A program made the translations under genes and the position numbers. A DNA stretch of 64,000 bases from Metaphire vulgaris. Taxonomy: Eukaryota; Annelida; Clitellata; Crassiclitellata; Megascolecidae. The DNA lies in the NCBI GenBank assembly GCA_018105865.1, contig CM030848.1, forward strand, positions 2,383,001 to 2,447,000, written 5' to 3'. Position 1 is the stretch's first letter. Every line of letters begins with the position of its first letter. This document shows positions 1 to 64,000 of this stretch, in pieces. Under the pieces are notes generated by a model, which was not told the origin of the DNA, made no database searches, and was given only the letters and a program-made list of their open reading frames with translations.

Positions 1-90
1 TGCATAGACATCGATAGCTTCCAACTGTGTTGACGCAGGTGGTTTTTGCCAAATTGCACTGAGATTGTCTAGTGGCGCATTCGTCTAAAT
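1..90 (-). CDS. Gene A EGF exon, cut by the window edge
   Basis: Reads on the minus strand from acceptor AG (complement of 91-92) as x-L-D-E-C with the following cysteines of a calcium-binding EGF domain, including C-V-N-T-V-G-S-Y. The last cysteine and the donor site fall outside the window. The paralogous exon at 7090-7218 is the closest intact relative seen. Confidence 0.85.
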
Positions 91-3000
91 CTTCAATCAA
101 TTGATTACAGAGCACTATATGGGTCTTATGGTTTCTTATCGATTTCAAAATAGAAAATAGCAAGATACAACTGTGAACAGAATTTTCAAATAATGAATTT
201 GTTCGGAATACTTTTATTTTATCGCCTTATGAATTATACTGTCGTGCATACCTGGTGATATCATGAAAGAGTTTACTCCATTCTTCTTCTGACTTTTTAC
301 ATTGTATTTTGTTCTTATATATGCCTTTCTTCATTCATCTCATGTACCTAACTCGGGTTTCATTTTTATCAAAACGGTGTTTCATTAAATCGGGACTCGT
401 TTGAATTTGGTTATAACTTTTCAAGGTGTAGTCAGATTTTAATAAAATTGATACAACTGTGTTCGGTAGATAATTTTTGATCGCATTACTGTATATAATT
501 TCTCGTATGTATTTTATATAAATACCTTCTATACCGCGTGAGACTATTGCAGTTACAAAATTTAGCACATGCCACGAATTTTACAACTTCTACTTTGTTG
601 TTCGCGGCGTTAAGGTCAATGGCGGGTAGAGCTACTATTGCTTACGAGAGATCTTCTACCCGTTATTAGACAGTACCCAAACCAGTTTGAACACAAGATA
701 TGAACATTTGCCATTTCTAACGGCAAACACACTACTTAAATCTAATCCTATAGCGCCTCTTCACACTGCACAGGAGCATCAGTCTATGGCACACCAAATC
801 AAAATCAAACATTTTCGCATACACAATTTTTCTGTGGGGAATGTTTTAAGAAAATCACTCGTCGCTTACTATCGCTTGTGCTCACTCGACAATTTTATGG
901 GAACTAGTCATTAGACATGTCTGCAGAACATATTTCCCAGTGAAGCGGACAATTACCGGTGCATGATGAAAAAGTCGAATATTCGTAGCCTTTCTTGCAC
1001 GAACAATTGTAACCTCCAGGTGTATTGAGGCAGATGGTTGTTGACGCATCGCAGTGAGATTGCCCATTAGTGCATTCGTCTATATCTACATGTAAAATTA
1101 ACTACTTGTTTATGCGTTATAACTTATAATACTATATTAATACCAAACTATGCTACCAAAGTAAAACTATGCTCTAACTTTTAAAATATTGTTCACTAAA
1201 TTTTTTAAAGAGGTTACTACTGGCAACCATTTTTTAGACAATATGCCATAGTATCATCAGTCAACTACCTGTGCACGACGTTAAAGACCATGTTCTGTAG
1301 TAGCCGTTCTTGCATGAACATCGATAGCCTCCATTTGTGTTTTCACAGGAGGTGGTTGTTGTCAAATCGCATGGATATTGACCAGTGTCGCATTCGTCTA
1401 TGTCTGCAAGAAATATTGATTACTAGGTGTTTACCCGTCAAAAATGACGGGGGAGATTGGCTGTTCTACCACCCGATTTTGCGCAAATGCAATATCATTT
1501 TATGACGGGGGAGATTGGCTGTTCTACCACCCGATTTTGCGCAAATGCAATAGCATTTTATGACGGGGGAGATTGGCTGTTTTACCGCCCGATTTTGCGC
1601 AAATGCAATAGCATTTATGACGGGGGAGATTGGCTGTTCTACCACCCGATTTTGCGCAAATGCAATAGCATTTTATGACGGGGGAGATTGGCTCTTTTAC
1701 CACCCGATTTTGCGCAAATGCAATAGCATTTTGCGCAATTAATTGTCCTTAACTCGCCGCCTTTTCCTTCAACCGAGTTAACGCCCATTCGCGTGAATTT
1801 TCTGAAACTTGATAGTCAACGTTAGTGTAATGATTTGGCAATGTCGAACGACATGCAGTGCTTGATTCTCTTGTTTGCTGTGCTGACTTTTCACGCCGAG
1901 CAACAGCCTGCTACTCATTCTCACTTGATTGTCGGAAAGCTCGTGAACGCTGGACTTTTTTGTTCTGCACAGAGGGTTAGAAAGAGGGATAAAATAGCCA
2001 AACAATGGTGCAAACCTCATTTTCTTAGCTCTTATATAGCCCGAGATGTAGCAAATTCAAAAATTTGGAAACTTTCTCAGAATTCAAAACTTTCGCGAAA
2101 TTCACCGATAATACTTATGTTCAAACATTGGGTCATCGGGTTAGAATTGATAGATCTTTGCCAAATGTCAACCGATTTTCAAACTTTTGGTTTATTTTGT
2201 TCCTCTGACATCCCTTTAGAACTTTGCCGCTGACCAAAGTGGGGTTACCGCTGAAAATATTTTGCTAGGGGCTTTAAACATTTTTCGGGGGAGAGGTGAT
2301 ATTTTAGGCCGTAAAGTGGACTCTACCCCCAAATTTTTTTGTTTTGCACGGACGGTTTGAAAGAGGAATAAACAATCTAAACAATGGTGTAAACCTTATC
2401 TTTTTAGCTCCTATATAGCCTGAGATATAGCAAATTTAAAACGTTACAGCAATCATTTCTGAGAACGCTTTTCCAAAAATTAAATCCCCAGTACGGTGAC
2501 GACGTCTGAAAATTTAATCCCCACTTATTATTATTATTATTATTATTATTAACGTACTGATTTATGTGGTAACTCGTCCGAACGAACTGCGTGAACACAT
2601 TACAAAGTTACAGATAACTCGTGCGATATAACCAGGTTTTAAGTCTCTCTTTAAAAGTATTCAAGGTCGTAGAGAGCTGTATTGATGGCGGTAGACAATT
2701 CCATGCCCGAGCCGCGGCCGCGGGAAATGCTCGATCTCCGACGGTTCGGAGGCGCATCCTCGGGACCACCAATAAGGCGGATCCGGCCGATCTCAATCTT
2801 TGCCGGCTTGCGTGGTCAGCCACTCGTGATAGTTCGGACGCAAGGTATTCTGGACCGGCTCCATTCAGGCAACGGAAGGTCAATGTTGCCAGCTTGAAAT
2901 GGATCCGCTCTGGCACAGACAACCAGTGCAGATCGCGTAGCAGCGGAGTAATGTGATCGCCTAATGAGGCCTGGCATATCACTCGCGCAGCAGCGTTCAG

Positions 3001-4480
3001 GACGGACTTGAGGGGTTAAATATAAAAAATAGGTATTGAGGCTAGGAAGGAATAAATATATATATATATATAATGGGGGCAGGGCATTGGGAGAGGGAAG
3101 GGAGGTTTGGGAGGAGGAAGGCGGGTTGTACGGGTTTTCGGAGCAGCGTTGTGTAGGTTTGGAAACGGGGTTTGGGGCCGGTGGGGTAGGGCGGAGCGCT
3201 GATGGATTGGGGCCTGGGCGATTGAGAGAGGGATGGGTAGTTGGAAGGGGGTAGGGAAAGGGAAGGGGAACGGGGGTTTAGGGCCGGGGTGGAATGGGTT
3301 GGGGCTGGAATGGGTTGGGCCCAGGGGCGATTGGGAGAGGGATGGGGAGAGAGGGGAAAAGGGATGGGGAGAGGGAAGGGGAACGGGGGTTTGGGGCCGG
3401 GGGCCGGAATGTGTTGAGGCCTGGGGTAATTGGGAGAGGGATGAGGAGAGGGAAAAGAGATGGGGAGAGGGAAGGGGAACGGGGTTTTGGGGCCTGGGCC
3501 GAAAAGGGTTGGGGCCGGGGCGATTGGGAGAAGGATGGGGAGAGGGAAAAGGGTTGGGGAGACGGAAGGGGAACGGAGGTTTGGGGGCGATTGGGAGGGG
3601 GATGGGGAGAGGAAGGAGATGGGAAAGGAAGGGAAAAGGGAGTTTGGGGCGGGAATGGGTTGGGGCCTGGGCGATTGTGAGAGGGATGGGGTGAGGAAGG
3701 GGGACGGGGGTTTAAGCTGCAATTAAGACGCTTCGTTAAACGCTCCGTTTTGATTAAACAATATTTGGTTGTCAATGACAACAGCGTCTTGCAATACCCG
3801 CCGTGTTGCGGACGGACGGACGGACAGACATCGAGAATTATATAATAAGATGACGTAACATAACATGACATCTTATCTACTTGGATATCGTGTAAGATAA
3901 AACTGTTATGTAAGATACAACTGCTAGCAGAATTTCAAAATGGGGCCTGCATGATTAATCCTGAATATATTTATATATCTTTGCGTTAGTCAAATCAAAT
4001 CCGTTCATTAGTACACTGTTAAAAATTTCCGTAGATATATTAGATGACAAAATAATCAAAAGTACAAGTTATTAAATCCAAATGATAATCACAGGAACGT
4101 AATTTATTGGGTATACAGCAAGAGACTAACAATGACGGCGATATATTAGAAGGAGAGGCAGGAGAAGAGAATTATTTATCTCCTAAAAATCTGTCTTCTA
4201 ATAAAGTAGATTTTGAGATCCTCGGACTCCAGATTAGATATAGTATTTACTTCGTCTCCTTTAAAAATTGCATTTGATAATAGCATGTAGGCCCCTACTG
4301 AATTTTAATGACGATAAATAGACGATCGTGAGAAGAGCTGATAGTGTAAACTACAAATTGGTAATAAGATAATGATAAAACCATAACAGAGCTTTTCGTC
4401 GTTTTACCACAGCCCCTAAGACAGTAAAGCTGAGTGGACCTCTGGGCTCCTCCGGATCTCGAACTCGCGACTTTCTGCTC

Positions 4481-4523
<43 letters not shown>

Positions 4524-7500
4524 ACGTCATAATAAAGTACTTCACGCTATATTTGGTCATTTTTGAGTCCTTTCCTCTGGCACAAACTGTCACAAATCTC
4601 TGACCCCTCTTAACTCCTTAACTGGGGATCCTGGATATATCCGTCCATTTTACATTGAGTTACAGTTAAATACACGGTTAAGGGGTTAAAGCGTTGTCTA
4701 TAAATTACGTCATGCAGTTTATCGTTTAATTTTCTGCAGAAAAGCAAACATTTAACTTCCGACGATGATAACGAATATAATTGATATTTCAAATTTAATA
4801 TATCTTAGGCAAAAAGTGTTAAATGAGCAATTAGAAACGTCTTTTTGCTATATCTCCTATCAGGTATATTTAAGGTTTCATTTATAATGAAAGGATGGCG
4901 TCACGCTGGTCCTTGCCACACCTCGGTCACGAACTGTCACACTTTCTTAGACCCACACACTCCTCGAGCGTGACGTACTTTATGGACAAAATAATGAGGA
5001 TTATTTAGGCTATGAAATTTGTTGGTATAATAATAATTTTTACAATGAATCTATTGAATACAAATACGATAAGATTGACTACAATTCAATTTTCGAGGCC
5101 CTGCAATTCCTTCTCTGTAAAATAGAGAGAATTGGAAGCTCTCTTTATCTCCTTTCGATTATTACATTATACTCGCTTAAGTTGCCGGTTGTCGGTTGTT
5201 TCTGTCACTAGCGCCCCCAGTCGACTCATCTGTGAATGAGTACATCGGGTGTTAACTCAATGGAAGGAAAGAGGGCGAGGGAAAGGCTTGGCAATCGCCC
5301 TCATGGCGGAATGAGAACCTGCTTATCCGTCGGTTCTCCGTATGGGTGCTAAGCCTATGGAATGTGCTTTTTAAAGTTATCGTTTAAGCTAGAAAATATG
5401 TTCTGTCGACGTGTCTCCAGACTCGTTGTGAAATTTGACAGAGATAGTTCGAGCGTTAGGCTCCGGCGCTTATCTTCGGCCCAGAGGCGGATCTAGGAGG
5501 CAGGGGGGTACACATGTCCCCGGGCGCCGAGGTGAGGGGACGCCTATATCAGATATTTGGGTAAGTGAAATACACAGTACAGTACAAGAAACATGCACAA
5601 TACAGTAGAAGAAACACGTGTGAGGACCTTTTTTTGCTCGTCAACACTATATGAAGAAAGAGTTGAGGGGCGCCGAAAACGATGTGAGGACCTTTTTGTT
5701 TGACAGCTATGATAGGCAGTGGCGTAACGTGAGGGGGGCGGGGGGCACTTTGTTGACAGCCCCCCGGGCCCCGGGCGAGGGGGGCCCCCGAAGAGGGGTC
5801 TAAGCTAGGGTTAGGTTAGGGTTAACCCTAATTTAACCGTAGAAATGATGTGCTGACAACCTTTTTTTTGCTCGTTAGGCTGAAAAAGGAGGCGATAACG
5901 TTTTTTTGCTCGTCAGCTCGAAACTTGGGATCCCAAATCCAAAGATGCCCCCCAGGCCCCCAAAAGTCACGCTACGCCACTGATGATAGGGGCGCCAACA
6001 GGGCCACATTAAGGCGGGGGCTGAGGGGGCTGTAGCCCCCGGCCCATCATGAATGTTCCAGCACGCTCCCGGAGACGCTTCTGCAGATTTTACCAGCAAA
6101 AATTTTGTCTGGAGAAATTTTATAAGTGGAGCACCCGTCGTATCATTCACACAACACTTTTATGGGAAAATCGACAGAAGAGACGTCCGCAGAACAGATT
6201 TCCTAATGAAAAGGCATCATTACCGGTGCATGATGTAAAAGTCAAATATTTGAAGCCTTTCTTGCACGAACAATTGTAACTTCCAGGTGTATTGACGCAG
6301 GTGGTTGTTCTCGCATCGCATTGAGATGGTCTACTGGCGCATTCGTTTATATCTACAGGTAAAAATTATTACTTTTTAATGTTATATCTTCTACAGAAAA
6401 GGCGACTACCTGTGCATTTTATTGATCTTAAATACACGTAGCCTTCACGTTCCTAAATATTGCTACCTGCAATAATAGATTGCATTCGACCAAAATCTTG
6501 CAGAATTGGGAATGAAAGAGTTGCTCTGCGCACAAACAACAGACATCAACCTGTGCACGACGTTGAAGTCATTGGTCTGTAGCCGCTTCTGCATTGACAT
6601 TGATAGCTTCCAACTGTGTTGACGCAGGTGGTTGTTGCCAAATTGCATTGAGATTGACCACGGGAGCATTCGTCTATATCTAGAGGCAAAATTCAATATT
6701 TCGCCAATATATTATTTTATATTTTGTATTTTATCCATTTTAAACTACATACACTTGTCACCAGAGTCTGAAAATAACATATTTCGTAAAGCTATTCATA
6801 TATTTTTAGGTTCACAAATGGTGCTGGTTGTTATAAACGATTTCTTTCGGCCAGTATCCTCCAGAAAGGTGAATGAAATAAATGCTGCGCAAAAAAAGTA
6901 GGCAATAATTATATTTGACCAATATAGCATAGTATTATATGCATCTAGAACTACATGCACTTGTCGCCAGAGTCTGAAAATAACAAATTTCGTAAAGTTA
7001 TTCATATATTTTTATGACCAGAAATGGCGCTGCCAATATCTTGAAGAAAGGCGAATGAAATAAAGCTTCGCAAAATATTAGAGAAAAACCTGTGCACGAC
7101 GTTGAATTCATTGCTGTGTAACCGTGTTTGCATTGACATCGATAGCTTCCATCTGTGTTGATGCAGGTGGTTGTTGCTAAATTGCACTGAGATTGTCTAG
7201 TGGCGCATTCATCTAAATCTGCAGACAATTGATTATATAGGCTTAACAATTTCTATAGAGGTGTATCGATTTCAAAATAGAAAATAACAACCGTCAACAG
7301 AATTTATAAATAATGAATTTGTCGCAATAACTCTATTTTATCAACTTATGAGTTATGACCCCTCATATCCGAACCACGCCTCACAGCGGTGAGGGGTGAC
7401 AATGACCAAGGAGGGGACTGCCAGCTAGGGCTATGCCACCTCTACACTGTAGGACTAAATCGATAAGAAAATAGTTGACGAGCAAAAAAAGGTCGCCGAG

Positions 7501-8723
7501 TCAATTTAGCCCCCCTACGGCTATAGTGCCCGGTTCGCCCCCTGCCTTCCATCGCTACGGCACTGTACTGTGACTGATGGACCATCATTTTATAGGTATA
7601 CGAGTACCATTTTGATTCCTCATCCGATCTAAGGGTCAACACTTAGATCAAAACTTAGGACTGGGATAAGGATTAGGACTTGGATTAGCTGGCTCTCTGT
7701 AAAGACTCGTTTTGTATGAGTCATACTTTTATGCTAGAGATGATTAATGCCCAATAATATTTTGCACTTAACGAGTAAATATTTGAATATTTTGGACACA
7801 TCGTATAAATGGAAGACGGCTACCTCTGCATGCCTCCACATATCTTGAAATCCTGTATTTATTCTGGTAACCGTAGTAACCGTTTCTGCAACGACACTGA
7901 TAGCTTCCATCTGTGTTGATGCAAGTGGTTGATGTGGAATCGCATGGAGATTGCCCATTGAAGCATTCATCTACATCTAGAGGCAAAACATTATATTTGG
8001 CCAATAGGCCCTATGTCATAGTATTTGATAAATTTTGAACTGCATGAACTTGTTAGCAGAGTCTGAAAATAGCACATTAATTAAAATTATTCATATATTT
8101 TCATGTTGATAAATTGTGCTGCTTGTAATAAAAGATTGCTTTCGGTCTATATCTTTAAGAAAGGCGAATGAAATAAATGCTGAGCAAAAATATTAGAGAA
8201 CAACCTGTGCACGACGTTGAAGTCATTGCTGTGTAACCGTCTCTGCATTGACATTGATAGCTTCCAACTGTGTTGACGCAGGTGGTTGTTGTCAAATTGC
8301 ATGGAGATTGACTATGGGAGCATTCGTCTAAATCTGCAAGCAATTGATTACAGAACACTGCATAGGACTAAAGGCATCTTATCGATTTCAAAATAGAAAA
8401 TAATAAGATACAACTGTGAACAGAATTCATAAATAATGAAGCTGTTCGGAATAATTCTATTTTATCGGTTTATGAACTATGCTGTCGTGCATAAACTGAT
8501 AACATAACGTCGATATCTTGCATATAATTATCATTTGGTTCCTATTAGTACACATCACTTCCTGGTGATATCATAAAATACCTTACTCCATTCTTCTCCA
8601 ACTTTTTCAAAGATAATCTCCACTGGCTGAAAATAAAGGAACGAATTGCCTACAGACGATGTTTCCTGACGTACAGAGCACCCAACGATTCCCTCTGTCC
8701 ACATGTTTGGAGAACGTAGTACT

Positions 8724-8766
<43 letters not shown>

Positions 8767-9829
8767 CCTTAGTCAAATCAAATCCTTTTATTAGTATTAG
8801 ATGGCAAAATAATAAAAATGAAAAGTTATAAAATCCAAATGATAATCACCGGAACGTAATTTATTGGGCATAAACAAGGAAAGCAACGGTTTAACGTCAA
8901 CAGTGAGATACTAGAAGAAGAGGGAGGAAACGAGAATTATTTCTCTGCTAAAAATCTGTCTTCCAAGAAAGGAAATGTTGAGATTCTCAGATTAACTATA
9001 GTATTTACTTTGCCTCTTTTAAATGTTTCATTCGGTCTGATAATTATATTAGCATATACTGAATTGTGAAGTCGATAACTAGGCTATATCGTGAGAAGAG
9101 CTGGAAGCGTAAAGTAAAAATCTGTAGCAGGATAGCGATCAAACCATAACAGTGCTTCTCGTTTTGCCACAGCCCTTTAGCGAGTAAGGCTGAGTCGACC
9201 TTAGGGCTTCTTCGGGTCTCGAACTCGCGTGCCTCGGAGAATCGCCGTTCTTGGTGGTCTTCCGGCATCTGGCGCTTGTTTTCAGCGCCTAAAGTGCGGA
9301 GAATGACCTTCTCGTCGTTTTGGGTGGTCATCTACGCTTTCTCCGGGCAGTTTTGGACGGTTTTGGTCGTTCACCGTCGAGTGTCTGGACCGCCATCTTT
9401 TACCAACCGCCATTACGTTGACGTGGCCGGTAGCACTCTAGACTAGATACACCGCCCTTCAGACTAAATCGAACGACTGCCACCCTAATCTTCGCCCGGA
9501 ATTCCATCAAGTTCGGCGACGGATTATACTCACGGAACTACCGCGCCTGAGGAATTCACCGCCTAATCTTCCATGTTGTGAGTTCCTTACAACACCTCTG
9601 TGGAATTTCAACATCTTCTTCCGTGTTTCGTTGACATGTCTGCGAACGTTTCTTCTGTGATAGGTCGTTTTCTATGGGATTCACCACCGTTTTCGTTGGG
9701 CGTCGAATTCCTTCTTCCATCGAAACGGACTTTCAAGATTGTCATCCTACGTCCGTCATCGACATGCCAATGATGTCAAAGCGCCTTTGACATTGGCCTT
9801 CGCTTGTTACGACGATATAGAAGTCGTCT

Positions 9830-9913
<84 letters not shown>

Positions 9914-12900
9914 TACATAATTAATGGACAGCCAATAACCTTAGCTATCCTGGATGACTGCCTACCTGAACAAACTGCCGAAGTAGTCTGCATGTAGCCA
10001 TCATTGCACGAACAGGTGTAGCTACCAATTGTGTTGACGCAAACGCCTGCTCTAGAGTCGCAGCCTGATCGAAAGGAGGAACATTCGTCTGTATCTGCAG
10101 TAGAAAATCAGTTGCATAATATGTGAGTAATTTTAATTTCAGATATTTAAAACGAAACTATATATCAAATTTTAAAAAAAATCTGCAACTCTGAACACAA
10201 CGTAGTCCTATATAGTTATTTGACGTGATGCCAGACCTAGCTGCCAATCTGACCTACAATACTAACCTGGAAGCTGACTGGTTGAAAGGTAAATATATTA
10301 TGTAGAATAATCCACTTTAATGCGCAGGCGTGTTCTCAACAGACGATTTCGCTGACAATTTTCGCATCAACAAAATATTCTGCGGGGAATATTTTAAGGG
10401 AAGCACTCGTCGCTTAATACCGACTTGGTGTTGACTGGAAAATTTTATGGAATACTAGTCAGGCGTCAGGAGAGATTTCCGCAGAATTTATTTTCTAGGG
10501 GAGCGGACAATTACCGGTGCATGATGATAATGTCGAATATTTGAATCCCTTCTTGCACGAACAATTGTAACCTCCAGGTGTATTGAGGCAGATGGTTGTT
10601 GACGCATCGCACTGAGATTGCCCATTAGTGCATTCGTTTATATCTAAATGTAAAAATAACTACCTGTTAATGCGTTAAAACATATAATATTATATTAGTA
10701 TCAATATTATATCAGTATCAAACTATGCTACAAAAACAAAATTTTGCTCCAACTTTTAAAATACTGCTCACTGAATTTTCAAGAAATTATACTATTTTGT
10801 TTTGCAAATATGCTAATTGCGTTTGTTGAATTCATGGATAGATTTATTACTGGTGCACTGACCACCATTTAAAGGCAAACGCGTACAATTTTGACTTCTC
10901 CTTCGATCTATAGGATTGAATCTAGAACAAAAATTAGTCAACGCTCTGTAAAGACTCGCTTTGTGGGTCATACTTCATATAGGCTACTAGGGATGATTAT
11001 TGCGCAATAATATTTTATACATTTTCAAGTAAATATTTGAATATTTTAGATATGGGCTTATATTCTAAAGAGAAGATGACTACCTGTGCATCTCATTGAT
11101 ATTAAATTCTCGTATCCGTTTAAACAAGAACATCGATAACTTCCAACTGTGTTGACGCAGGTGGTTGTTACCGCATCGCATTGAGATTGACCAGTGTTGC
11201 ATTCGTCTATATCTAGAGGCAAAAACATTTATTTTCGGTCAATATAGTATTGTATCTTATTCAATAATCACTTAGCCTAGAAAAGCTGTCAGTTCAAATT
11301 TTAAAAAATTAATATTTCATAAAATATTCAACTGATTTTGTTGAAATTTGCAGATTTTCTGTAGAATAGATGATCTTTAATGTGGGTGAAATTTTATAAA
11401 TTTAGAATAAATTGTTGAAGTTATATTGATTTCTAAAAGGGCGCCACTTCTATATCGTTGGGCTTTAGGTTAAATCCTCATGCATAGACCCTAATCCTAT
11501 AAACACCATTCAATTCATATTGAATTTTTGAGAACAGAATAATTTGTATTACTTGTCTTAAAATCCATATTATGGTTACAGTTACAGTTACAATGGAAGT
11601 GATACAAATTAGATACATATTCGTGCTTTGTACTACAAGTTGTGAGGCTGATTGATTCTTTTTTCAGTTTTAAATGCATATCTGAGCTCAAAAATATGTA
11701 CTAAACTCATAAAAATGCTTACAGTCTCCCCAGACCCCAAGCTGCCTCCCCGGCCTTGTCTGTTTCCACCCCGGAATCCAGGAGTCTAGATTTCACACAT
11801 TGACTGTTAGTAAGCCGTTGTAAGAATTGGATAGTGTTTTAAATAATAGGCGCATACTGAAAATCCACGTTCGCGTTTATAGTTATTTTCTGATCGACGA
11901 CGTACTTCGGACTCGTTAAGATCACAAGACCTCCCCCGACCAGTGAGGCCTTACTCAAGCCGGACAAGGGCACGGCATCCAGGGTTCGCGTCAATATCTT
12001 TTCCGTAGTATTAGTTGAAATTTTTAAAATTGCCTTTTAATATTATGTGAATGCAGTGTATAAATAATTGTCATTAGTTATTACACTCAACTTCAGTAGC
12101 GTGAAGGGGAGAGGGTGGGGCGGTGGCCCCGGACGCAGATCAGAGGGGCGTAAAAATTGACCTGACGATTTTTTCCATCGACACTTTTTCACTACTTTTT
12201 ACTGCTGCTGTCGTACCATCTAAAATTTCGCTTTTATGCTCAAATATTAAGATCAACATAAACAAAATTTAAAAATAATTGGATCTGTCTATAGATTTCA
12301 GCCACAAGTGAAAAGTTGTTTGCTTCCGTTTTTTAACATTCAAGCGGTGTCACTAGACAAAGCGAAGCAATTAAGCCTAATGTGGTCACTGGTCAGTCAT
12401 CGCCCACCACAGCAGCTGCGGGCAGTGCGGTGTCGTATAAATTTATTTCCGCCATAAAATTATTTCCTGGGCGGAGCCTGCGGTTGCTAGGGAAATAAAA
12501 TTATGCGCATACGTATAAATTTATTTCCGTACAAATTTATTTCCGCCTATCAACATAATATCTATAAATAGTTTTAATCACTTTAATGCATACGGTTAGT
12601 AGCAGGCAATAACTTTATTTTCTACATATAACTATATAGCCTGCTGTTGGTGGGGAAATAAAATTATAACCGGTAATAAATTTATTTCCTATCTTCTGTC
12701 TATCTATACCTGTGCATAGCATTGGTTGGAAATGAAATCATGTCCTATGGGTGATACATTTATTTTCTACCTATCTACACATAACTATATAGCCTACTGA
12801 TGGCAGAGAAATAAAATTATAGCCGGTAATAACTTTATTTCTTAGTCTACTGTCTACCTATACCTGTGCATAGCATAGGTTGGATATGAAATCATATCCT

Positions 12901-15900
12901 ATGGATAATAATTTTATTTCCTAGGAAATAAATTTATTACCCATGGGATATCATTTCATTTCCAACCAATGATATATACTGGTATAGATAGATAGGAAAT
13001 AAATTTATAACCGGCTATAAATTTATTTCCTAGGAAATAAATTTATTACCCATAGAATATGATTTCATTTCCAACCAATGCTATACACAGGTATAGATAG
13101 ACCGTAGACTAGGAAATAAATTTATAACCGGCTATAATTTCATTTTCTCACTATATAGTTATGTGTAGATAGGTATAGGAAATTTTAGTCCTTAAAATCT
13201 TTCCAACTGATCTGGTATCGCTAAACAATTATATATACAGTTCAGGCGCCCATAAAGTATAATTTTCCTGAATGGATAATGCAAATTTTCTACTTTTTAC
13301 AGATACCGTAATTAATTGACCTGGCTCTAGTTCAATTTGGATTTTGTGCGCCATCGGCTGAAGCCCTGGGCATTATGATAATAATAATGTGATTTTAAGT
13401 GGTTTCTGAGGCTAAGCAAACCTGTGTGTAAACCACTGATATGATTGTGGCACCGTAGAAGTTTATTGACAAACCAATGAATGTACAGTACGAGGATGAG
13501 TAACAAAAAACCACTGCAGAACAATATAACAGTGAGCGTAATACAACATTTAACACCAAGTGATTATTGCAATTTCTATCTCATTAAATGTAAACTTGAA
13601 GCTACTTTGTCAATGCAAACTTGAAACTACTTTGTCAAAATCGCGATTGACCGCATTCGAAAAACAAATGATGGATAGGACGACTGTGATTGACTGTCAT
13701 TGGCAGCCAATCGTCGTGGTTATATGTAATGAATATTTATGAACTTGTGTATATGCATGAGATTTGCGTATGTGTTATGCCTCATGACTCCACCCATATA
13801 ATTGCTTCAAGCATTGCCATTGGTTGCCTACAAAGAATTCCCAAGGATGGAATAAAATTATAGTTGTCGTTGCTATGGGAGGGCGGTTCTAATCTTGATT
13901 GACAGGCTATCTGCCGACCAATCAAAACTTGACCAGGAAATAACTTTATGGGAGAAATAATTTTATACGACCCCCCCAGACCTCCTCAACTTGACGAAAA
14001 CCCCAAGAAGCCAAAAAGGGCGCCGCTCTGTTCATTTTGGCGCCTCTTCGTTCTTCATTCAACATCGCGAATATCCTGACAAGCAAATAAAGGCTATCAC
14101 GGTCACCCTTACCTTAAACCAATTTTGGCGCCCCTCGCCCCAACATCATCCCTGGAAAAATGTGTAGGCCGTAGGGGCAGAAGTGTCATGTTAATAGATT
14201 AACTTTTTAATGAAATTTAGTTCTAGCGCAGGCCTGTATGTGGTTTGTAAGTAATTATTTTTATAAATATATTATGAACTAGGTGTTTACCCGTCAAAAA
14301 TGACAAGGGAGATTGGTTATTTTACCACCCGATTTTGCGCAAATGCAATAGCAATTTGCGCAATTAATTGTCCTTAACTCGCCGCCTTTTCCTTCAACCG
14401 AGTTAACGCCCATTCGCATGAATTTTCTAAAACTTGATAGTCAAGGTAAGTGTAATGATTTGGCAGTGTCGAACGACATGCAATGCTTGATTCTCCTGTT
14501 TGCTGTGCTGATTTTTCACGCCGAGCAAACAGCCTGCTACTCATTCTCATTTGATTGTCGCAATTCTCGTGAACGCTTGACTTTTTTTGTTTTGCACAGA
14601 CGGTTAGAAAGAGGAATAAAAAAGCTAAACAATGGTGCAAACCTCATCTTTTTAGCTCTTATATAGCCTGAGACATAGCAAATTCAAAACAATTAGGAAA
14701 ATTTCTCAGAATTCAAAACTTTCGCGAAATTCACCGATAATACTTATGTTCAAACATTGGGTCATCGGGTTAGAATTGATAGATCTTTACCAAATGTCAA
14801 CCGATTTTCAAACTTTTGGGTTTATTTTGTTCCTCTGACATCTCTTTACAACTCTGCCGCTGACCAAAGTGGGGTTACCGCTGAAAATATTTTGCTAAGG
14901 GGCTTTAAGAAATTGTGGGGAGAGAGGGTGATATTTTAGACCGTAAAGTGGACTCTACCTTCATATTTTTTTATTTTGCACGGACGGTTAAAAAGAGAAA
15001 TAAACAATCTAAACAATGGTGCAAACCTCATCTTTTTAGCTCCTATATAGCCTGAGATATAGCAAATTTTAAAACGTTACAGCAATCATTTCGGAAGAAT
15101 GCTTTTCCAAAAATTAAATCCCCAGTACGGTGACGGCGTCTGAAAATTTAATCTCCACTTGAAGGGTTAAATTTAAAAAATAGATATTGAGGTTAGGAAG
15201 AGGTAAATACATATAATAACGGGGGCAGGGCATAGGGAGAGGGGAGGGAGGTTTGGAAAGAGGAAAGTGGGTTGTACGGGTTTTAGGAGCAGCGTTGTGT
15301 AGGTTTGAGAACGGAGTTTGGGGCCGGTGGGGTAGGGCGGAGCGGTGATGGGTTGGGGCCCGGGGCGATTGGGAAAGGGATGGGGAGTGAGAAGAGGGCT
15401 GGGAGAGGGATGGGGAGAGAGAAGTGGAAAGGGGGTTTGGGGCCTGTGGGGTTGGGTGGGACGGGTATGGGTTGAGGCCTGGGGTGATTGGGAGAGGGAT
15501 GGGGAGAGGGAAGGGATTGGGAGAGGGATGGGAGAGGGAAGGGAAACGAGGTTTTGGGGCCTGTGGGGTAAGGCGGGGCTGGGATGTGATGGGTTGGAGC
15601 CGGGGCGGGAATGGGTTGGTGCGGGGGCGATTGGGAGAGGGATGGGGAGAGAGAAGGGGAACGGAGGTTTAAGCTGCAATTAAGACGCTTCGTTAAACGC
15701 TGCATTGATAATACAGTTTTGATTAAACAATATTTGGTTGTCAATGACAACAGCGTCTTACAAAATCTGCCGTGTATCGTGACCGACGGACCGATTCGCC
15801 GGACATCGAGAATTATATAATAAGATACTAAGTTTATAGACGATGGACGATATGTCTGAAACGACAAAAGTGCGACCGAGTGGGGCGCAATACAGGTAGT

Positions 15901-18900
15901 AGCCTAGTAGGCCCTAAATATTTGCAACAGAACAAATTTGGCAACTTGAAAAAAAACATTTCGGTTCCAGATAAGCTGAAGATGACAATGACCCAGAAAG
16001 ATTTCAAATTAAGAGCGCGGCCTTTTTTGCTCGTCAACCATCAGATCAGAAAGAAGGGGGCGCCAAAAATTGTTTACCCCGGGCGCCAGCCACTCTCTGC
16101 ACGCCACTGAAAGCAGCTATTTGTTAATGCGTATAATATTAATGCTAGACTATAAAACTAAGATTAAACTATCCTCCGACCTAAAAAAATCGTTTACAGA
16201 ATATGCTCAGAAAATTTAATTGCATTTGTTTTAAAAAAATGTAAAATTGCTCAAATTTGTTTTATTACAAATGCTCTCGCCATCATTGCAGTGTGAAGCA
16301 TATTTGAGTGTACATCGTATCGCTGTCTAAAAGATGAAATTTCGATGAAAGCCTAATTGATACTCGCGAAAATTGCCTTTTAGAGAATTATACTACGCTC
16401 ATTCTCTGCAGGATCTTCCGGGGCTCGGACGGCCTAAGACCTCAATTAGTGGCCGAGCTGATATCCTGCCCAGAGGTAGGGAGGGATTAGAGAACAGGCC
16501 AGTTACCTTGATCACAGGGCTAGTCAACCTGCTTTTAGCCGGTACATTCCAGACCAGGTCCGTCCCATTCTCTTTGGTGGCACTCTGATGGCTCAAAGAA
16601 AAAAATCGGGGGATTACGCCCCATTGCCATCGGTTATCTCTGGCGGCGGCTCGCCTCTAAGTGTGCATCCAACTTCGCCCTGCCTAGGGTGACTAAACAT
16701 CTCGCACCACAGCAGGTAGACATGGGATGTCCCGATGGATGCGAGGCCGCAGTGCACTCGGCCAGACGTTTTCTCGGATACATGCCGGAAGATCATATTC
16801 TCGTGAAACTCGATTTCACGAATGCCTTCAACATCATGTTCCGAGATAGCATGCTGACCGAATTAGCACAGCTCCTACCAGAGCTGTCGGCCTATTGCGA
16901 ACTGTCGTACTGCGAGCCCAGCTCCCTTAAGTTTGGCAGCTTCGCAGTACAGTCTCAGTTAGGCCCACAGCAGGGCGATCCCCTGGGCCCTCTACTCTTT
17001 TGTCTTTCGCTGCAGAACATCCTGAAAAACCTATCGGCAACCTTCACGGTCGGTTACCTCGACGATCTGACTCTGGACGGGCCCACAAATATAGTCGCAG
17101 CAGACATCACACCATCGAAAGAGGGTGCAAGAATCTGGGGTTGTCCTTGAACCACGACAAATGCAAAGCCATTCACAGAGGTCCAATGCCGATGACCAAC
17201 ACATCCGTCGACCGGTTTTCGCGGGTCAATGTTCAAGTCGCCACCTTGCTGGGCTCAGCGCTGGAAGTTTCAACCGCCTTTGAGGTGCTCATGTCCAGCC
17301 GAATAGCGGAATTACAGACGACGTCCTCTTTCTGCTTCGAAGTTCCCTGAGTCATTCAAAGCTCCTCTATTCGCTGCGATGCATCTCTTGCGCCGAACAT
17401 CCGCTTTTAGAGAGTTTCGACGCAACTATGCACAAGGGTTTGAACAGCATACTCAACATTCAGCTTTCGGACAGCCAGTGGCGTCAGGCGACGCTCCCCA
17501 TTAGGGATGGAGGTCTGGTTATTCGTCGGGTGTCCATGCTTGCACCGTCTGCCTTCTTGGCTTCAGCTGCAGGCACCCGACTCCTCCAGTCTTCCATGCT
17601 AGAGAAAGTGTGTGTAAACACTTACGCACATGAATTGTACAGTAAGTCAGGAACCAATGGTCCTCGATGAGTCAGTTGCCGAGCCCAACGTCTGGCTCCC
17701 TCACCAAGCAGAGCCAGTGTTGTTTCAGTTATTGATTACACTATGTAACACGATTTTTGTTCCTGGCTTCTAAGTGTTATATTTCAGTTGCCTATGTATA
17801 AAGGATCTGCAAACATGGCTATATTCATCATTATATTTGCTTTCATGGGCACAGCTTACAAAAGTTGTTTATTTATACAATGGAAAAAGGCTCATTTTTT
17901 CTTCTCGAGAATGAACATTATGTACTAATTGCAAATAAGCAACAACAGTCAAAATTACTTTAAAACATTCAGAAATGAGTTGCTTTTCGAGATTTGTGTC
18001 TGTACTGTCAATAGCTTTCTCAATGAAGACTTCAGACATAGTCCCCCATCACGTGTTTGTTATACCGTCCCTGGTAACGACGTTCCGAGTCCAGCATATC
18101 CTGATGAAAGCGTTCATCTTGCTTATCTGGGTAGGCTCCCAAGTTTTCCTTGAACTTGTCAAGATGGGCATGAAGAATATGTACTTTCAAGGACATTTTG
18201 CATCTAATTTTGGCATGGTTCTTTATGAGAGACTGGTTCAGTCTCTCATAGTTTTCAGCACTGTGGTTGCCAAGAAAGCCATACAATACTGCAACGAAAC
18301 TGTTTCAAGAACCTTTCTCCATGCTATTCAGCTTCTTGGCGAATACGTCACGCTATGTGATCTTTATCTGTGGTCCGACGAAGATGCCAGCTTTGACTTT
18401 TGCCTCCGAAAGCTGTGGAAAAAGCTCTAGGAGGTGAAAGCTGTGGGTTCCTTGTCTTGACAAATTACTTGATGAGGCCTAACTTGATGTTTGAGCATCT
18501 TTCGACGGTCTATCAGCGGCTCCCACTTGATGCTGTTCTTACCTGTGGTGAACTTGGTCAGCTGTGGCCAATCCCTTCTACAATAGTGGGCCTCAGACCT
18601 CGGTGTCCCGGTTGTTCTAGAGGCAAAGAAAAACCAATGAAATTTTGTGAAACCGCCTTGCAGGCCAATCAGGAATGCCACCATTTTGACCATATTGAAG
18701 TCTCCAATGACTTAACAGCCATAGTTGTCATACTTCAAGGCACTCAGCAACATCTTGACACTGGTGTAGTCCTCTTAGGTGCAGGTGCACAAAGTGAGCC
18801 ATGGGGAGAGACAAGTACTTGTTACCACTATAAAGTAGCATGGCTTTGAGATTCTTGGATGAACTCTATGAATTGGCACCATTACTCAGGTTAAAGGTGA

Positions 18901-20092
18901 TTGCTATTACCTCTAAAAGACCAGTGACATTGCTGCAGAAGCAGAGCCAATCTAGCTGACTGAAGAATTTGGAAAAACGTTCGTGACGCTTTCTCTGTAC
19001 TGTCACCTTTACACTTTCATCCAACAAGTTCCACTCCTTGAGTCTAGACATCAGAAGCTCAGCATTGCACTTGGCGAGACCAAGGTCTGTGATCAGGTCG
19101 TTGAGATCTTTCTGATTGGGGAAGTATGGCTTTCTCATCTCAGCTGTGTCTGTGCAATTATATTCTGGATCTGCAATATCTTCCTCGCTGTCTGCCTTGA
19201 CGTGCTCCCCTGAAGACAGTTGAGCCCTCCCTGTAGAGATGGGAATGAGGAGCTCAGAGCCATAGGGTACCAGTGCGATGCAAACGTAGCAGAATGCATT
19301 TGCTGGCTGCAATCAACCCCTTGATGCCATCTAAATCAAATTTTTCTGGTCACTATTCGCTTACTCAGCAACAAGATACACTAGTACATTGGCTTAAGGA
19401 ACCTGAACTCTTAGAAGTCTATGGATGCAACTGAAAGCTCCCAGAAAGTGCAACAGGGTTCTAGAAGATTCCAGAAGGTTATAGAAAATTTTGTTCAGAT
19501 ATAGAAACTTATGGACAGCTTGCAATGTTCCAGAATAATAAGTATGTCTGCTCAGCTTTGAATGTGAACCGAGAATGTTTTCTATAATACATGAATTTCA
19601 AAATATCATTGCCCTGACCCCAAAAGCAAATTCAGTTTGGAACAACAACTGTTTTCTAGTTAGTTTAGGCATAAGGGACTAGGAAAACAAGCTATGAACC
19701 CAGGAACAAACAAAAATATTTTTTTTGTTACGTAGTGTTATTTTTCAGTTACAGTTACAGTTAGAGTTATTGAATTTATTTTTAAGTTATAGTTATATAG
19801 AAATTATTATATTATTAAGTTATAGTTATTATAGAAATTATTTTTAAGTTACAGTTACAGTTATTGTCATTTTTCAGTTACAGTTTCAGTTACAGTTGTT
19901 TATTTATCAGTTATTTCTAGCTGTTTTCAGTTAATCGCCATTGAACACATTAATGTAATTTCGACGTTTTTTTCTTAATACACAATCACCTTGCTCTCTC
20001 TAATTGATTGAAAAATCTACTGATATGTAAATATTTTCATATGCATGTCCATCAAAACGTCGACATCTCTCGGAAAAAACAGACATAGTGCG

Positions 20093-20131
<39 letters not shown>

Positions 20132-22207
20132 TTGTTGTTTTAGTTTTGATTATTTTTCAGTTACAGTTAGAGTCATTGAAATTATTTTTAAGTTATAGTT
20201 ACATTTAAAGTTATTGTCATTTTTCAGTTACAGTTTCAGTTACACTTATTTACTTTTCAGTTATTTTCAGTTAATCGCCATTGAACACATTAATGAAATT
20301 TTGACGTTTCTTCTTAATACACAATCACCCTGCTCTCTCTAATTGATTGAAGTATCTACTGATATGTTGTAAATATTTTCATATGGATGTGTTATCACTA
20401 CAACATTGCAAATATCCACATCTCTCGGGAAAAAACAGAAATAGTACGCAACTATATATACATTTATTTTTCAGTTATTTTAGCTATTTCAGTTATTTAT
20501 TTTTTAGTTACAGTTATTAACATTTTTCAGTTACAGTTTCAGTTACAGTTAACGGATTTGTTATTTTTCAATTAACTGATATTTCAGTTACAGTTAAAGT
20601 TAACTGAAACAAAACTGATATATATATATATAATGGAATTATGGATTATGGAATGCGTATAATTAGTTAAAAAGTCTGTGATACAGTAGCAATCATCTCA
20701 AAGTTGTGCGTCTTACCCATACACGTCGTTTTATTGAGAGTGGCAAATCCTTTCTTGCAACTGCATGTTTTGCTTCCATTTATGATGATACAAGCGGTTG
20801 ACGCCAAATCGCATTCTGATTCATCACCCGTGCATTCTGTTGCATCTGAAAGTTTGGCAAATGTGTTAATCAATTTTCGAGATCTGTTCTATAGGCTAGC
20901 AGGTTTGCAGTGGCAGCAAGATAGCAACAGATTTTAATGAAATTTTCTACAGTCATTTTCTCTAACCCTCTCTGCATTAACAACCATAACTTTAAAACGT
21001 TAATGGCTCACGAGGGTGTTGTCGCATCGCATTGAGATTGTCCGAAAGCGCTTTCAAATCTAACTGCAGCAAACATTGGTTATTTGACAATGCGTTTGAT
21101 GCTTGAATCGATTTGAAACGGAAGAATTAAAGAAAAACCGAAATCGAAATTCAAAATAAACAAATGTCTTCACCATAGCAAAAAAATGCATCTTTTGCTT
21201 TCACGAATCTTTCTACCCTGCAAAGAGTGTCTAAATTTCGCCCAAATCTTGCAGAATTACGAATGAAATGGTCGTTCTGCACATTTTTGTTAAACGGAAA
21301 ACGCTATAATAAGTGCATATAGTAGTTGTTAAATTTCCGTGGCCGTTTAAGCATGAACATTGATAGTTTTCATAATGCATTTAACCCTAGAGCTCCGCCA
21401 GTGACGTATCGAGGGGGTGGGGCATATGCCATCGGGCGCCGAAGGAGGGCTGACGATCATTATTTGCTCGTCAACATTTTTCGGAATAAGGAAGGGGTGC
21501 CATCAGTATGTTTCGCCCCCGGGCGCCCTCCCTGCGCCACTGAGCTCCACGTGTAAGATTCTCATTTAGATGATTAGAAATTCAAACACACCGCATTCGA
21601 TGGCGACGTAGTTGGAGTCTCGGCAATTGTATCTTGTCCAACCCCAGTGGCTGCAATTGTTAATGTCTGCTTCGCGTCCATTACATTTAACGCCATTTAA
21701 CCATATATCTCCAGATCCAACTCCATACCGATTATGAACAAATGATCCTGCTCGGCTTCACAAAACGAGAATACTGAAGATGCACACTTTTAATTAAATC
21801 CAATCAGGCTATCTAGACAGTTCTTTAGAATCCGTTCATCTTTAAAATTACATATTCTGTCTGCCTTTAGCATAGGTAAACAAACACAAAGCAATGAAAG
21901 AAGGATGGAATGAAATTGACTTCACGAAGTATATTTGCTAAGCTGACCCAAATCCAAGGCTGTAGCAAGCCACACGTGCAGCAGCGTCATTGAAATGATC
22001 ATCACACACGGTGCCCCATCCGCCAGTCGACGTATAGTACCATCGTACCTCAAGACGACCAGCATATGGACTGGACAACGACGAATTGGGATTAACCAGT
22101 CTCACAGGTATATGTCCTGAGCAAAAGGACAGCCAACAAAAAGACATGCACTGCTATGAGCATCTTATAGCGTATTCACCGAACCGAACATAATTAAGAA
22201 CTCATGC

Positions 22208-22270
<63 letters not shown>

Positions 22271-25200
22271 TGATTTTAAGTGGTTTAGGAGGCTAAGTAA
22301 GCCTGTGTGAAAACCACTGATGTAACCATCTGCAGTCAATAACCTAGTTTATCGAGATTGCATGTGTTTGTGTGTACTTCATGGGCTTGCGTTTCTACAT
22401 TTCTACGTTTGTTGGCTGGTTCTGACGCACCAGTTTTTCAAACAATCTCTTTAAAAGTGTTGCTCGCGAGCGCCATTATCACCTAGTGATTCACCAGAGT
22501 ATCCTGCAAATGGACGACATAACTGAGCTGGTTCATTTAAATATTTCATTCCGAGCCTTGCTTTTTATGTCATGTAAGTTTAACTGCTTGTACACACATG
22601 CAACAAGCGTCCAGAAAATATAAGATAATTTCTCAATATTCGTTTTATTATGATTATATTTATAATTGTAGTTAGGGTATAATAACTTAACTTTAGGCTA
22701 AAAGATTGAACCTTGTCAGATATAGGCCTACTGTATTTTCAATTGTTAGGTGTCCTAGCAGTGCTGTACGAGTGGCTATTCTGATCACTTCCTGATTATA
22801 GTTACTATCTTAAAATAACCTAACTATAATCAGAATATTTTTGGCGGCACCTAGTATACAAAGGCGCTACAAATTTGCACTGTTCAGTGTATCGGTAAAG
22901 GAAATTGTGAAGCAGCAGCGCATTCAATCGCAGGCTTTTCCAAAGCAATAACGGATAACAGCATAATCGTAAAACTCGACTTTTGCAACGTCTTAAGTAG
23001 CATGCTCAGAGACAGATTGCTAAAGGATCGGCGCTGTCTTTCCTCTGTATACAAGTATCCAAGAAATTAGGATTCAGATGGCGGGGACGTTCCTACCTAA
23101 ACCCAGCAACCTAACTGCTATTGGTAAGTTGCTACTCCAGCGAACAGGTGATTGGTTCCATCCTCTGTAAGTATCGTGTAAAGGTAAATGTAGGTCCCGT
23201 ACTCGAGTCCGAGCGTTGGGTTCGGCACTTATCACCGGCCTGGGCAATCAGCGACGTAGGTGGTATAATCCATTAATCTGGGGTAGGTTGACATTGCTTT
23301 CCCCAGACCCACGTTTTACCTCGCAGCTTAACGCTGCTCCTCAGTTCACCACCGCCCTCTAGCGAGGAAGGCTGAGTCGACCTTAGAGCTCCTGCGGGAA
23401 TTGAACCCGCGGCCTTCTGTTCCACCGTCCAGCGTTGTTACCACTCAACTAACTTCCCGTATCATATTCTAAATCTAAACACGTTAACTTTACAATCATT
23501 GATGTCCATCATGAAAGCATTAGGAAGAAGGACCAGACATCTGAATCCGTTGATGGTCAAAATTAAGATTGCGATAATCATAGAAAAGCCTATTGATTGG
23601 CTCTGAAAAAGAGTTAAGCAGAATAAATGATTTGATGGCGTCACACTCTTACTTCATTCATTCATTCTTTGGTATTTATAGTGCGCCTGTGCCAAATAAT
23701 GTTTGCAGGTGCATTACAAAAGTCAATCGTGGTAGGCACTGTTAATGAGGTAGGTCTTCCGCCGTTTCCTGAATGCCGTAATTACTTCTCTCGGTCATGG
23801 ACGATAATGACGATTATGCTGCTGCTGATAACGATCGTGATTCTTAGTTCATCATTCATTAGTTCACATGGACGACAGAGGTCCGTTGTGCCAATCTCGT
23901 GTTGCGCGAGTTCTGACCGCGACCGATGGCTGAGTGCCATTCATGAAAAATTGTGGAAGGAAGACCATCGCCGATCTGCTGGGGCCATGTACGGCGTGGT
24001 CTGCCAGGAGGTCTTCTCCAGCTCGGAGGAGGACGCGTCTCGGTGCGTCGAGCAATGGCGCAGGTGAGAGCGCGGTAGGCCGGAATGTTGTTGTCCTGGC
24101 GAGCCACGTGACCGAAGAGAGAGACAGACGGCGTCGCGTGATAATTTCTGTCACTGGCAGGAGGGCAGTCTGGTTGGAGACTGCTTCGTTGGTCACGAAG
24201 TCAAACCAGCGAATGCAGAAAAGCTGTCTCTGGCAGCGCATATGGAATGCCTGTAGTCTTTGAGAGTCTCGTGTAAGCAGAGTCCAAGTCTCAGAACCAT
24301 ATAGGAGAATAGGCAAGACGCAGGACTGATAAATACGGATCTTGGTACCGAGCTGTATCTGTCTTTGGCGCCATAAATTTTGAAGAGATCTCATGGCAGA
24401 TGCAGCTATGCCGATTCTGCGAGTAATGTCCCGCTGACACCTGCCATCAGAACTCTGGACACTGCCCAGGTAAGTGAATTCTGACACATACGTTAATGGA
24501 CACCAGGTGGAAAATATGTCTCCTGCGTCTCCTCCAGAACCCAGATTCTGCAGCCTGGTTTTTGTCCAGGACACATGTAGTCCTAGTTTGGAGGCTGCTT
24601 GGAGGCATCAATGGCATGCTATCTGAGGCATTCTTCACTGCCTCAGGAGTCCGTCAGGGCTGTGTCCTGGCTCCAGCACTCTTTTGCAGGGCTATGGACT
24701 GGATCCTGGAGCATGCTATTGGCCAGACCGGGATCACCCTACCGGAACATAACGTCTGCGACCTAGACTACGCTGACGACGTTGCTCTTCTGGAAACGTC
24801 CGTTAAGAACCTAGAAACATCACTCAATCAAATTTTTAGTGCTATTACGCTTAACCGAACCGAACCCCAACCGCGGTTTTTCGGTTAAAACCAACCCGAA
24901 CCGAAGCATCGGTTTTGACCATGCAAATTTGGACGGTTAATTATTTTTAGTACAGAGTAGCAAATACAATGCATGATTATGAGCGACTTTAAGTCACCTT
25001 CTCTTCTCAGTTAATGCAATTGCCAATAATTGCTGCATAAAAGTGAATCTGCATAAAGTTTACATCACTTTCTCATAGGCAGTGCTGCTGACTCATCATA
25101 GACAATACACATGAACGACGCTTTCTTTATTTTTAACGCTTAAAAGCTGTGCATTCTATTGATGTTAAAAAAACCGAACCAAACCAAAACCGCGGTTTTC

Positions 25201-25431
25201 AGATAAAACCGAACCGAAACCGACCGAAATTGCACGAGGTGAAACCGTAACAGCACTAGTGATTTTGATAATTATCCCATTAGCGCTAGAATTATGATTT
25301 CTGTTTTCTTAAATGTACATAGTTCACTAAAGCTTTAAATCAATACATGTATTCTTACCGTTTTTGTCTAGATACACATATTCCATCTGTAGAATTAGGC
25401 CTGCTATCAATCTTATCGAGAATGCTTTCAT
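1..25431 (-). CDS. Gene A: secreted or membrane SRCR/multi-EGF protein, 3' part outside the window
   Basis: Composite gene model, exons listed separately. In transcript order: signal-peptide exon 25359-25431, SRCR domain in exons 21948-22116 and 21592-21755, then EGF exons 20717, 11084, 10515, 9966, 8205, 7824, 7090, 6551, 6224, 1269, 957 and a partial one at 1-90 (left coordinates). Every EGF exon starts after AG and ends before GT in phase 1, so exons can be skipped or duplicated without breaking frame. The exons are seen directly; their joining into one mRNA is inferred from phase, strand and order. Family knowledge: SRCR and cbEGF domains are extracellular protein-binding modules of receptors and matrix proteins. 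The 3' end, and so any membrane anchor, lies beyond the left edge. The 9.5-kb intron between 11212 and 20717 is full of transposons. Confidence 0.75.
957..1085 (-). CDS. Gene A calcium-binding EGF exon
   Basis: 129 nt, 43 codons, phase 1 at both ends; acceptor TAG before 1085, donor GTAATT after 957. The translation starts IDEC and holds six cysteines. [10 protein letters not shown] fits the Asp/Asn hydroxylation pattern C-x-[DN]-x4-[FY]-x-C. Nearly the same as the exon at 10515-10643, so these two are recent duplicates. Confidence 0.9.
1269..1403 (-). CDS. Gene A EGF exon with a variant cysteine spacing
   Basis: 135 nt, in frame, acceptor GCAG, donor GTAGTT. Starts IDEC. It has an extra residue before the third cysteine ([13 protein letters not shown]) and two tyrosines in NGYYRTW. 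The counterpart in gene B is the exon at 46376-46504, which shares the unusual SCENTNGGY segment. Confidence 0.88.
1445..1733. repeat. 58-bp minisatellite, five units, at the Helitron 3' end
   Basis: Units start at 1445, 1503, 1561, 1618 and 1676, each opening with TGACGGGGGAGATTGG and holding TTTTGCGCAAATGCAATAG. Only one unit exists in Helitron copy 2 at 14304. Open frames here are translations of the repeat. Confidence 0.92.
2527..3005 (-). mobile_element. 5'-truncated non-LTR retrotransposon inside Helitron copy 1
   Basis: Minus-strand frame 2982-2608 gives the typical C-terminus of a CR1/L2/Jockey-type reverse transcriptase, with [17 protein letters not shown] and AWNCLPP, followed by a short 3' UTR and a (TAA)n tail at 2527-2551. 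ACTT flanks both sides (2523-2526, 3006-3009) as a target-site duplication. Helitron copy 2 reads straight across the empty site. Confidence 0.8.
3068..3712. repeat. G-rich minisatellite within Helitron copy 1
   Basis: Degenerate units of about 50-60 bp built from GGGAGAGGGATGGGGAGAG and GGTTTGGGGCCGGGG, purine-rich on the plus strand. Related arrays occur at 15220-15660, 35080-35390 and, on the other strand, 60725-61190. Long Pro/Ser- or Gly-rich frames in all six phases are artefacts of the repeat. Confidence 0.9.
3851..4400. other. AT-rich intron of gene A, no feature recognised
   Basis: No exon, RNA or clear element seen. Part of 4030-4320 resembles 8780-9080, so both belong to an unnamed repeat. 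Confidence 0.4.
4405..4520 (-). mobile_element. SINE fragment followed by a (CT)n microsatellite
   Basis: 4405-4470 matches the middle of the tRNA-derived SINE found whole at 38527-38804, including the AAAGCTGAGTGGACCTCTGG core and a degenerate B box. A CT repeat fills 4478-4520. Confidence 0.6.
4528..4985. mobile_element. MITE with terminal inverted repeats, copy A
   Basis: Left end carries AAAGTACTTCACGCT and right end AGCGTGACGTACTTTATGG, an inverted pair. About 450 bp, no coding capacity. The duplicate at 42617-42996 has cleaner left TIR bases (CCATAAAGTACGTCACGCT). The superfamily is not assigned. Confidence 0.7.
5717..5982. mobile_element. hAT-type MITE with perfect 8-bp target duplication
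   Basis: TIRs CAGTGGCGTAACGTG and CACGCTACGCCACTG. ATGATAGG flanks both sides (5709-5716, 5983-5990). The duplicated segment in B has the empty site at about 43795 (ATGCTAGG), so this insertion followed the duplication. 266 bp, non-coding. Confidence 0.9.
6224..6352 (-). CDS. Gene A calcium-binding EGF exon
   Basis: 129 nt, phase 1-1, acceptor GTAG, donor GTAATG. Starts INEC and keeps six cysteines with [12 protein letters not shown]. The counterpart in gene B is 44039-44167. The intron just 3' of it (upstream in plus coordinates, 6000-6223) is conserved in B as well. Confidence 0.9.
6410..6450 (-). pseudogene. EGF exon relic
   Basis: Only the C-terminal end remains, reading about [10 protein letters not shown] before a GTAGTC donor. 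No DEC start or middle cysteines follow. The same relic exists in B at 44591-44632, so it decayed before the duplication. Confidence 0.55.
6551..6679 (-). CDS. Gene A calcium-binding EGF exon
   Basis: 129 nt, phase 1-1, acceptor CTAG, donor GTTGATG. DIDEC start, six cysteines, [12 protein letters not shown]. In gene B only the 3' half of this exon survives (44735-44821). Confidence 0.9.
7090..7218 (-). CDS. Gene A calcium-binding EGF exon
   Basis: 129 nt, phase 1-1, acceptor GCAG, donor GTTTTT (weak). DLDEC start, [17 protein letters not shown] end with a possible N-glycosylation site. No counterpart is left in gene B, where a deletion spans this position. Confidence 0.9.
7824..7976 (-). CDS. 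Gene A EGF exon with extended last loop
   Basis: 153 nt, 51 codons, phase 1-1, acceptor CTAG, donor GTAGCC. DVDEC start and [12 protein letters not shown], then a longer tail [19 protein letters not shown] before the last cysteine. Gene B exon 45123-45266 is the same type, three codons shorter in this loop. Confidence 0.9.
8205..8333 (-). CDS. Gene A calcium-binding EGF exon
   Basis: 129 nt, phase 1-1, acceptor GCAG, donor [18 protein letters not shown] start, [12 protein letters not shown]. It shares about 380 bp of neighbouring intron with gene B exons 45488 and 46750, so the exon duplicated together with its intron. Confidence 0.9.
8598..8763 (+). mobile_element. LINE 3'-end fragment and (TA)n tract
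   Basis: The plus strand encodes a short piece ([17 protein letters not shown]) of a CR1-like reverse transcriptase C-terminus, cut after CTCTGTCCACATG. A TA tract covers 8725-8763. The longer copy is at 45895-46310. Confidence 0.7.
9168..9235 (-). mobile_element. tRNA-derived SINE fragment
   Basis: In minus reading it has the B-box-like GAGTTCGAGACCC and the SINE core CTAAGGTCGACTCAGCC shared with the full copies. No A box or tail is clear. Confidence 0.6.
9236..9734. other. Intronic stretch with no recognised feature
   Basis: GC content is higher than around it and several short open frames exist, but no cysteine-rich module, RNA fold or transposon end was recognised. Confidence 0.35.
9735..9914 (+). 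mobile_element. LINE 3' tail ending in a long (AAT)n tract
   Basis: 9735-9834 resembles the 3' UTR of the LINE at 46150-46270 (shared TCAAAGCGCCTTTGACATTG). It runs into 25 or more AAT units at 9835-9914, the usual 3' tail of this family here. Confidence 0.65.
9966..10094 (-). CDS. Gene A EGF exon
   Basis: 129 nt, phase 1-1, acceptor GCAG, donor GTAGGC. DTDEC start, [12 protein letters not shown], end SAVCSG. Closest visible relative is gene B exon 41398-41529. Confidence 0.9.
10515..10643 (-). CDS. Gene A calcium-binding EGF exon
   Basis: 129 nt, phase 1-1, acceptor TTAG, donor GTAATT. DINEC start, [12 protein letters not shown]. Almost identical to exon 957-1085, with about 100 bp of similar intron on the 3' side. 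Confidence 0.9.
11084..11212 (-). CDS. Gene A calcium-binding EGF exon
   Basis: 129 nt, phase 1-1, acceptor CTAG, donor [18 protein letters not shown] start, [12 protein letters not shown]. It is the last EGF exon before the 9.5-kb intron. Confidence 0.9.
11213..12431. other. Large-intron sequence, mostly featureless
   Basis: AT-rich, no exon recognised. Around 12090-12190 lies a degenerate GC-richer piece resembling the GTGGCGTAGC-type MITEs. Confidence 0.35.
12432..13971. mobile_element. Foldback element with long inverted repeats
   Basis: Ends are GTCGTATAAATTTATTTCC and, inverted, GTCGTATAAAATTATTTC. The centre at about 12922 (TTCCTAGGAA) divides two arms of roughly 300 bp, each with alternating ATAAATTTATTTCC and CATTTCCAACC modules in opposite orientation. 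No transposase frame. A LINE tail has been inserted at 13378-13445. Confidence 0.7.
13378..13445 (-). mobile_element. LINE 3'-UTR fragment with AAT tail
   Basis: ATAATAATAATGTG followed by ATTTTAAGTGGTTT and AAACCACTGAT, the shared 3' UTR of the LINE family also seen at 22207, 26667, 26998 and 62995. No coding part remains. Confidence 0.65.
14279..15825 (-). mobile_element. Non-autonomous Helitron, copy 2
   Basis: Same ends as copy 1: 5' TCTTATTATATAATTC (next to A) and 3' TTTTTGACGGG, spacer, CTAG (next to T). 14300-15165 aligns with 1678-2525 and 15166-15825 with 3009-3850. It has a single 58-bp unit and no LINE insertion. No protein gene is carried. Confidence 0.75.
15220..15660. repeat. 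G-rich minisatellite within Helitron copy 2
   Basis: Same family of units as 3068-3712 (GGGAGAGGGATGGGGAGAG) in fewer copies and different order, so the array expands and shrinks within the element family. Confidence 0.88.
16390..17670 (+). pseudogene. Broken non-LTR reverse transcriptase
   Basis: Overlapping plus frames (16689-17150, 17000-17350, 17428-17670) carry pieces of a reverse transcriptase: [29 protein letters not shown] and [11 protein letters not shown], where YLDD stands at the catalytic YxDD position. At least one frameshift near 17130 and further breaks. No LTRs or endonuclease seen. A short piece of the same family lies at 22905-23015. The clade is not assigned. Confidence 0.7.
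18030..19312 (-). pseudogene. Degraded invertebrate repeat-type gene of unknown function
   Basis: Three minus-strand segments in collinear order: 19312-18866 ([15 protein letters not shown]), 18693-18427 ([14 protein letters not shown]) and 18286-18032 ([33 protein letters not shown]). I recognise this as a multicopy protein type in invertebrate genomes, probably transposon-associated, with no known function. Frameshifts and stops separate the segments. It sits inside a gene A intron on the same strand. Confidence 0.55.
19735..20630. repeat. CAGTTACAGTT repeat field with an internal duplication
   Basis: Many copies of TTTTTCAGTTACAGTT and AAGTTATAGTT. A larger unit is duplicated: 19915-20100 and 20260-20460 both hold CAGTTAATCGCCATTGAACA followed by ACACAATCACC and a TA tract. 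Confidence 0.85.
20717..20845 (-). CDS. Gene A EGF exon
   Basis: 129 nt, phase 1-1, acceptor TCAG, donor GTAAGA (strong). Starts DATEC, so the usual calcium-binding D-x-[DN]-E is only partly kept (DATE). The central segment is INGSKTCSC, lacking the aromatic residue before the fifth cysteine. Relatives in gene B: 41926-42057 and the decayed 39378-39507. Confidence 0.87.
21005..21063 (-). pseudogene. EGF exon relic (5' half)
   Basis: Minus reading resembles GQSQCDATT of the EGF exons with the DEC start corrupted to a DLKAL-like string. No donor or second half. A separate relic of a 3' half ([12 protein letters not shown]) is at 21320-21370. Confidence 0.5.
21399..21542. mobile_element. Short hAT-type MITE
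   Basis: CAGTGACGTATCGAGG at the left and CTCCCTGCGCCACTG at the right form TIRs of the same type as 5717-5982. Flanks AGCTCCGC (21391-21398) and AGCTCCAC (21543-21550) are an 8-bp target duplication with one mismatch. 144 bp. Confidence 0.8.
21592..21755 (-). CDS. Gene A SRCR domain, second exon
   Basis: 164 nt, enters in phase 2 and leaves in phase 1 (donor GTGTGT). Translation has [25 protein letters not shown] and VAIECG, the C-terminal half of a group B-like scavenger receptor cysteine-rich domain. Acceptor GAAG before CCGAGC keeps frame with the first exon; the CAG nine bases further in would introduce a stop. Confidence 0.88.
21948..22116 (-). CDS. Gene A SRCR domain, first exon
   Basis: 169 nt, enters in phase 1 (acceptor CTCAG) and leaves in phase 2 (donor GTCAGC). 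Translation has [31 protein letters not shown] and ACYSLGFG, the classic N-terminal half of SRCR. The first exon at 25359-25431 ends in phase 1 and so can splice straight to it. Together the two SRCR exons encode 111 codons. No SRCR exon was found in gene B. Confidence 0.9.
22207..22330 (-). mobile_element. LINE 3' UTR with long (AAT)n tail
   Basis: AAT tract 22207-22268 then GTGATTTTAAGTGGTTTAGG, the LINE 3' UTR. Coding part absent. Confidence 0.7.
22331..23182 (+). other. Intron with one reverse-transcriptase fragment
   Basis: 22905-23015 on the plus strand reads [19 protein letters not shown], the same reverse transcriptase type as 16800-16860. Otherwise nothing recognised. Confidence 0.55.
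23183..23459 (-). mobile_element. tRNA-derived SINE, nearly complete
   Basis: Minus reading opens with a tRNA-like head: an A-box-like region in GTTGAGTGGTAACAACGC and B box GGTTCAATTCC. Then the family core CTCTAAGGTCGACTCAGCC and a unique body. Other copies: 38527-38804, 61310-61578, and fragments at 4405, 9168, 5450 and 43573. Confidence 0.8.
23838..24828 (-). pseudogene. Non-LTR retrotransposon with inverted 5' part
   Basis: Minus frame from 24574 encodes the reverse transcriptase C-terminal region: [54 protein letters not shown]. The upstream part ([28 protein letters not shown]) lies beside it on the plus strand, 24605-24828. This is the 5'-inversion structure left by twin priming. The frame is broken after LSLSSVTW. 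It interrupts the block shared with 59340-63690. Confidence 0.8.
24837..25258. mobile_element. hAT-like non-autonomous element rich in AACCGAACC
   Basis: Ends TAGTGCTATTACG and, inverted, TAGTGCTGTTACGG. Sub-terminal inverted AACCGAACC and GGTTTTCGGTT motifs on both sides, about 420 bp, no gene. Flanks caaatttt and gtgatttt match only in part, so the target duplication is uncertain. Confidence 0.6.
25359..25431 (-). CDS. Gene A first coding exon (signal peptide)
   Basis: 73 nt: ATG at 25431, [18 protein letters not shown], donor GTAAGA. Basic residues at K2 and R7 and the core IRLIAGLIL suggest a signal peptide, though a short one. The start is chosen because the same exon at 59680-59752 keeps ATG, frame, length and donor, with four silent and three replacement differences over 24 codons. 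Confidence 0.75.
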
Positions 25432-26660
25432 AGTTGTTTTGCAAAATGAAACTGAAGAAATGACGCACTTTAGTCAGATATCTGGTCGATATTTTCCGTT
25501 TTAGTTGCAAATCTTCCTAGCAATGTTCTGGGAAAAGTATGCATCTAGCCTCTGCCATCAAATGTGAATTATTCCTCTGTAATATTGACATCTCGCTTCT
25601 GGTAAAATTCAAATCTAACGCCTACTAAGGAGGATGTAGCAATTTCAGGCTCCAAAAATACTTCCGCGTCCACGTGAATACCAAATTAGACGAGCAGTCA
25701 CGAGGCTGCATAGAGCGATAAAAAATTAAAGCTAGCCTACTTCCTCTTTAAGTGGCAATGCTACTGTAGCTGATTAATCTCATTTCTAACCATAGAAGCC
25801 AGAGAGTGTTTCGTTGCGATTAGCGGAGAGCTCTATAATGTCTAGCCATGCAAGCAGATTGCTTAATTACGCTGATCCGGCCGATCGATATAGAATTTCA
25901 CATGCTACTCATGATTGGTTTTCAAATTAGAGTAAACAATATGACGATGGATCCATTGACAGAAGAATAAAAACAGAAGGATTTGAGAAGCGCCATTACT
26001 AGTATCATGAATTCAGGTAAAGTAGGTACGTTCATGACTAATGCAAAACTCATGAGAAAAATCGGACTTGTAAACTTTAGGGTTTTCCAAAAGTACGCTT
26101 TTGCTGATTATGTCTGTTATCACGCAATATTCTAGATATGAACACTTCAAATTATTTTGTATTTTATTTTGCACGGTTCCTCAGTTATAACCTCATGACA
26201 CTGATCTAGTTTGTTTGATCTTTCTAAATGTTTTACTTGCAGACTAGCAAAACAGCCTTTGATATCTCGTAGTAAATATTAACTTGGACTAGCCTAAGTA
26301 ATGGTCTGTCTATTTTTAGGTTTCACTCTGCCCATTAACAATATGGGAGATTCCAAACGAACGTAGTGCAGGGTCAGAAGATGGTAGGTATAATGAAAGT
26401 CTCACAACTGGCCTTGTCAATTGTCAGAATCCACTGGATATCACAAACAAACAACGTCTGAAGTGCATCATGTGCACCTTTTTGAATTTGTGAAAGGAAT
26501 GACACCGGAAAATTGCGCGTATAGGCGTAGGCTAATAGAAAAGCACGCCCAAAATAGTCGGCATGTCAAAATTATATGGAAAAATACTACAAGCCCACGA
26601 TGATTCATAGGAGGGTCGTCGTTTAATCAACCAATCAACATCAACTGAAGACTAACACTC
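25432..26660 (-). promoter_or_regulatory. Conserved 5' flank of gene A (putative promoter)
   Basis: Alternating similarity to 59753-60560 and 61920-62820, including ACTTCCTCTTTAAGTGGCAA at 25738. No clear TATA box. The conservation may only reflect a recent duplication. Short frames in this stretch differ between copies and are not genes. Confidence 0.4.
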
Positions 26661-26666
26661 AAACTT

Positions 26667-26721
26667 TCTCACACAGGCTTACTTAGCCTCCTAAACCACT
26701 TAAAATCACATTATTATTATT
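26667..26721 (+). mobile_element. 55-bp LINE tail insertion, absent from the duplicate
   Basis: TCTCACACAGGCTTACTTAG...CACTTAAAATCACATTATT is the 3' end of the LINE family, flanked by AAACTT on both sides (26661-26666, 26722-26727). The B copy near 62818 has the empty site CTCAAACTTGTTTGCCCG. Confidence 0.85.
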
Positions 26722-26846
26722 AAACTTGTTTGCCCGTTTAAACGAACGGCCATGTATGTTTAGCCCTGGAAGTCACAATGCTGGAACCTTCTACAAGGAA
26801 ATAGAATGAAATTTTCTAAATTCAACGCTAAAATATATTCGGTGTA

Positions 26847-26990
26847 TGATGATGATGATGATGATGATGACGATGATAATGGTGGTGGTGTGGTGGTGGT
26901 GGTGATGTTGACGACGACGACGATGATGATGATGCTGATGATGCTGATGATGCTGACGATGCTGCTGCTGCTGCTGATGATGGTAATAAT
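26847..26990. repeat. (GAT)n/(GTG)n/(GCT)n microsatellite
   Basis: Impure trinucleotide array. Its Asp-rich and His-rich translations are artefacts. Confidence 0.9.
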
Positions 26991-26997
26991 AATAATA

Positions 26998-27240
26998 ACA
27001 GCTGCAATAACGTGATTTCAAGTGGTTTGGGAGGTTGAGTGGGAGCCTCCATAATTACACTAAGCATTTTAACAGGCCTATAACCCAGTTCTAATGGATA
27101 ACTTTTGCATGTATTTATTGTTTCAACTGCTACTTCCTTTTCGTCCAAACTGTTCCATTTGTCCATAATTCTCGCCTTAATTAAATATTGTTTCTTCACT
27201 GGCCCCACCCTCCGTTGAACAAGTCTGTGCAGATATCTGT
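26998..27240 (-). mobile_element. LINE 3' end, C-terminus of reverse transcriptase protein
   Basis: Minus frame gives RRVGPVKKQYLIKARIMDK then WNSLDEKEV, matching the C-terminal WN-L signature of CR1/L2-type elements, then the 3' UTR. The copy at 62995-63240 in the duplicate occupies the same place, so the insertion is older than the duplication. Confidence 0.75.
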
Positions 27241-27245
27241 TTTTG

Positions 27246-27480
27246 CAGTGGCGTTGCCAGGATTTCGGAATAGAGGAAGCACTTCGACATTTTTCGTCAA
27301 GCAAAAACGGTCGACGTCTCAAATGCTTTAAACCCTACTGTCTAGCAGTGCGTTTCCTCTATCTAATCCTAACCATACCCCCCAAAACTCACCGGTTTTC
27401 GACGAAATCTCATGATCGATCCTGACCAGAATAGAGGGACCGGGCCTCCGTGCTGTTCACAAGCCTACGGCCTACGCTAA
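27246..27480. mobile_element. GTGGCGT-type MITE
   Basis: Starts CAGTGGCGTTGCCAGG and holds the family body (TCAAATGCTTTAAAC, TCTAATCCTAACC). Right end degenerate. Counterpart 63235-63455; relative 38094-38334. Confidence 0.6.
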
Positions 27481-27710
27481 TGCCATTTTGATGACTCATT
27501 CTGTCCTTCTCGGTGTCAAAGCTTCTTTTGTAGCGCGTCCTCACATTTGATCATGTTTGTGGGGCTCTTTAACCAATTAAGGCCAACTGTTGGCATATCC
27601 ATTGAAGGATTTACCAGGCTCTCTTGTTTCTTACAATGAATCTAACTACCTCTTTTCAAAACTCTCGCCAAAAGAAAAACTACTCGGCTGAGTCCTCGCC
27701 TATTCGCAGT

Positions 27711-29576
27711 TAATGGCACAGCGGACAAGATGTAGGCCAAACAACGCATAATCTAATCTAATCTATTTCCAATATTAGCCTCTATAGCGCCTCTTTATAA
27801 TGCACATGAGCATCAACCGATGGCACACCAAATCCAAATAATTAAAGATCCAGGTGGCTGTACACATTAAGGCCCATGTTTAGTACAGAGACACACTTAA
27901 ATTCGTGCAATAGCATGCTGAGAATTTGAGATTATGTATTTGCTGGATCACTGCGAATCGTTTACCCCTCTTGATTCTTTGCGACTTCCGTTGTGTCATT
28001 CTCAGGGCTTTGGATTATGGGAAGCACATTGAACTCTTATAGGGTCTAAGCTTTTACAGATAGTTGTATCTATGAATACATACTGAATATTAACTTTAAT
28101 TTTAAGGTTTGTGCCGATAGTTCTGCTGCGAATAGACGCTTTAAATTAAAATTTGATATTGCGAGCTAATTATCCAAACGTTTCAATGATAAACGCTAAT
28201 CTATGTGATAATATTGGTAGAGAAATGACGCAGCGTATAGACCTATGTCACTTAGAATGTCTAAAGTATAATTTAGACATAGCCTATAATAATTTCAGAT
28301 TGCAATGATGTCGACATTGCCTTGTCAAAGACTTTGAGCTTCCAGGAAAACTGGAAAATCTTGGATCCAAGCAAATTAGCGCATACTGCTTCGTTACGTA
28401 AAGTTTAGGCCAAAGATCAACTGTGATATTGGCCATTTGTCAATAATTCAAAACTACTATGCATAGCCTTGAATTTTGTACTGTGTTCATATAGTTGTAT
28501 AGTGAGTACAGTGATATATTCTTCTTAAGAAGAATTACTCAAAAGCGTTTCAGTTGCAATTACATTGACTTTATCAAATTTTTCATGTGTTTTAGAATAA
28601 CACTAAGATAGGTTTCATCCTGGTATTCAAAGGTTTCAATCCATAGTACCTCAAATTCACCAGCCAAAGCTCAGGTCGATTCCATATATCAGTCTGACTG
28701 GGAACATGAACAACGGACCTCAGACGAAAGGCCAGGTGTACTTAGTCGAGATTTGAGGCCCTCAGCTTGATGGAAGAATCCACAGGTAGATAAAGATAAT
28801 TTTAGACCTGATGGACAGTGACGATAATTACAATTAAGAATTTTTAAAGAACGATAACTGAAATCGAAATGAAATTGCCCAATAAAAAGACATTGGAACT
28901 GAAATAGAAATATTTCATGAATTGATTTTAACTACCGGTACCCGTCATTTATCAATGGCGTCAATTTGCTTATACTGTGTTGCATTTTGAGCACCATGTA
29001 TTGCTCTGTGTGTTTCTGTGTGTGCCTGTGTGTGTGTGTGGCTGTATGCAAAGTTCGGCGTGAGGCGACCGTGGGTGATATTATAATCGGCTTCAGCGTT
29101 TCTCTGTGACTCAGTCCCATCTCACACATACAGTCAAATATGCGCCTATCTGGGAGGGGTAATTTGGGTCACCGCTGGTCTATCGTAAGCTGCTGTTTGT
29201 CTGCTAGCCACGAGCAGACCCGCCGAGAGAAATTTCGGGCAGAGCAGTCACGGGCCCCTAGAAAGTTTGTAAGTGGCGATGACCTTTTTTGCTTGTCAGC
29301 CTTTTCAAGACTGAGTTAGGCCTAAAAGTTAACGCCGTGGACGACCCCCAACCGCCTTCAGCGTCTTCAACCCTAACTACGGACCCGTCCAGGCCTCCTA
29401 CAAATCGCCGGGTCCCTGGGCATTTGCCAAAACTGCCCATCTCTCGGCGGCACTGGTCACGAGGTGGCACACGGATATCTGCCATAGTAAATTTTATTTC
29501 GCTGCCTATCAGAACGTGTAAGATTCTGGTGCTGCTTCGTTAATTTAATGTCAGCATTAATTTAAATAAAATAAAT
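27711..29576. other. Intergenic stretch, little recognisable
   Basis: No gene seen. 29020-29040 is a short (GT)n run. 29270-29480 resembles GC-richer MITE bodies with a TTTTTTGCTTGTCA motif. Confidence 0.35.
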
Positions 29577-29780
29577 ACCAAGGTTTAAAGTGGTTCAGGA
29601 GGGTTTGCCCTGTGTGAAAACCACTGTTGTACCCTTCCAATTTAGTATCCTAAACTACTGAGGTTTATTTTGAAATCATTCATACTCGTTGCCATTACTA
29701 TCTTCTCGTCCAATTCATTCCATCTGTCGACAACTCTTGCACTAAAGAGTTCTGTTTGTGTCTCCCACAATTACTACAAT
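29577..29780 (-). mobile_element. LINE 3' end
   Basis: Minus reading gives [19 protein letters not shown], then the shared 3' UTR with AAACCACTTTAAACC-like sequence. Sister of 37308-37520. Confidence 0.75.
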
Positions 29781-30249
29781 TATTACAAGATTAGTTGAGC
29801 TAAGCTGTTGGCTGGACGCAAGCGAGACAAATTTGTTTGGGATTATTTTACACATGATGAGAACAAGTTGAACATCCATGTCGCTTAACATTACGTTTTT
29901 GATTGCTGTGCTACGGTCAGCCATTACGGTTATAGAATACATTTTTATATAATATCAAACTCCCAATACAAAATGTGAAGTCAATGAATCGAAGTAAAAT
30001 TAGAAATTAAACTGGACTATTTAAACCAGAACTGAAATTATTTTAGAACTGAAATAGAAAGTTTTTCTTGAAGTACGACTGAAAAAGAAATGGAAATAAA
30101 ACCTGAAATAAGAACGAAAACTGAAATTAACAATTACAGTATTTTTAGAACTGAAATAACACTGCTGATGGAAAACGAGAGGAAACAAAATATAAATATG
30201 TTTAGTGACTATATATTTCACAAGACTTGTTGATCGAGTAGCAACACAT

Positions 30250-31293
30250 CATCTTTATTTTGTAATAGATGCTAAATTACTTGGTCCATTACTTTTTATT
30301 CTGTACACGGCTGATCTGAGATCAATTATTGCGGCCTTTGGACTGGCACCCCATAGCTATGCTGATGACAGTCAGATTTACTCGTCCTGCCTTCCTGGTG
30401 ATGTGGAGGCGCTTCGGGAACGGTTCATCGAGTGTCTAGTCGCTGTCTCGAAGTGGGCGGAGGAAAATCGACTGACCCTTAACGTGGGAAAAACTGAGTT
30501 CCTGTGGGTCAGCACCCCTCGGAGAAGGATGCTGGTGAGTCGCAAACCGTTCGCGATGGGTGATGTTACCATTGTCCCCTCCGAGTGCGTGCGGCTGTTG
30601 GGGGTACTCTTTGATGGGACTCTTTATTCGAGCCACACGTAAACGATGTGATCAGGCGATGTCACTTTCAATTGAGAAGGATCCGATCAGTCCGGCGATA
30701 TCTGCCTGTATCCGGAGTGGTACACTTGGTCCGGGCTAACTAGGATCGACTATTGCAATAGTGTCCTGTTGGACCTCCCGGTTAGCAAACTTGATCGGCT
30801 GCAGTCTGTTCTGAATCTCTCGGCGAGGGTTGTGTTCGGATGTCGCTGGTGCGAACATGTAACACCACTTCTCAGGGATCGTCTACATTGGCTCCGAGTC
30901 CCTGAGCGGATTGTGTTCAAAAGATGCTGGCTGACGTACAGAGCGCTGCATGACCCGTGTTGTCCTGAGTACCTTGCCTCTCTTGTAAAGAGACCGCAGG
31001 GTAATGACAGGAGATCTTCGCTACGCTCGAGTCGTGGCGTTAAACTTCACGTTCCTCCCCCATCCAAGACCGCCAAGTTCGGAGAGAGATCTTTCACTAG
31101 GGGTAATCCTATCTTGTGGAACTCTCTTCCTGATGAGACCACCACGGCTGATACTCCCGAGCATTTCATCACGAGATTAAAAACGCATCTGTTTAGGTTG
31201 GGTTATAGTTGAGATGTTAAAGCGCTTTTGTTGTGGGCCTCAGCCTTGTTACAGCGCTATAGAAATTGTCAAGGAATGAATGAATGAATGAAA
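30250..31293 (+). pseudogene. CR1/L2-like LINE, 5'-truncated, frameshifted
   Basis: Frame one (to 30642): LGPLLFILYTADL, SYADDSQIYSSC with the catalytic YADD, ENRLTLNVGKTEFLW, LLGVLFDG. After a frameshift, 30769-31212: LHWLRVPERIVFKR, EYLASLVKR, FGERSFTRG, LWNSLPDE, FITRLKTHLFRLGY. It ends with GCGCTATAGAAATTG and a (GAAT)n tail at 31274-31293. No endonuclease part. Confidence 0.85.
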
Positions 31294-31583
31294 TTAAGTA
31301 AGTGTTCTTTAGAAATTGGTGCTACATATTTTTAATTGCTTATTGTGTCATTTTGGTTGGAGCGGACAATAAACTGCACCTTTATGAACCTTTATATTAC
31401 AAATTACCCTGCATCATACACGACACACAACATAAACAAGAGCACAATCGTGAGTAATATCGGTGAAAATATGCCGATAACACAGGTTTACAAAAAAATG
31501 TTTTTGAAATTGTCTAAGTTTTTAAAACTGATTTATGATAATTAGGTACTGCTAAAACTGAAAATGACACTGGTTTCTTTGAA

Positions 31584-32650
31584 TCAGGTCAGGTTTTTTT
31601 GCTAAAGTGTTTAAAAAAATCTAGTCTTATAACTAAATCGACTGCATTTTGTAACATTAGAGGGCAGCCAACAAATTTTGTTGTCAGTTCTCTCAGAAGT
31701 TAGACTTATTTTTGGGTATATTTAGGGTGCTGATTCCAAATATGGCACCAGATTTTTTCTATCAGCTCTAGTTTGTGAGATTCGGCCATATATTCTAGAC
31801 CGGACATGCATGATAATTGCCTATATCACATGGCAACAAAAAAATTTTTGTTGCCCTGTTGCCTTAGAAGTAAGACCTGTTTCTTAGTATATTTATGGGT
31901 CCTGATTCCAAATATGGCATCAGATTGTTTCTATCAGCTCTAGTTTTTTTTAGATATGGCCATATATCCTATATTGGAAGTGCATGATGATTACATATAT
32001 TTGCTCTATGTAGCTTTTGATTGCTCTCACCTAAAGGTCTTTGTTATTAACAATAAAGGTTTTATATTTCCAGAAGAAATCAATTGAAATATGTGCAGTA
32101 TCATAACTTATATTATTTAATTAAATAAACATGATTCATTACAACTGTTTTGAGGTAACTGTGGACGCAAGAGCAGAAACAGACCTCCAGGACACATTTA
32201 GAAATACAATTGCATGTTAAATGCTTGAAGTGTCATTTTTTTCTGATTTCTAGTGTGACAAAATGAATGACAACTAATTCACTCATTAATATAGTTTTAT
32301 CTAAATATGTAATAGTTGTTGCTTTGAAGATTTTTGCTGTTCAATTATAGAATTTGAATAGATTAAGGATTCTGCAGTTAACGCACTTTAGTAGAACCAA
32401 AATACAAGGACGACTAAGCCGTATCTCAAAAACTAGAGCTGGTGGGGCAAAACGGTTAACATTTTTGGAATCAGGGCACCAAAATTAATCAAGAAGAGGT
32501 CTTACTTTGCAGGCAACAAACTGTGCGTTGACCATTTCATTATAATGAAATCTGCATGGCGTTAATGGAAAACACATGTATACATGAAAAATCATAAAGT
32601 AGCGATATATCAAAAAGTTGACCTGATTGAGCAAAACCAATGTTATATTT
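31584..32650. repeat. Unclassified repeat with tandem and inverted parts
   Basis: 31702-31860 and 31862-32010 are diverged tandem copies (GATTCCAAATATGGCA, CTATCAGCTCTAGTTT). 32400-32650 holds the inverse (AAAACTAGAGCTG, TTTTTGGAATCAGGGCA). The outer pair GAATCAGGTCAGGTTTTTTT at 31583 and AGTTGACCTGATTGAGC at 32623 is also inverted. Confidence 0.55.
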
Positions 32651-32778
32651 GGATTTAGGACATTGAAATTGTCCTTAATCTGTTAAGAAAACTTAGAAAA
32701 TAAATTTGATGTAAACCAGTGTAATCATATGAGCTTCACGGATTTAATGGCCAATAACCTTAATAAATTATATTCATA

Positions 32779-34470
32779 CTAGAAAGATGCTCGCTTCGCT
32801 CGCGCTCGCTTCGCTCGCAGTGCAGGATAATACTAAAACCCAATCATTGAATTCATGCTGCTGAACAACGTTTCAATGACGTACATACGCCACGTAGCCA
32901 AGCTCTGACGCTGCAACGTACGCTTCGTCAAACGCTTCGCGTGGCCGTTCGCTTCGCGTGGCCGTTCGCTTCGCGTGGCCGTTCGCTTCGCGAGTTGTAG
33001 GCCTACACCAGGGGTGCACAACCACTGGCCCGCGGGCCAAATCCGGCCCGCCGAAGGGTTTTTTCTGGCCCGCGGGACAATTTCAAGCAACACAGAAAAT
33101 CGGCCCGCCACAGGGTTCTGTCCGGCCCGCGGTGCAATTTCGAATAACAGAAAACTGGCCCGAGAACAGTAATTTTGGTATAGAAATTAGGTATCTGCTG
33201 ACTGAACTATTGATATATGTTGGGCTACTTACAAATGTGCGACCTATAACAACGTGACACAGAAACGGCGATAATAAACTACTTTGATAACGTGCTTCAT
33301 ACGTTTAAATTGTCACTGCAGTAAGTCTAGAATACAGTGTCTAAATTCGAAACTAAAAAACGCAAGACTGATGCAGAACAGCGACATTTCAGTAAGGAAT
33401 GGACACGTCTGTATTTTATGGACACGTTTAATGGCAAATCAGTGTGTTTAATTTGCCGTGAATCACTTAGCGTTTAATATGAAAGAGTATAACTGCCGAC
33501 GACACCACGAAACGAAACATGCCGCTGCTTATGATGAACTGCAGGGTGAGTTGTGGGAACAGAAAATTGAACTGTTAAAGAAGACTGTCAACCGAACAGA
33601 GTTTTTTCACAAGGAAGTCGCAAGAATCAAAGTGTCTTACACGGGCCAGCTGCGAAGTGGCCCAGCTAATTGCAAGGTCATCACGGCCTTTCGCAGATGG
33701 AGATTTTGTTAGAGATTGTCTCCTAAGCATCTGCACTGAAATTTGCCCAGAAAACGCCAGCCTTTTCAGTAAAGTTCCATTGTCAAGAATGACAATTCAA
33801 CCCCGAGTCGAGGACCTTGCAACAGACGTTTACTGAGCAGTTGATTGGCAGATTAGCTAGGTGCACATATTTTTCAGTAGCTTTGGATGAGAGCACAGAT
33901 AACACTGATACTGCACAGCTCTTAGTTTATGTGCGGCAGAATTAGATTGTGCAGACTGAGGAATTACTGTTTGTGTTATAGAAGGTAGTAAGTAAAAAAA
34001 CTGGTGTTTTATGAAGCATTACCGGTAGTTCATTATAGCATTTATTAAAGTTAATTTTGCTTGATTTGCTGATTTATATAAATATTATGGTTATATACAA
34101 TATATTTTATATAAAACATGCATTTTCGAAATTCTGGCCCGCGAGTACTCTGGGAATGTTAAATTTGGCCCTCGGCCTAAAAAGGTTGTGCACCCCTGGC
34201 CTACACAGTATGACGCTGCAACGTACGCTTCGTCAAACGCTTCGCGTGGCCGTTCGCTTCGCGTCGCCGTTCGCTTCGCGTCGCATTTCGCTTCGCGAAG
34301 CCTAAGATTCCAGAACGACCAATCAGAACGCTCACCCAGCCAACCAATCAGAACGCTTGAAGGTAACGAATGAGAACGTCACACAGCCAACCAATCAGAA
34401 CGCTCACACAGCCAACCAATCAGAACGCTTGAAGGTAACAGACATACAGAGCAAGGATCTTAACATTATA
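32779..34470 (-). mobile_element. Helitron-like element with GCGAGCGAAGCGAGC hairpin (first of two)
   Basis: The minus-strand 3' end is a palindromic GCGAGCGAAGCGAGC pair, a short spacer ATCTTT, then CTAG at 32779-32782 followed by T. The 5' end is taken at TATAATGTTAAGATCC (34470). Body holds repeats of GTGGCCGTTCGCTTCGC. A hAT element is inserted at 33009-34198. Confidence 0.55.
33009..34198 (+). pseudogene. hAT transposon with decayed transposase
   Basis: TIRs CAGGGGTGCACAACC and GGTTGTGCACCCCTG. Perfect 8-bp target duplications GCCTACAC at 33001-33008 and 34199-34206. Inside, plus-strand pieces in several frames resemble a GTF2IRD2/ZBED-type hAT transposase: FSKEWTRLYFMDTFNGKSVC around 33390-33450, ELLKKTVNRTEFF around 33570, and a degraded DESTD-like catalytic region (TTGGATGAGAGCACAGAT) at 33883. 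Several stops and frameshifts. Confidence 0.85.
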
Positions 34471-34861
34471 CTAAAAAATGCTCGCTTCGCTCGAACTCGC
34501 TTCTCCCTTCGCTCGCAGTGCAGGCTCGCTTCGTTCGAGGCAACGAATATTCCAACAAACAAATTAAACATCAACTGCTTACACAAATCGGGCCTAAATG
34601 TGCTCTATAAAATTAGCCTTAAGCGAAGCGTAACCGCGTCTTTCTAACGTTTATAACCGCTGAGATATAGGTGCTATACGAAGCTCCTATTCACCATTCG
34701 GGATGCACAAATATGCATGCATTTAATTTAACTAATAATCGATGAATAATTAATTCCTTTGCAAGAAACCCGGGGATAAAAATTTCAGGAATCGATAGAA
34801 ACGTAAGGAATTATAAAAAGGGACCTTTAAAGTTTAAAGTACTAAACGGAACATTTGAAAC

Positions 34862-35080
34862 TCATAATGCTAATCTATAGGGCATGACGTTGCACATTTG
34901 CGTCAAATTGCGGTAGATTTCCGTAGCTAAGCAAAATCTCATAATGTTAATCTATAGGGCATGACGTTGCACATTTGCATAAAATTTCGGTAAATTTCCG
35001 TAGCTATACAAAAATCTCATAATGCTAATCTATATATAGGGCATGACGTTGCACATTTGCGTCAAATTGCGGTAGATTTC
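34862..35080. repeat. Three tandem copies of a roughly 75-bp unit
   Basis: Each copy has CATAATGCTAATCTATA (or GTTAATC), GGGCATGACGTTGCACATTT and GGTAGATTTC. Confidence 0.88.
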
Positions 35081-35439
35081 GGGAGGGGAAGGGGGGTATA
35101 TTCGGAAGGCACACAGCCAAGCTCAACCAAAGGGATGGTTGGTTGGGAGATGGATGGGGAGAGGGGTGAAGAGGGATGGGGAGAGGGGTGGAGGGAAGGG
35201 GTTGGGGAGGTTGGGAGGGAAGGGGTTGGGAAGAGGGGTGGAGGAAGGGGTTGGGAGAGGGTTTGGGGTTGAGAGGGGAGGAAGGGGGTTGGGAGAGGGA
35301 GGGGATGGAAAGAGGGTGGGGGGGGGGAAGGAGGTGGGGAGGGGAGGGGTTTGTTTGAGAGAGGGATGGGGAGAGGGAAAGGGAACGGGGGTTTGAGCTG
35401 CAATTAATACGCTTCGAACGCTCCGTTGATTATATTATA

Positions 35440-35604
35440 CAGTTTTGATTAATAGACAATGGTTGTCAATGGCAACAGCGTCGTGCACAGCCAGGACAGA
35501 GGTTACGCAATTCGATTGTTACACAGTTTTGATTAAACAAAAATAACAATGGTTGTCAATGGCAACAGCCTCGTGCACAGCCCAGGACAGAGGTTACGCA
35601 TTCG
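35440..35604. repeat. Two tandem copies of an 80- to 85-bp unit
   Basis: Both hold ACAGTTTTGATTAA, AATGGTTGTCAATGGCAACA and GGACAGAGGTTACGCA. Confidence 0.85.
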
Positions 35605-35698
35605 ACTTCGCAACGTCGATTGGTGACCAATCAGAACGCTTGAAGGTAACAGACAAACTGGACAAACAGAGCAAGAATCTTAATATTATAAATGATCA

Positions 35699-35926
35699 CT
35701 GGCGTAGCCACGGGGGCACGGGGGTCTGGCTCCACTATTCGGATCGGAGACCGGTCGTGAGATTCGACAAAACCGGTGATTGGTGAATACGGGCTGTAAT
35801 AGAAGATCGAATGGAACGCATCAGATTTCAAGCGTGTGAGACGAAGATCTTTTTTGCCTCGTCAATACTTTTTTTGCTCGGAAATTTCAAAGCCCTCTCG
35901 TTTTTGAAATTCTGGCTACGTCACTG
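35699..35926. mobile_element. GTGGCGTAGC-type MITE
   Basis: Ends CACTGGCGTAGCCACG and CTGGCTACGTCACTG are inverted. Body has TTTTTTGCCTCGTCAAT and GACCGGTCGTGAGATTC as in the copy at 38094. No clear target duplication. Confidence 0.65.
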
Positions 35927-36921
35927 TTCATATCAATCGGGTGGAAAGAGCACCTCCGGCCGATCTTTCCCACTTTTCATTGAAGTTCTGGCTAAACGAG
36001 AAATAGTGGCAATGAAAATTAAATGTATTCCATCTATAAAACAGGCCCGTAGGAAGTGGGGGTGCAGCGGGTGCAGCCGCACACCTTGGAAAAATTTAGG
36101 GGGTGCAGCGCACCTTTTGAAAGAAGATGCGCTGCACCCCTGGCTGCACCCTCTGGAAAGAAGAAAAGATAAAGCTATGCAGACGACCTTTTTTGCTTGT
36201 CAATGTATTTGGAGGTTAAAAAAATTTAGCGACGACCTTTTTTTGCTTGTCAAAGGGTTTTTCAGAGACGATTTTTTTATCTTAAAAAAATCTGTAGACG
36301 ATTTTTTTATCTTAAAAAATCTGTAACCCTGCTGAATATTCGTTCCGACGTGCCTGCTATAAAATGTTACATGCGTAAAATTTTGTTTATAGCAGTACTT
36401 CTTAGAAAAGGCTACTTTCTCAGACTTCAGTAGTTCCTTCATAGGTTCTATGTCTTCCAATTTGAAAGAGTTTAAATTTTGACTCTCAGAAACATGACAA
36501 ACACATTTGCCTTGCAAAAGAGACGACATAGGTGGCTGAGTTCTACCAAAGCGATAATCATGGCCCGAAACACTGTCGAATGTCGAAAGATGAAAATCTC
36601 AAATTGACCAATCGCTGATGCCTATTGAGGGCGATCATTCGAAACACAGTCAGAATCTGAGCTCACTATTGGTCAATTTGAGCCTTCAACCTCCGTTCTC
36701 ATCTCATATTTTGGCCCTGAATACCTATGTAATTAGATCTACTTGAAACGAATGATTTGGTCGACTTAATATGAAACTACGGTAATATAAAACATTATGA
36801 AACTATTCGAATCCGCTGTAATAATATGTTTGAATTCAATTTGTTCCTTCGCAGTGACATTGATTTGATTTCATTTTCCACTTCAACGTTCAACATTTTC
36901 ATTTGTAAGATCTGGCAAAAT
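35927..36921. other. Region 3' of gene B, mobile-element debris
   Basis: 36040-36330 is a MITE-like body with repeated GACGACCTTTTTTTGCTTGTC and GACGATTTTTTTATCTTAAA. The 3' UTR of gene B should begin at 36921 going left. I saw no convincing AATAAA on the minus strand near it. Confidence 0.4.
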
Positions 36922-37049
36922 CTATTTGGACTTGTCAGGAGGAAGTGGCAAACGGTTGGATGCATTCAACTGAGTATAGGCGACTTCATAGTCCGTCATC
37001 TCGATGTCCAGCGTTTCATAGATTTTCGTATTGTCAGGATCCGCAACGC
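36922..37049 (-). CDS. Gene B last exon: cytoplasmic tail with ITAM-like motif
   Basis: 128 nt to stop TAG at 36922-36924. The tail reads [18 protein letters not shown] followed directly by AYTQL and later [13 protein letters not shown] and YTQL are spaced by ten residues, within the YxxL-x(6-12)-YxxL range of ITAMs. VAYTQL also fits the ITIM pattern [IVLS]-x-Y-x-x-[ILV]. A third tyrosine lies between. Acceptor AG before 37049; an alternative AG six bases upstream would add two residues in frame. Function in signalling is an inference from the motif only. Confidence 0.75.
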
Positions 37050-40000
37050 CTGCTCCTATTAAACGTTTTAAAAAGTCATGATACTACAGCGTATTACGAA
37101 TGATTACATAGTTATGAGAGACGTATTACGAAACAACACCAGCACTGTCATATGCCAAAGACATACAATAGTGAGAGCTCATGTGGTAGAATCTAGAATT
37201 TTAGTCAATAATTCAAACACAAATTTAAGCATTTTGAAAGAAGATTGAGGTTTGCTGATATTTGAAAAGTTTAGTAATCTTGGTTATCTGGTGGTGGTAA
37301 ATTTTTGTTAGAACAGGGAGGCATAAACAGCATTTTTTAGTGCAAGAGTGGTGGACAGATGGAATGAACTGGATGAGGGGATAGTAACGGCTACAACTGT
37401 AAACGAGTTTCAAAATAAAGCTCAGTAGTTTAGGATATTAGATTGGACGGGAACAACAGTGATTCTCACACCGGGCAGTCCCTACTGAACCACTTTAAAC
37501 CTTGTTATATTATATTATATTATTATAACTAACTGTTTTATTCATGATGGCAGTTGGCAAAGTCGAATACTAATATTGAAACTTGAGAAATGGTGCTATT
37601 AATACTCATACTTGAAGATTCTGTGTCTTGTGGTTGATTACTTTGGCTTCGTCTGAAATATAGTAAATGACATACAGTAAGATCAGGCTACAAAACAATA
37701 GTTCCAGCAATAGGCATACGCTGTAGTTAACTACAGTTAGGCCCTCTGTGTGTGTATGTGGTGTGTGTGTGTGCGTGTGTGAAAGCACTAGTAGTCTATC
37801 CATGTAATTGATGTCAACGAAGGCAGGCATCTTAAAATGGAAACATAGCTTACATATTACCGCTATTAGACGTGGGAAAATGAAGTTGCAAGCGCACGCG
37901 AAACAACGGTCACTGATTTGAATAGGAAAGCGGTGCTACCAAATAGCATAAACAATGTTACTGGACTAGGAGACGAAAGTAGGCTAAATGTGAAGAAAAC
38001 GTTTTAAACTGGAATAAAAGTCTTCTTTGTACATTGCGCATGAAATAAACGGCATCTTCTTTCGAATAGATTATATAAATGTAAAGTGTAGATAAGTGGC
38101 GTAGCTAGGATTCCAGAATAGGGGACTTCAACATTTTCCAGCCCAAAAGTCTTGACAAGCAAAAAAGAAAAAAGATCGTCGCCTCAAATGCTTTAAAATC
38201 TGCTACCTAGCGCATTTTCTTCGACTTAATACTACCCCTACCCTTCCAAGCTATTCAACGCTTCTGGGCGAGTCTCACGACCGGTCCCGATCTGAAAAAG
38301 GAGGGGCCACCCCTCCACGTGGCTACGCCAATGGTGCACATAAATAAGTAGCTAATGCTTTCAAACTTGAACGTCTACATTTTGCGCAAAATTATTTCCT
38401 TACTTATCAAACGTTTTGTGCAAGCATAGTAATTAGACACATTGAAAGCCGCTTTACGTTTCAGAAGCAGATAAATAGATTTACATTCACTATAGATAGA
38501 CGATCAGAATACTCTAGCCTATTAAAGGTAGGTAGGTCCCGGACTCGAGTCCGAGCGTTGGGTTCCGGCGCTTATCTCCAGTCTAGGCAATCAGCGACGT
38601 AGGTGGTATAATCCATTAATCTGGGGTAAGTTGCCATTACTTTCCCCAGACCCACGTTTTACCTCGCAATTTAACGCTGCTCCTCATTTTACCACCGCCC
38701 ACTAGCGAGTAAGGCTGAGTTGAACTTAGGGCTTCTGCGGGAATTGAACCCGCGACCTTCTGCTCCATCGTCCAGCGTTGTTACCACTCTTCTAACTTCC
38801 CGCCCCAGCCTATTTGAAAATGCAAATTAATTTAACCTCTTCCAGGAGAATACAAAGAGGAAAACTGCTGTTCCAAGAATCACCACACAGAATCCGACCA
38901 TTGGGCCTACAATGATTCCAATTCGATGGTCTGATTGTGTTGCTGCACCTGCAGAACAAAGACATAATAAATAAAACACACTTTCTAACAATTGTTCTGC
39001 ACTGCAATTGACTTTTACCAATAATTCTGATTTTCCCAAATGATGGCCGTTATATGAGCTTAGAATTTATAGCAACTGTAATGTGGAAATGAGTCGCCGA
39101 GGGCGTCAAATTTGCAAGGGATGTGTAAAGTTGATCGTCATATCTTAGTCGTTATCAAAAACGAGCGTTTTAAGCACATGGCGAAATCACTCACAATAGA
39201 TTAAACTTGATCGCGGTGTTACTCTACTATGTGAACTTGAACATTAGACTCACAATTGCATCTCATAGAGTTCGCATTAGATTTGTCCTCAGACAAAAGC
39301 TGCGAACTTGTAAGAAATTTCTGTTTCACAATAAACCATCATCTAAGCTTTTGCACCTCCCTAACCCTAACCCTAATCCAAGCATGTCGTTTCGCTGAGA
39401 TACGTGAATCCGCTCTTGCAACGCATGTGTATACGTTCCATTCGTGTTGATGCAATCGGTCGACACCAAATCGCACTTTGATTCGCCACTTATGCACTCG
39501 TCTATATTTTAAAATGGAGCAACATTTTGATGGATTTTCGAGCAAATAGATATTTGATTTTTGAGCCCATAGCTAGAGTTTTTCAGACTCCAGGCCTTTG
39601 AGGAGGAAGTGACTTGGCTAGAGGGGAAGAGACATTGTTCAATGCTCAGTGTCCAGAATTTTAAAGGAGGGAAATTTTGAGATTTCCGAGGAAAATCTTC
39701 CTCTAATAGGCCAAATTGAAACACGCTAATAATGATAAGAAATTAAGTTTGATGCCGCAATGAAATTAGTCTTAGCAAAATGCCAAGTGCAAGTCTTTAT
39801 CGCAAATATAAGATAAACGATGATTCTGTTTTGCGGTAGAGATAAACTGTCTGGTTAAAAGAAAAAAACGAAAATCTTTTCTAATTTCAACGGATAAAAA
39901 CCAACTGTCACTATAATGTACTATCTTTCTGTGCCGTTAATATATTACGCATGTGAGTGAAGCTATTTCCAGGATATTTTAATTGACTTCCAAAGTGTAT

Positions 40001-42549
40001 ATGTTACAGTCAAAGTGTGAAATCAGGCAATGTTGACATTGCCTGAAATTTTTAGGCAATGTCGACATATGCCGACATTTACCTGCTGCTATTCCATCAC
40101 AGATAAAGATTTCAGGCAAAGTGTGCAGAAAATCTGAGCAAATTTCAGGCATTGTTAAACAATGCCTAACGATTTCAGTCAATGTTAACATTGCCCGAGT
40201 GAAACGGCTTATGTCTTCATTTATAGACTTCCCTATATTTAGATATTACTATGATTTATATTAAGTATTGCTGTTATTTTTTGGCAGACTGTTAATGTTG
40301 AAGCGCTACTGGATATTTCGGGAGGTTCTCGCGGAACCCCGCCATATTCTCCACGGACCCATTTCAGTCCGCGGACCAGTTTGGGAACCGCTGGAGCAGG
40401 AGACTAGTATTTAAGATTTTTCATTAAGACATGTCGATTAAATTTTGGATGGAATCATTATTATGAATGCATCGTGATCACTCATGATTGTTTTCTATGG
40501 TTTACACAGCCTTGCTGTACAGTTGTCGGCAGGGTTATTTGTAGGATTATCAATTTGGGGGTGTCGGTCCCTGCTGAAAAGTCTGACAGGCAAAAAGGTC
40601 ATCCCGCCTCCACCGATTTACTCTTGTCCCTACCTAAAATATTATGACAAGCCGTGGCTATTCTAGCCATGCACCTAGACATTGGGGGAGTTTAAAATTT
40701 TGGGGAACAGACATTGGGGAGGTCATACTACTTGCCAAAATGTCCAAAAAATCTGGGGAAATTTAAAACTTGGAGGGGGGCAATTCCCCCCAGGAAAGGC
40801 CTAGAATAAACACTGCTGACAAGCAAAAAATGTCATCCATGGCTCATTTGGGGGCAGGTGGCGGTCTCGAATTGTGGGGGTGTTGGTCATCCCTGGCTTC
40901 GGTTGGGGGTGGCGGTCCCAAATTGAGGGAGTGATGTTGGGGGGAGCTAAAATATCCCTGGTTGCCGGGATCCAAGGGTAGGAATCCGTAAATTTACGGA
41001 AAAGTTCCGGCAGCAAACTTGCCGGAACGTTCCGTACTTTTTCCGTTAATCAACGGAAATTTCCGAAGCTAATATTAACGGAAAGTTCCGTAAAAGATAC
41101 GGAAAGTTCCGCAAGTTTGCTGCCCGAACTTGTCCGTTCTATGCAGGAAAATTTTTAACAGTGTGATGTCATATGAATTTTAAATTTTATAATGAGAAAA
41201 GAACTGCTTCTAAACTCCTAATTAAAATAGCTATGCCGGATGTTTGCTTAACTTAGCGCTTATTAATCGTACTAGTGTTCATAAAATGTGATCAGATTTC
41301 GTTAAAATCCTAACAAATCTAGGCTACTAGTAATATATATATATATATATATATATACACCTTGGTACACTTGTGCAGTGTACACTTTAGTAGCTACCTG
41401 AGCAAAATGTCGAATTCGTCTGTTTGTAGCCAGTCATGCATGAACAACTATAGCTACCAACTGTGTTGACGCACGTGCCCGTTGCAGGATTGCATTCTGA
41501 TTGACCGACGGAGGCACATTCGTCGACGTCTGCAGTCAAAAATTAGTCTATTTGCAAGTAACATATTCTCAGATAGGGTTTAATTTTAAGTAATTGAAGC
41601 AAAACTATGTACAGAAATTTTTAGTTAATGAGTATATTCATGATTCATATATTTTTTGGAAATTATATTCGCCTGCAGAATATGATTAGATAGACAAATA
41701 CATCATGTGTTGTAGATGTCGTGACCATATCTCCTCATTCTCCTGCTAATAACCTATGCACGACGTTGAATTCAATTGTCTGTAGCTGTTCCTGCATTTT
41801 TAAAATTATTTTAGATATATCTTCTAATCCAAAGAAACGATGCATACCTCTGCATGGCCGAAATCTTAAATTCCAGAAATTTTCGTAACCGCATTATCAA
41901 CCATTTCTAAACTTGGGCATCTTACCCAAGCACGTCGTTTTGTTGAGATACGTGAATCCGTTTTTGCAAAGGCATGTGTAGTTGCCACCAATTATGTTGA
42001 TGCAATCGGTCGACATCAGATCGCATTCCGATTCACCACTGATGCACTCGTTTATACCTGTAATAGGACAAATGCTTCGCTTAATCTAAGAGCTATCATA
42101 GCTATTTATATACCAGCAGGTTTTCGAGAAATTAGCATCGCGTAAATTATTTTTAAAATGTATTTGATTGGTTGAATGTCAAATCATTGTCAGTCACGAG
42201 TCAAAGGAACGGATGAGATGACAAATGTTTGAGAACTGTAACTTGACCCCATAGTTTATCTAATAGGTTCAATCACAGAGCATTTAATTCATCAAGTATG
42301 AAGGATACCTGAACAAAAGGTGTCGTTTGCACTATTATATCCAGCGTTGCAAGCACAATGGTAACTGCCGACGCTATTAATGCAAATAGCGTTTGGATTG
42401 TCGCAAAGTCCTTCTTTTTCACATTCATCCACATCTAAAATGTGAATCACTCTTAATTAATAAGCCTTCAATTAATGGCCCTTATAAGAAACATCTGCCA
42501 ACCTAACCTTAGATTGAAAAGAGGTTGTCAGGCCGCGCAAATAAATGCC

Positions 42550-42611
<62 letters not shown>

Positions 42612-45600
42612 GCTCTCCATAAAGTACGTCACGCTATATTTGGTCATTTTGAGTCCTTTCCTCTGGCACAAACTGTCACAAATCTCTAATCCTTTTAAAG
42701 CGTTATCTATAAATTACGTTATGCAGTTTTTCGTTTAATTTTCTGCAGCAAAACAAATATTTAACTTTCGACGATGATAACGAATATAACTGAGACCTCA
42801 AATTTCATGTATCTCGGGCAAACATTTTTATTGGGCAATATTTGAAACGTCTTTTTCCTACATCACCAATCAGGTATATTTAAGGTTTCATTTATACTGA
42901 AAGGATGACGTCGCGCTGGTCCTTGCCCCTACCTCGGTCACGAACTGTCACACTTTCTTAGACCCACACACTCCTCGAGCGTGACTTACTTTATGGGAAA
43001 AACTAATGAGGATTATTTCTGAAATTTGTTGGTATAATAATAATTTTTGCAATCAATCTATTGAATAAAAATACGATAAGATTGACTATAATTCAATTTC
43101 CGAGACCCTGCAATTCCTTCTTTGTAAAATAAAGAGAATTGGAATCTCTCTTTATCTCCTTGCGATTGTTGCATTATACTCGCTTAAGTTGCCGGTTGTA
43201 GGTTGTTTTTGTCCCAAGCGCCCCCAGTCGACTCGGCTGTGAATGAGCACATCGGGTGTTAACTCAAAGGAAGGAAAGAGGGCGAGGGAAAGACTTGGCA
43301 ATCGACTTGATGGCGGAATGAGAACCTGCTTATCCTTCGGTTCTCCGTATGGGTGCTGAGCCCATGGAGTGCGTCTTTTTAAGTTATCGTTAAGCTAGAA
43401 AATATGTTCTGTCGACGTGTCTCCAGACTCGTTGTGAAATTTGACAGAGATAGTCCGCAGATGAAGATATATAATCAAGTAGCCACACCTATTGCGGTAG
43501 CTGCAACTCTATTTATTGTATGAATTCGCTTTGAACAAGAAAACGTTTCTATTAGACCTATCTACTACAGGTAATGGTAGGTCCCGCACTCGAGTCCGAG
43601 CGTTAGGTTCCGGCGCTTATCTCCGGCCCAGAGGCGGATCTAGAGGGCAGGGTGGAGTACACATATGTCCCCGGGCGCCGAGGTGAGGGGACGCCTATAT
43701 CAGATATTTGGGTAAGTGAAATGCACAGTAAAGTACAAGAAACATGCACAATACTGTAAAAGAAACACGTGTGAGGACCTTTTTTGTTTGACAGCTATGC
43801 TAGGGGCGCCAACAGGGCCATATTAAGGCGGGGGCTGAGGGGCTGTAGCCCCCCGGCCCATCATGAATGTTCCAGCGCGTTCCCGGAGATTCTTCTACAG
43901 ATTTTCACCGCCAAAAATTTTTGTCTGGAGAAATTTTATAAGTGGAGCACCCGTCGTATCATTCACACAACACTTTATGGGAAAATCGACAGGAGAGACG
44001 TCCGCAGAACAGATTTCCTAATGAAAAGGCATCATTACCGGTGCATGATGCAAAAGTCAAATATTTGAAGCCTTTCTTGCACGAACAATTGTAACTGCCA
44101 GCTGTATTGACGCAGGTGGTTGTTCTCGCATCGCATTGAGAGTGTCCATTGGTGCATTCGTTTATATCTACAGGTCAAAATTACTACTTTTTAATGCGTT
44201 ATAACTTATAATATTATATTAATATCAACCTATGTAACCAAACAGAACTATGCCTTAACCTCTAAAATATTGTTCACTACTTTTTTCAAGACATCATACT
44301 ATCTCTGTTTTGCAAATATACAAATTGTTTAATTTATGGATCGATTTATTACTGATGCACTGACCATTATTTTTAATGTAAGCGCATACCATTTTGATTC
44401 CTTCTCTGATCTTTAAGATTGTATTTTGGTCAAACTACTGTAAGCTACCGCTCTGCAAAGACTCGTTTTGTGAGTTATGCTTGATATACTAGAGATTATT
44501 AATGCCCAATACTATTTTGCAAATTGACGAGTAAATAGTGTATTTTAATATTTTAGATAAACTTATATCTTCTAAAGAGAAGGCGACTACCTGTGCATTT
44601 TATTGATCTTAAATACACGTAGCCTACATGTTCCTAAATATTGCAACCCACAATAATTGATTGCATTCGACCAATATCTTGCAGATTATTGTGGATTGAA
44701 AGAGTTGCTCTGCGCACAAACAACAGACATCAACCTGTGCAAGACGTTGAAGTCATTGTTCTGTAGCCGTTTCTGCATTGACATTGATAGCTTCCAACTG
44801 TGTTGACGCAGGTGGTTGTTGTTCGCCCCCTGCCTTCCCTCGCTACGGCACTGTACTGAGACTGATGGACCAACATTCATTTTTTTAGGTATACGAGTAC
44901 CATTTTGATTCCTCCTCCGCTCTAAGGGTCAACACTTAGATCAAAACTTAGGACTGGGATTAGGATTAGGATTAGAACTTAGGATTAGCTGGCTCTCTGT
45001 AATGACTCGTTTTGTGAGTCATATTTTTTATGCTAGAGATGATTAATGCCCAATAATATTTTGCACTTGACGAGTAAATATTTGAATATTTTGGATACAT
45101 TGTGTAAAGGGAAGACGGCTACCTCTGCATGCCTCCACATATCTTGAATTCCTGTAATAATACTTGTAGCCGTTTCTGCATTGACATCGATAGCTTCCAT
45201 CTGTGTTGATGCAAGTGGTTGATGTGGAATCGCATGGAGATTGTCCATTGAAACATTCATCTATATCTAGAGGGAACACATTATATTTGGCCAATATGCC
45301 ATAGTGTTTAATAAATTTTGAACTGCATGAACTTGTTAGCAGAGTCTGAACATAGCACATTAATTAAAATTATTCATATATTTTCATGTTGATAAATTGT
45401 GCTGCTTGTAATAAAAGATTGCTTTCTGTCAATATCTTTAAGAAAGGCGAATGAAATAAATGCTGAGCAAAAATATTAGAGAACAACCTGTGCACGATGT
45501 TGAATTCATTGCTGTGTAACCGGCTTTGCATTGACATCGATAGCTTCCATCTGTGTTGACGCAGGTGGTTGTTGCCAAATTGCATTGAGATTGACCATGG

Positions 45601-48600
45601 GAGCATTCGTCTAAATCTGCAAGAAATTGATTACAGAACATTACATAGGCCTAAAGGTATCTTATCGATTTCAAAATAGAAAATAGTGAGATACAACTGA
45701 GAACAGAATTCATAAATAATGAAGCTGTTCGGAATAATTCTATTTTGTCGGTTTCTGAACTGTACTGTCGTGCACAAACTGGTATCATAACGCTGATTTC
45801 TTGCATATAATTATCATTTGGTTCCTTTTAGTAGACATCACTTCCTGGTGATATCATAAAAGAGTTTACTCCATTCTTCTCCGACTTTTTCAAAGATAAT
45901 CTCCACTGGCTGAAGATAAAGGAACGAATTGCCTACAGACGATGTTTCCTGACGTACAGAGCACTCAACGATTCTCTCTGTCCAGAGTATATTTCCTCGC
46001 TCTTTACAAAATCCACATCACCAATGGAGCGCCGCACTTTCCTCCATTCCAGCAGTCGATTCCAGCCACTAGTCCCCCCACCGGCCAAGTTCGAGGACAG
46101 CGCTGCGTCGCGAGGCAAACCGATCTTATGGAATGTCCTGCGTGACTTCGTAACCAAAGCCGAAAAAGTATCGTTCGTGAAAAACCTAAAGACCTAGCTG
46201 TTCCATCATTCTCATGACTCATGTCAAAGCGCCTTTGACATTGATCTACCCCATGCATACGGCGCTATATAAGTTGTCTCAATAAGTATAAATACAGTAT
46301 ATACTGCATCTATATTGTAGAATGTGGAATGGAATAATCACTTTTTCTAATATCTGGTAAATATCAGACGGTAACCTGTGCATGACGTTGAAGACCATGT
46401 TCTGTAGCCGTTCCTGCATGAACATCGATAGCCTCCATTTGTGTTTTCACAGGAGGTGGTTGTCCTGTCGCATGAATGATGACCATTGGCGCATTCGTCT
46501 ATATCTGCAAGAAACATTGATTATGAGGTAACGTAGCATGGCATCTTATCTACTTTGATATCGTGTAAGATAAAACTACCACTAGAATTTCGAAATAGGG
46601 CCAACATGATTAGTTAGTCAATCTAATGTCCTCAACTATTGAGGTTCATGTTAAGTTATGGTGCTGTCTGTAATAAACTATTGTTTTCGGTCAATATCTT
46701 GAAGAAAGCCGAATAAAATCATTGCTGCTCGCAAATATTATACAGCAACCTGTGCAAGACGTTGAATTCATTGCTGTGTAACCGGCTTTGCATTGACATC
46801 GATAGCTTCCAAGTGTGTTGATGCAGGTGGTTGTTGCCAAATTGCATTGAGATTGACCACGGGAGCATTCGTCTAAATCTGCAAGAAATTGATTACAGAA
46901 CATTACATAGGCCTAAAGGTATCTTATCGATTTCAAAATAGAAAATAGTGAGATACAACTGAGAACAGAATTCATAAATAATGAAGCTGTTCGGAATAAT
47001 TCTATTTTGTCGGTTTCTGAACTGTACTGTCGTGCACAAACTGGTATCATAACGCTGATTTCTTGCATATAATTATCATTTGGTTCCCTCAAGTCTACAT
47101 CAATTTCTGGTGATATCATAAAAGAGTTTATTCCATTCTTCTCCGACTTTTTCAAAGATAATCTCCACTGGCTGAAAATAAAGGAACGAATTGCCTACAG
47201 ACGATGTTTCCTGACGTACAGAGCACTCAACGATTCTTTCTGTCCACATGTTTGGAGAACGTAGCACTTGATTGGAAGGACATGAGGATATTTCAATATC
47301 AATACTGGAATCACGAAGCAGCAATAAGAGCTGAAGGAAAATAGGAAAATAATGGATACAAATTTTAAAAGAGACAAGACAGGGATGCGGTTTGTCATCA
47401 GACCTATGCAAGGAATATTCGGAAGAGATCATAAAGTAAATATAAGGGTTTTAAGGGATCAAAATAGGAAGGGATATAAATAACCTACGATACGCAGATG
47501 ACACCACACTAATGGCATACACGGAAAGAAGACTACAGAGGTTATTAGACAGGGCGACAGAAGAGAGTCAAAAGAAAGGACTAAGAATAAATACAAAAAG
47601 ACGTAAGCCTACTTTGTGGTAATAACACAAAATAAAGAAATTCCTCGGTGTATGCTACAATACATGGGATAGAAGAAAACAAGTAACGCAATTCAATTAT
47701 CTAGGAAACATTTTCACAAGCGATGGAAGGAGTCTAAAGGACATTGAAACAAGAATAATAATGGCAAAGAATAATAATGGCTTCACGCAACTTAAAAAGA
47801 TTCTCAAAAATAAACACATTACAACACAACAACACGGCTCAGAATTCTTCAAAGTTATGTTTGGGCAGTTCTGATGTACGGGTTCTGAAACATGGACGTT
47901 GACAAAAACAACAGAAAGGAAACTGGAAGCTGCAGATATGTGGTTTCCCAGACGTATGCAAACAAATTTCATGGACAGAAAAATAACCAATGAGGAAGTA
48001 TTAAAAGCCTTTGGTTTTAAAAGAAAATTGCTTTAAAAGAGAGCAACAGTTGGAATTTTCGAGCATCTGATTAGAACGGATGGATTGGAAGTTCTAGCCA
48101 TAACATGAGAAATGGAGGGTAAAATAGCAAGAGGAAGACAAATAATAAAAGTATACAGACAGCATAAGGAAAGCAACAAGAACTAAAGACATCATCGAAC
48201 TGATAATGAAAGCCATAAAGGGAGAATAGTGGAAATCCATGAGAACATGATGATGATGCATTAAATCTGTTGCCTACCCTGAGTTCGCTGGGGTTGCAGC
48301 TCGCCCATTGACCGCTGCATAGAAGCTGATACGCGTGGGTATAAGAAAGCCGCGCGCCAGTACTCAACCCTTCTTTGGCTTGGTGTTTTTGGGCTGCGGG
48401 GGTATTACTTGCTCGACTTATTTGTGGGTTTTTCTGGATTGATTCTGCTGCCTGTTCTTTTAGCCGGGGCTTTGGGCGACTCTTTATGGGTTAAAGGGAG
48501 GCTGCTTAAGGACCCGCGGAAGCCCGCTTGTTTGAATGTTATTTGCTTACTGTTAGCAGGGTTTAATCTAGGCCGTTTTCGGGAGGAAATTGCCCTTTCC

Positions 48601-51070
48601 CCGGATATTTTAAATTCCCCGGAAATTTTGCCATTTTAAATCAACCAACAGCAGCCTTGTTTCGAGTTCGCGCAGCAACGGGTGAACGGACAACATCCTG
48701 GTTTTAAGAAAGCGCCACAAGACAATTAAGGTGAAGTCTGGCAGCCAGTGATGTGGTACCCATAGTCCCATACGGTGAGCAATGTTAACCTTATTTTCCC
48801 AACGTTAGTAAATGGGAACATAAAGCTGAAGGTGATGTAGGCACTAGACAGTGAACCATCCGGGTTTCTCGTTCCCTTCGCTTAGAGAACGTGCCTGTCG
48901 TTGATTTCTATATCAAATATTGCTTCAGAAATATTTGCCTAGTAACGATCTCCAACACTAGAATTAGCCTTATTGTAATTGGTTATACATGTACACTGAT
49001 ACATGTACACTGTGTCCAGATTGAAGTGGCCCCTTTTATAAATCAATATAACTTCAACACATTTTATCAAAAATTTACAAAATTTCACCCATATTACATA
49101 TCCTCTATACTACATGAAATTTGAAAATTTAAACAAAATCAGTTGAACAAATTACGAGATATTGATTTTTGAAAAGTTTGACTGAAAAACGCAAGTTTTC
49201 GCAATGGAAAATCGCCATTGCAAACGCGTCATTACGTTGTTTACGCTTTCGATTCCTTCATTTAAAAAAAAGTTATGACCTTTGTCACAAAGGTTATTAA
49301 GATTATAACTCGGTTATAAATTTATAACTGAGTTATAACCATTGTCAATGTATTAAAAATGTTATAATGAATATAACCCGTTATTAAGCTATAAACCGGT
49401 TAAAATGATTATAACCCGGTTAAAATGATTATAACCCTTTTAATAAGTAAGTTATAATGCTTATATAACTGGGTTAAGTTATAAGTTCTTAACAATTCAT
49501 TTTGTGCAAAATAGCAGTAGCCAGTAACTATATATAACCGTGAGTCCATAACCTTTATAACTTTATAATAACCTTTTAACCTTTTTACCATATAACTTTA
49601 TTATAACTTTATAATTAATTTGCATTAATAACCTTTTTTATTAACTGGATTTGTAACTTTATAACTTTCATCTTGCGGTTATTATTGGTTATAACTCGGG
49701 TTAAAATTCAATGGGTTATAACTCACATTTATAACGCTTATCCTAGCTGCACATAATTCATCTGGTGTCGTGGATTTGAAACCAATTGCTGTAACTGATG
49801 GAGACAGATCGCGACAGATCAGTATTGATATTTTATAGGCTGTGATTAAAAAATCTTTTTGCCAACTTCGTGTTCAAGGAAATTCGCTATTCATTTAAAG
49901 TACTTATCATTGTAATTTGCAAATTACAAATGTAGCCTACAAGTTGCTGCGCTCTTCAGGCGAGGGCCGTAAATGTGACACCCGAAAATTCATGCATAAA
50001 CGTCGAAGCCGCAAAATAACAGGCAGCTTTGAAAGAATATCAATCGGCTGGAAGACATTATACTAAAATTTGGAATATCAGAGAATCAGAGGTTTTAATG
50101 GACCATCTCTTAAAAGAATGTCAGATTCAGAGGACGGGGAAGCTCCTGACTTAGCCCATCAGCTTAACCAGAGCCTGTAATAGGGAAAATTGACCACTGC
50201 ACTAGACTCGGAAATTTTGTGCACATCCGCGACAAAACAAGCAAAAAAGCTCGTTAAAAAAATTTATCACTGTAAAATACTTAGAAAATTGTCATTTGAG
50301 CACTGCACATTTTCAAATAATTACTGCAAATTTTGTGTATCACTGCACGTTAAAAAAGGCCCTGAGTTTAAATTCTACTAATTATTAGTTGTTACTCCAA
50401 CGCACAATTGGTTGATTCCACTCTCAGTAGTTATCAAGGTCTAAACTAAGACATTCACTGTTAGGCCTCAAAATCATATATAAATCATCCTGGATAATAA
50501 TAATAATAAAATATATCAACATATACACTATATTAGCAATGTTTGTAACAGAAGTATTATAGAACAAGAGTAAAATATATATGGATTATATATATATAAT
50601 ATATATATATGAATTAAAATGATAGTAACTAATAAAGTTTAGAAAAGGTTTGTATGGGATCATACATCTATTACGTGTTCCAGAAAATCATCATATTTTC
50701 CAACCCTCTCACGTCTGTTGCACTGCGTGAGAAAGTATTTGTTTTAAAATCTAATTATGTCATTTCAACCTGTCTTCTTCAATTGCGGACTCGAATTCTG
50801 TCCGTCTCACTGCCGTGAAGCCTCGCTCGTATTTGCAGTATTCAGATTCAAAATGTATGCAATAGTAATTATTGTGCGTAACCCTGCCCCCACCTCTGTT
50901 CTTTCATCCTAATTTCCTAGCAACCAGCGCCTCTTTAAATCTAATCTGGTGTCTAGATTCCACCAACGGCGGGTCAACGGATGTCAAAGGAAAGCACTTA
51001 TAGCATAGCAATTCTCAAATTTATGAAGTGGTAGCTTCAGAGATTGCATATACCTATAAGGGAGGGAGGT

Positions 51071-51160
<90 letters not shown>

Positions 51161-51190
51161 TAAGGGAGGGAGGGTCTGCTACTGCTACTG

Positions 51191-51266
<76 letters not shown>

Positions 51267-54200
51267 CACTACTAAAGGGCAGACCTGACATTAATGGGAT
51301 CAACAGGTGGGGGTGGCGAACACCGAAGGCGAAACAGGCTCCAGATAAGGTTTTATCGGCAATACCCCAGAGGGTTAATTAAGGACGAAGAGTTGCTGTC
51401 GCCTCCGACGTTGTCACGGTAACTTAAACAACTGCATTGGTGTATGTCAGAATCTGGTATTAATAAAGAAAGGCCCCAGAGGAAGACACTCGGACGGTCA
51501 GAGGAAGGGAGGGGAGAGGGCGCCGGCAGGGGGCGGTAGAGTTTTGACCATTAGGGGGCGGTAGAGTTTTGACCATTAGAGGGCAGTAGAGCTTTTGACC
51601 GCTAGAGGGCAGTAGAGCTTTGGACCGCTAGAGGGCAGTCGGGTTTTTGACCGCGAGGAGAGTCTGTGTTTAGCGCGGGTGGCGAGCAGTCGAAAAAGGC
51701 TCGAGGAGTGTCTTCTACTGGCCGTAAAAAGGAACTCGTGTTAATTTCAATGAAGCGCTAGGGCGATACTCAACAACAACTACAACATCATACGTCAAAG
51801 CAACATCACATACGTATAAGCAACAGCTTATACGTTAAAGGAACACATTTTATACGTTAAAGGTGGTAGAGAACTTTTCTTCGATCCGAAAAACCGTACC
51901 TCCGCTGACCACCAAACAACATGGCGGTCTTCGCAAGTCTTTCTGCCCTAAAGTCATTTTCTGGTAGGCCTGAAGAAGACGTTCTAGACTTTTTGAAGCT
52001 CTTCGAACTGTGGGCGAACGTTCAGAAAGCGGACGACGCGATTCTTAGATCAGCGTTGCCGTTTCTTCTAAAGGATGGAGCCTCGGCGTGGTACGATACG
52101 CAGCACCAGGACATAAAAGAATCGTACTCAGAATTGAAGAAGGCCCTACTGAAGCGTTACAACCAACAAGAAGCCCAATCGTGGCAAGCCATGGCGGAGC
52201 TATGGCAGATGAAACAAGCGGCAGAACAATCCACGGACGACTACGTGACAGCGATCCTTCGAGCGGGGCAACGGATCAAGGTCAGCGAAAGCCAAATCTA
52301 CGCCATCGTGCTGAACGGCCTGAGACCAGCAATACGGCAACACGTGGTGCAGCATCCGCTGTCGACGCTGGACGATGTGAGACACTGGGGGCGCGTCACG
52401 GAGCTCTCGTTGAGGGACAACGCGAGCGCTTCGTCAACTCTCGAGGCCTCCGTGAAGGAGCTAACCGCCGGTCTCACCGAAGAACTCCGTCAACTCCGGA
52501 TCCACTCCGTCGGGGCGTCATCGAAACTGAGATCGCCTGCTATCGAGCGAAGCACCATGCCGAACCGCGTCCACTTCCAGCAGGACGCCGGCCGACGATC
52601 GCCACCCTGCGACGACGATTTCGAGCGACGCCGTATAGCCGAAAAGCACCGGCGGAATCCAGATCAGCCTGCATCGCCATCCACGAGGGAGCAGTTGAAG
52701 TTCGACCCACACCCACCTACAAAAGCCCAGTTCCTTCTGAAACAGCAGCTACAGGCAGCAAGCGACAAAAATAAGATGTACCTGGAAGAGATTGCCTCAA
52801 TGCGAATGGAATTGAAGAAACACTACGAGAAAATCCTACAACTGACCAACGAGCGCGATTCGAGAGAAGAGGAACTTACAAGTCTGCGCAAGGCGTTCAA
52901 CGAAGAGAAAGGTAAACACCAGGGACTAATTGTAAAGACGGAGGACGAGATTCGCTCACTGAACGATGGAATTGACGAAGAGAAGAAACTCAATGCGGAA
53001 CTGTCTCGCCAGATGGAAGAACTCCGAACCATGTCTACCGCTCTGAAGCAGGAATTGAACAGCAGCAAAAACCAGTCTATTATGATCGAGGAACTGGAAG
53101 CCGAAATTGAAAAGCTGGGAAGGAAGTGCGCGGACAGCAAGGCAGAAACGGTTGCAGCAAAACGAGCTTTGAGGAGAGTCCGCAACGAAGTTAACACGCA
53201 GCGTCGTTACCTCAACCAGACAATCGACAAAATGAAGCAAAAGCACAGGGAAGATATCGAAGACCTCGAAGACAAAGCAAACGACTTCAAAGCTTTTCAT
53301 GCCAAAGAATTAGACAAGTTGATTCAAACCAACGACGAACTGCGGGCGTTTCATCGGAAGCAAATGTCGGAGTTACTGAAGCAGAAGGAAGAGGAACTTC
53401 AAGAACAGCATAAAGAAGAAAAGAAAAATCTCGAACGCGAATATCAGCAAGAAATGGAAAGACTACAGTCGAAGCACACAGAACGCATTGGCGATCTAGA
53501 GACGTTGGTGGAATCCCAGAAGCAGATGCAGATTCAGAAGCTGGCGGAAGAACACAGAAAGGAAATCGTCGAGTTGGTTGAAGAATTGAACAGGACGAAG
53601 AATGCGTTAACGATGGCTAATTTTACACTGTCAGAATGGACCGACGAAAAGAAGACGGAGTTAAAGAGGTTGAAGGAAACTCATGCGAAGGAGGTAATGG
53701 AGTCGAGAACGGAATTCGATCGAAGAAACGAGAAAAAATTGCAAAGCACCGCAGACAGATACGAGGCAGAAATTCGACATTTACGAGATCGACTGAACGC
53801 AGCTGAAGGGAAGATCGAGGAACTTGACGTCAAAGACAAAGATAATGAACGGAAACTGGAACTTCTGGAAACCAGCGGTCTTAAGCACGAAGAGGGGAAT
53901 AATAAACTGACGGGGACATCGATGAAAGGCCGCGACAGACGCATCGGGGAGAAGCTTAATCGCCACCAGCACGAAATCGGAAGCATACTGGAGGAGATAA
54001 CAAAAGGTAAGAACTTTGCTGCAAAGAGGGAACAGAATTATGATATAGGACTGAAAAATAAACAGGAAGAGATCGCAAATGCCACGACGAAGGATGTTCG
54101 AGAAATCACTACGCTGCAGTCTCGATGGGAAACGAAATACGAAAAGCAGTTTCATAATGTGGCCAAGAAACACGAGGACAAATTCTGGGCATTTTTAGCA

Positions 54201-56945
54201 GAAAGGAAGTCGGAAGACCAGAGGCAAAGATTTACCGAAGAGAATCTTCGCGGCAAAGTTAAAATAAAAAACGTTGGTACAGCAAATATTAAACATAGAA
54301 GTCGTCTTAAAACGTAAAAGGGACAAGAGAACGGAATTATGTAAGTACACGCCTTTAGATTTAAAAAAATCATGTACACACAAAATTTCACTCACAACAG
54401 TCAAGTTGGGAAACCGGTGTATAATGTATATAAGAATCGTTTTCACTTTTGAAACTGTTTGTTTTTTTCTTGTTTATTATGTGTTTCATATGGTTACGTT
54501 TTAGTAGAAGCGGTATGCCGTTTAGCGTGCTCCAGGATCCAGTCCATAGCCCTGCAAAAGAGTGCTGGAGCCAGGACACAGCCCTGACGGACTCCTGAGG
54601 CAGTGAAGAATGCCTCAGATAGCATGCCATTGATACGCACTCTTGCAGTCGTGCCCTCGTGTAGGTCTTTAATTAAGCTCAATAAGAACGTTGGAACACC
54701 AATACCTCTGAGTGCCATCCAAAGTGCCTGACGGTCTACAGAGTCGAAGGCTGATTTCAGATCGATTAAAGCCACCTGCAACGGTCTGTTAAATTCCGAT
54801 GGATTTCGGACAGGAGTCTGAGTGCGAGAATCGCGTCCATCGTGGATCGGCCCGCCGTGAATCCGGACTGCTGTGGGCGACGTTTCGCTGTCAGAAGTGG
54901 ATTGAGTCTCGCAAGAAGCACGTGGGCAAACACTATTGGCCAGGCCGGGATCACCCTACCGGAACATAGCTTCTCCGACCTAGACTACGCTGACGACGTT
55001 GCTCTTCTGGAAACGTCCGTTAAGAACCTAGAAACATCACTCAATCAGATTGAGTCGACAGCCTCCAAACTAGGGCTACATGTGTCCTGGACAAAAACCA
55101 AGCTGCAGAATCTAGGTTCTGGAGGAGACGCAGGAGACATATACGTTAATGGACACCAGGTGGAAAATGTGTCAGAATTCACTTACCTGGGTAGTGTCCA
55201 GAGTTCTGATGGCAGGTGCCAGCGGGACATTAATCGCAGAATCGGCATAGCTGCATCTGCCATGAGATCTCTTCAAAATTTATGGCGCCAAAGACAGATA
55301 CAGCTCGGTACTAAGATCCGAATTTATCAGTCCTGCGTCCTGCCAATTCTCCTATATGGTTCTGAGACTTGGACTCTGCTTACACGAGACTCTGAAAGAC
55401 TACAGGCATTCCATATGCGCTGTCAGAGACAGCTTCTCTGCATTCGCTGGTTCGACTTCGTGACCAACGAAGCAGTCTCCAAACAGACTGCCCTCCTGCC
55501 AGTGACAGAAATTATTACGCGACGCCGTCTGTCTCTCTTCGGTCACGTGGCTCGCCAAGACAAGAACATTCCGGCCCACCGCGCTCTCACCTGCGCTATT
55601 GCTCGACGCACCGAGACGCGTCCTCCTCCGAGCTGGAGAAGACTTCCTGGCAGACCACGCCGTACATGGCCCCAGCAGATCGGCGATGGTCTTCCTTCCA
55701 CAATTCTTCACGAATGGCACTCAGCCATCGGTCGCGGTCACAACTCGCGCAACACGAGATTGGCACAACGGACCTCTGTCGTCCATGTGAACAAATGAAT
55801 GAATGAATGGTATGCCGTTTGACAAGTGAAAGAACATTTGACAAGGGTACTTGTCGTTTTAGCAGAGCTGGGTTGGGACGTGAGTTTTTATAATTGCATT
55901 GCGTAATGTATTTTTACTTTTGAGTATCGTATAATCGCTTTAAACAGTTTTTCCCATGTAGTTGGTGCTTGAACTAAGAATGTTAGGACCCGTGTGTAGC
56001 GTAGAGTTGTTATTTTTATAATTCTTGCATTATCCTTTTTATTCAGCAATTGAGATCCTTTTTAAGCAATTAAAGAGGCTTATCGATAGCTTGTTTATAG
56101 TATGCGTGATTATCCATGCGACATTGCTGGTGCAAGTCTTTTAGCGATTAGAAATGCTAGTTATATTCGTGTTTTTGTATTAATTGTGTACGTGCACAAG
56201 AGACTCATCACCTACAGTATATTAAGCGTCTTTGACATTTTTTTATCCGTATTTTGTGGTATATGATTAGTAAAATATAATGGATTGTCGTGAAACTGAC
56301 TCAATATTACAAGTTTACATGTTCAGTAATTTAGATGTGCAGCAGAGACGCCGGAGCATGGAAAGTAACACTCATATTTCGGTATAAGGACAATGTCTAA
56401 GCTTTTATATGTTTATTTTTTTAATGTTTATTGTAATATTAGCTAATTTTAAAGTTTTCATTGCATTTTTCTGTTGATTATTTTTACGGCACAGCTTTAG
56501 GTGCACATTTTGCTTTTCTGAACATTTTAAAGTGTTCTCGTACGTGTTTTAATAATGTCGATTGTAGCTCAGTACGCAGACTAGGTAACTACATATAAGG
56601 AACGGCAAAAGACGACAGGTGAAAGTCATGATCTGCTTAGAGACGTGTTGTAATGTAGTCATGTTTGCACTAAGCTATATATTATGTGTAACGTGTTAAC
56701 TTTTGTGTTAGACATATAGCAGAGACAGGTTTTATATCATAGTAGTATTTTCAATGCATATTATGTATTTTTATGTTAGTAATCGCTAACGGATAAGCCG
56801 GGACGGCGACAGCAGCCTGGGGAATTACATAACCAAATTCACATTCCGATTTTAAAAGATGCATCCTAAAACAGCAAATACTCTGGCAGAAGCGCTTCAC
56901 GGGACGTGAAGCCTCGGAGGGAGGGCATCTATAAGGGAGGGAGGT

Positions 56946-57041
<96 letters not shown>

Positions 57042-57106
57042 TAGGGAGGAGGTCTACTACTACTACTACTACTACTACACTACTACTACTACTACTACTA
57101 CTACTG

Positions 57107-57158
<52 letters not shown>

Positions 57159-59752
57159 CACTACTAAAGGGCAGACCTGACATTAATGGGATCAACAGGT
57201 GGGGGTGGCGAACACCGAAGGCGAAACAGGCTCCAGATAAGGTTTTATCGGCAATACCCCAGAGGGTTAATTAAGGACGAAGAGTTGCTGTCGCCTCCGA
57301 CGTTGTCACGGTAACTTAAACAACTGCATTGGTGTATGTCAGAATCTGGTATTAATAAAGAAAGGCCCCAGAGGAAGACACTCGGACGGTCAGAGGAAGG
57401 GAGGGGAGAGGGCGCCGGCAGGGGGCGGTAGAGTTTTGACCATTAGGGGGCGGTAGAGTTTTGACCATTAGAGGGCAGTAGAGCTTTTGACCGCTAGAGG
57501 GCAGTAGAGCTTTGGACCGCTAGAGGGCAGTCGGGTTTTTGACCGCGAGGAGAGTCTGTGTTTAGCGCGGGTGGCGAGCAGTCGAAAAAGGCTCGAGGAG
57601 TGTCTTCTACTGGCCGTAAAAAGGAACTCGTGTTAATTTCAATGAAGCGCTAGGGCGATACTCAACAACAACTACAATATCATCTCAAACAACATTAATC
57701 CTAAGGAACGTCAACTCGTAAAGAGACTACTACAAAAGGCAACACATCTCATACGTTAAAAGAGACTATACGTTAAATACCATATAACGTCACTATTAAA
57801 ATATTAACTTTTACTTAACATTTTACTTCATATATTTTTCCATAATGCTTCATATATTTTACTTTTGTTATAAGTAGTAAAATTATAAAACCTCTTTTAC
57901 TTCATATTTCGCTTCATTTATGTTTATACAATGATTCATACCTTCTACTTTCCTTATACTTATAACTTCATTCGAGATGAGTAGTCCTGAAATGAATAGT
58001 CCTAAAAAGAATATTCCTCCTGATTAAAGGTACTGAGATGAATAGTCCTTGATATGAATAGTCCGCGTTGAACAGTCCTGATATGAATAGTCCTGATATG
58101 AAAAGTCCGGATACCAAGAAGAAGACCCATGCATCTGTATCCAATAACTTTAGTCCAATACCAAGAAGAGTTGTACCGATTGCACGTTTTGCCGGTTGTT
58201 CCGATTACCGATTTCCGATTGTCAGACAACCGATTGTTTTTCCAATACCGATTGTCTGTCGAATTCTCCAAATCGGGCGTTTTAAATTATCATGCAATCG
58301 GATATACCATAAAGGTGCAACGGAAATGCACATGTCTTCGGACTTCGATATGCAGGTGCAATTCAAGGTCTACCAAAAGATTCAAATTACTCAATGCATA
58401 ATGCGTGTTTAATCATTAATGAATAATGAATAATGATTTTGTTATTAATACTTATTATGTCAAATTTTAAATATCTATAATCTATATTCACATTGTAATT
58501 TATAATTTTATATATAGTTATGATTATGAATAATTATTATTCATTCATAATGAATTATTCATTCGTTAATTTATGAATGAAAAAAAATTATTCATTCATT
58601 AAAATTTAAAACCAGAAGTGGTAGTCAGATAGCAGTAGCTTATTTTGTACAAACTCCGATGTCCTGAAACTGAAAGTGTCCAATTAATACATGTTGAAAC
58701 TTGAAACATCGACAAGGGAGGCTTTAGAGACTAGTAGCACGCTACACTGTACTAATAGTCTAATACGTCTGAATAATGTCGACAAAGTCAGATCGGATCA
58801 TCGGACACTAATCCCCTCCGACCGATGGTCAACAGATGTCATCAAGTCATATCTGACACTAATCGTCTCCGACCGACTATCGAATCAAGAATCAAGATAA
58901 GCCATGGAATCCTAAATTGTGCTAAACGTCTTCGTGCTAATTAAAATCCTAATCGTGCTAATAATATTTAGGATTCCATGGATAAGCCTACCCTCCCTCG
59001 GCCCTCCCTCCATCGACAGTTCTACGAGCTCACAGCAGTCGCCGACTCCCCAGATGACGCCAGCATCGCCCCATAGGAAGCGACCAAGGAGTCTGGACTC
59101 CCAGAGGGTGACACTCACCAGTCACCACTCACTCCGGCTGAGAGGTCATACACTGCCCATGCAAGAAACAAATCGGCACCAGACAACTGATTCTTCCGAT
59201 TACCCCAATAATCGGCCCGAATCGAATGTTATCGATTAATCGGTATCGGAACCGGACTGGCGCCAGATTACCGATTGGTCCGATTGTCCTAATAATCGAT
59301 CGATTATGAATGTCACCGATTGACCGCACTCTAATAATACAGCTTTAATAGTAAGCGTCCTGAAGAATTTTTCTGGAATATCTCAAATGACCGCCGCATT
59401 TGGAGAACTCAGCAACCGTTGATGACCAAACTTAAGATTGCGGTAATCATAGAAAAGCATATTGAATGACTCGGCAAAAGAAAGAGCTAAGCATAATTTT
59501 TGTTTTGATGGCGTCACAATTTTACTTCTTACAGTCATTGACGATGATGACGATTCTGATGGTGCTGATGATGATGAACGTGATATTTATAATTATCCCA
59601 TTGCCGCTAGAATTAAGATTTCTGTTTTCTTAGATGTATATTGTTCGCTTAGGCTTATAAGCAAAATAAGTATTCTTACCGTTGTTGCCTAGATGCACAT
59701 ATTCCATCTGTAGGATGAGGCCTGCTATCAATCTTATTGAGAATGCCTTCAT
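36922..59752 (-). CDS. Gene B: multi-EGF single-pass membrane protein with ITAM-like tail
   Basis: Composite model of twelve exons. Transcript order by right coordinates: 59752 (signal peptide), EGF exons 46878, 46504, 45616, 45266, 44167, 42434, 42057, 41529, then 38948 (transmembrane), 37652 and 37049 (cytoplasmic). All junction phases agree (EGF 1-1, TM 1-2, then 2-1, 1-stop) and the sum is 1404 nt, 467 residues plus stop. Expected topology is type I: extracellular EGF stalk, one membrane span, about 55-residue tail. Exons are seen; linkage of the first exon across a 12.8-kb gap filled by an LTR element is inferred and is the weakest point. No SRCR exon found. Expression is not shown by the sequence. 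Confidence 0.68.
37308..37520 (+). mobile_element. LINE 3' end in a gene B intron
   Basis: Plus frame reads [19 protein letters not shown] and VNEFQNK, then 3' UTR TGAACCACTTTAAACCTTG and an AT-rich tail. It lies between the two cytoplasmic exons, in opposite orientation to the gene. Confidence 0.8.
37612..37652 (-). CDS. Gene B short cytoplasmic exon
   Basis: 41 nt between acceptor TTTCAG and donor GTATGAGT. It enters in phase 2 and leaves in phase 1, joining TM and tail exons in frame; encodes about [13 protein letters not shown], a hydrophilic Ser/Gln-rich linker. Support comes from splice sites and phase match, so it is less certain than the flanking exons. Confidence 0.6.
38094..38334. 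mobile_element. GTGGCGTAGC-type MITE in a gene B intron
   Basis: Ends AGTGGCGTAGCTAGG and CCACGTGGCTACGCCA; the same body as 27246-27480 with TCAAATGCTTTAAA and GACCGGTCCCGATC. Confidence 0.7.
38527..38804 (-). mobile_element. tRNA-derived SINE, nearly complete
   Basis: Minus reading begins GGCGGGAAGTTAGAAGAG with A-box-like GTGGTAACAACGC and B box GGTTCAATTCC, then core CTAAGTTCAACTCAGCC. Highly similar to 23183-23459. Confidence 0.82.
38837..38948 (-). CDS. Gene B transmembrane exon
   Basis: 112 nt, acceptor TCTGCAG, donor GTTAAA; phase 1 in, phase 2 out. A short polar start (AATQSDHR) leads into [19 protein letters not shown] and VFLFVF, then WKR. This is a hydrophobic span of about 25 residues with a basic stop-transfer flank, orienting the following exons to the cytoplasm. 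The upstream EGF exon at 41398 ends in phase 1, so it joins in frame. Confidence 0.8.
39360..39377. repeat. Three CCCTAA telomere-type repeats
   Basis: TCCCTAACCCTAACCCTAAT directly abuts the 3' end of the decayed EGF exon, exactly where its splice donor should be. Confidence 0.8.
39378..39507 (-). pseudogene. Decayed EGF exon of gene B
   Basis: Opens [18 protein letters not shown] like exon 41926-42057. The acceptor AG is changed to AA, two single-base deletions shift the frame after GTYT, and the donor GT is replaced by AT at the CCCTAA repeat. It cannot be spliced as a normal EGF exon. Confidence 0.85.
39508..41397. other. Gene B intron with inverted repeats and MITE debris
   Basis: 40010-40195: inverted copies of TCAGGCAATGTTGACATTGC. 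40315-40397: minus-oriented hAT-type end starting CAGCGGTTCCCAAACTGG. 40540-40960: GGGG-rich degenerate element body. 41334-41358: TA tract. No intact exon seen. Confidence 0.55.
40985..41125. repeat. Inverted repeat built on GGAAAGTTCCG
   Basis: GGCAGCAAACTTGCCGGAAC and its inverse (GCGGAACTTTCC... GCAAGTTTGCTGC) flank repeated short palindromes such as CGGAAATTTCCG. The whole stretch can fold into one long hairpin. Confidence 0.75.
41398..41529 (-). CDS. Gene B calcium-binding EGF exon (membrane-proximal)
   Basis: 132 nt, phase 1-1, acceptor GCAG, donor [19 protein letters not shown] start, [12 protein letters not shown], end NSTFCSG. It is the last intact EGF exon before the transmembrane exon. 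Confidence 0.9.
41752..41895 (-). pseudogene. Two EGF exon relics
   Basis: 41752-41797 keeps only the end (about NSTSCIG plus a GTTATT donor). 41856-41895 keeps an end like that of the 7824-type exon (FRPCRG, GTATGC). Neither has a DEC start. Confidence 0.5.
41926..42057 (-). CDS. Gene B calcium-binding EGF exon
   Basis: 132 nt, phase 1-1, acceptor TACAG, donor [24 protein letters not shown] start, a one-residue insertion ([10 protein letters not shown]), end NKTTCLG. N-glycosylation sequons NYT and NKT. Confidence 0.9.
42309..42434 (-). CDS. Gene B calcium-binding EGF exon
   Basis: 126 nt, phase 1-1, acceptor TTAG, donor [19 protein letters not shown] start, [16 protein letters not shown], end NDTFCSG. 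It is the most divergent EGF of the set, close to fibrillin/uromodulin-type cbEGF. No counterpart is visible in the gene A part of the window. Confidence 0.9.
42551..42608. repeat. (TA)n microsatellite
   Basis: About 58 bp of TA with one TG interruption, directly left of the MITE. Confidence 0.95.
42617..42996. mobile_element. MITE with terminal inverted repeats, copy B
   Basis: CCATAAAGTACGTCACGCT at the left and AGCGTGACTTACTTTATGG at the right. Aligns with 4528-4985 and lacks about 80 bp in the middle. Confidence 0.75.
42997..44038. other. Gene B intron, duplicate of 4986-6223
   Basis: Conserved non-coding stretch, including TTCTGTCGACGTGTCTCCAG and the SINE 3' piece near 43573-43630. 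The hAT MITE present in A at 5717-5982 is missing, leaving an empty site at about 43795. Confidence 0.7.
44039..44167 (-). CDS. Gene B calcium-binding EGF exon
   Basis: 129 nt, phase 1-1, acceptor GTAG, donor [20 protein letters not shown] start, [12 protein letters not shown]. Counterpart of 6224-6352. Confidence 0.9.
44591..44632 (-). pseudogene. EGF exon relic, same as at 6410
   Basis: Only the C-terminal end before GTAGTC remains, as in gene A. Confidence 0.5.
44735..44821 (-). pseudogene. Half EGF exon left by a deletion
   Basis: Keeps donor GTTGAT and the C-terminal half ([15 protein letters not shown] onward to TSTSCTG). At 44821 it runs directly into TTCGCCCCCTGCC, which in gene A lies at 7534. 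The 5' half, the acceptor and the whole exon equivalent to 7090-7218 are missing, so this piece cannot be spliced in normally. Confidence 0.85.
45123..45266 (-). CDS. Gene B EGF exon with extended last loop
   Basis: 144 nt, phase 1-1, acceptor CTAG, donor [18 protein letters not shown] start, [12 protein letters not shown], then [16 protein letters not shown]. Counterpart of 7824-7976. Confidence 0.9.
45488..45616 (-). CDS. Gene B calcium-binding EGF exon
   Basis: 129 nt, phase 1-1, acceptor GCAG, donor [18 protein letters not shown] start, [12 protein letters not shown], end NSTSCTG. Differs from 46750-46878 at only a few codons, and about 380 bp of adjoining intron is also duplicated. Confidence 0.9.
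45895..46310 (+). pseudogene. LINE 3' end (CR1-like)
   Basis: Plus frame from 45895 to the stop at 46194: [53 protein letters not shown], then 3' UTR with CATACGGCGCTATATAAG. Strongly 5'-truncated. Confidence 0.85.
46376..46504 (-). CDS. Gene B EGF exon
   Basis: 129 nt, phase 1-1, acceptor GCAG, donor [17 protein letters not shown] start, [16 protein letters not shown], end STSCTG. Counterpart of 1269-1403. In gene A that type lies 3' of the others; in B it sits between two copies of the 8205-type exon, so exon order has been rearranged. Confidence 0.9.
46750..46878 (-). CDS. Gene B calcium-binding EGF exon (first EGF)
   Basis: 129 nt, phase 1-1, acceptor GCAG, donor [18 protein letters not shown] start, [12 protein letters not shown]. 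Recent duplicate of 45488-45616. Its 5' intron shares the ACATGTTTGGAGAACGTAG junction with that of gene A exon 8205. Confidence 0.9.
47160..47262 (+). mobile_element. LINE fragment within the duplicated intron
   Basis: Same reverse transcriptase piece as at 8598 and 45895, cut after TTTCTGTCCACATG. Confidence 0.75.
47400..48262 (+). pseudogene. Second LINE type, broken reverse transcriptase
   Basis: Plus-strand pieces: [18 protein letters not shown] (catalytic YADD) near 47480, [18 protein letters not shown] near 47700, [17 protein letters not shown] near 47890, then [14 protein letters not shown] and [10 protein letters not shown]. Several frame breaks and stops. It lies in a presumed gene B intron. 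Confidence 0.75.
48263..49269. other. No recognised gene
   Basis: 48290-48660 is GC-richer than its surroundings and has a 76-codon hydrophobic plus-strand frame with no known motif. The rest is AT-rich. Confidence 0.35.
49270..49740. repeat. TTATAAC-rich palindromic tract
   Basis: Dozens of GGTTATAA and TTATAACC in both orientations (such as AACTCGGTTATAAATTTATA), able to form many small hairpins. Confidence 0.8.
49741..51054. other. AT-rich stretch, no recognised feature
   Basis: A short AAT run near 50490 and an AT palindrome near 50590. No exon seen. Confidence 0.35.
51055..51789 (+). repeat. Left LTR
   Basis: Opens TATAAGGGAGGGAGG, then two CTA tracts (51070-51160, 51181-51268), a unique part with AATAAAG at about 51461 (possible polyadenylation signal), and five degenerate units of TAGAGGGCAGTAGAGCTTTT (51520-51655). 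Confidence 0.8.
51921..54317 (+). CDS. Gag-like capsid protein fused to a long coiled coil
   Basis: 798 residues, intact. About residues 1-165 match a Ty3/Gypsy-type retrotransposon Gag: [71 protein letters not shown]. Residues 180-265 are polar and basic ([18 protein letters not shown]). From about 265 to 780 the chain is almost continuous heptad-like coiled coil rich in E, K, L and Q, without prolines. No CCHC zinc knuckle and no protease follow. The start is the first ATG of the frame, in an AACATGG context. Usual Gags are about 300-500 residues, so the coiled coil looks like an acquired extension. Its source and role are unknown. Confidence 0.85.
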   Translation: MAVFASLSALKSFSGRPEEDVLDFLKLFELWANVQKADDAILRSALPFLLKDGASAWYDTQHQDIKESYSELKKALLKRYNQQEAQSWQAMAELWQMKQAAEQSTDDYVTAILRAGQRIKVSESQIYAIVLNGLRPAIRQHVVQHPLSTLDDVRHWGRVTELSLRDNASASSTLEASVKELTAGLTEELRQLRIHSVGASSKLRSPAIERSTMPNRVHFQQDAGRRSPPCDDDFERRRIAEKHRRNPDQPASPSTREQLKFDPHPPTKAQFLLKQQLQAASDKNKMYLEEIASMRMELKKHYEKILQLTNERDSREEELTSLRKAFNEEKGKHQGLIVKTEDEIRSLNDGIDEEKKLNAELSRQMEELRTMSTALKQELNSSKNQSIMIEELEAEIEKLGRKCADSKAETVAAKRALRRVRNEVNTQRRYLNQTIDKMKQKHREDIEDLEDKANDFKAFHAKELDKLIQTNDELRAFHRKQMSELLKQKEEELQEQHKEEKKNLEREYQQEMERLQSKHTERIGDLETLVESQKQMQIQKLAEEHRKEIVELVEELNRTKNALTMANFTLSEWTDEKKTELKRLKETHAKEVMESRTEFDRRNEKKLQSTADRYEAEIRHLRDRLNAAEGKIEELDVKDKDNERKLELLETSGLKHEEGNNKLTGTSMKGRDRRIGEKLNRHQHEIGSILEEITKGKNFAAKREQNYDIGLKNKQEEIANATTKDVREITTLQSRWETKYEKQFHNVAKKHEDKFWAFLAERKSEDQRQRFTEENLRGKVKIKNVGTANIKHRSRLKT
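54318..54511 (+). other. LTR-element internal non-coding region, left of the LINE
   Basis: AT-rich, no motif seen. It continues at 55821 beyond the nested LINE. Confidence 0.5.
54524..55808 (+). mobile_element. Nested LINE with 5' inversion and 12-bp target duplication
   Basis: GGTATGCCGTTT occurs at 54512-54523 and 55809-55820. The right part (about 54930-55798, plus) is an intact reverse transcriptase C-terminal frame: [61 protein letters not shown], and a (GAAT)n tail. The left part (54524 to about 54925) is the preceding coding segment on the minus strand: [29 protein letters not shown], and WILEHA at the outer end. This is the product expected from twin priming. The same family lies at 23838-24828. 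Confidence 0.92.
55821..56931 (+). other. LTR-element internal non-coding region
   Basis: About 1.1 kb with no long frame and no enzyme motif. It ends in GCCTCGGAGGGAGGGCATC, a likely polypurine tract for plus-strand priming. Confidence 0.55.
56932..57776 (+). repeat. Right LTR
   Basis: Opens TATAAGGGAGGGAGG. CTA tracts differ in length and arrangement from the left LTR; the unique part looks identical to 51278-51788. The part after 57677 is similar to the left copy only in ACGTTAAA motifs. Confidence 0.78.
57970..58110. repeat. Short minisatellite, ATGAATAGTCCTG units
   Basis: About ten degenerate units of 11-17 bp such as GATATGAATAGTCCTG. Confidence 0.8.
58140..59339. mobile_element. CCGATT-rich repeat, possibly a hAT-like element
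   Basis: 58150-58270 and 59170-59335 carry clusters of CCGATTACCGATT and, inverted, AATCGGT at the two ends of a 1.2-kb stretch, like the sub-terminal motifs of 24837-25258. 58400-58610 is an AT palindrome with TTATTCATTCATT. No transposase seen. Confidence 0.4.
59680..59752 (-). CDS. Gene B first coding exon (signal peptide)
   Basis: 73 nt: ATG at 59752, [20 protein letters not shown], donor GTAAGA. Same length, frame and donor as 25359-25431, with three amino-acid changes at the 3' end. The next intact gene B exon is 12.8 kb away (46878), so either the intron is long or this exon is now orphaned. Confidence 0.72.
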
Positions 59753-60560
59753 AGTTGTTTTGCAAACTAAGACTGAAGAAATTACGCGCTTTGCCAGATA
59801 TCTGGTGGATTTTTTCGTTTAGTTGCAAATTTCCCTAGCTCTTTTCAGGGGAAAATATGCATCTAGCCTTTGCCACCAAATGTGAACTAAGTCGATGAAT
59901 CACTTCTTTAGATACTCACTAATAGCTCGCTTCTGATAATTAGAATCCAAGAACAGGCTTGTCCAGACGCAGCAATTTCAGGCTCAAAAATACTTCCGCG
60001 TCTGCGAGAATACCGAAATAGATGAGCTAGTCACGAGGATGCATGAAGCGATAAAAAATTCCCAAGTTACTTCCTCTTTAAGTGGCAATGCTACTGTAGT
60101 TTATTAATTTCACTTCTAAACCATAGAAGACGTATGTTTCGATGCGATAAGAGGAGAGTTCTAACATTTCTAAACATGGAAGTAGATTGTTTTAATTACG
60201 TTGAACCGATCGATATAGAATTTCAAACACTGCTCCTGGTTGGATTGCAAAGGACACAGTATGACGATGGATCCGTTTACAGAAACATAAAAAACAAAAG
60301 AGTTTGGGAAGCGCCATTAAGCTTACAATATAATAAATGTACACAATGTACCAGTTGATGCATACATGACTTATGCACGACTCATTAGAAAATAGGATTT
60401 TTAAAATTTAGAAATTTCCAAAAGTGCTCTTTTATTGAATGTGTCTGCTATCACGCAATATTCTAGATGATGTGGACACTTCAATTTATTTTGTGTTTTA
60501 TTTTGCACGTGCCCTAATTATCTCCTCACCGCACTATTCTAGTATGTTTCATAATTGTGT
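59753..60560 (-). promoter_or_regulatory. Conserved 5' flank of gene B (putative promoter)
   Basis: Collinear with 25432-26220, including ACTTCCTCTTTAAGTGGCAA at 60069 and TATCACGCAATATTCTAGAT. No core promoter motif is clear. Confidence 0.4.
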
Positions 60561-60724
60561 TTGATAATTTTCTTCGTCCTTTAATTAATTAATTAAATTT
60601 GTCAGTCACGCTACACGGCAGATCCTGTACTATATTGCTGCCATAGGCAACCAAACTTTATAATCGGTGGAGCTTTTGACGAAGCGTCCTCATTGCAGCT
60701 TAACGAGGCGCCCTGAGTGCCTGT

Positions 60725-61190
60725 ACGTTGTACCCCTCCCTCGCCCCAGCTCCACGCCCACCCGCACTCCGACCCCAACCCCGTCCCGCCCCCATCAGCA
60801 CCAGCCCCGTTTCCAAACCCGCACAACCCGCTGCTAAAACCCACACAACTACCTTTCCTCCTCCCAAACCTCCCTCCCCGTCGCCGAACCAACGCCCTTC
60901 TCCCAACAGCCCCCGGCTCCAAACCTCCGGCCACAACCCCGACCCCAACTCACACAACCCCACCCCACTCCAAAACCCGCACAACCCTTTTCTTCTCCAA
61001 AACCTCCCTCCGATCCCCTGGCCCTCACTCCCCTTCTCCCAAGCCCCATCCCCAACCGTCCGACCACAACCCTGCTCCCAAACCCGAAAACAATTCCCTG
61101 TTCCCAAACTCGCATAACCTCCTTCGTCCCAAATGCCCTCCCTGCCCCTGACCCCACCTCTTTCCCAATCCCTCGGCCTCAACCCATTCC
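60725..61190. repeat. C-rich minisatellite in Helitron copy 3
   Basis: Pyrimidine-rich plus strand with CCAAACCTCCCTCC and CCCACACAACCC-like motifs, the inverse counterpart of the G-rich arrays in copies 1 and 2. Confidence 0.8.
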
Positions 61191-61245
61191 TTACCTCTAA
61201 GCATAATTTTTAAATAAATACAATACATATGTTTCTAGAGTAGGC

Positions 61246-61279
<34 letters not shown>

Positions 61280-61309
61280 ATATTCCTAAAGTTCCTAGTA
61301 AATAAAGTA

Positions 61310-61578
61310 AAGGTTTCACCCGTAGGCTCAATGCCCGTAGGGTCCGGTGCTGATCCCCGTATTTTGTAGCCAACAGCCCATAGGTATACATCGGCGGACG
61401 GTGGTCAGTCTCTTCCGCCGAACCTTACTTTCGCAATGTTGCCATTGCTACTCATTTGATGTTACTACCGCCCTCTAGCGATTAAGGCTGAGTCGACCTT
61501 AGGGGCTCCTACGGGATTGAACCCGTTCCGTCGGCGTGCCTGCCCAGTGATATTACCACTCATCGATCTTCCCGCCCC
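61310..61578 (-). mobile_element. tRNA-derived SINE inside Helitron copy 3
   Basis: Minus reading: GGGCGGGAAGATCGATGAG, B box GGTTCAATCCC, core CTAAGGTCGACTCAGCC, and a body more divergent than the other two copies. TA tracts flank it (61248-61282, 61639-61675). Confidence 0.75.
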
Positions 61579-61639
61579 AAAGTTCCTAGAGTATATATAT
61601 AATATATGTATATGTGTGTTTGTGTGTACATTATTACGT

Positions 61640-61673
<34 letters not shown>

Positions 61674-62023
61674 AAGTATACAGCGTCGCGTTATGTTGGT
61701 GGGCGGAGCTTGATGAAGTGGCGTGACTTTTACGTACATAATTGCTACGCTATTTACTACGTGTACAGCTTCACGCCTCGTTGGTGAGCGGATCTTGGCT
61801 AGGTGGCGTGATTTTTAAGTAAATGATTTAGATGATATTTCATATAGAAACTTATTATCTCTTTTCGCAGAGTTCATGAGAGTTTTACCACAGTCATTTT
61901 TGACGGGTAAACAGCTATTTCTAAATATTTTGCTTGCAGCACAGCAAAACAACCATTGATATCTCGTAGCAAATATATTAACCTGGACTAGCCTAACTAA
62001 TGGAAATTCTTTTACGTTTCACT

Positions 62024-62027
<4 letters not shown>

Positions 62028-62062
<35 letters not shown>

Positions 62063-62301
62063 GTCGTCGTCAGCTCAAAGTCCACTCAGGAACCGTCGTG
62101 ACCAGTAGCTTGTCGAACAATCTTTTTCCAATTTTCCCGGTGTTGTGCCGCATGAATCGCCTCTCCAAGATTTAATCCCGTCCACTCTCTGATGTCGTCA
62201 AACCATCGTCTTCTGGGCCTTCCCGGAGGGTGTGTTCTCTCCATTGCAACGTTCAGAATTCTCTTCTCTTCCATGCGACTGATGTGACCAAACATCTACA
62301 G
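62028..62301 (-). mobile_element. LINE 3' end with (GAT)n tail
   Basis: Minus frame from 62295: MFGHISRMEEKRILNVAM, PGRPRRRWFDDIREWTG, RENWKKIVRQATG, then (GAT)n at 62028-62066 as 3' tail. The GHISRM and GRPRRRW signatures are typical of RTE-like non-LTR elements. Confidence 0.8.
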
Positions 62302-62949
62302 CTTCCTTTGTTTGATCGTGGTAATCACATCGCTGGCAATCTCGATTTTAATATTGGAAATACAGTTCCAATAGTTATCTGTATAAACTGTGTAAATTGT
62401 TTGTGGTGTCAATTTATAACGAGTATAGTCTGTTGTAACAAAAAAGTAATTTTGTTACTTTTATGGCTGTAGCCTAACAGTAACAGTAACATGTTGCATT
62501 TGAAATTTTGTAACAAGTAACAGTAACAAATTGCATTTTAGACCAAGGAACAAGTAACAGTAACTAATTACTTTGCAAAAGTAACACACCCAACACTGGA
62601 CATCACAAACAACGTCTGAAGTTCGTTTGCACTTTTTTCTGAAGGAGTGCAAGGAATATGACACCGAAATATTGTGTAATAGAAAAGCACACCCAAAATA
62701 GCCAGCATGTCAGAATTATATGGGAAAATACTACAAGCCCACGATGATTCATACAGCTGTAAGTGGGTCGATAATTAACATAATCAACCACTCAACATCA
62801 ACAGGACTCACACTCAAACTTGTTTGCCCGTTTAAACGAACGGCCATGTATTTATAGCCCTGGAAGTCACAACGCTGGAGCCTTCTACAAGGAAGTAGAA
62901 TGAGACTTCTTAAATTCAATGCTAAATATATTGAATGTATAATGATGAT

Positions 62950-62952
62950 GGT

Positions 62953-62990
<38 letters not shown>
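62950..62990. repeat. (AAT)n microsatellite
   Basis: Tail of the LINE at 62995-63240. Confidence 0.9.
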
Positions 62991-62994
<4 letters not shown>

Positions 62995-63240
62995 TACAAT
63001 GTGATTTCAAGTGGTTTGCGAGGCTATGTGAGAGCTACCATAACTACTCTAAGCATTTTAACAGGCCTAGGCCTAACCCAGTTCTCATTGATAACTTTTG
63101 TATATATTTATTGTTTCACACGGTACTTCCTTTTCGTCCAAACTGTTCCATTTGTCCATAACCCGTACCTTAAATACTGTTTCTCCACTGGCCCCACCCT
63201 CTAGTGAACAAGTCTGTACAGTTATTCCTTTTTGCAGGAT
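62995..63240 (-). mobile_element. LINE 3' end, duplicate of 26998-27240
   Basis: Minus reading contains MDKWNSLDEKEV preceded by RRVGPVEKQYL-like sequence and followed by the shared 3' UTR. Confidence 0.75.
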
Positions 63241-63455
63241 TCTGGAATAGGGGCACTTCGACATTTGTCGGCGAGCAAAAAAGGTAATCGTCTCAAATTA
63301 TTTAAACCATAATAACTACAGTAGTAGTGCGTTTCCTCGATCTAATCCTAACCCTACCCTCAACTGCTCACTAGTTTTGGACAAATCCCGCGACCGGTCC
63401 TGATTCAAACAGAGGACCGGGCCCCCGTGTTTCCCCGTGGCTATGCCAATGGAAT
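63235..63455. mobile_element. MITE body, duplicate of 27246-27480
   Basis: Holds TTCTGGAATAGGGGCACTTC and TCTAATCCTAACCCTACC; right end CGTGGCTATGCCAATGG. Confidence 0.6.
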
Positions 63456-63839
63456 ACTGTCGACTTATTCTGTCTATCTCAACATCAAAGCTTATTTTCT
63501 AAGACGCCTCCACTTTCGGTCATGCTTGTGTGTTTTTTCAACTAAACTAATGAAGGCCAACTGTACAGTAGGCATATCTATTAAAGGATTTACAAGGCTC
63601 TATTGTTTCTTGCAATGAACCGAACCTAACTACCTCTTTTCAAAACTCTCGCCAAAACAGAAACCACTCGGCTGGGTCCTCGTCTGAAAAGCTCTTTCGT
63701 TCTCCCATACCACGAACCGTTTCTAGCACCCGTGTTTCGTCAGTGACCACACCCAGCCTCTGGGACTCGTTAACCCTATCTGCGCACCCTGCAGATTCTC
63801 TACTTAGTTTAAGGTCCAGAGTCAATCTGAATTTTCCTT

Positions 63840-63842
63840 CAG

Positions 63843-63899
<57 letters not shown>

Positions 63900-63990
63900 T
63901 AGACAATTTTATATAGCGCCGTACGCATGGCGTCTACCAAAGTCAAGGGCGCTGTACAGTTTTAATATTCATAAGAAGTCGCAAATAGAT
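63840..63990 (-). mobile_element. LINE 3' UTR with (TAA)n tail
   Basis: TTA tract 63845-63898, then TATAGCGCCGTACGCATGG and AGGGCGCTGTACAG, the inverse of the 3' UTR seen at 46230-46270. Cut by the window end. Confidence 0.7.
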
Positions 63991-64000
63991 GTGTCTTCAA

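What the first reader, a model, noticed from the sequence alone, without database searches (positions are those of the whole stretch)
51055..57776. LTR retrotransposon whose only protein is a Gag fused to a 500-residue coiled coil
Seen: LTRs identical by eye outside microsatellites, an intact 798-codon ORF with Gag capsid motifs and then a continuous coiled coil, no zinc knuckle, no pol. Known: non-autonomous LTR elements usually carry no ORF (TRIM/LARD) or a plain gag. Inferred: a recently active parasite of an autonomous relative that kept or gained a structural Gag with a myosin-like rod, perhaps changing particle assembly, RNA packaging or trafficking. I know no described family with this layout.
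Basis: partly seen in the sequence, partly recalled or inferred. Interest (0 to 1): 0.85.

Follow-up and report, generated by a model that had tools for sequence, protein, structure and literature searches.

The report
Retrotransposon Gag fused to host protein
This jumping element has swapped the RNA-binding end of its shell protein and all its enzymes for a long rod-shaped piece copied from one of its host's own genes, and it appears to spread by borrowing the machinery of an intact cousin in the same genome.

Summary
The element spans 51055-57777 (LTRs TATAAGG...GTTAAA, TACC target duplication) and has one 798-codon ORF: a Ty3/Arc-type capsid, then about 510 residues of proline-free coiled coil. 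No zinc knuckle and no pol were found; the only reverse transcriptase is a later LINE insertion. It is not a one-off: the genome (728 Mb) holds 13 near-complete copies with the same Gag/coil junction. In 7 of 13 the frame is open, and in 9 of 13 the LTR cores differ by 0-1 substitution. An autonomous relative with the same LTRs has Gag with two CCHC knuckles, a stop, then protease-RT-RNase H-integrase. One block (about 52664-54378) replaced knuckles plus pol. The block is host-derived: it matches two exons of an intron-bearing gene on contig C28 (49% aa) and crosses their junction without the 974-bp intron, so it was copied from spliced mRNA. Gag and coil have discordant histories (L019 carries a helper-like Gag), so recombination with the helper lineage occurs. 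Best reading: an old, recently mobile Gag-host fusion, formed as in v-onc or maize Bs1 transduction and mobilised in trans. The coil's function is unproven: polymorphism among copies shows no clear constraint, although the frame stayed open over a long divergence.

The parts
51051..51054 (.). target-site duplication TACC, left copy
   Evidence: 4-bp duplications read by eye in 8 other copies
51055..51861 (+). 5' LTR (TATAAGG...GTTAAA), with (CTA)n microsatellite in U3, AATAAA at 51462, variable 20-bp repeats at U5 end
51523..51638 (+). five tandem ~26-bp repeats, each with a match (0-1 mismatch) to a CTCF-like core (consensus recalled)
51864..51880 (+). possible primer-binding site, starts TGG two bases after the LTR; tRNA not identified
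   Evidence: sequence; not tested against a tRNA
51921..54317 (+). Gag-coil ORF, 798 codons
51921..52663 (+). Gag capsid and linker (residues 1-248), shared with the autonomous relative
52664..54378 (+). captured block in the place of nucleocapsid knuckles, protease, RT, RNase H and integrase; 3' edge approximate
   Evidence: host match 52800-54268
52722..54245 (+). coiled coil, residues 268-775
53160..53174 (+). place where the host exon A / exon B junction is crossed without the intron
54379..54523 (+). 3' noncoding region of the element, part before the LINE
   Evidence: 84% to autonomous L036
54524..55808 (.). nested LINE fragment with RT halves on opposite strands; TSD GGTATGCCGTTT at 54512-54523 and 55809-55820; absent from 12 of 12 other copies fetched
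55821..56929 (+). 3' noncoding region of the element, part after the LINE
   Evidence: 95% to autonomous L036
56916..56925 (+). possible polypurine tract GGAGGGAGGG, 4 bases before the 3' LTR
   Evidence: sequence; similar next to the 3' LTR in other copies
56930..57777 (+). 3' LTR
57778..57781 (.). target-site duplication TACC, right copy

Best explanation
A non-autonomous Ty3/gypsy-type LTR retrotransposon family formed when a reverse transcript of an autonomous element switched into the spliced mRNA of a host coiled-coil gene and back. This replaced the nucleocapsid, protease, RT, RNase H and integrase by about 1.7 kb of host cDNA fused in frame to the Gag capsid (shown: anatomy, breakpoints, missing intron; inferred: template switching). 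The family moves in trans, using the pol of the autonomous relative with the same LTRs, probably by co-assembly of its capsid domain with the helper's Gag (inferred). It recombines with the helper lineage, so that Gag is exchanged while the coil module stays (shown for L019). The coil most likely acts as an oligomerising or targeting rod that brings Gag and its RNA to where the helper assembles (inferred, weakest step).
For: 13 near-complete copies, one junction; 7 of 13 frames open; 0-1 LTR-core substitution in 9 of 13; 4-bp TSDs read by eye in 9 of the 10 copies where both ends were seen. Autonomous L036: shared LTR, Gag 92% up to 52663, PR-RT-RH-IN by Pfam, 3' region 84-95%. Two relatives from source 'lgn', P0001 and P0002, carry knuckles where the coil is. 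Host gene on C28: two exons with GT-AG borders, 49% aa, 974-bp intron absent from the element; paralog on C36 has the same intron position; the element is closer to C28 (49%) than C28 is to C36 (39%). Summed silent differences among the 13 copies: 0.128 in Gag against 0.023 in the coil; L012/L014 coil 0.2% but Gag 7.7%; L019 Gag 2.3-3.0% from four helpers, 9.1% from the other coil elements, grouping with five helpers at 100/100.
Against: Mobilisation in trans is not observed. In the coil, polymorphisms shared by copies show no deficit of amino-acid changes (28 N: 10 S, 0.96 of neutral, P 0.52), against a clear deficit in Gag (36:40, 0.36). The host match is only 49% aa (dS about 1), so the direct donor may be another, unseen gene. 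The host gene has no known identity. The five helper Gags form one group (94/97), so exchange with helpers is clear for L019 only; other discordances may be exchange among coil elements. The two LTRs of the window copy differ in the U5 tail, which a simple insertion does not explain.
Confidence: 0.85

Rival explanations
1. The host coil is a passenger: capture happened, but only the LTRs, leader and PPT matter for mobilisation by the helper, and the coil is kept merely because it is there.
For: No significant constraint on coil polymorphisms among copies (shared 0.96, P 0.52; singletons 0.66, P 0.067); [quoted passage not shown]
Against: The frame is open over 532 codons although the coil differs from the nearest host gene at dS about 1 and dN/dS 0.38; pN/pS summed over copies 0.62 for 13 and 0.50 for the 7 open ones; 1 stop among coil polymorphisms against a neutral stop share of 0.049; 7 of 13 copies keep the full frame.
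Confidence: 0.33
2. The Gag-coil protein is an interference factor: a capsid domain with a rod that poisons or captures the helper's particles, favouring its own RNA or restricting the helper.
For: Capsid domain retained under constraint (Gag 0.36), nucleocapsid lost.
Against: No direct evidence; the family has recent copies and helper Gags are close to each other (1.3-3.5% in four of five), so neither seems shut down.
Confidence: 0.12
3. Reverse direction: the host coiled-coil genes on C28/C36 descend from the element and later gained introns.
For: None found beyond the shared sequence.
Against: The element holds an internal, truncated part (exon B is cut midway), further coil-like frames lie on both sides on C28, two paralogs share the intron position, and the element is nested next to C28.
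Confidence: 0.02
4. A domesticated Gag gene (like Arc) that happens to lie between repeats.
For: Arc-like capsid.
Against: 13 dispersed copies with LTRs, target duplications in most, near-identical LTR cores in 9 of 13.
Confidence: 0.02

Closest known systems
Gag-onc fusions of acutely transforming retroviruses (recalled)
   Same: 5' Gag kept, rest of gag and pol replaced in frame by host cDNA without introns; helper needed
   Different: Germline retrotransposon, structural coiled coil rather than a signalling gene, old capture (dS about 1 to the nearest gene), 13 dispersed copies
Maize Bs1 LTR retroelement (PMC7264820 and PMC5408686, passages)
   Same: LTR element carrying transduced host gene sequence
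   Different: Here an animal-type genome (inferred), a single host piece fused to a full capsid domain, the donor-gene relative and the helper both found in the same genome
LTR-mediated retroposition in metazoans (Tan et al. 2016, seen only as described in PMC5408686)
   Same: Template switching between LTR element RNA and cellular mRNA
   Different: Those are retrocopies; here a multi-copy family with a fused ORF and exchange with the helper lineage
TR-GAG elements of plants (definition recalled; search listing only)
   Same: LTRs plus a Gag-only ORF, mobilised in trans
   Different: Nucleocapsid missing and replaced by a host coiled coil
Foamy virus Gag (PMC7828637, passages)
   Same: Gag without Cys-His fingers, with coiled coils for Gag-Gag contact and transport to the centrosome
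   Different: An analogy only, no kinship of the coils tested; foamy Gag has GR-rich nucleic-acid binding and N-terminal coils
Bdelloid LTR elements with extra ORFs (PMC5408684, passages)
   Same: Invertebrate LTR elements that gained foreign ORFs
   Different: Extra ORF3 beside gag-pol, not a Gag fusion replacing pol

Membership tests
LTR retrotransposon | direct LTRs with poly(A) signal and short target duplication | tested here: met
LTR retrotransposon | primer-binding site complementary to a host tRNA | tested here: inconclusive
   TGG two bases after the LTR; no tRNA found in the window to compare
Ty3/gypsy group | Ty3/Arc-type capsid | tested here: met
   by sequence to Arc; Foldseek supports it weakly (Arc C-lobe probability 1.00 but E 0.06, no match at E <= 0.001)
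Ty3/gypsy group | PR-RT-RNase H-integrase order | tested here: met
   met in the helper L036; no pol found in the element itself
TR-GAG (non-autonomous, gag only) | complete gag including nucleocapsid (recalled) | tested here: not met
   no CCHC; replaced from residue 249
Retroelement gene transduction (v-onc/Bs1 type) | host-derived coding sequence between the LTRs | tested here: met
Retroelement gene transduction (v-onc/Bs1 type) | introns of the donor gene absent | tested here: met
Retroelement gene transduction (v-onc/Bs1 type) | near-identity to the donor gene | tested here: not met
   49% aa, dS about 1 to the nearest gene
Domesticated Gag (Arc/PNMA type) | single or few fixed loci, no mobility | tested here: not met
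   13 dispersed copies, TSDs and recent LTRs in most
Trans-mobilised parasite | moved by the helper's enzymes | not testable with these tools
   shared LTR/leader/3' region and recombination are indirect

The most novel reading that the evidence does not exclude
The coil is a selected working part. A long-lived retroelement gave up its own RNA-binding domain and enzymes for a host scaffold rod that steers Gag to the place of helper assembly, and it keeps pace with the helper by swapping its Gag through recombination: a module-exchanging, two-component parasite carrying a host trafficking domain.
Probability: 0.35. Interest if true: 0.88.

Novelty: new variant of a known kind. Interest (0 to 1): 0.76.

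Why it matters
Gag-host fusions are best known as short-lived products of tumour retroviruses (recalled), and host gene transduction by LTR elements from maize Bs1. Here a relative of the donor gene, the helper, the breakpoints, the missing intron and 13 copies can all be read in one genome, with a fusion that has probably lasted long. It makes testable whether a capsid protein can trade its RNA-binding domain for a host scaffold domain and still spread, and how a parasite keeps compatible with its helper. The listings of my searches of the held library (10-20 rows shown where more were found) named no described animal family with this layout; that library lacks most subscription papers.

Tried and rejected
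Rejected: internal deletion of an autonomous element (same junction in 13 of 13 copies); local chimera; degraded pol in the 3' region (10 of 49 listed frames tested: two LINE frames hit RT, two others had only insignificant hits at E 0.022 and 0.21, six none or none relevant); domesticated gene; myosin origin (PDB search up to E 10 gave only two peptide deformylase chains at 0.28). The host 3' UTR origin of the tail, my first idea, was refuted by the helper. My guess that the host gene is pericentrin/AKAP9-like found no support: no Pfam family above its cutoff on five reading frames, keratin at E 0.021 as best PDB match of exon B, and a regex for the PACT region found nothing. Led nowhere: protein searches of residues 262-798 and 1-262 within the full length, viral and prokaryote collections, plasmids and phages, Rfam, NCBIfam, the C. 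elegans Cer1 paper (PMC10309623, passages). An internal duplication in the coil was not convincing (score 71 against at most 67 in 30 shuffles). Results against my reading: the coil polymorphism test, the Gag tree in which five helpers form one group, the weak periodicity of 575-650. LTR copy number in the genome was not obtained (server busy). Residues 249-267 match neither helper nor the 40-kb host region convincingly.

Full report
OBSERVATION. The element lies at 51055-57777 with a 4-bp duplication TACC on both sides. Its LTR core is identical over 512 bases outside the (CTA)n tract. The last 76 (5') or 100 (3') bases of U5, made of variable 20-bp repeats, differ between its two LTRs. The 798-codon ORF 51921-54317 is intact. 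Residues 12-161 match Drosophila Arc2. A Gag model built on three sequences (mean pLDDT 63) has its best Foldseek matches in Arc C-lobes, HIV capsid and MOAP1; the Arc match has probability 1.00 but E 0.06, and no match reached E 0.001. Residues 268-775 are a long, nearly continuous helix with coiled-coil periodicity, strong in 267-570 and weak or absent in 575-650. There is no CCHC motif. Of the 49 frames listed downstream, 10 were scanned; only two, halves of a LINE reverse transcriptase on opposite strands, matched RT. The LINE has its own 12-bp duplication.

COPIES. The genome holding the window is 728 Mb in 246 contigs, unnamed. A coil DNA query found 13 copies at 98-99% plus one place at 69%; such counts are lower bounds by the tool's own note. 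The coil protein query found the same 13, one fragment on C20, and intron-bearing places on C28 and C36. I fetched all 12 other copies. All 12 have LTR, Gag and coil sequence, and none has the LINE, so the LINE came after this insertion. The frame is open in 7 of 13 (window and five others with 798 codons, one with 846) and broken in 6 of 13. LTR core substitutions: 0 in 6 copies (window, L009, L012, L013, L015, L019), 1 in 3 (L011, L017, L020), then L018 10, L016 13, L014 16, L010 48, over 387-531 compared bases, with 0-7 indels. So 9 of 13 are recent. Target duplications of 4 bp can be read by eye in 9 of the 10 copies where my patterns found both ends; in L014 none is clear, and in L010, L013 and L016 one or both ends were not found.

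HELPER. P0001 and P0002, from the protein search, are conventional Gags: 78% and 48% identical to residue about 248-250, then zinc knuckles. P0001 in the own genome gave 117 rows (350 candidates, 113 scored); the five best, which reach into the knuckles, became loci L031-L035. L036, read over 8.5 kb, has the same 5' LTR and the start of the 3' LTR, Gag, one TAG, then in the same frame a 1156-codon pol with protease, RT, RNase H and integrase; its last integrase part is in another frame in this copy. RT-type frames were also seen downstream of Gag in L033, L034 and L035, not in the part of L032 held. Window against L036: 51915-52663 at 92%, then nothing until 54379-54523 (84%) and 55809-57103 (95%). 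So one block, about 52664-54378, stands in the place of about 4.6 kb of the helper. The junction is the same in 13 of 13 copies: one capture.

DONOR. The C28 place matches the coil in order: 52800-53159 and 53175-54268 in pieces at 65-69% DNA, in exon A (453 bases, TTTTCAG before, GTAGGC after) and exon B (TTTGCAG before), with a 974-base intron that the element lacks. C36 is a paralog with the same intron position. Protein identities: element-C28 48.8% (523 codons), C28-C36 39.2% (554), element-C36 32.3% (498); element-C28 dS 0.99, dN 0.37, while the other two dS values (1.97, 3.77) are near saturation. The element therefore sits with C28 after the paralogs split, and holds a spliced, truncated, internal part: host to element, through mRNA. 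Changes specific to the element outnumber those of C28 (76 against 42 residues). The gene has further coil-like frames on both sides but no known family. The distance leaves open that the direct donor was another gene.

EXCHANGE WITH THE HELPER LINEAGE. Summed over pairs of the 13 copies, silent difference is 0.128 in Gag and 0.023 in the coil, and the drop falls near the junction. L012 and L014 differ by 0.2% in the coil but 7.7% in Gag. L019's Gag is 2.3-3.0% from four helpers and 9.1% from the other coil elements, its coil 1.5%; it groups with the five helpers at 100/100, while the five helpers form one group at 94/97. Two leader types (with and without the MSQTADD start) occur in both element types: with it in 4 of 13 coil copies and 3 of 5 helpers. 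Recombination between co-packaged RNAs is the likely cause (inference), which implies that both kinds meet in one particle.

SELECTION. Gag polymorphisms shared by copies: 36 N, 40 S, 0.36 of neutral, P 8e-6; singletons 30:23, 0.52, P 0.015. Coil: shared 28 N, 10 S, 0.96, P 0.52; singletons 46:24, 0.66, P 0.067; one stop in each part. These totals leave out 8 (Gag) and 3 (coil) positions with more than two letters. Pairwise pN/pS is 0.31 (Gag) and 0.62 (coil; 0.50 in the 7 open copies). Constraint on the coil is thus not shown inside the family. On the long scale dN/dS is 0.38 against C28 (a mix of host and element branches) and 532 codons hold no stop. With a neutral stop share of 0.049, a few hundred changes on the element branch should have made roughly a dozen stops (my rough estimate, not a call), unless much of the divergence predates capture in an unseen donor.

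HOW IT WORKS. Shown: structure, breakpoints, spliced origin, multiple recent copies, helper, recombination in at least one copy. Inferred: template switching as origin (mechanism as described in PMC5408686, passages); mobilisation by helper pol; co-assembly through the shared capsid domain; a targeting or oligomerising role of the rod. Foamy virus Gag, without Cys-His fingers and with coils used for Gag contacts and dynein transport (PMC7828637, passages), shows that such a Gag design can work; that is an analogy, not kinship.

NOVELTY. Gene transduction by LTR elements is known (Bs1; PMC7264820 and PMC5408686, passages). A family whose only protein is a capsid fused to a host rod in place of the nucleocapsid, exchanging Gag with its helper lineage, did not appear in the listings of searches. 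I class it as a new variant of a known kind.

CHECK. On re-reading the calls I corrected the count of copies with 0-1 LTR-core substitution (9 of 13, not 10), the intron length (974), and the number of frames scanned for pol (10 of 49).

Noticed in passing
51523-51638 and 57415-57530: Each LTR carries five tandem ~26-bp repeats matching a CTCF-like core (consensus recalled); 12 matches in the window (10 of them here) against 1.06 expected. Matches in varying number occur in the 12 other copies and in the three helper loci looked at, so mobile CTCF-like clusters may be spread over this genome.
   Followed up: partly
51786-51861 and 57678-57777: The U5 tail differs between the two LTRs of this insertion although the LTR core is identical and the target duplication intact. 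Both tails were read in 11 copies and differ in 5 (window, L010, L013, L017, L018); one more differs by a single base (L020). Standard reverse transcription should make them equal; two different packaged RNAs or gene conversion are possible causes.
   Followed up: partly
54524-55808 and 23848-24834: Two LINE copies (93.7% alike over 758 bases), each with an inverted part, of twin-priming type (name recalled).
   Followed up: partly
L036 (reverse strand), Gag/Pol border: Helper Gag ends in TAG with pol following in the same frame, suggesting stop-codon readthrough of the murine-leukaemia-virus type (comparison recalled).
   Followed up: no
L038 (C20:3304600-3306600): A fragment of Gag-coil (98.7% over 299 bases) ends at 52932 next to an inverted LTR with leader, as an integration of the element into its own DNA might leave.
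   Followed up: no
window 1-11300 and 42695-47272: Many direct repeats at about 75-94% identity, partly in the same order, pointing to a segmental or satellite-like duplication.
   Followed up: no
C36:1392600-1394900 and C28:1727952-1739802: Two paralogous, unnamed coiled-coil genes with a long second exon (open frame 642 codons in both); the C28 lineage is nearest to the donor.
   Followed up: partly
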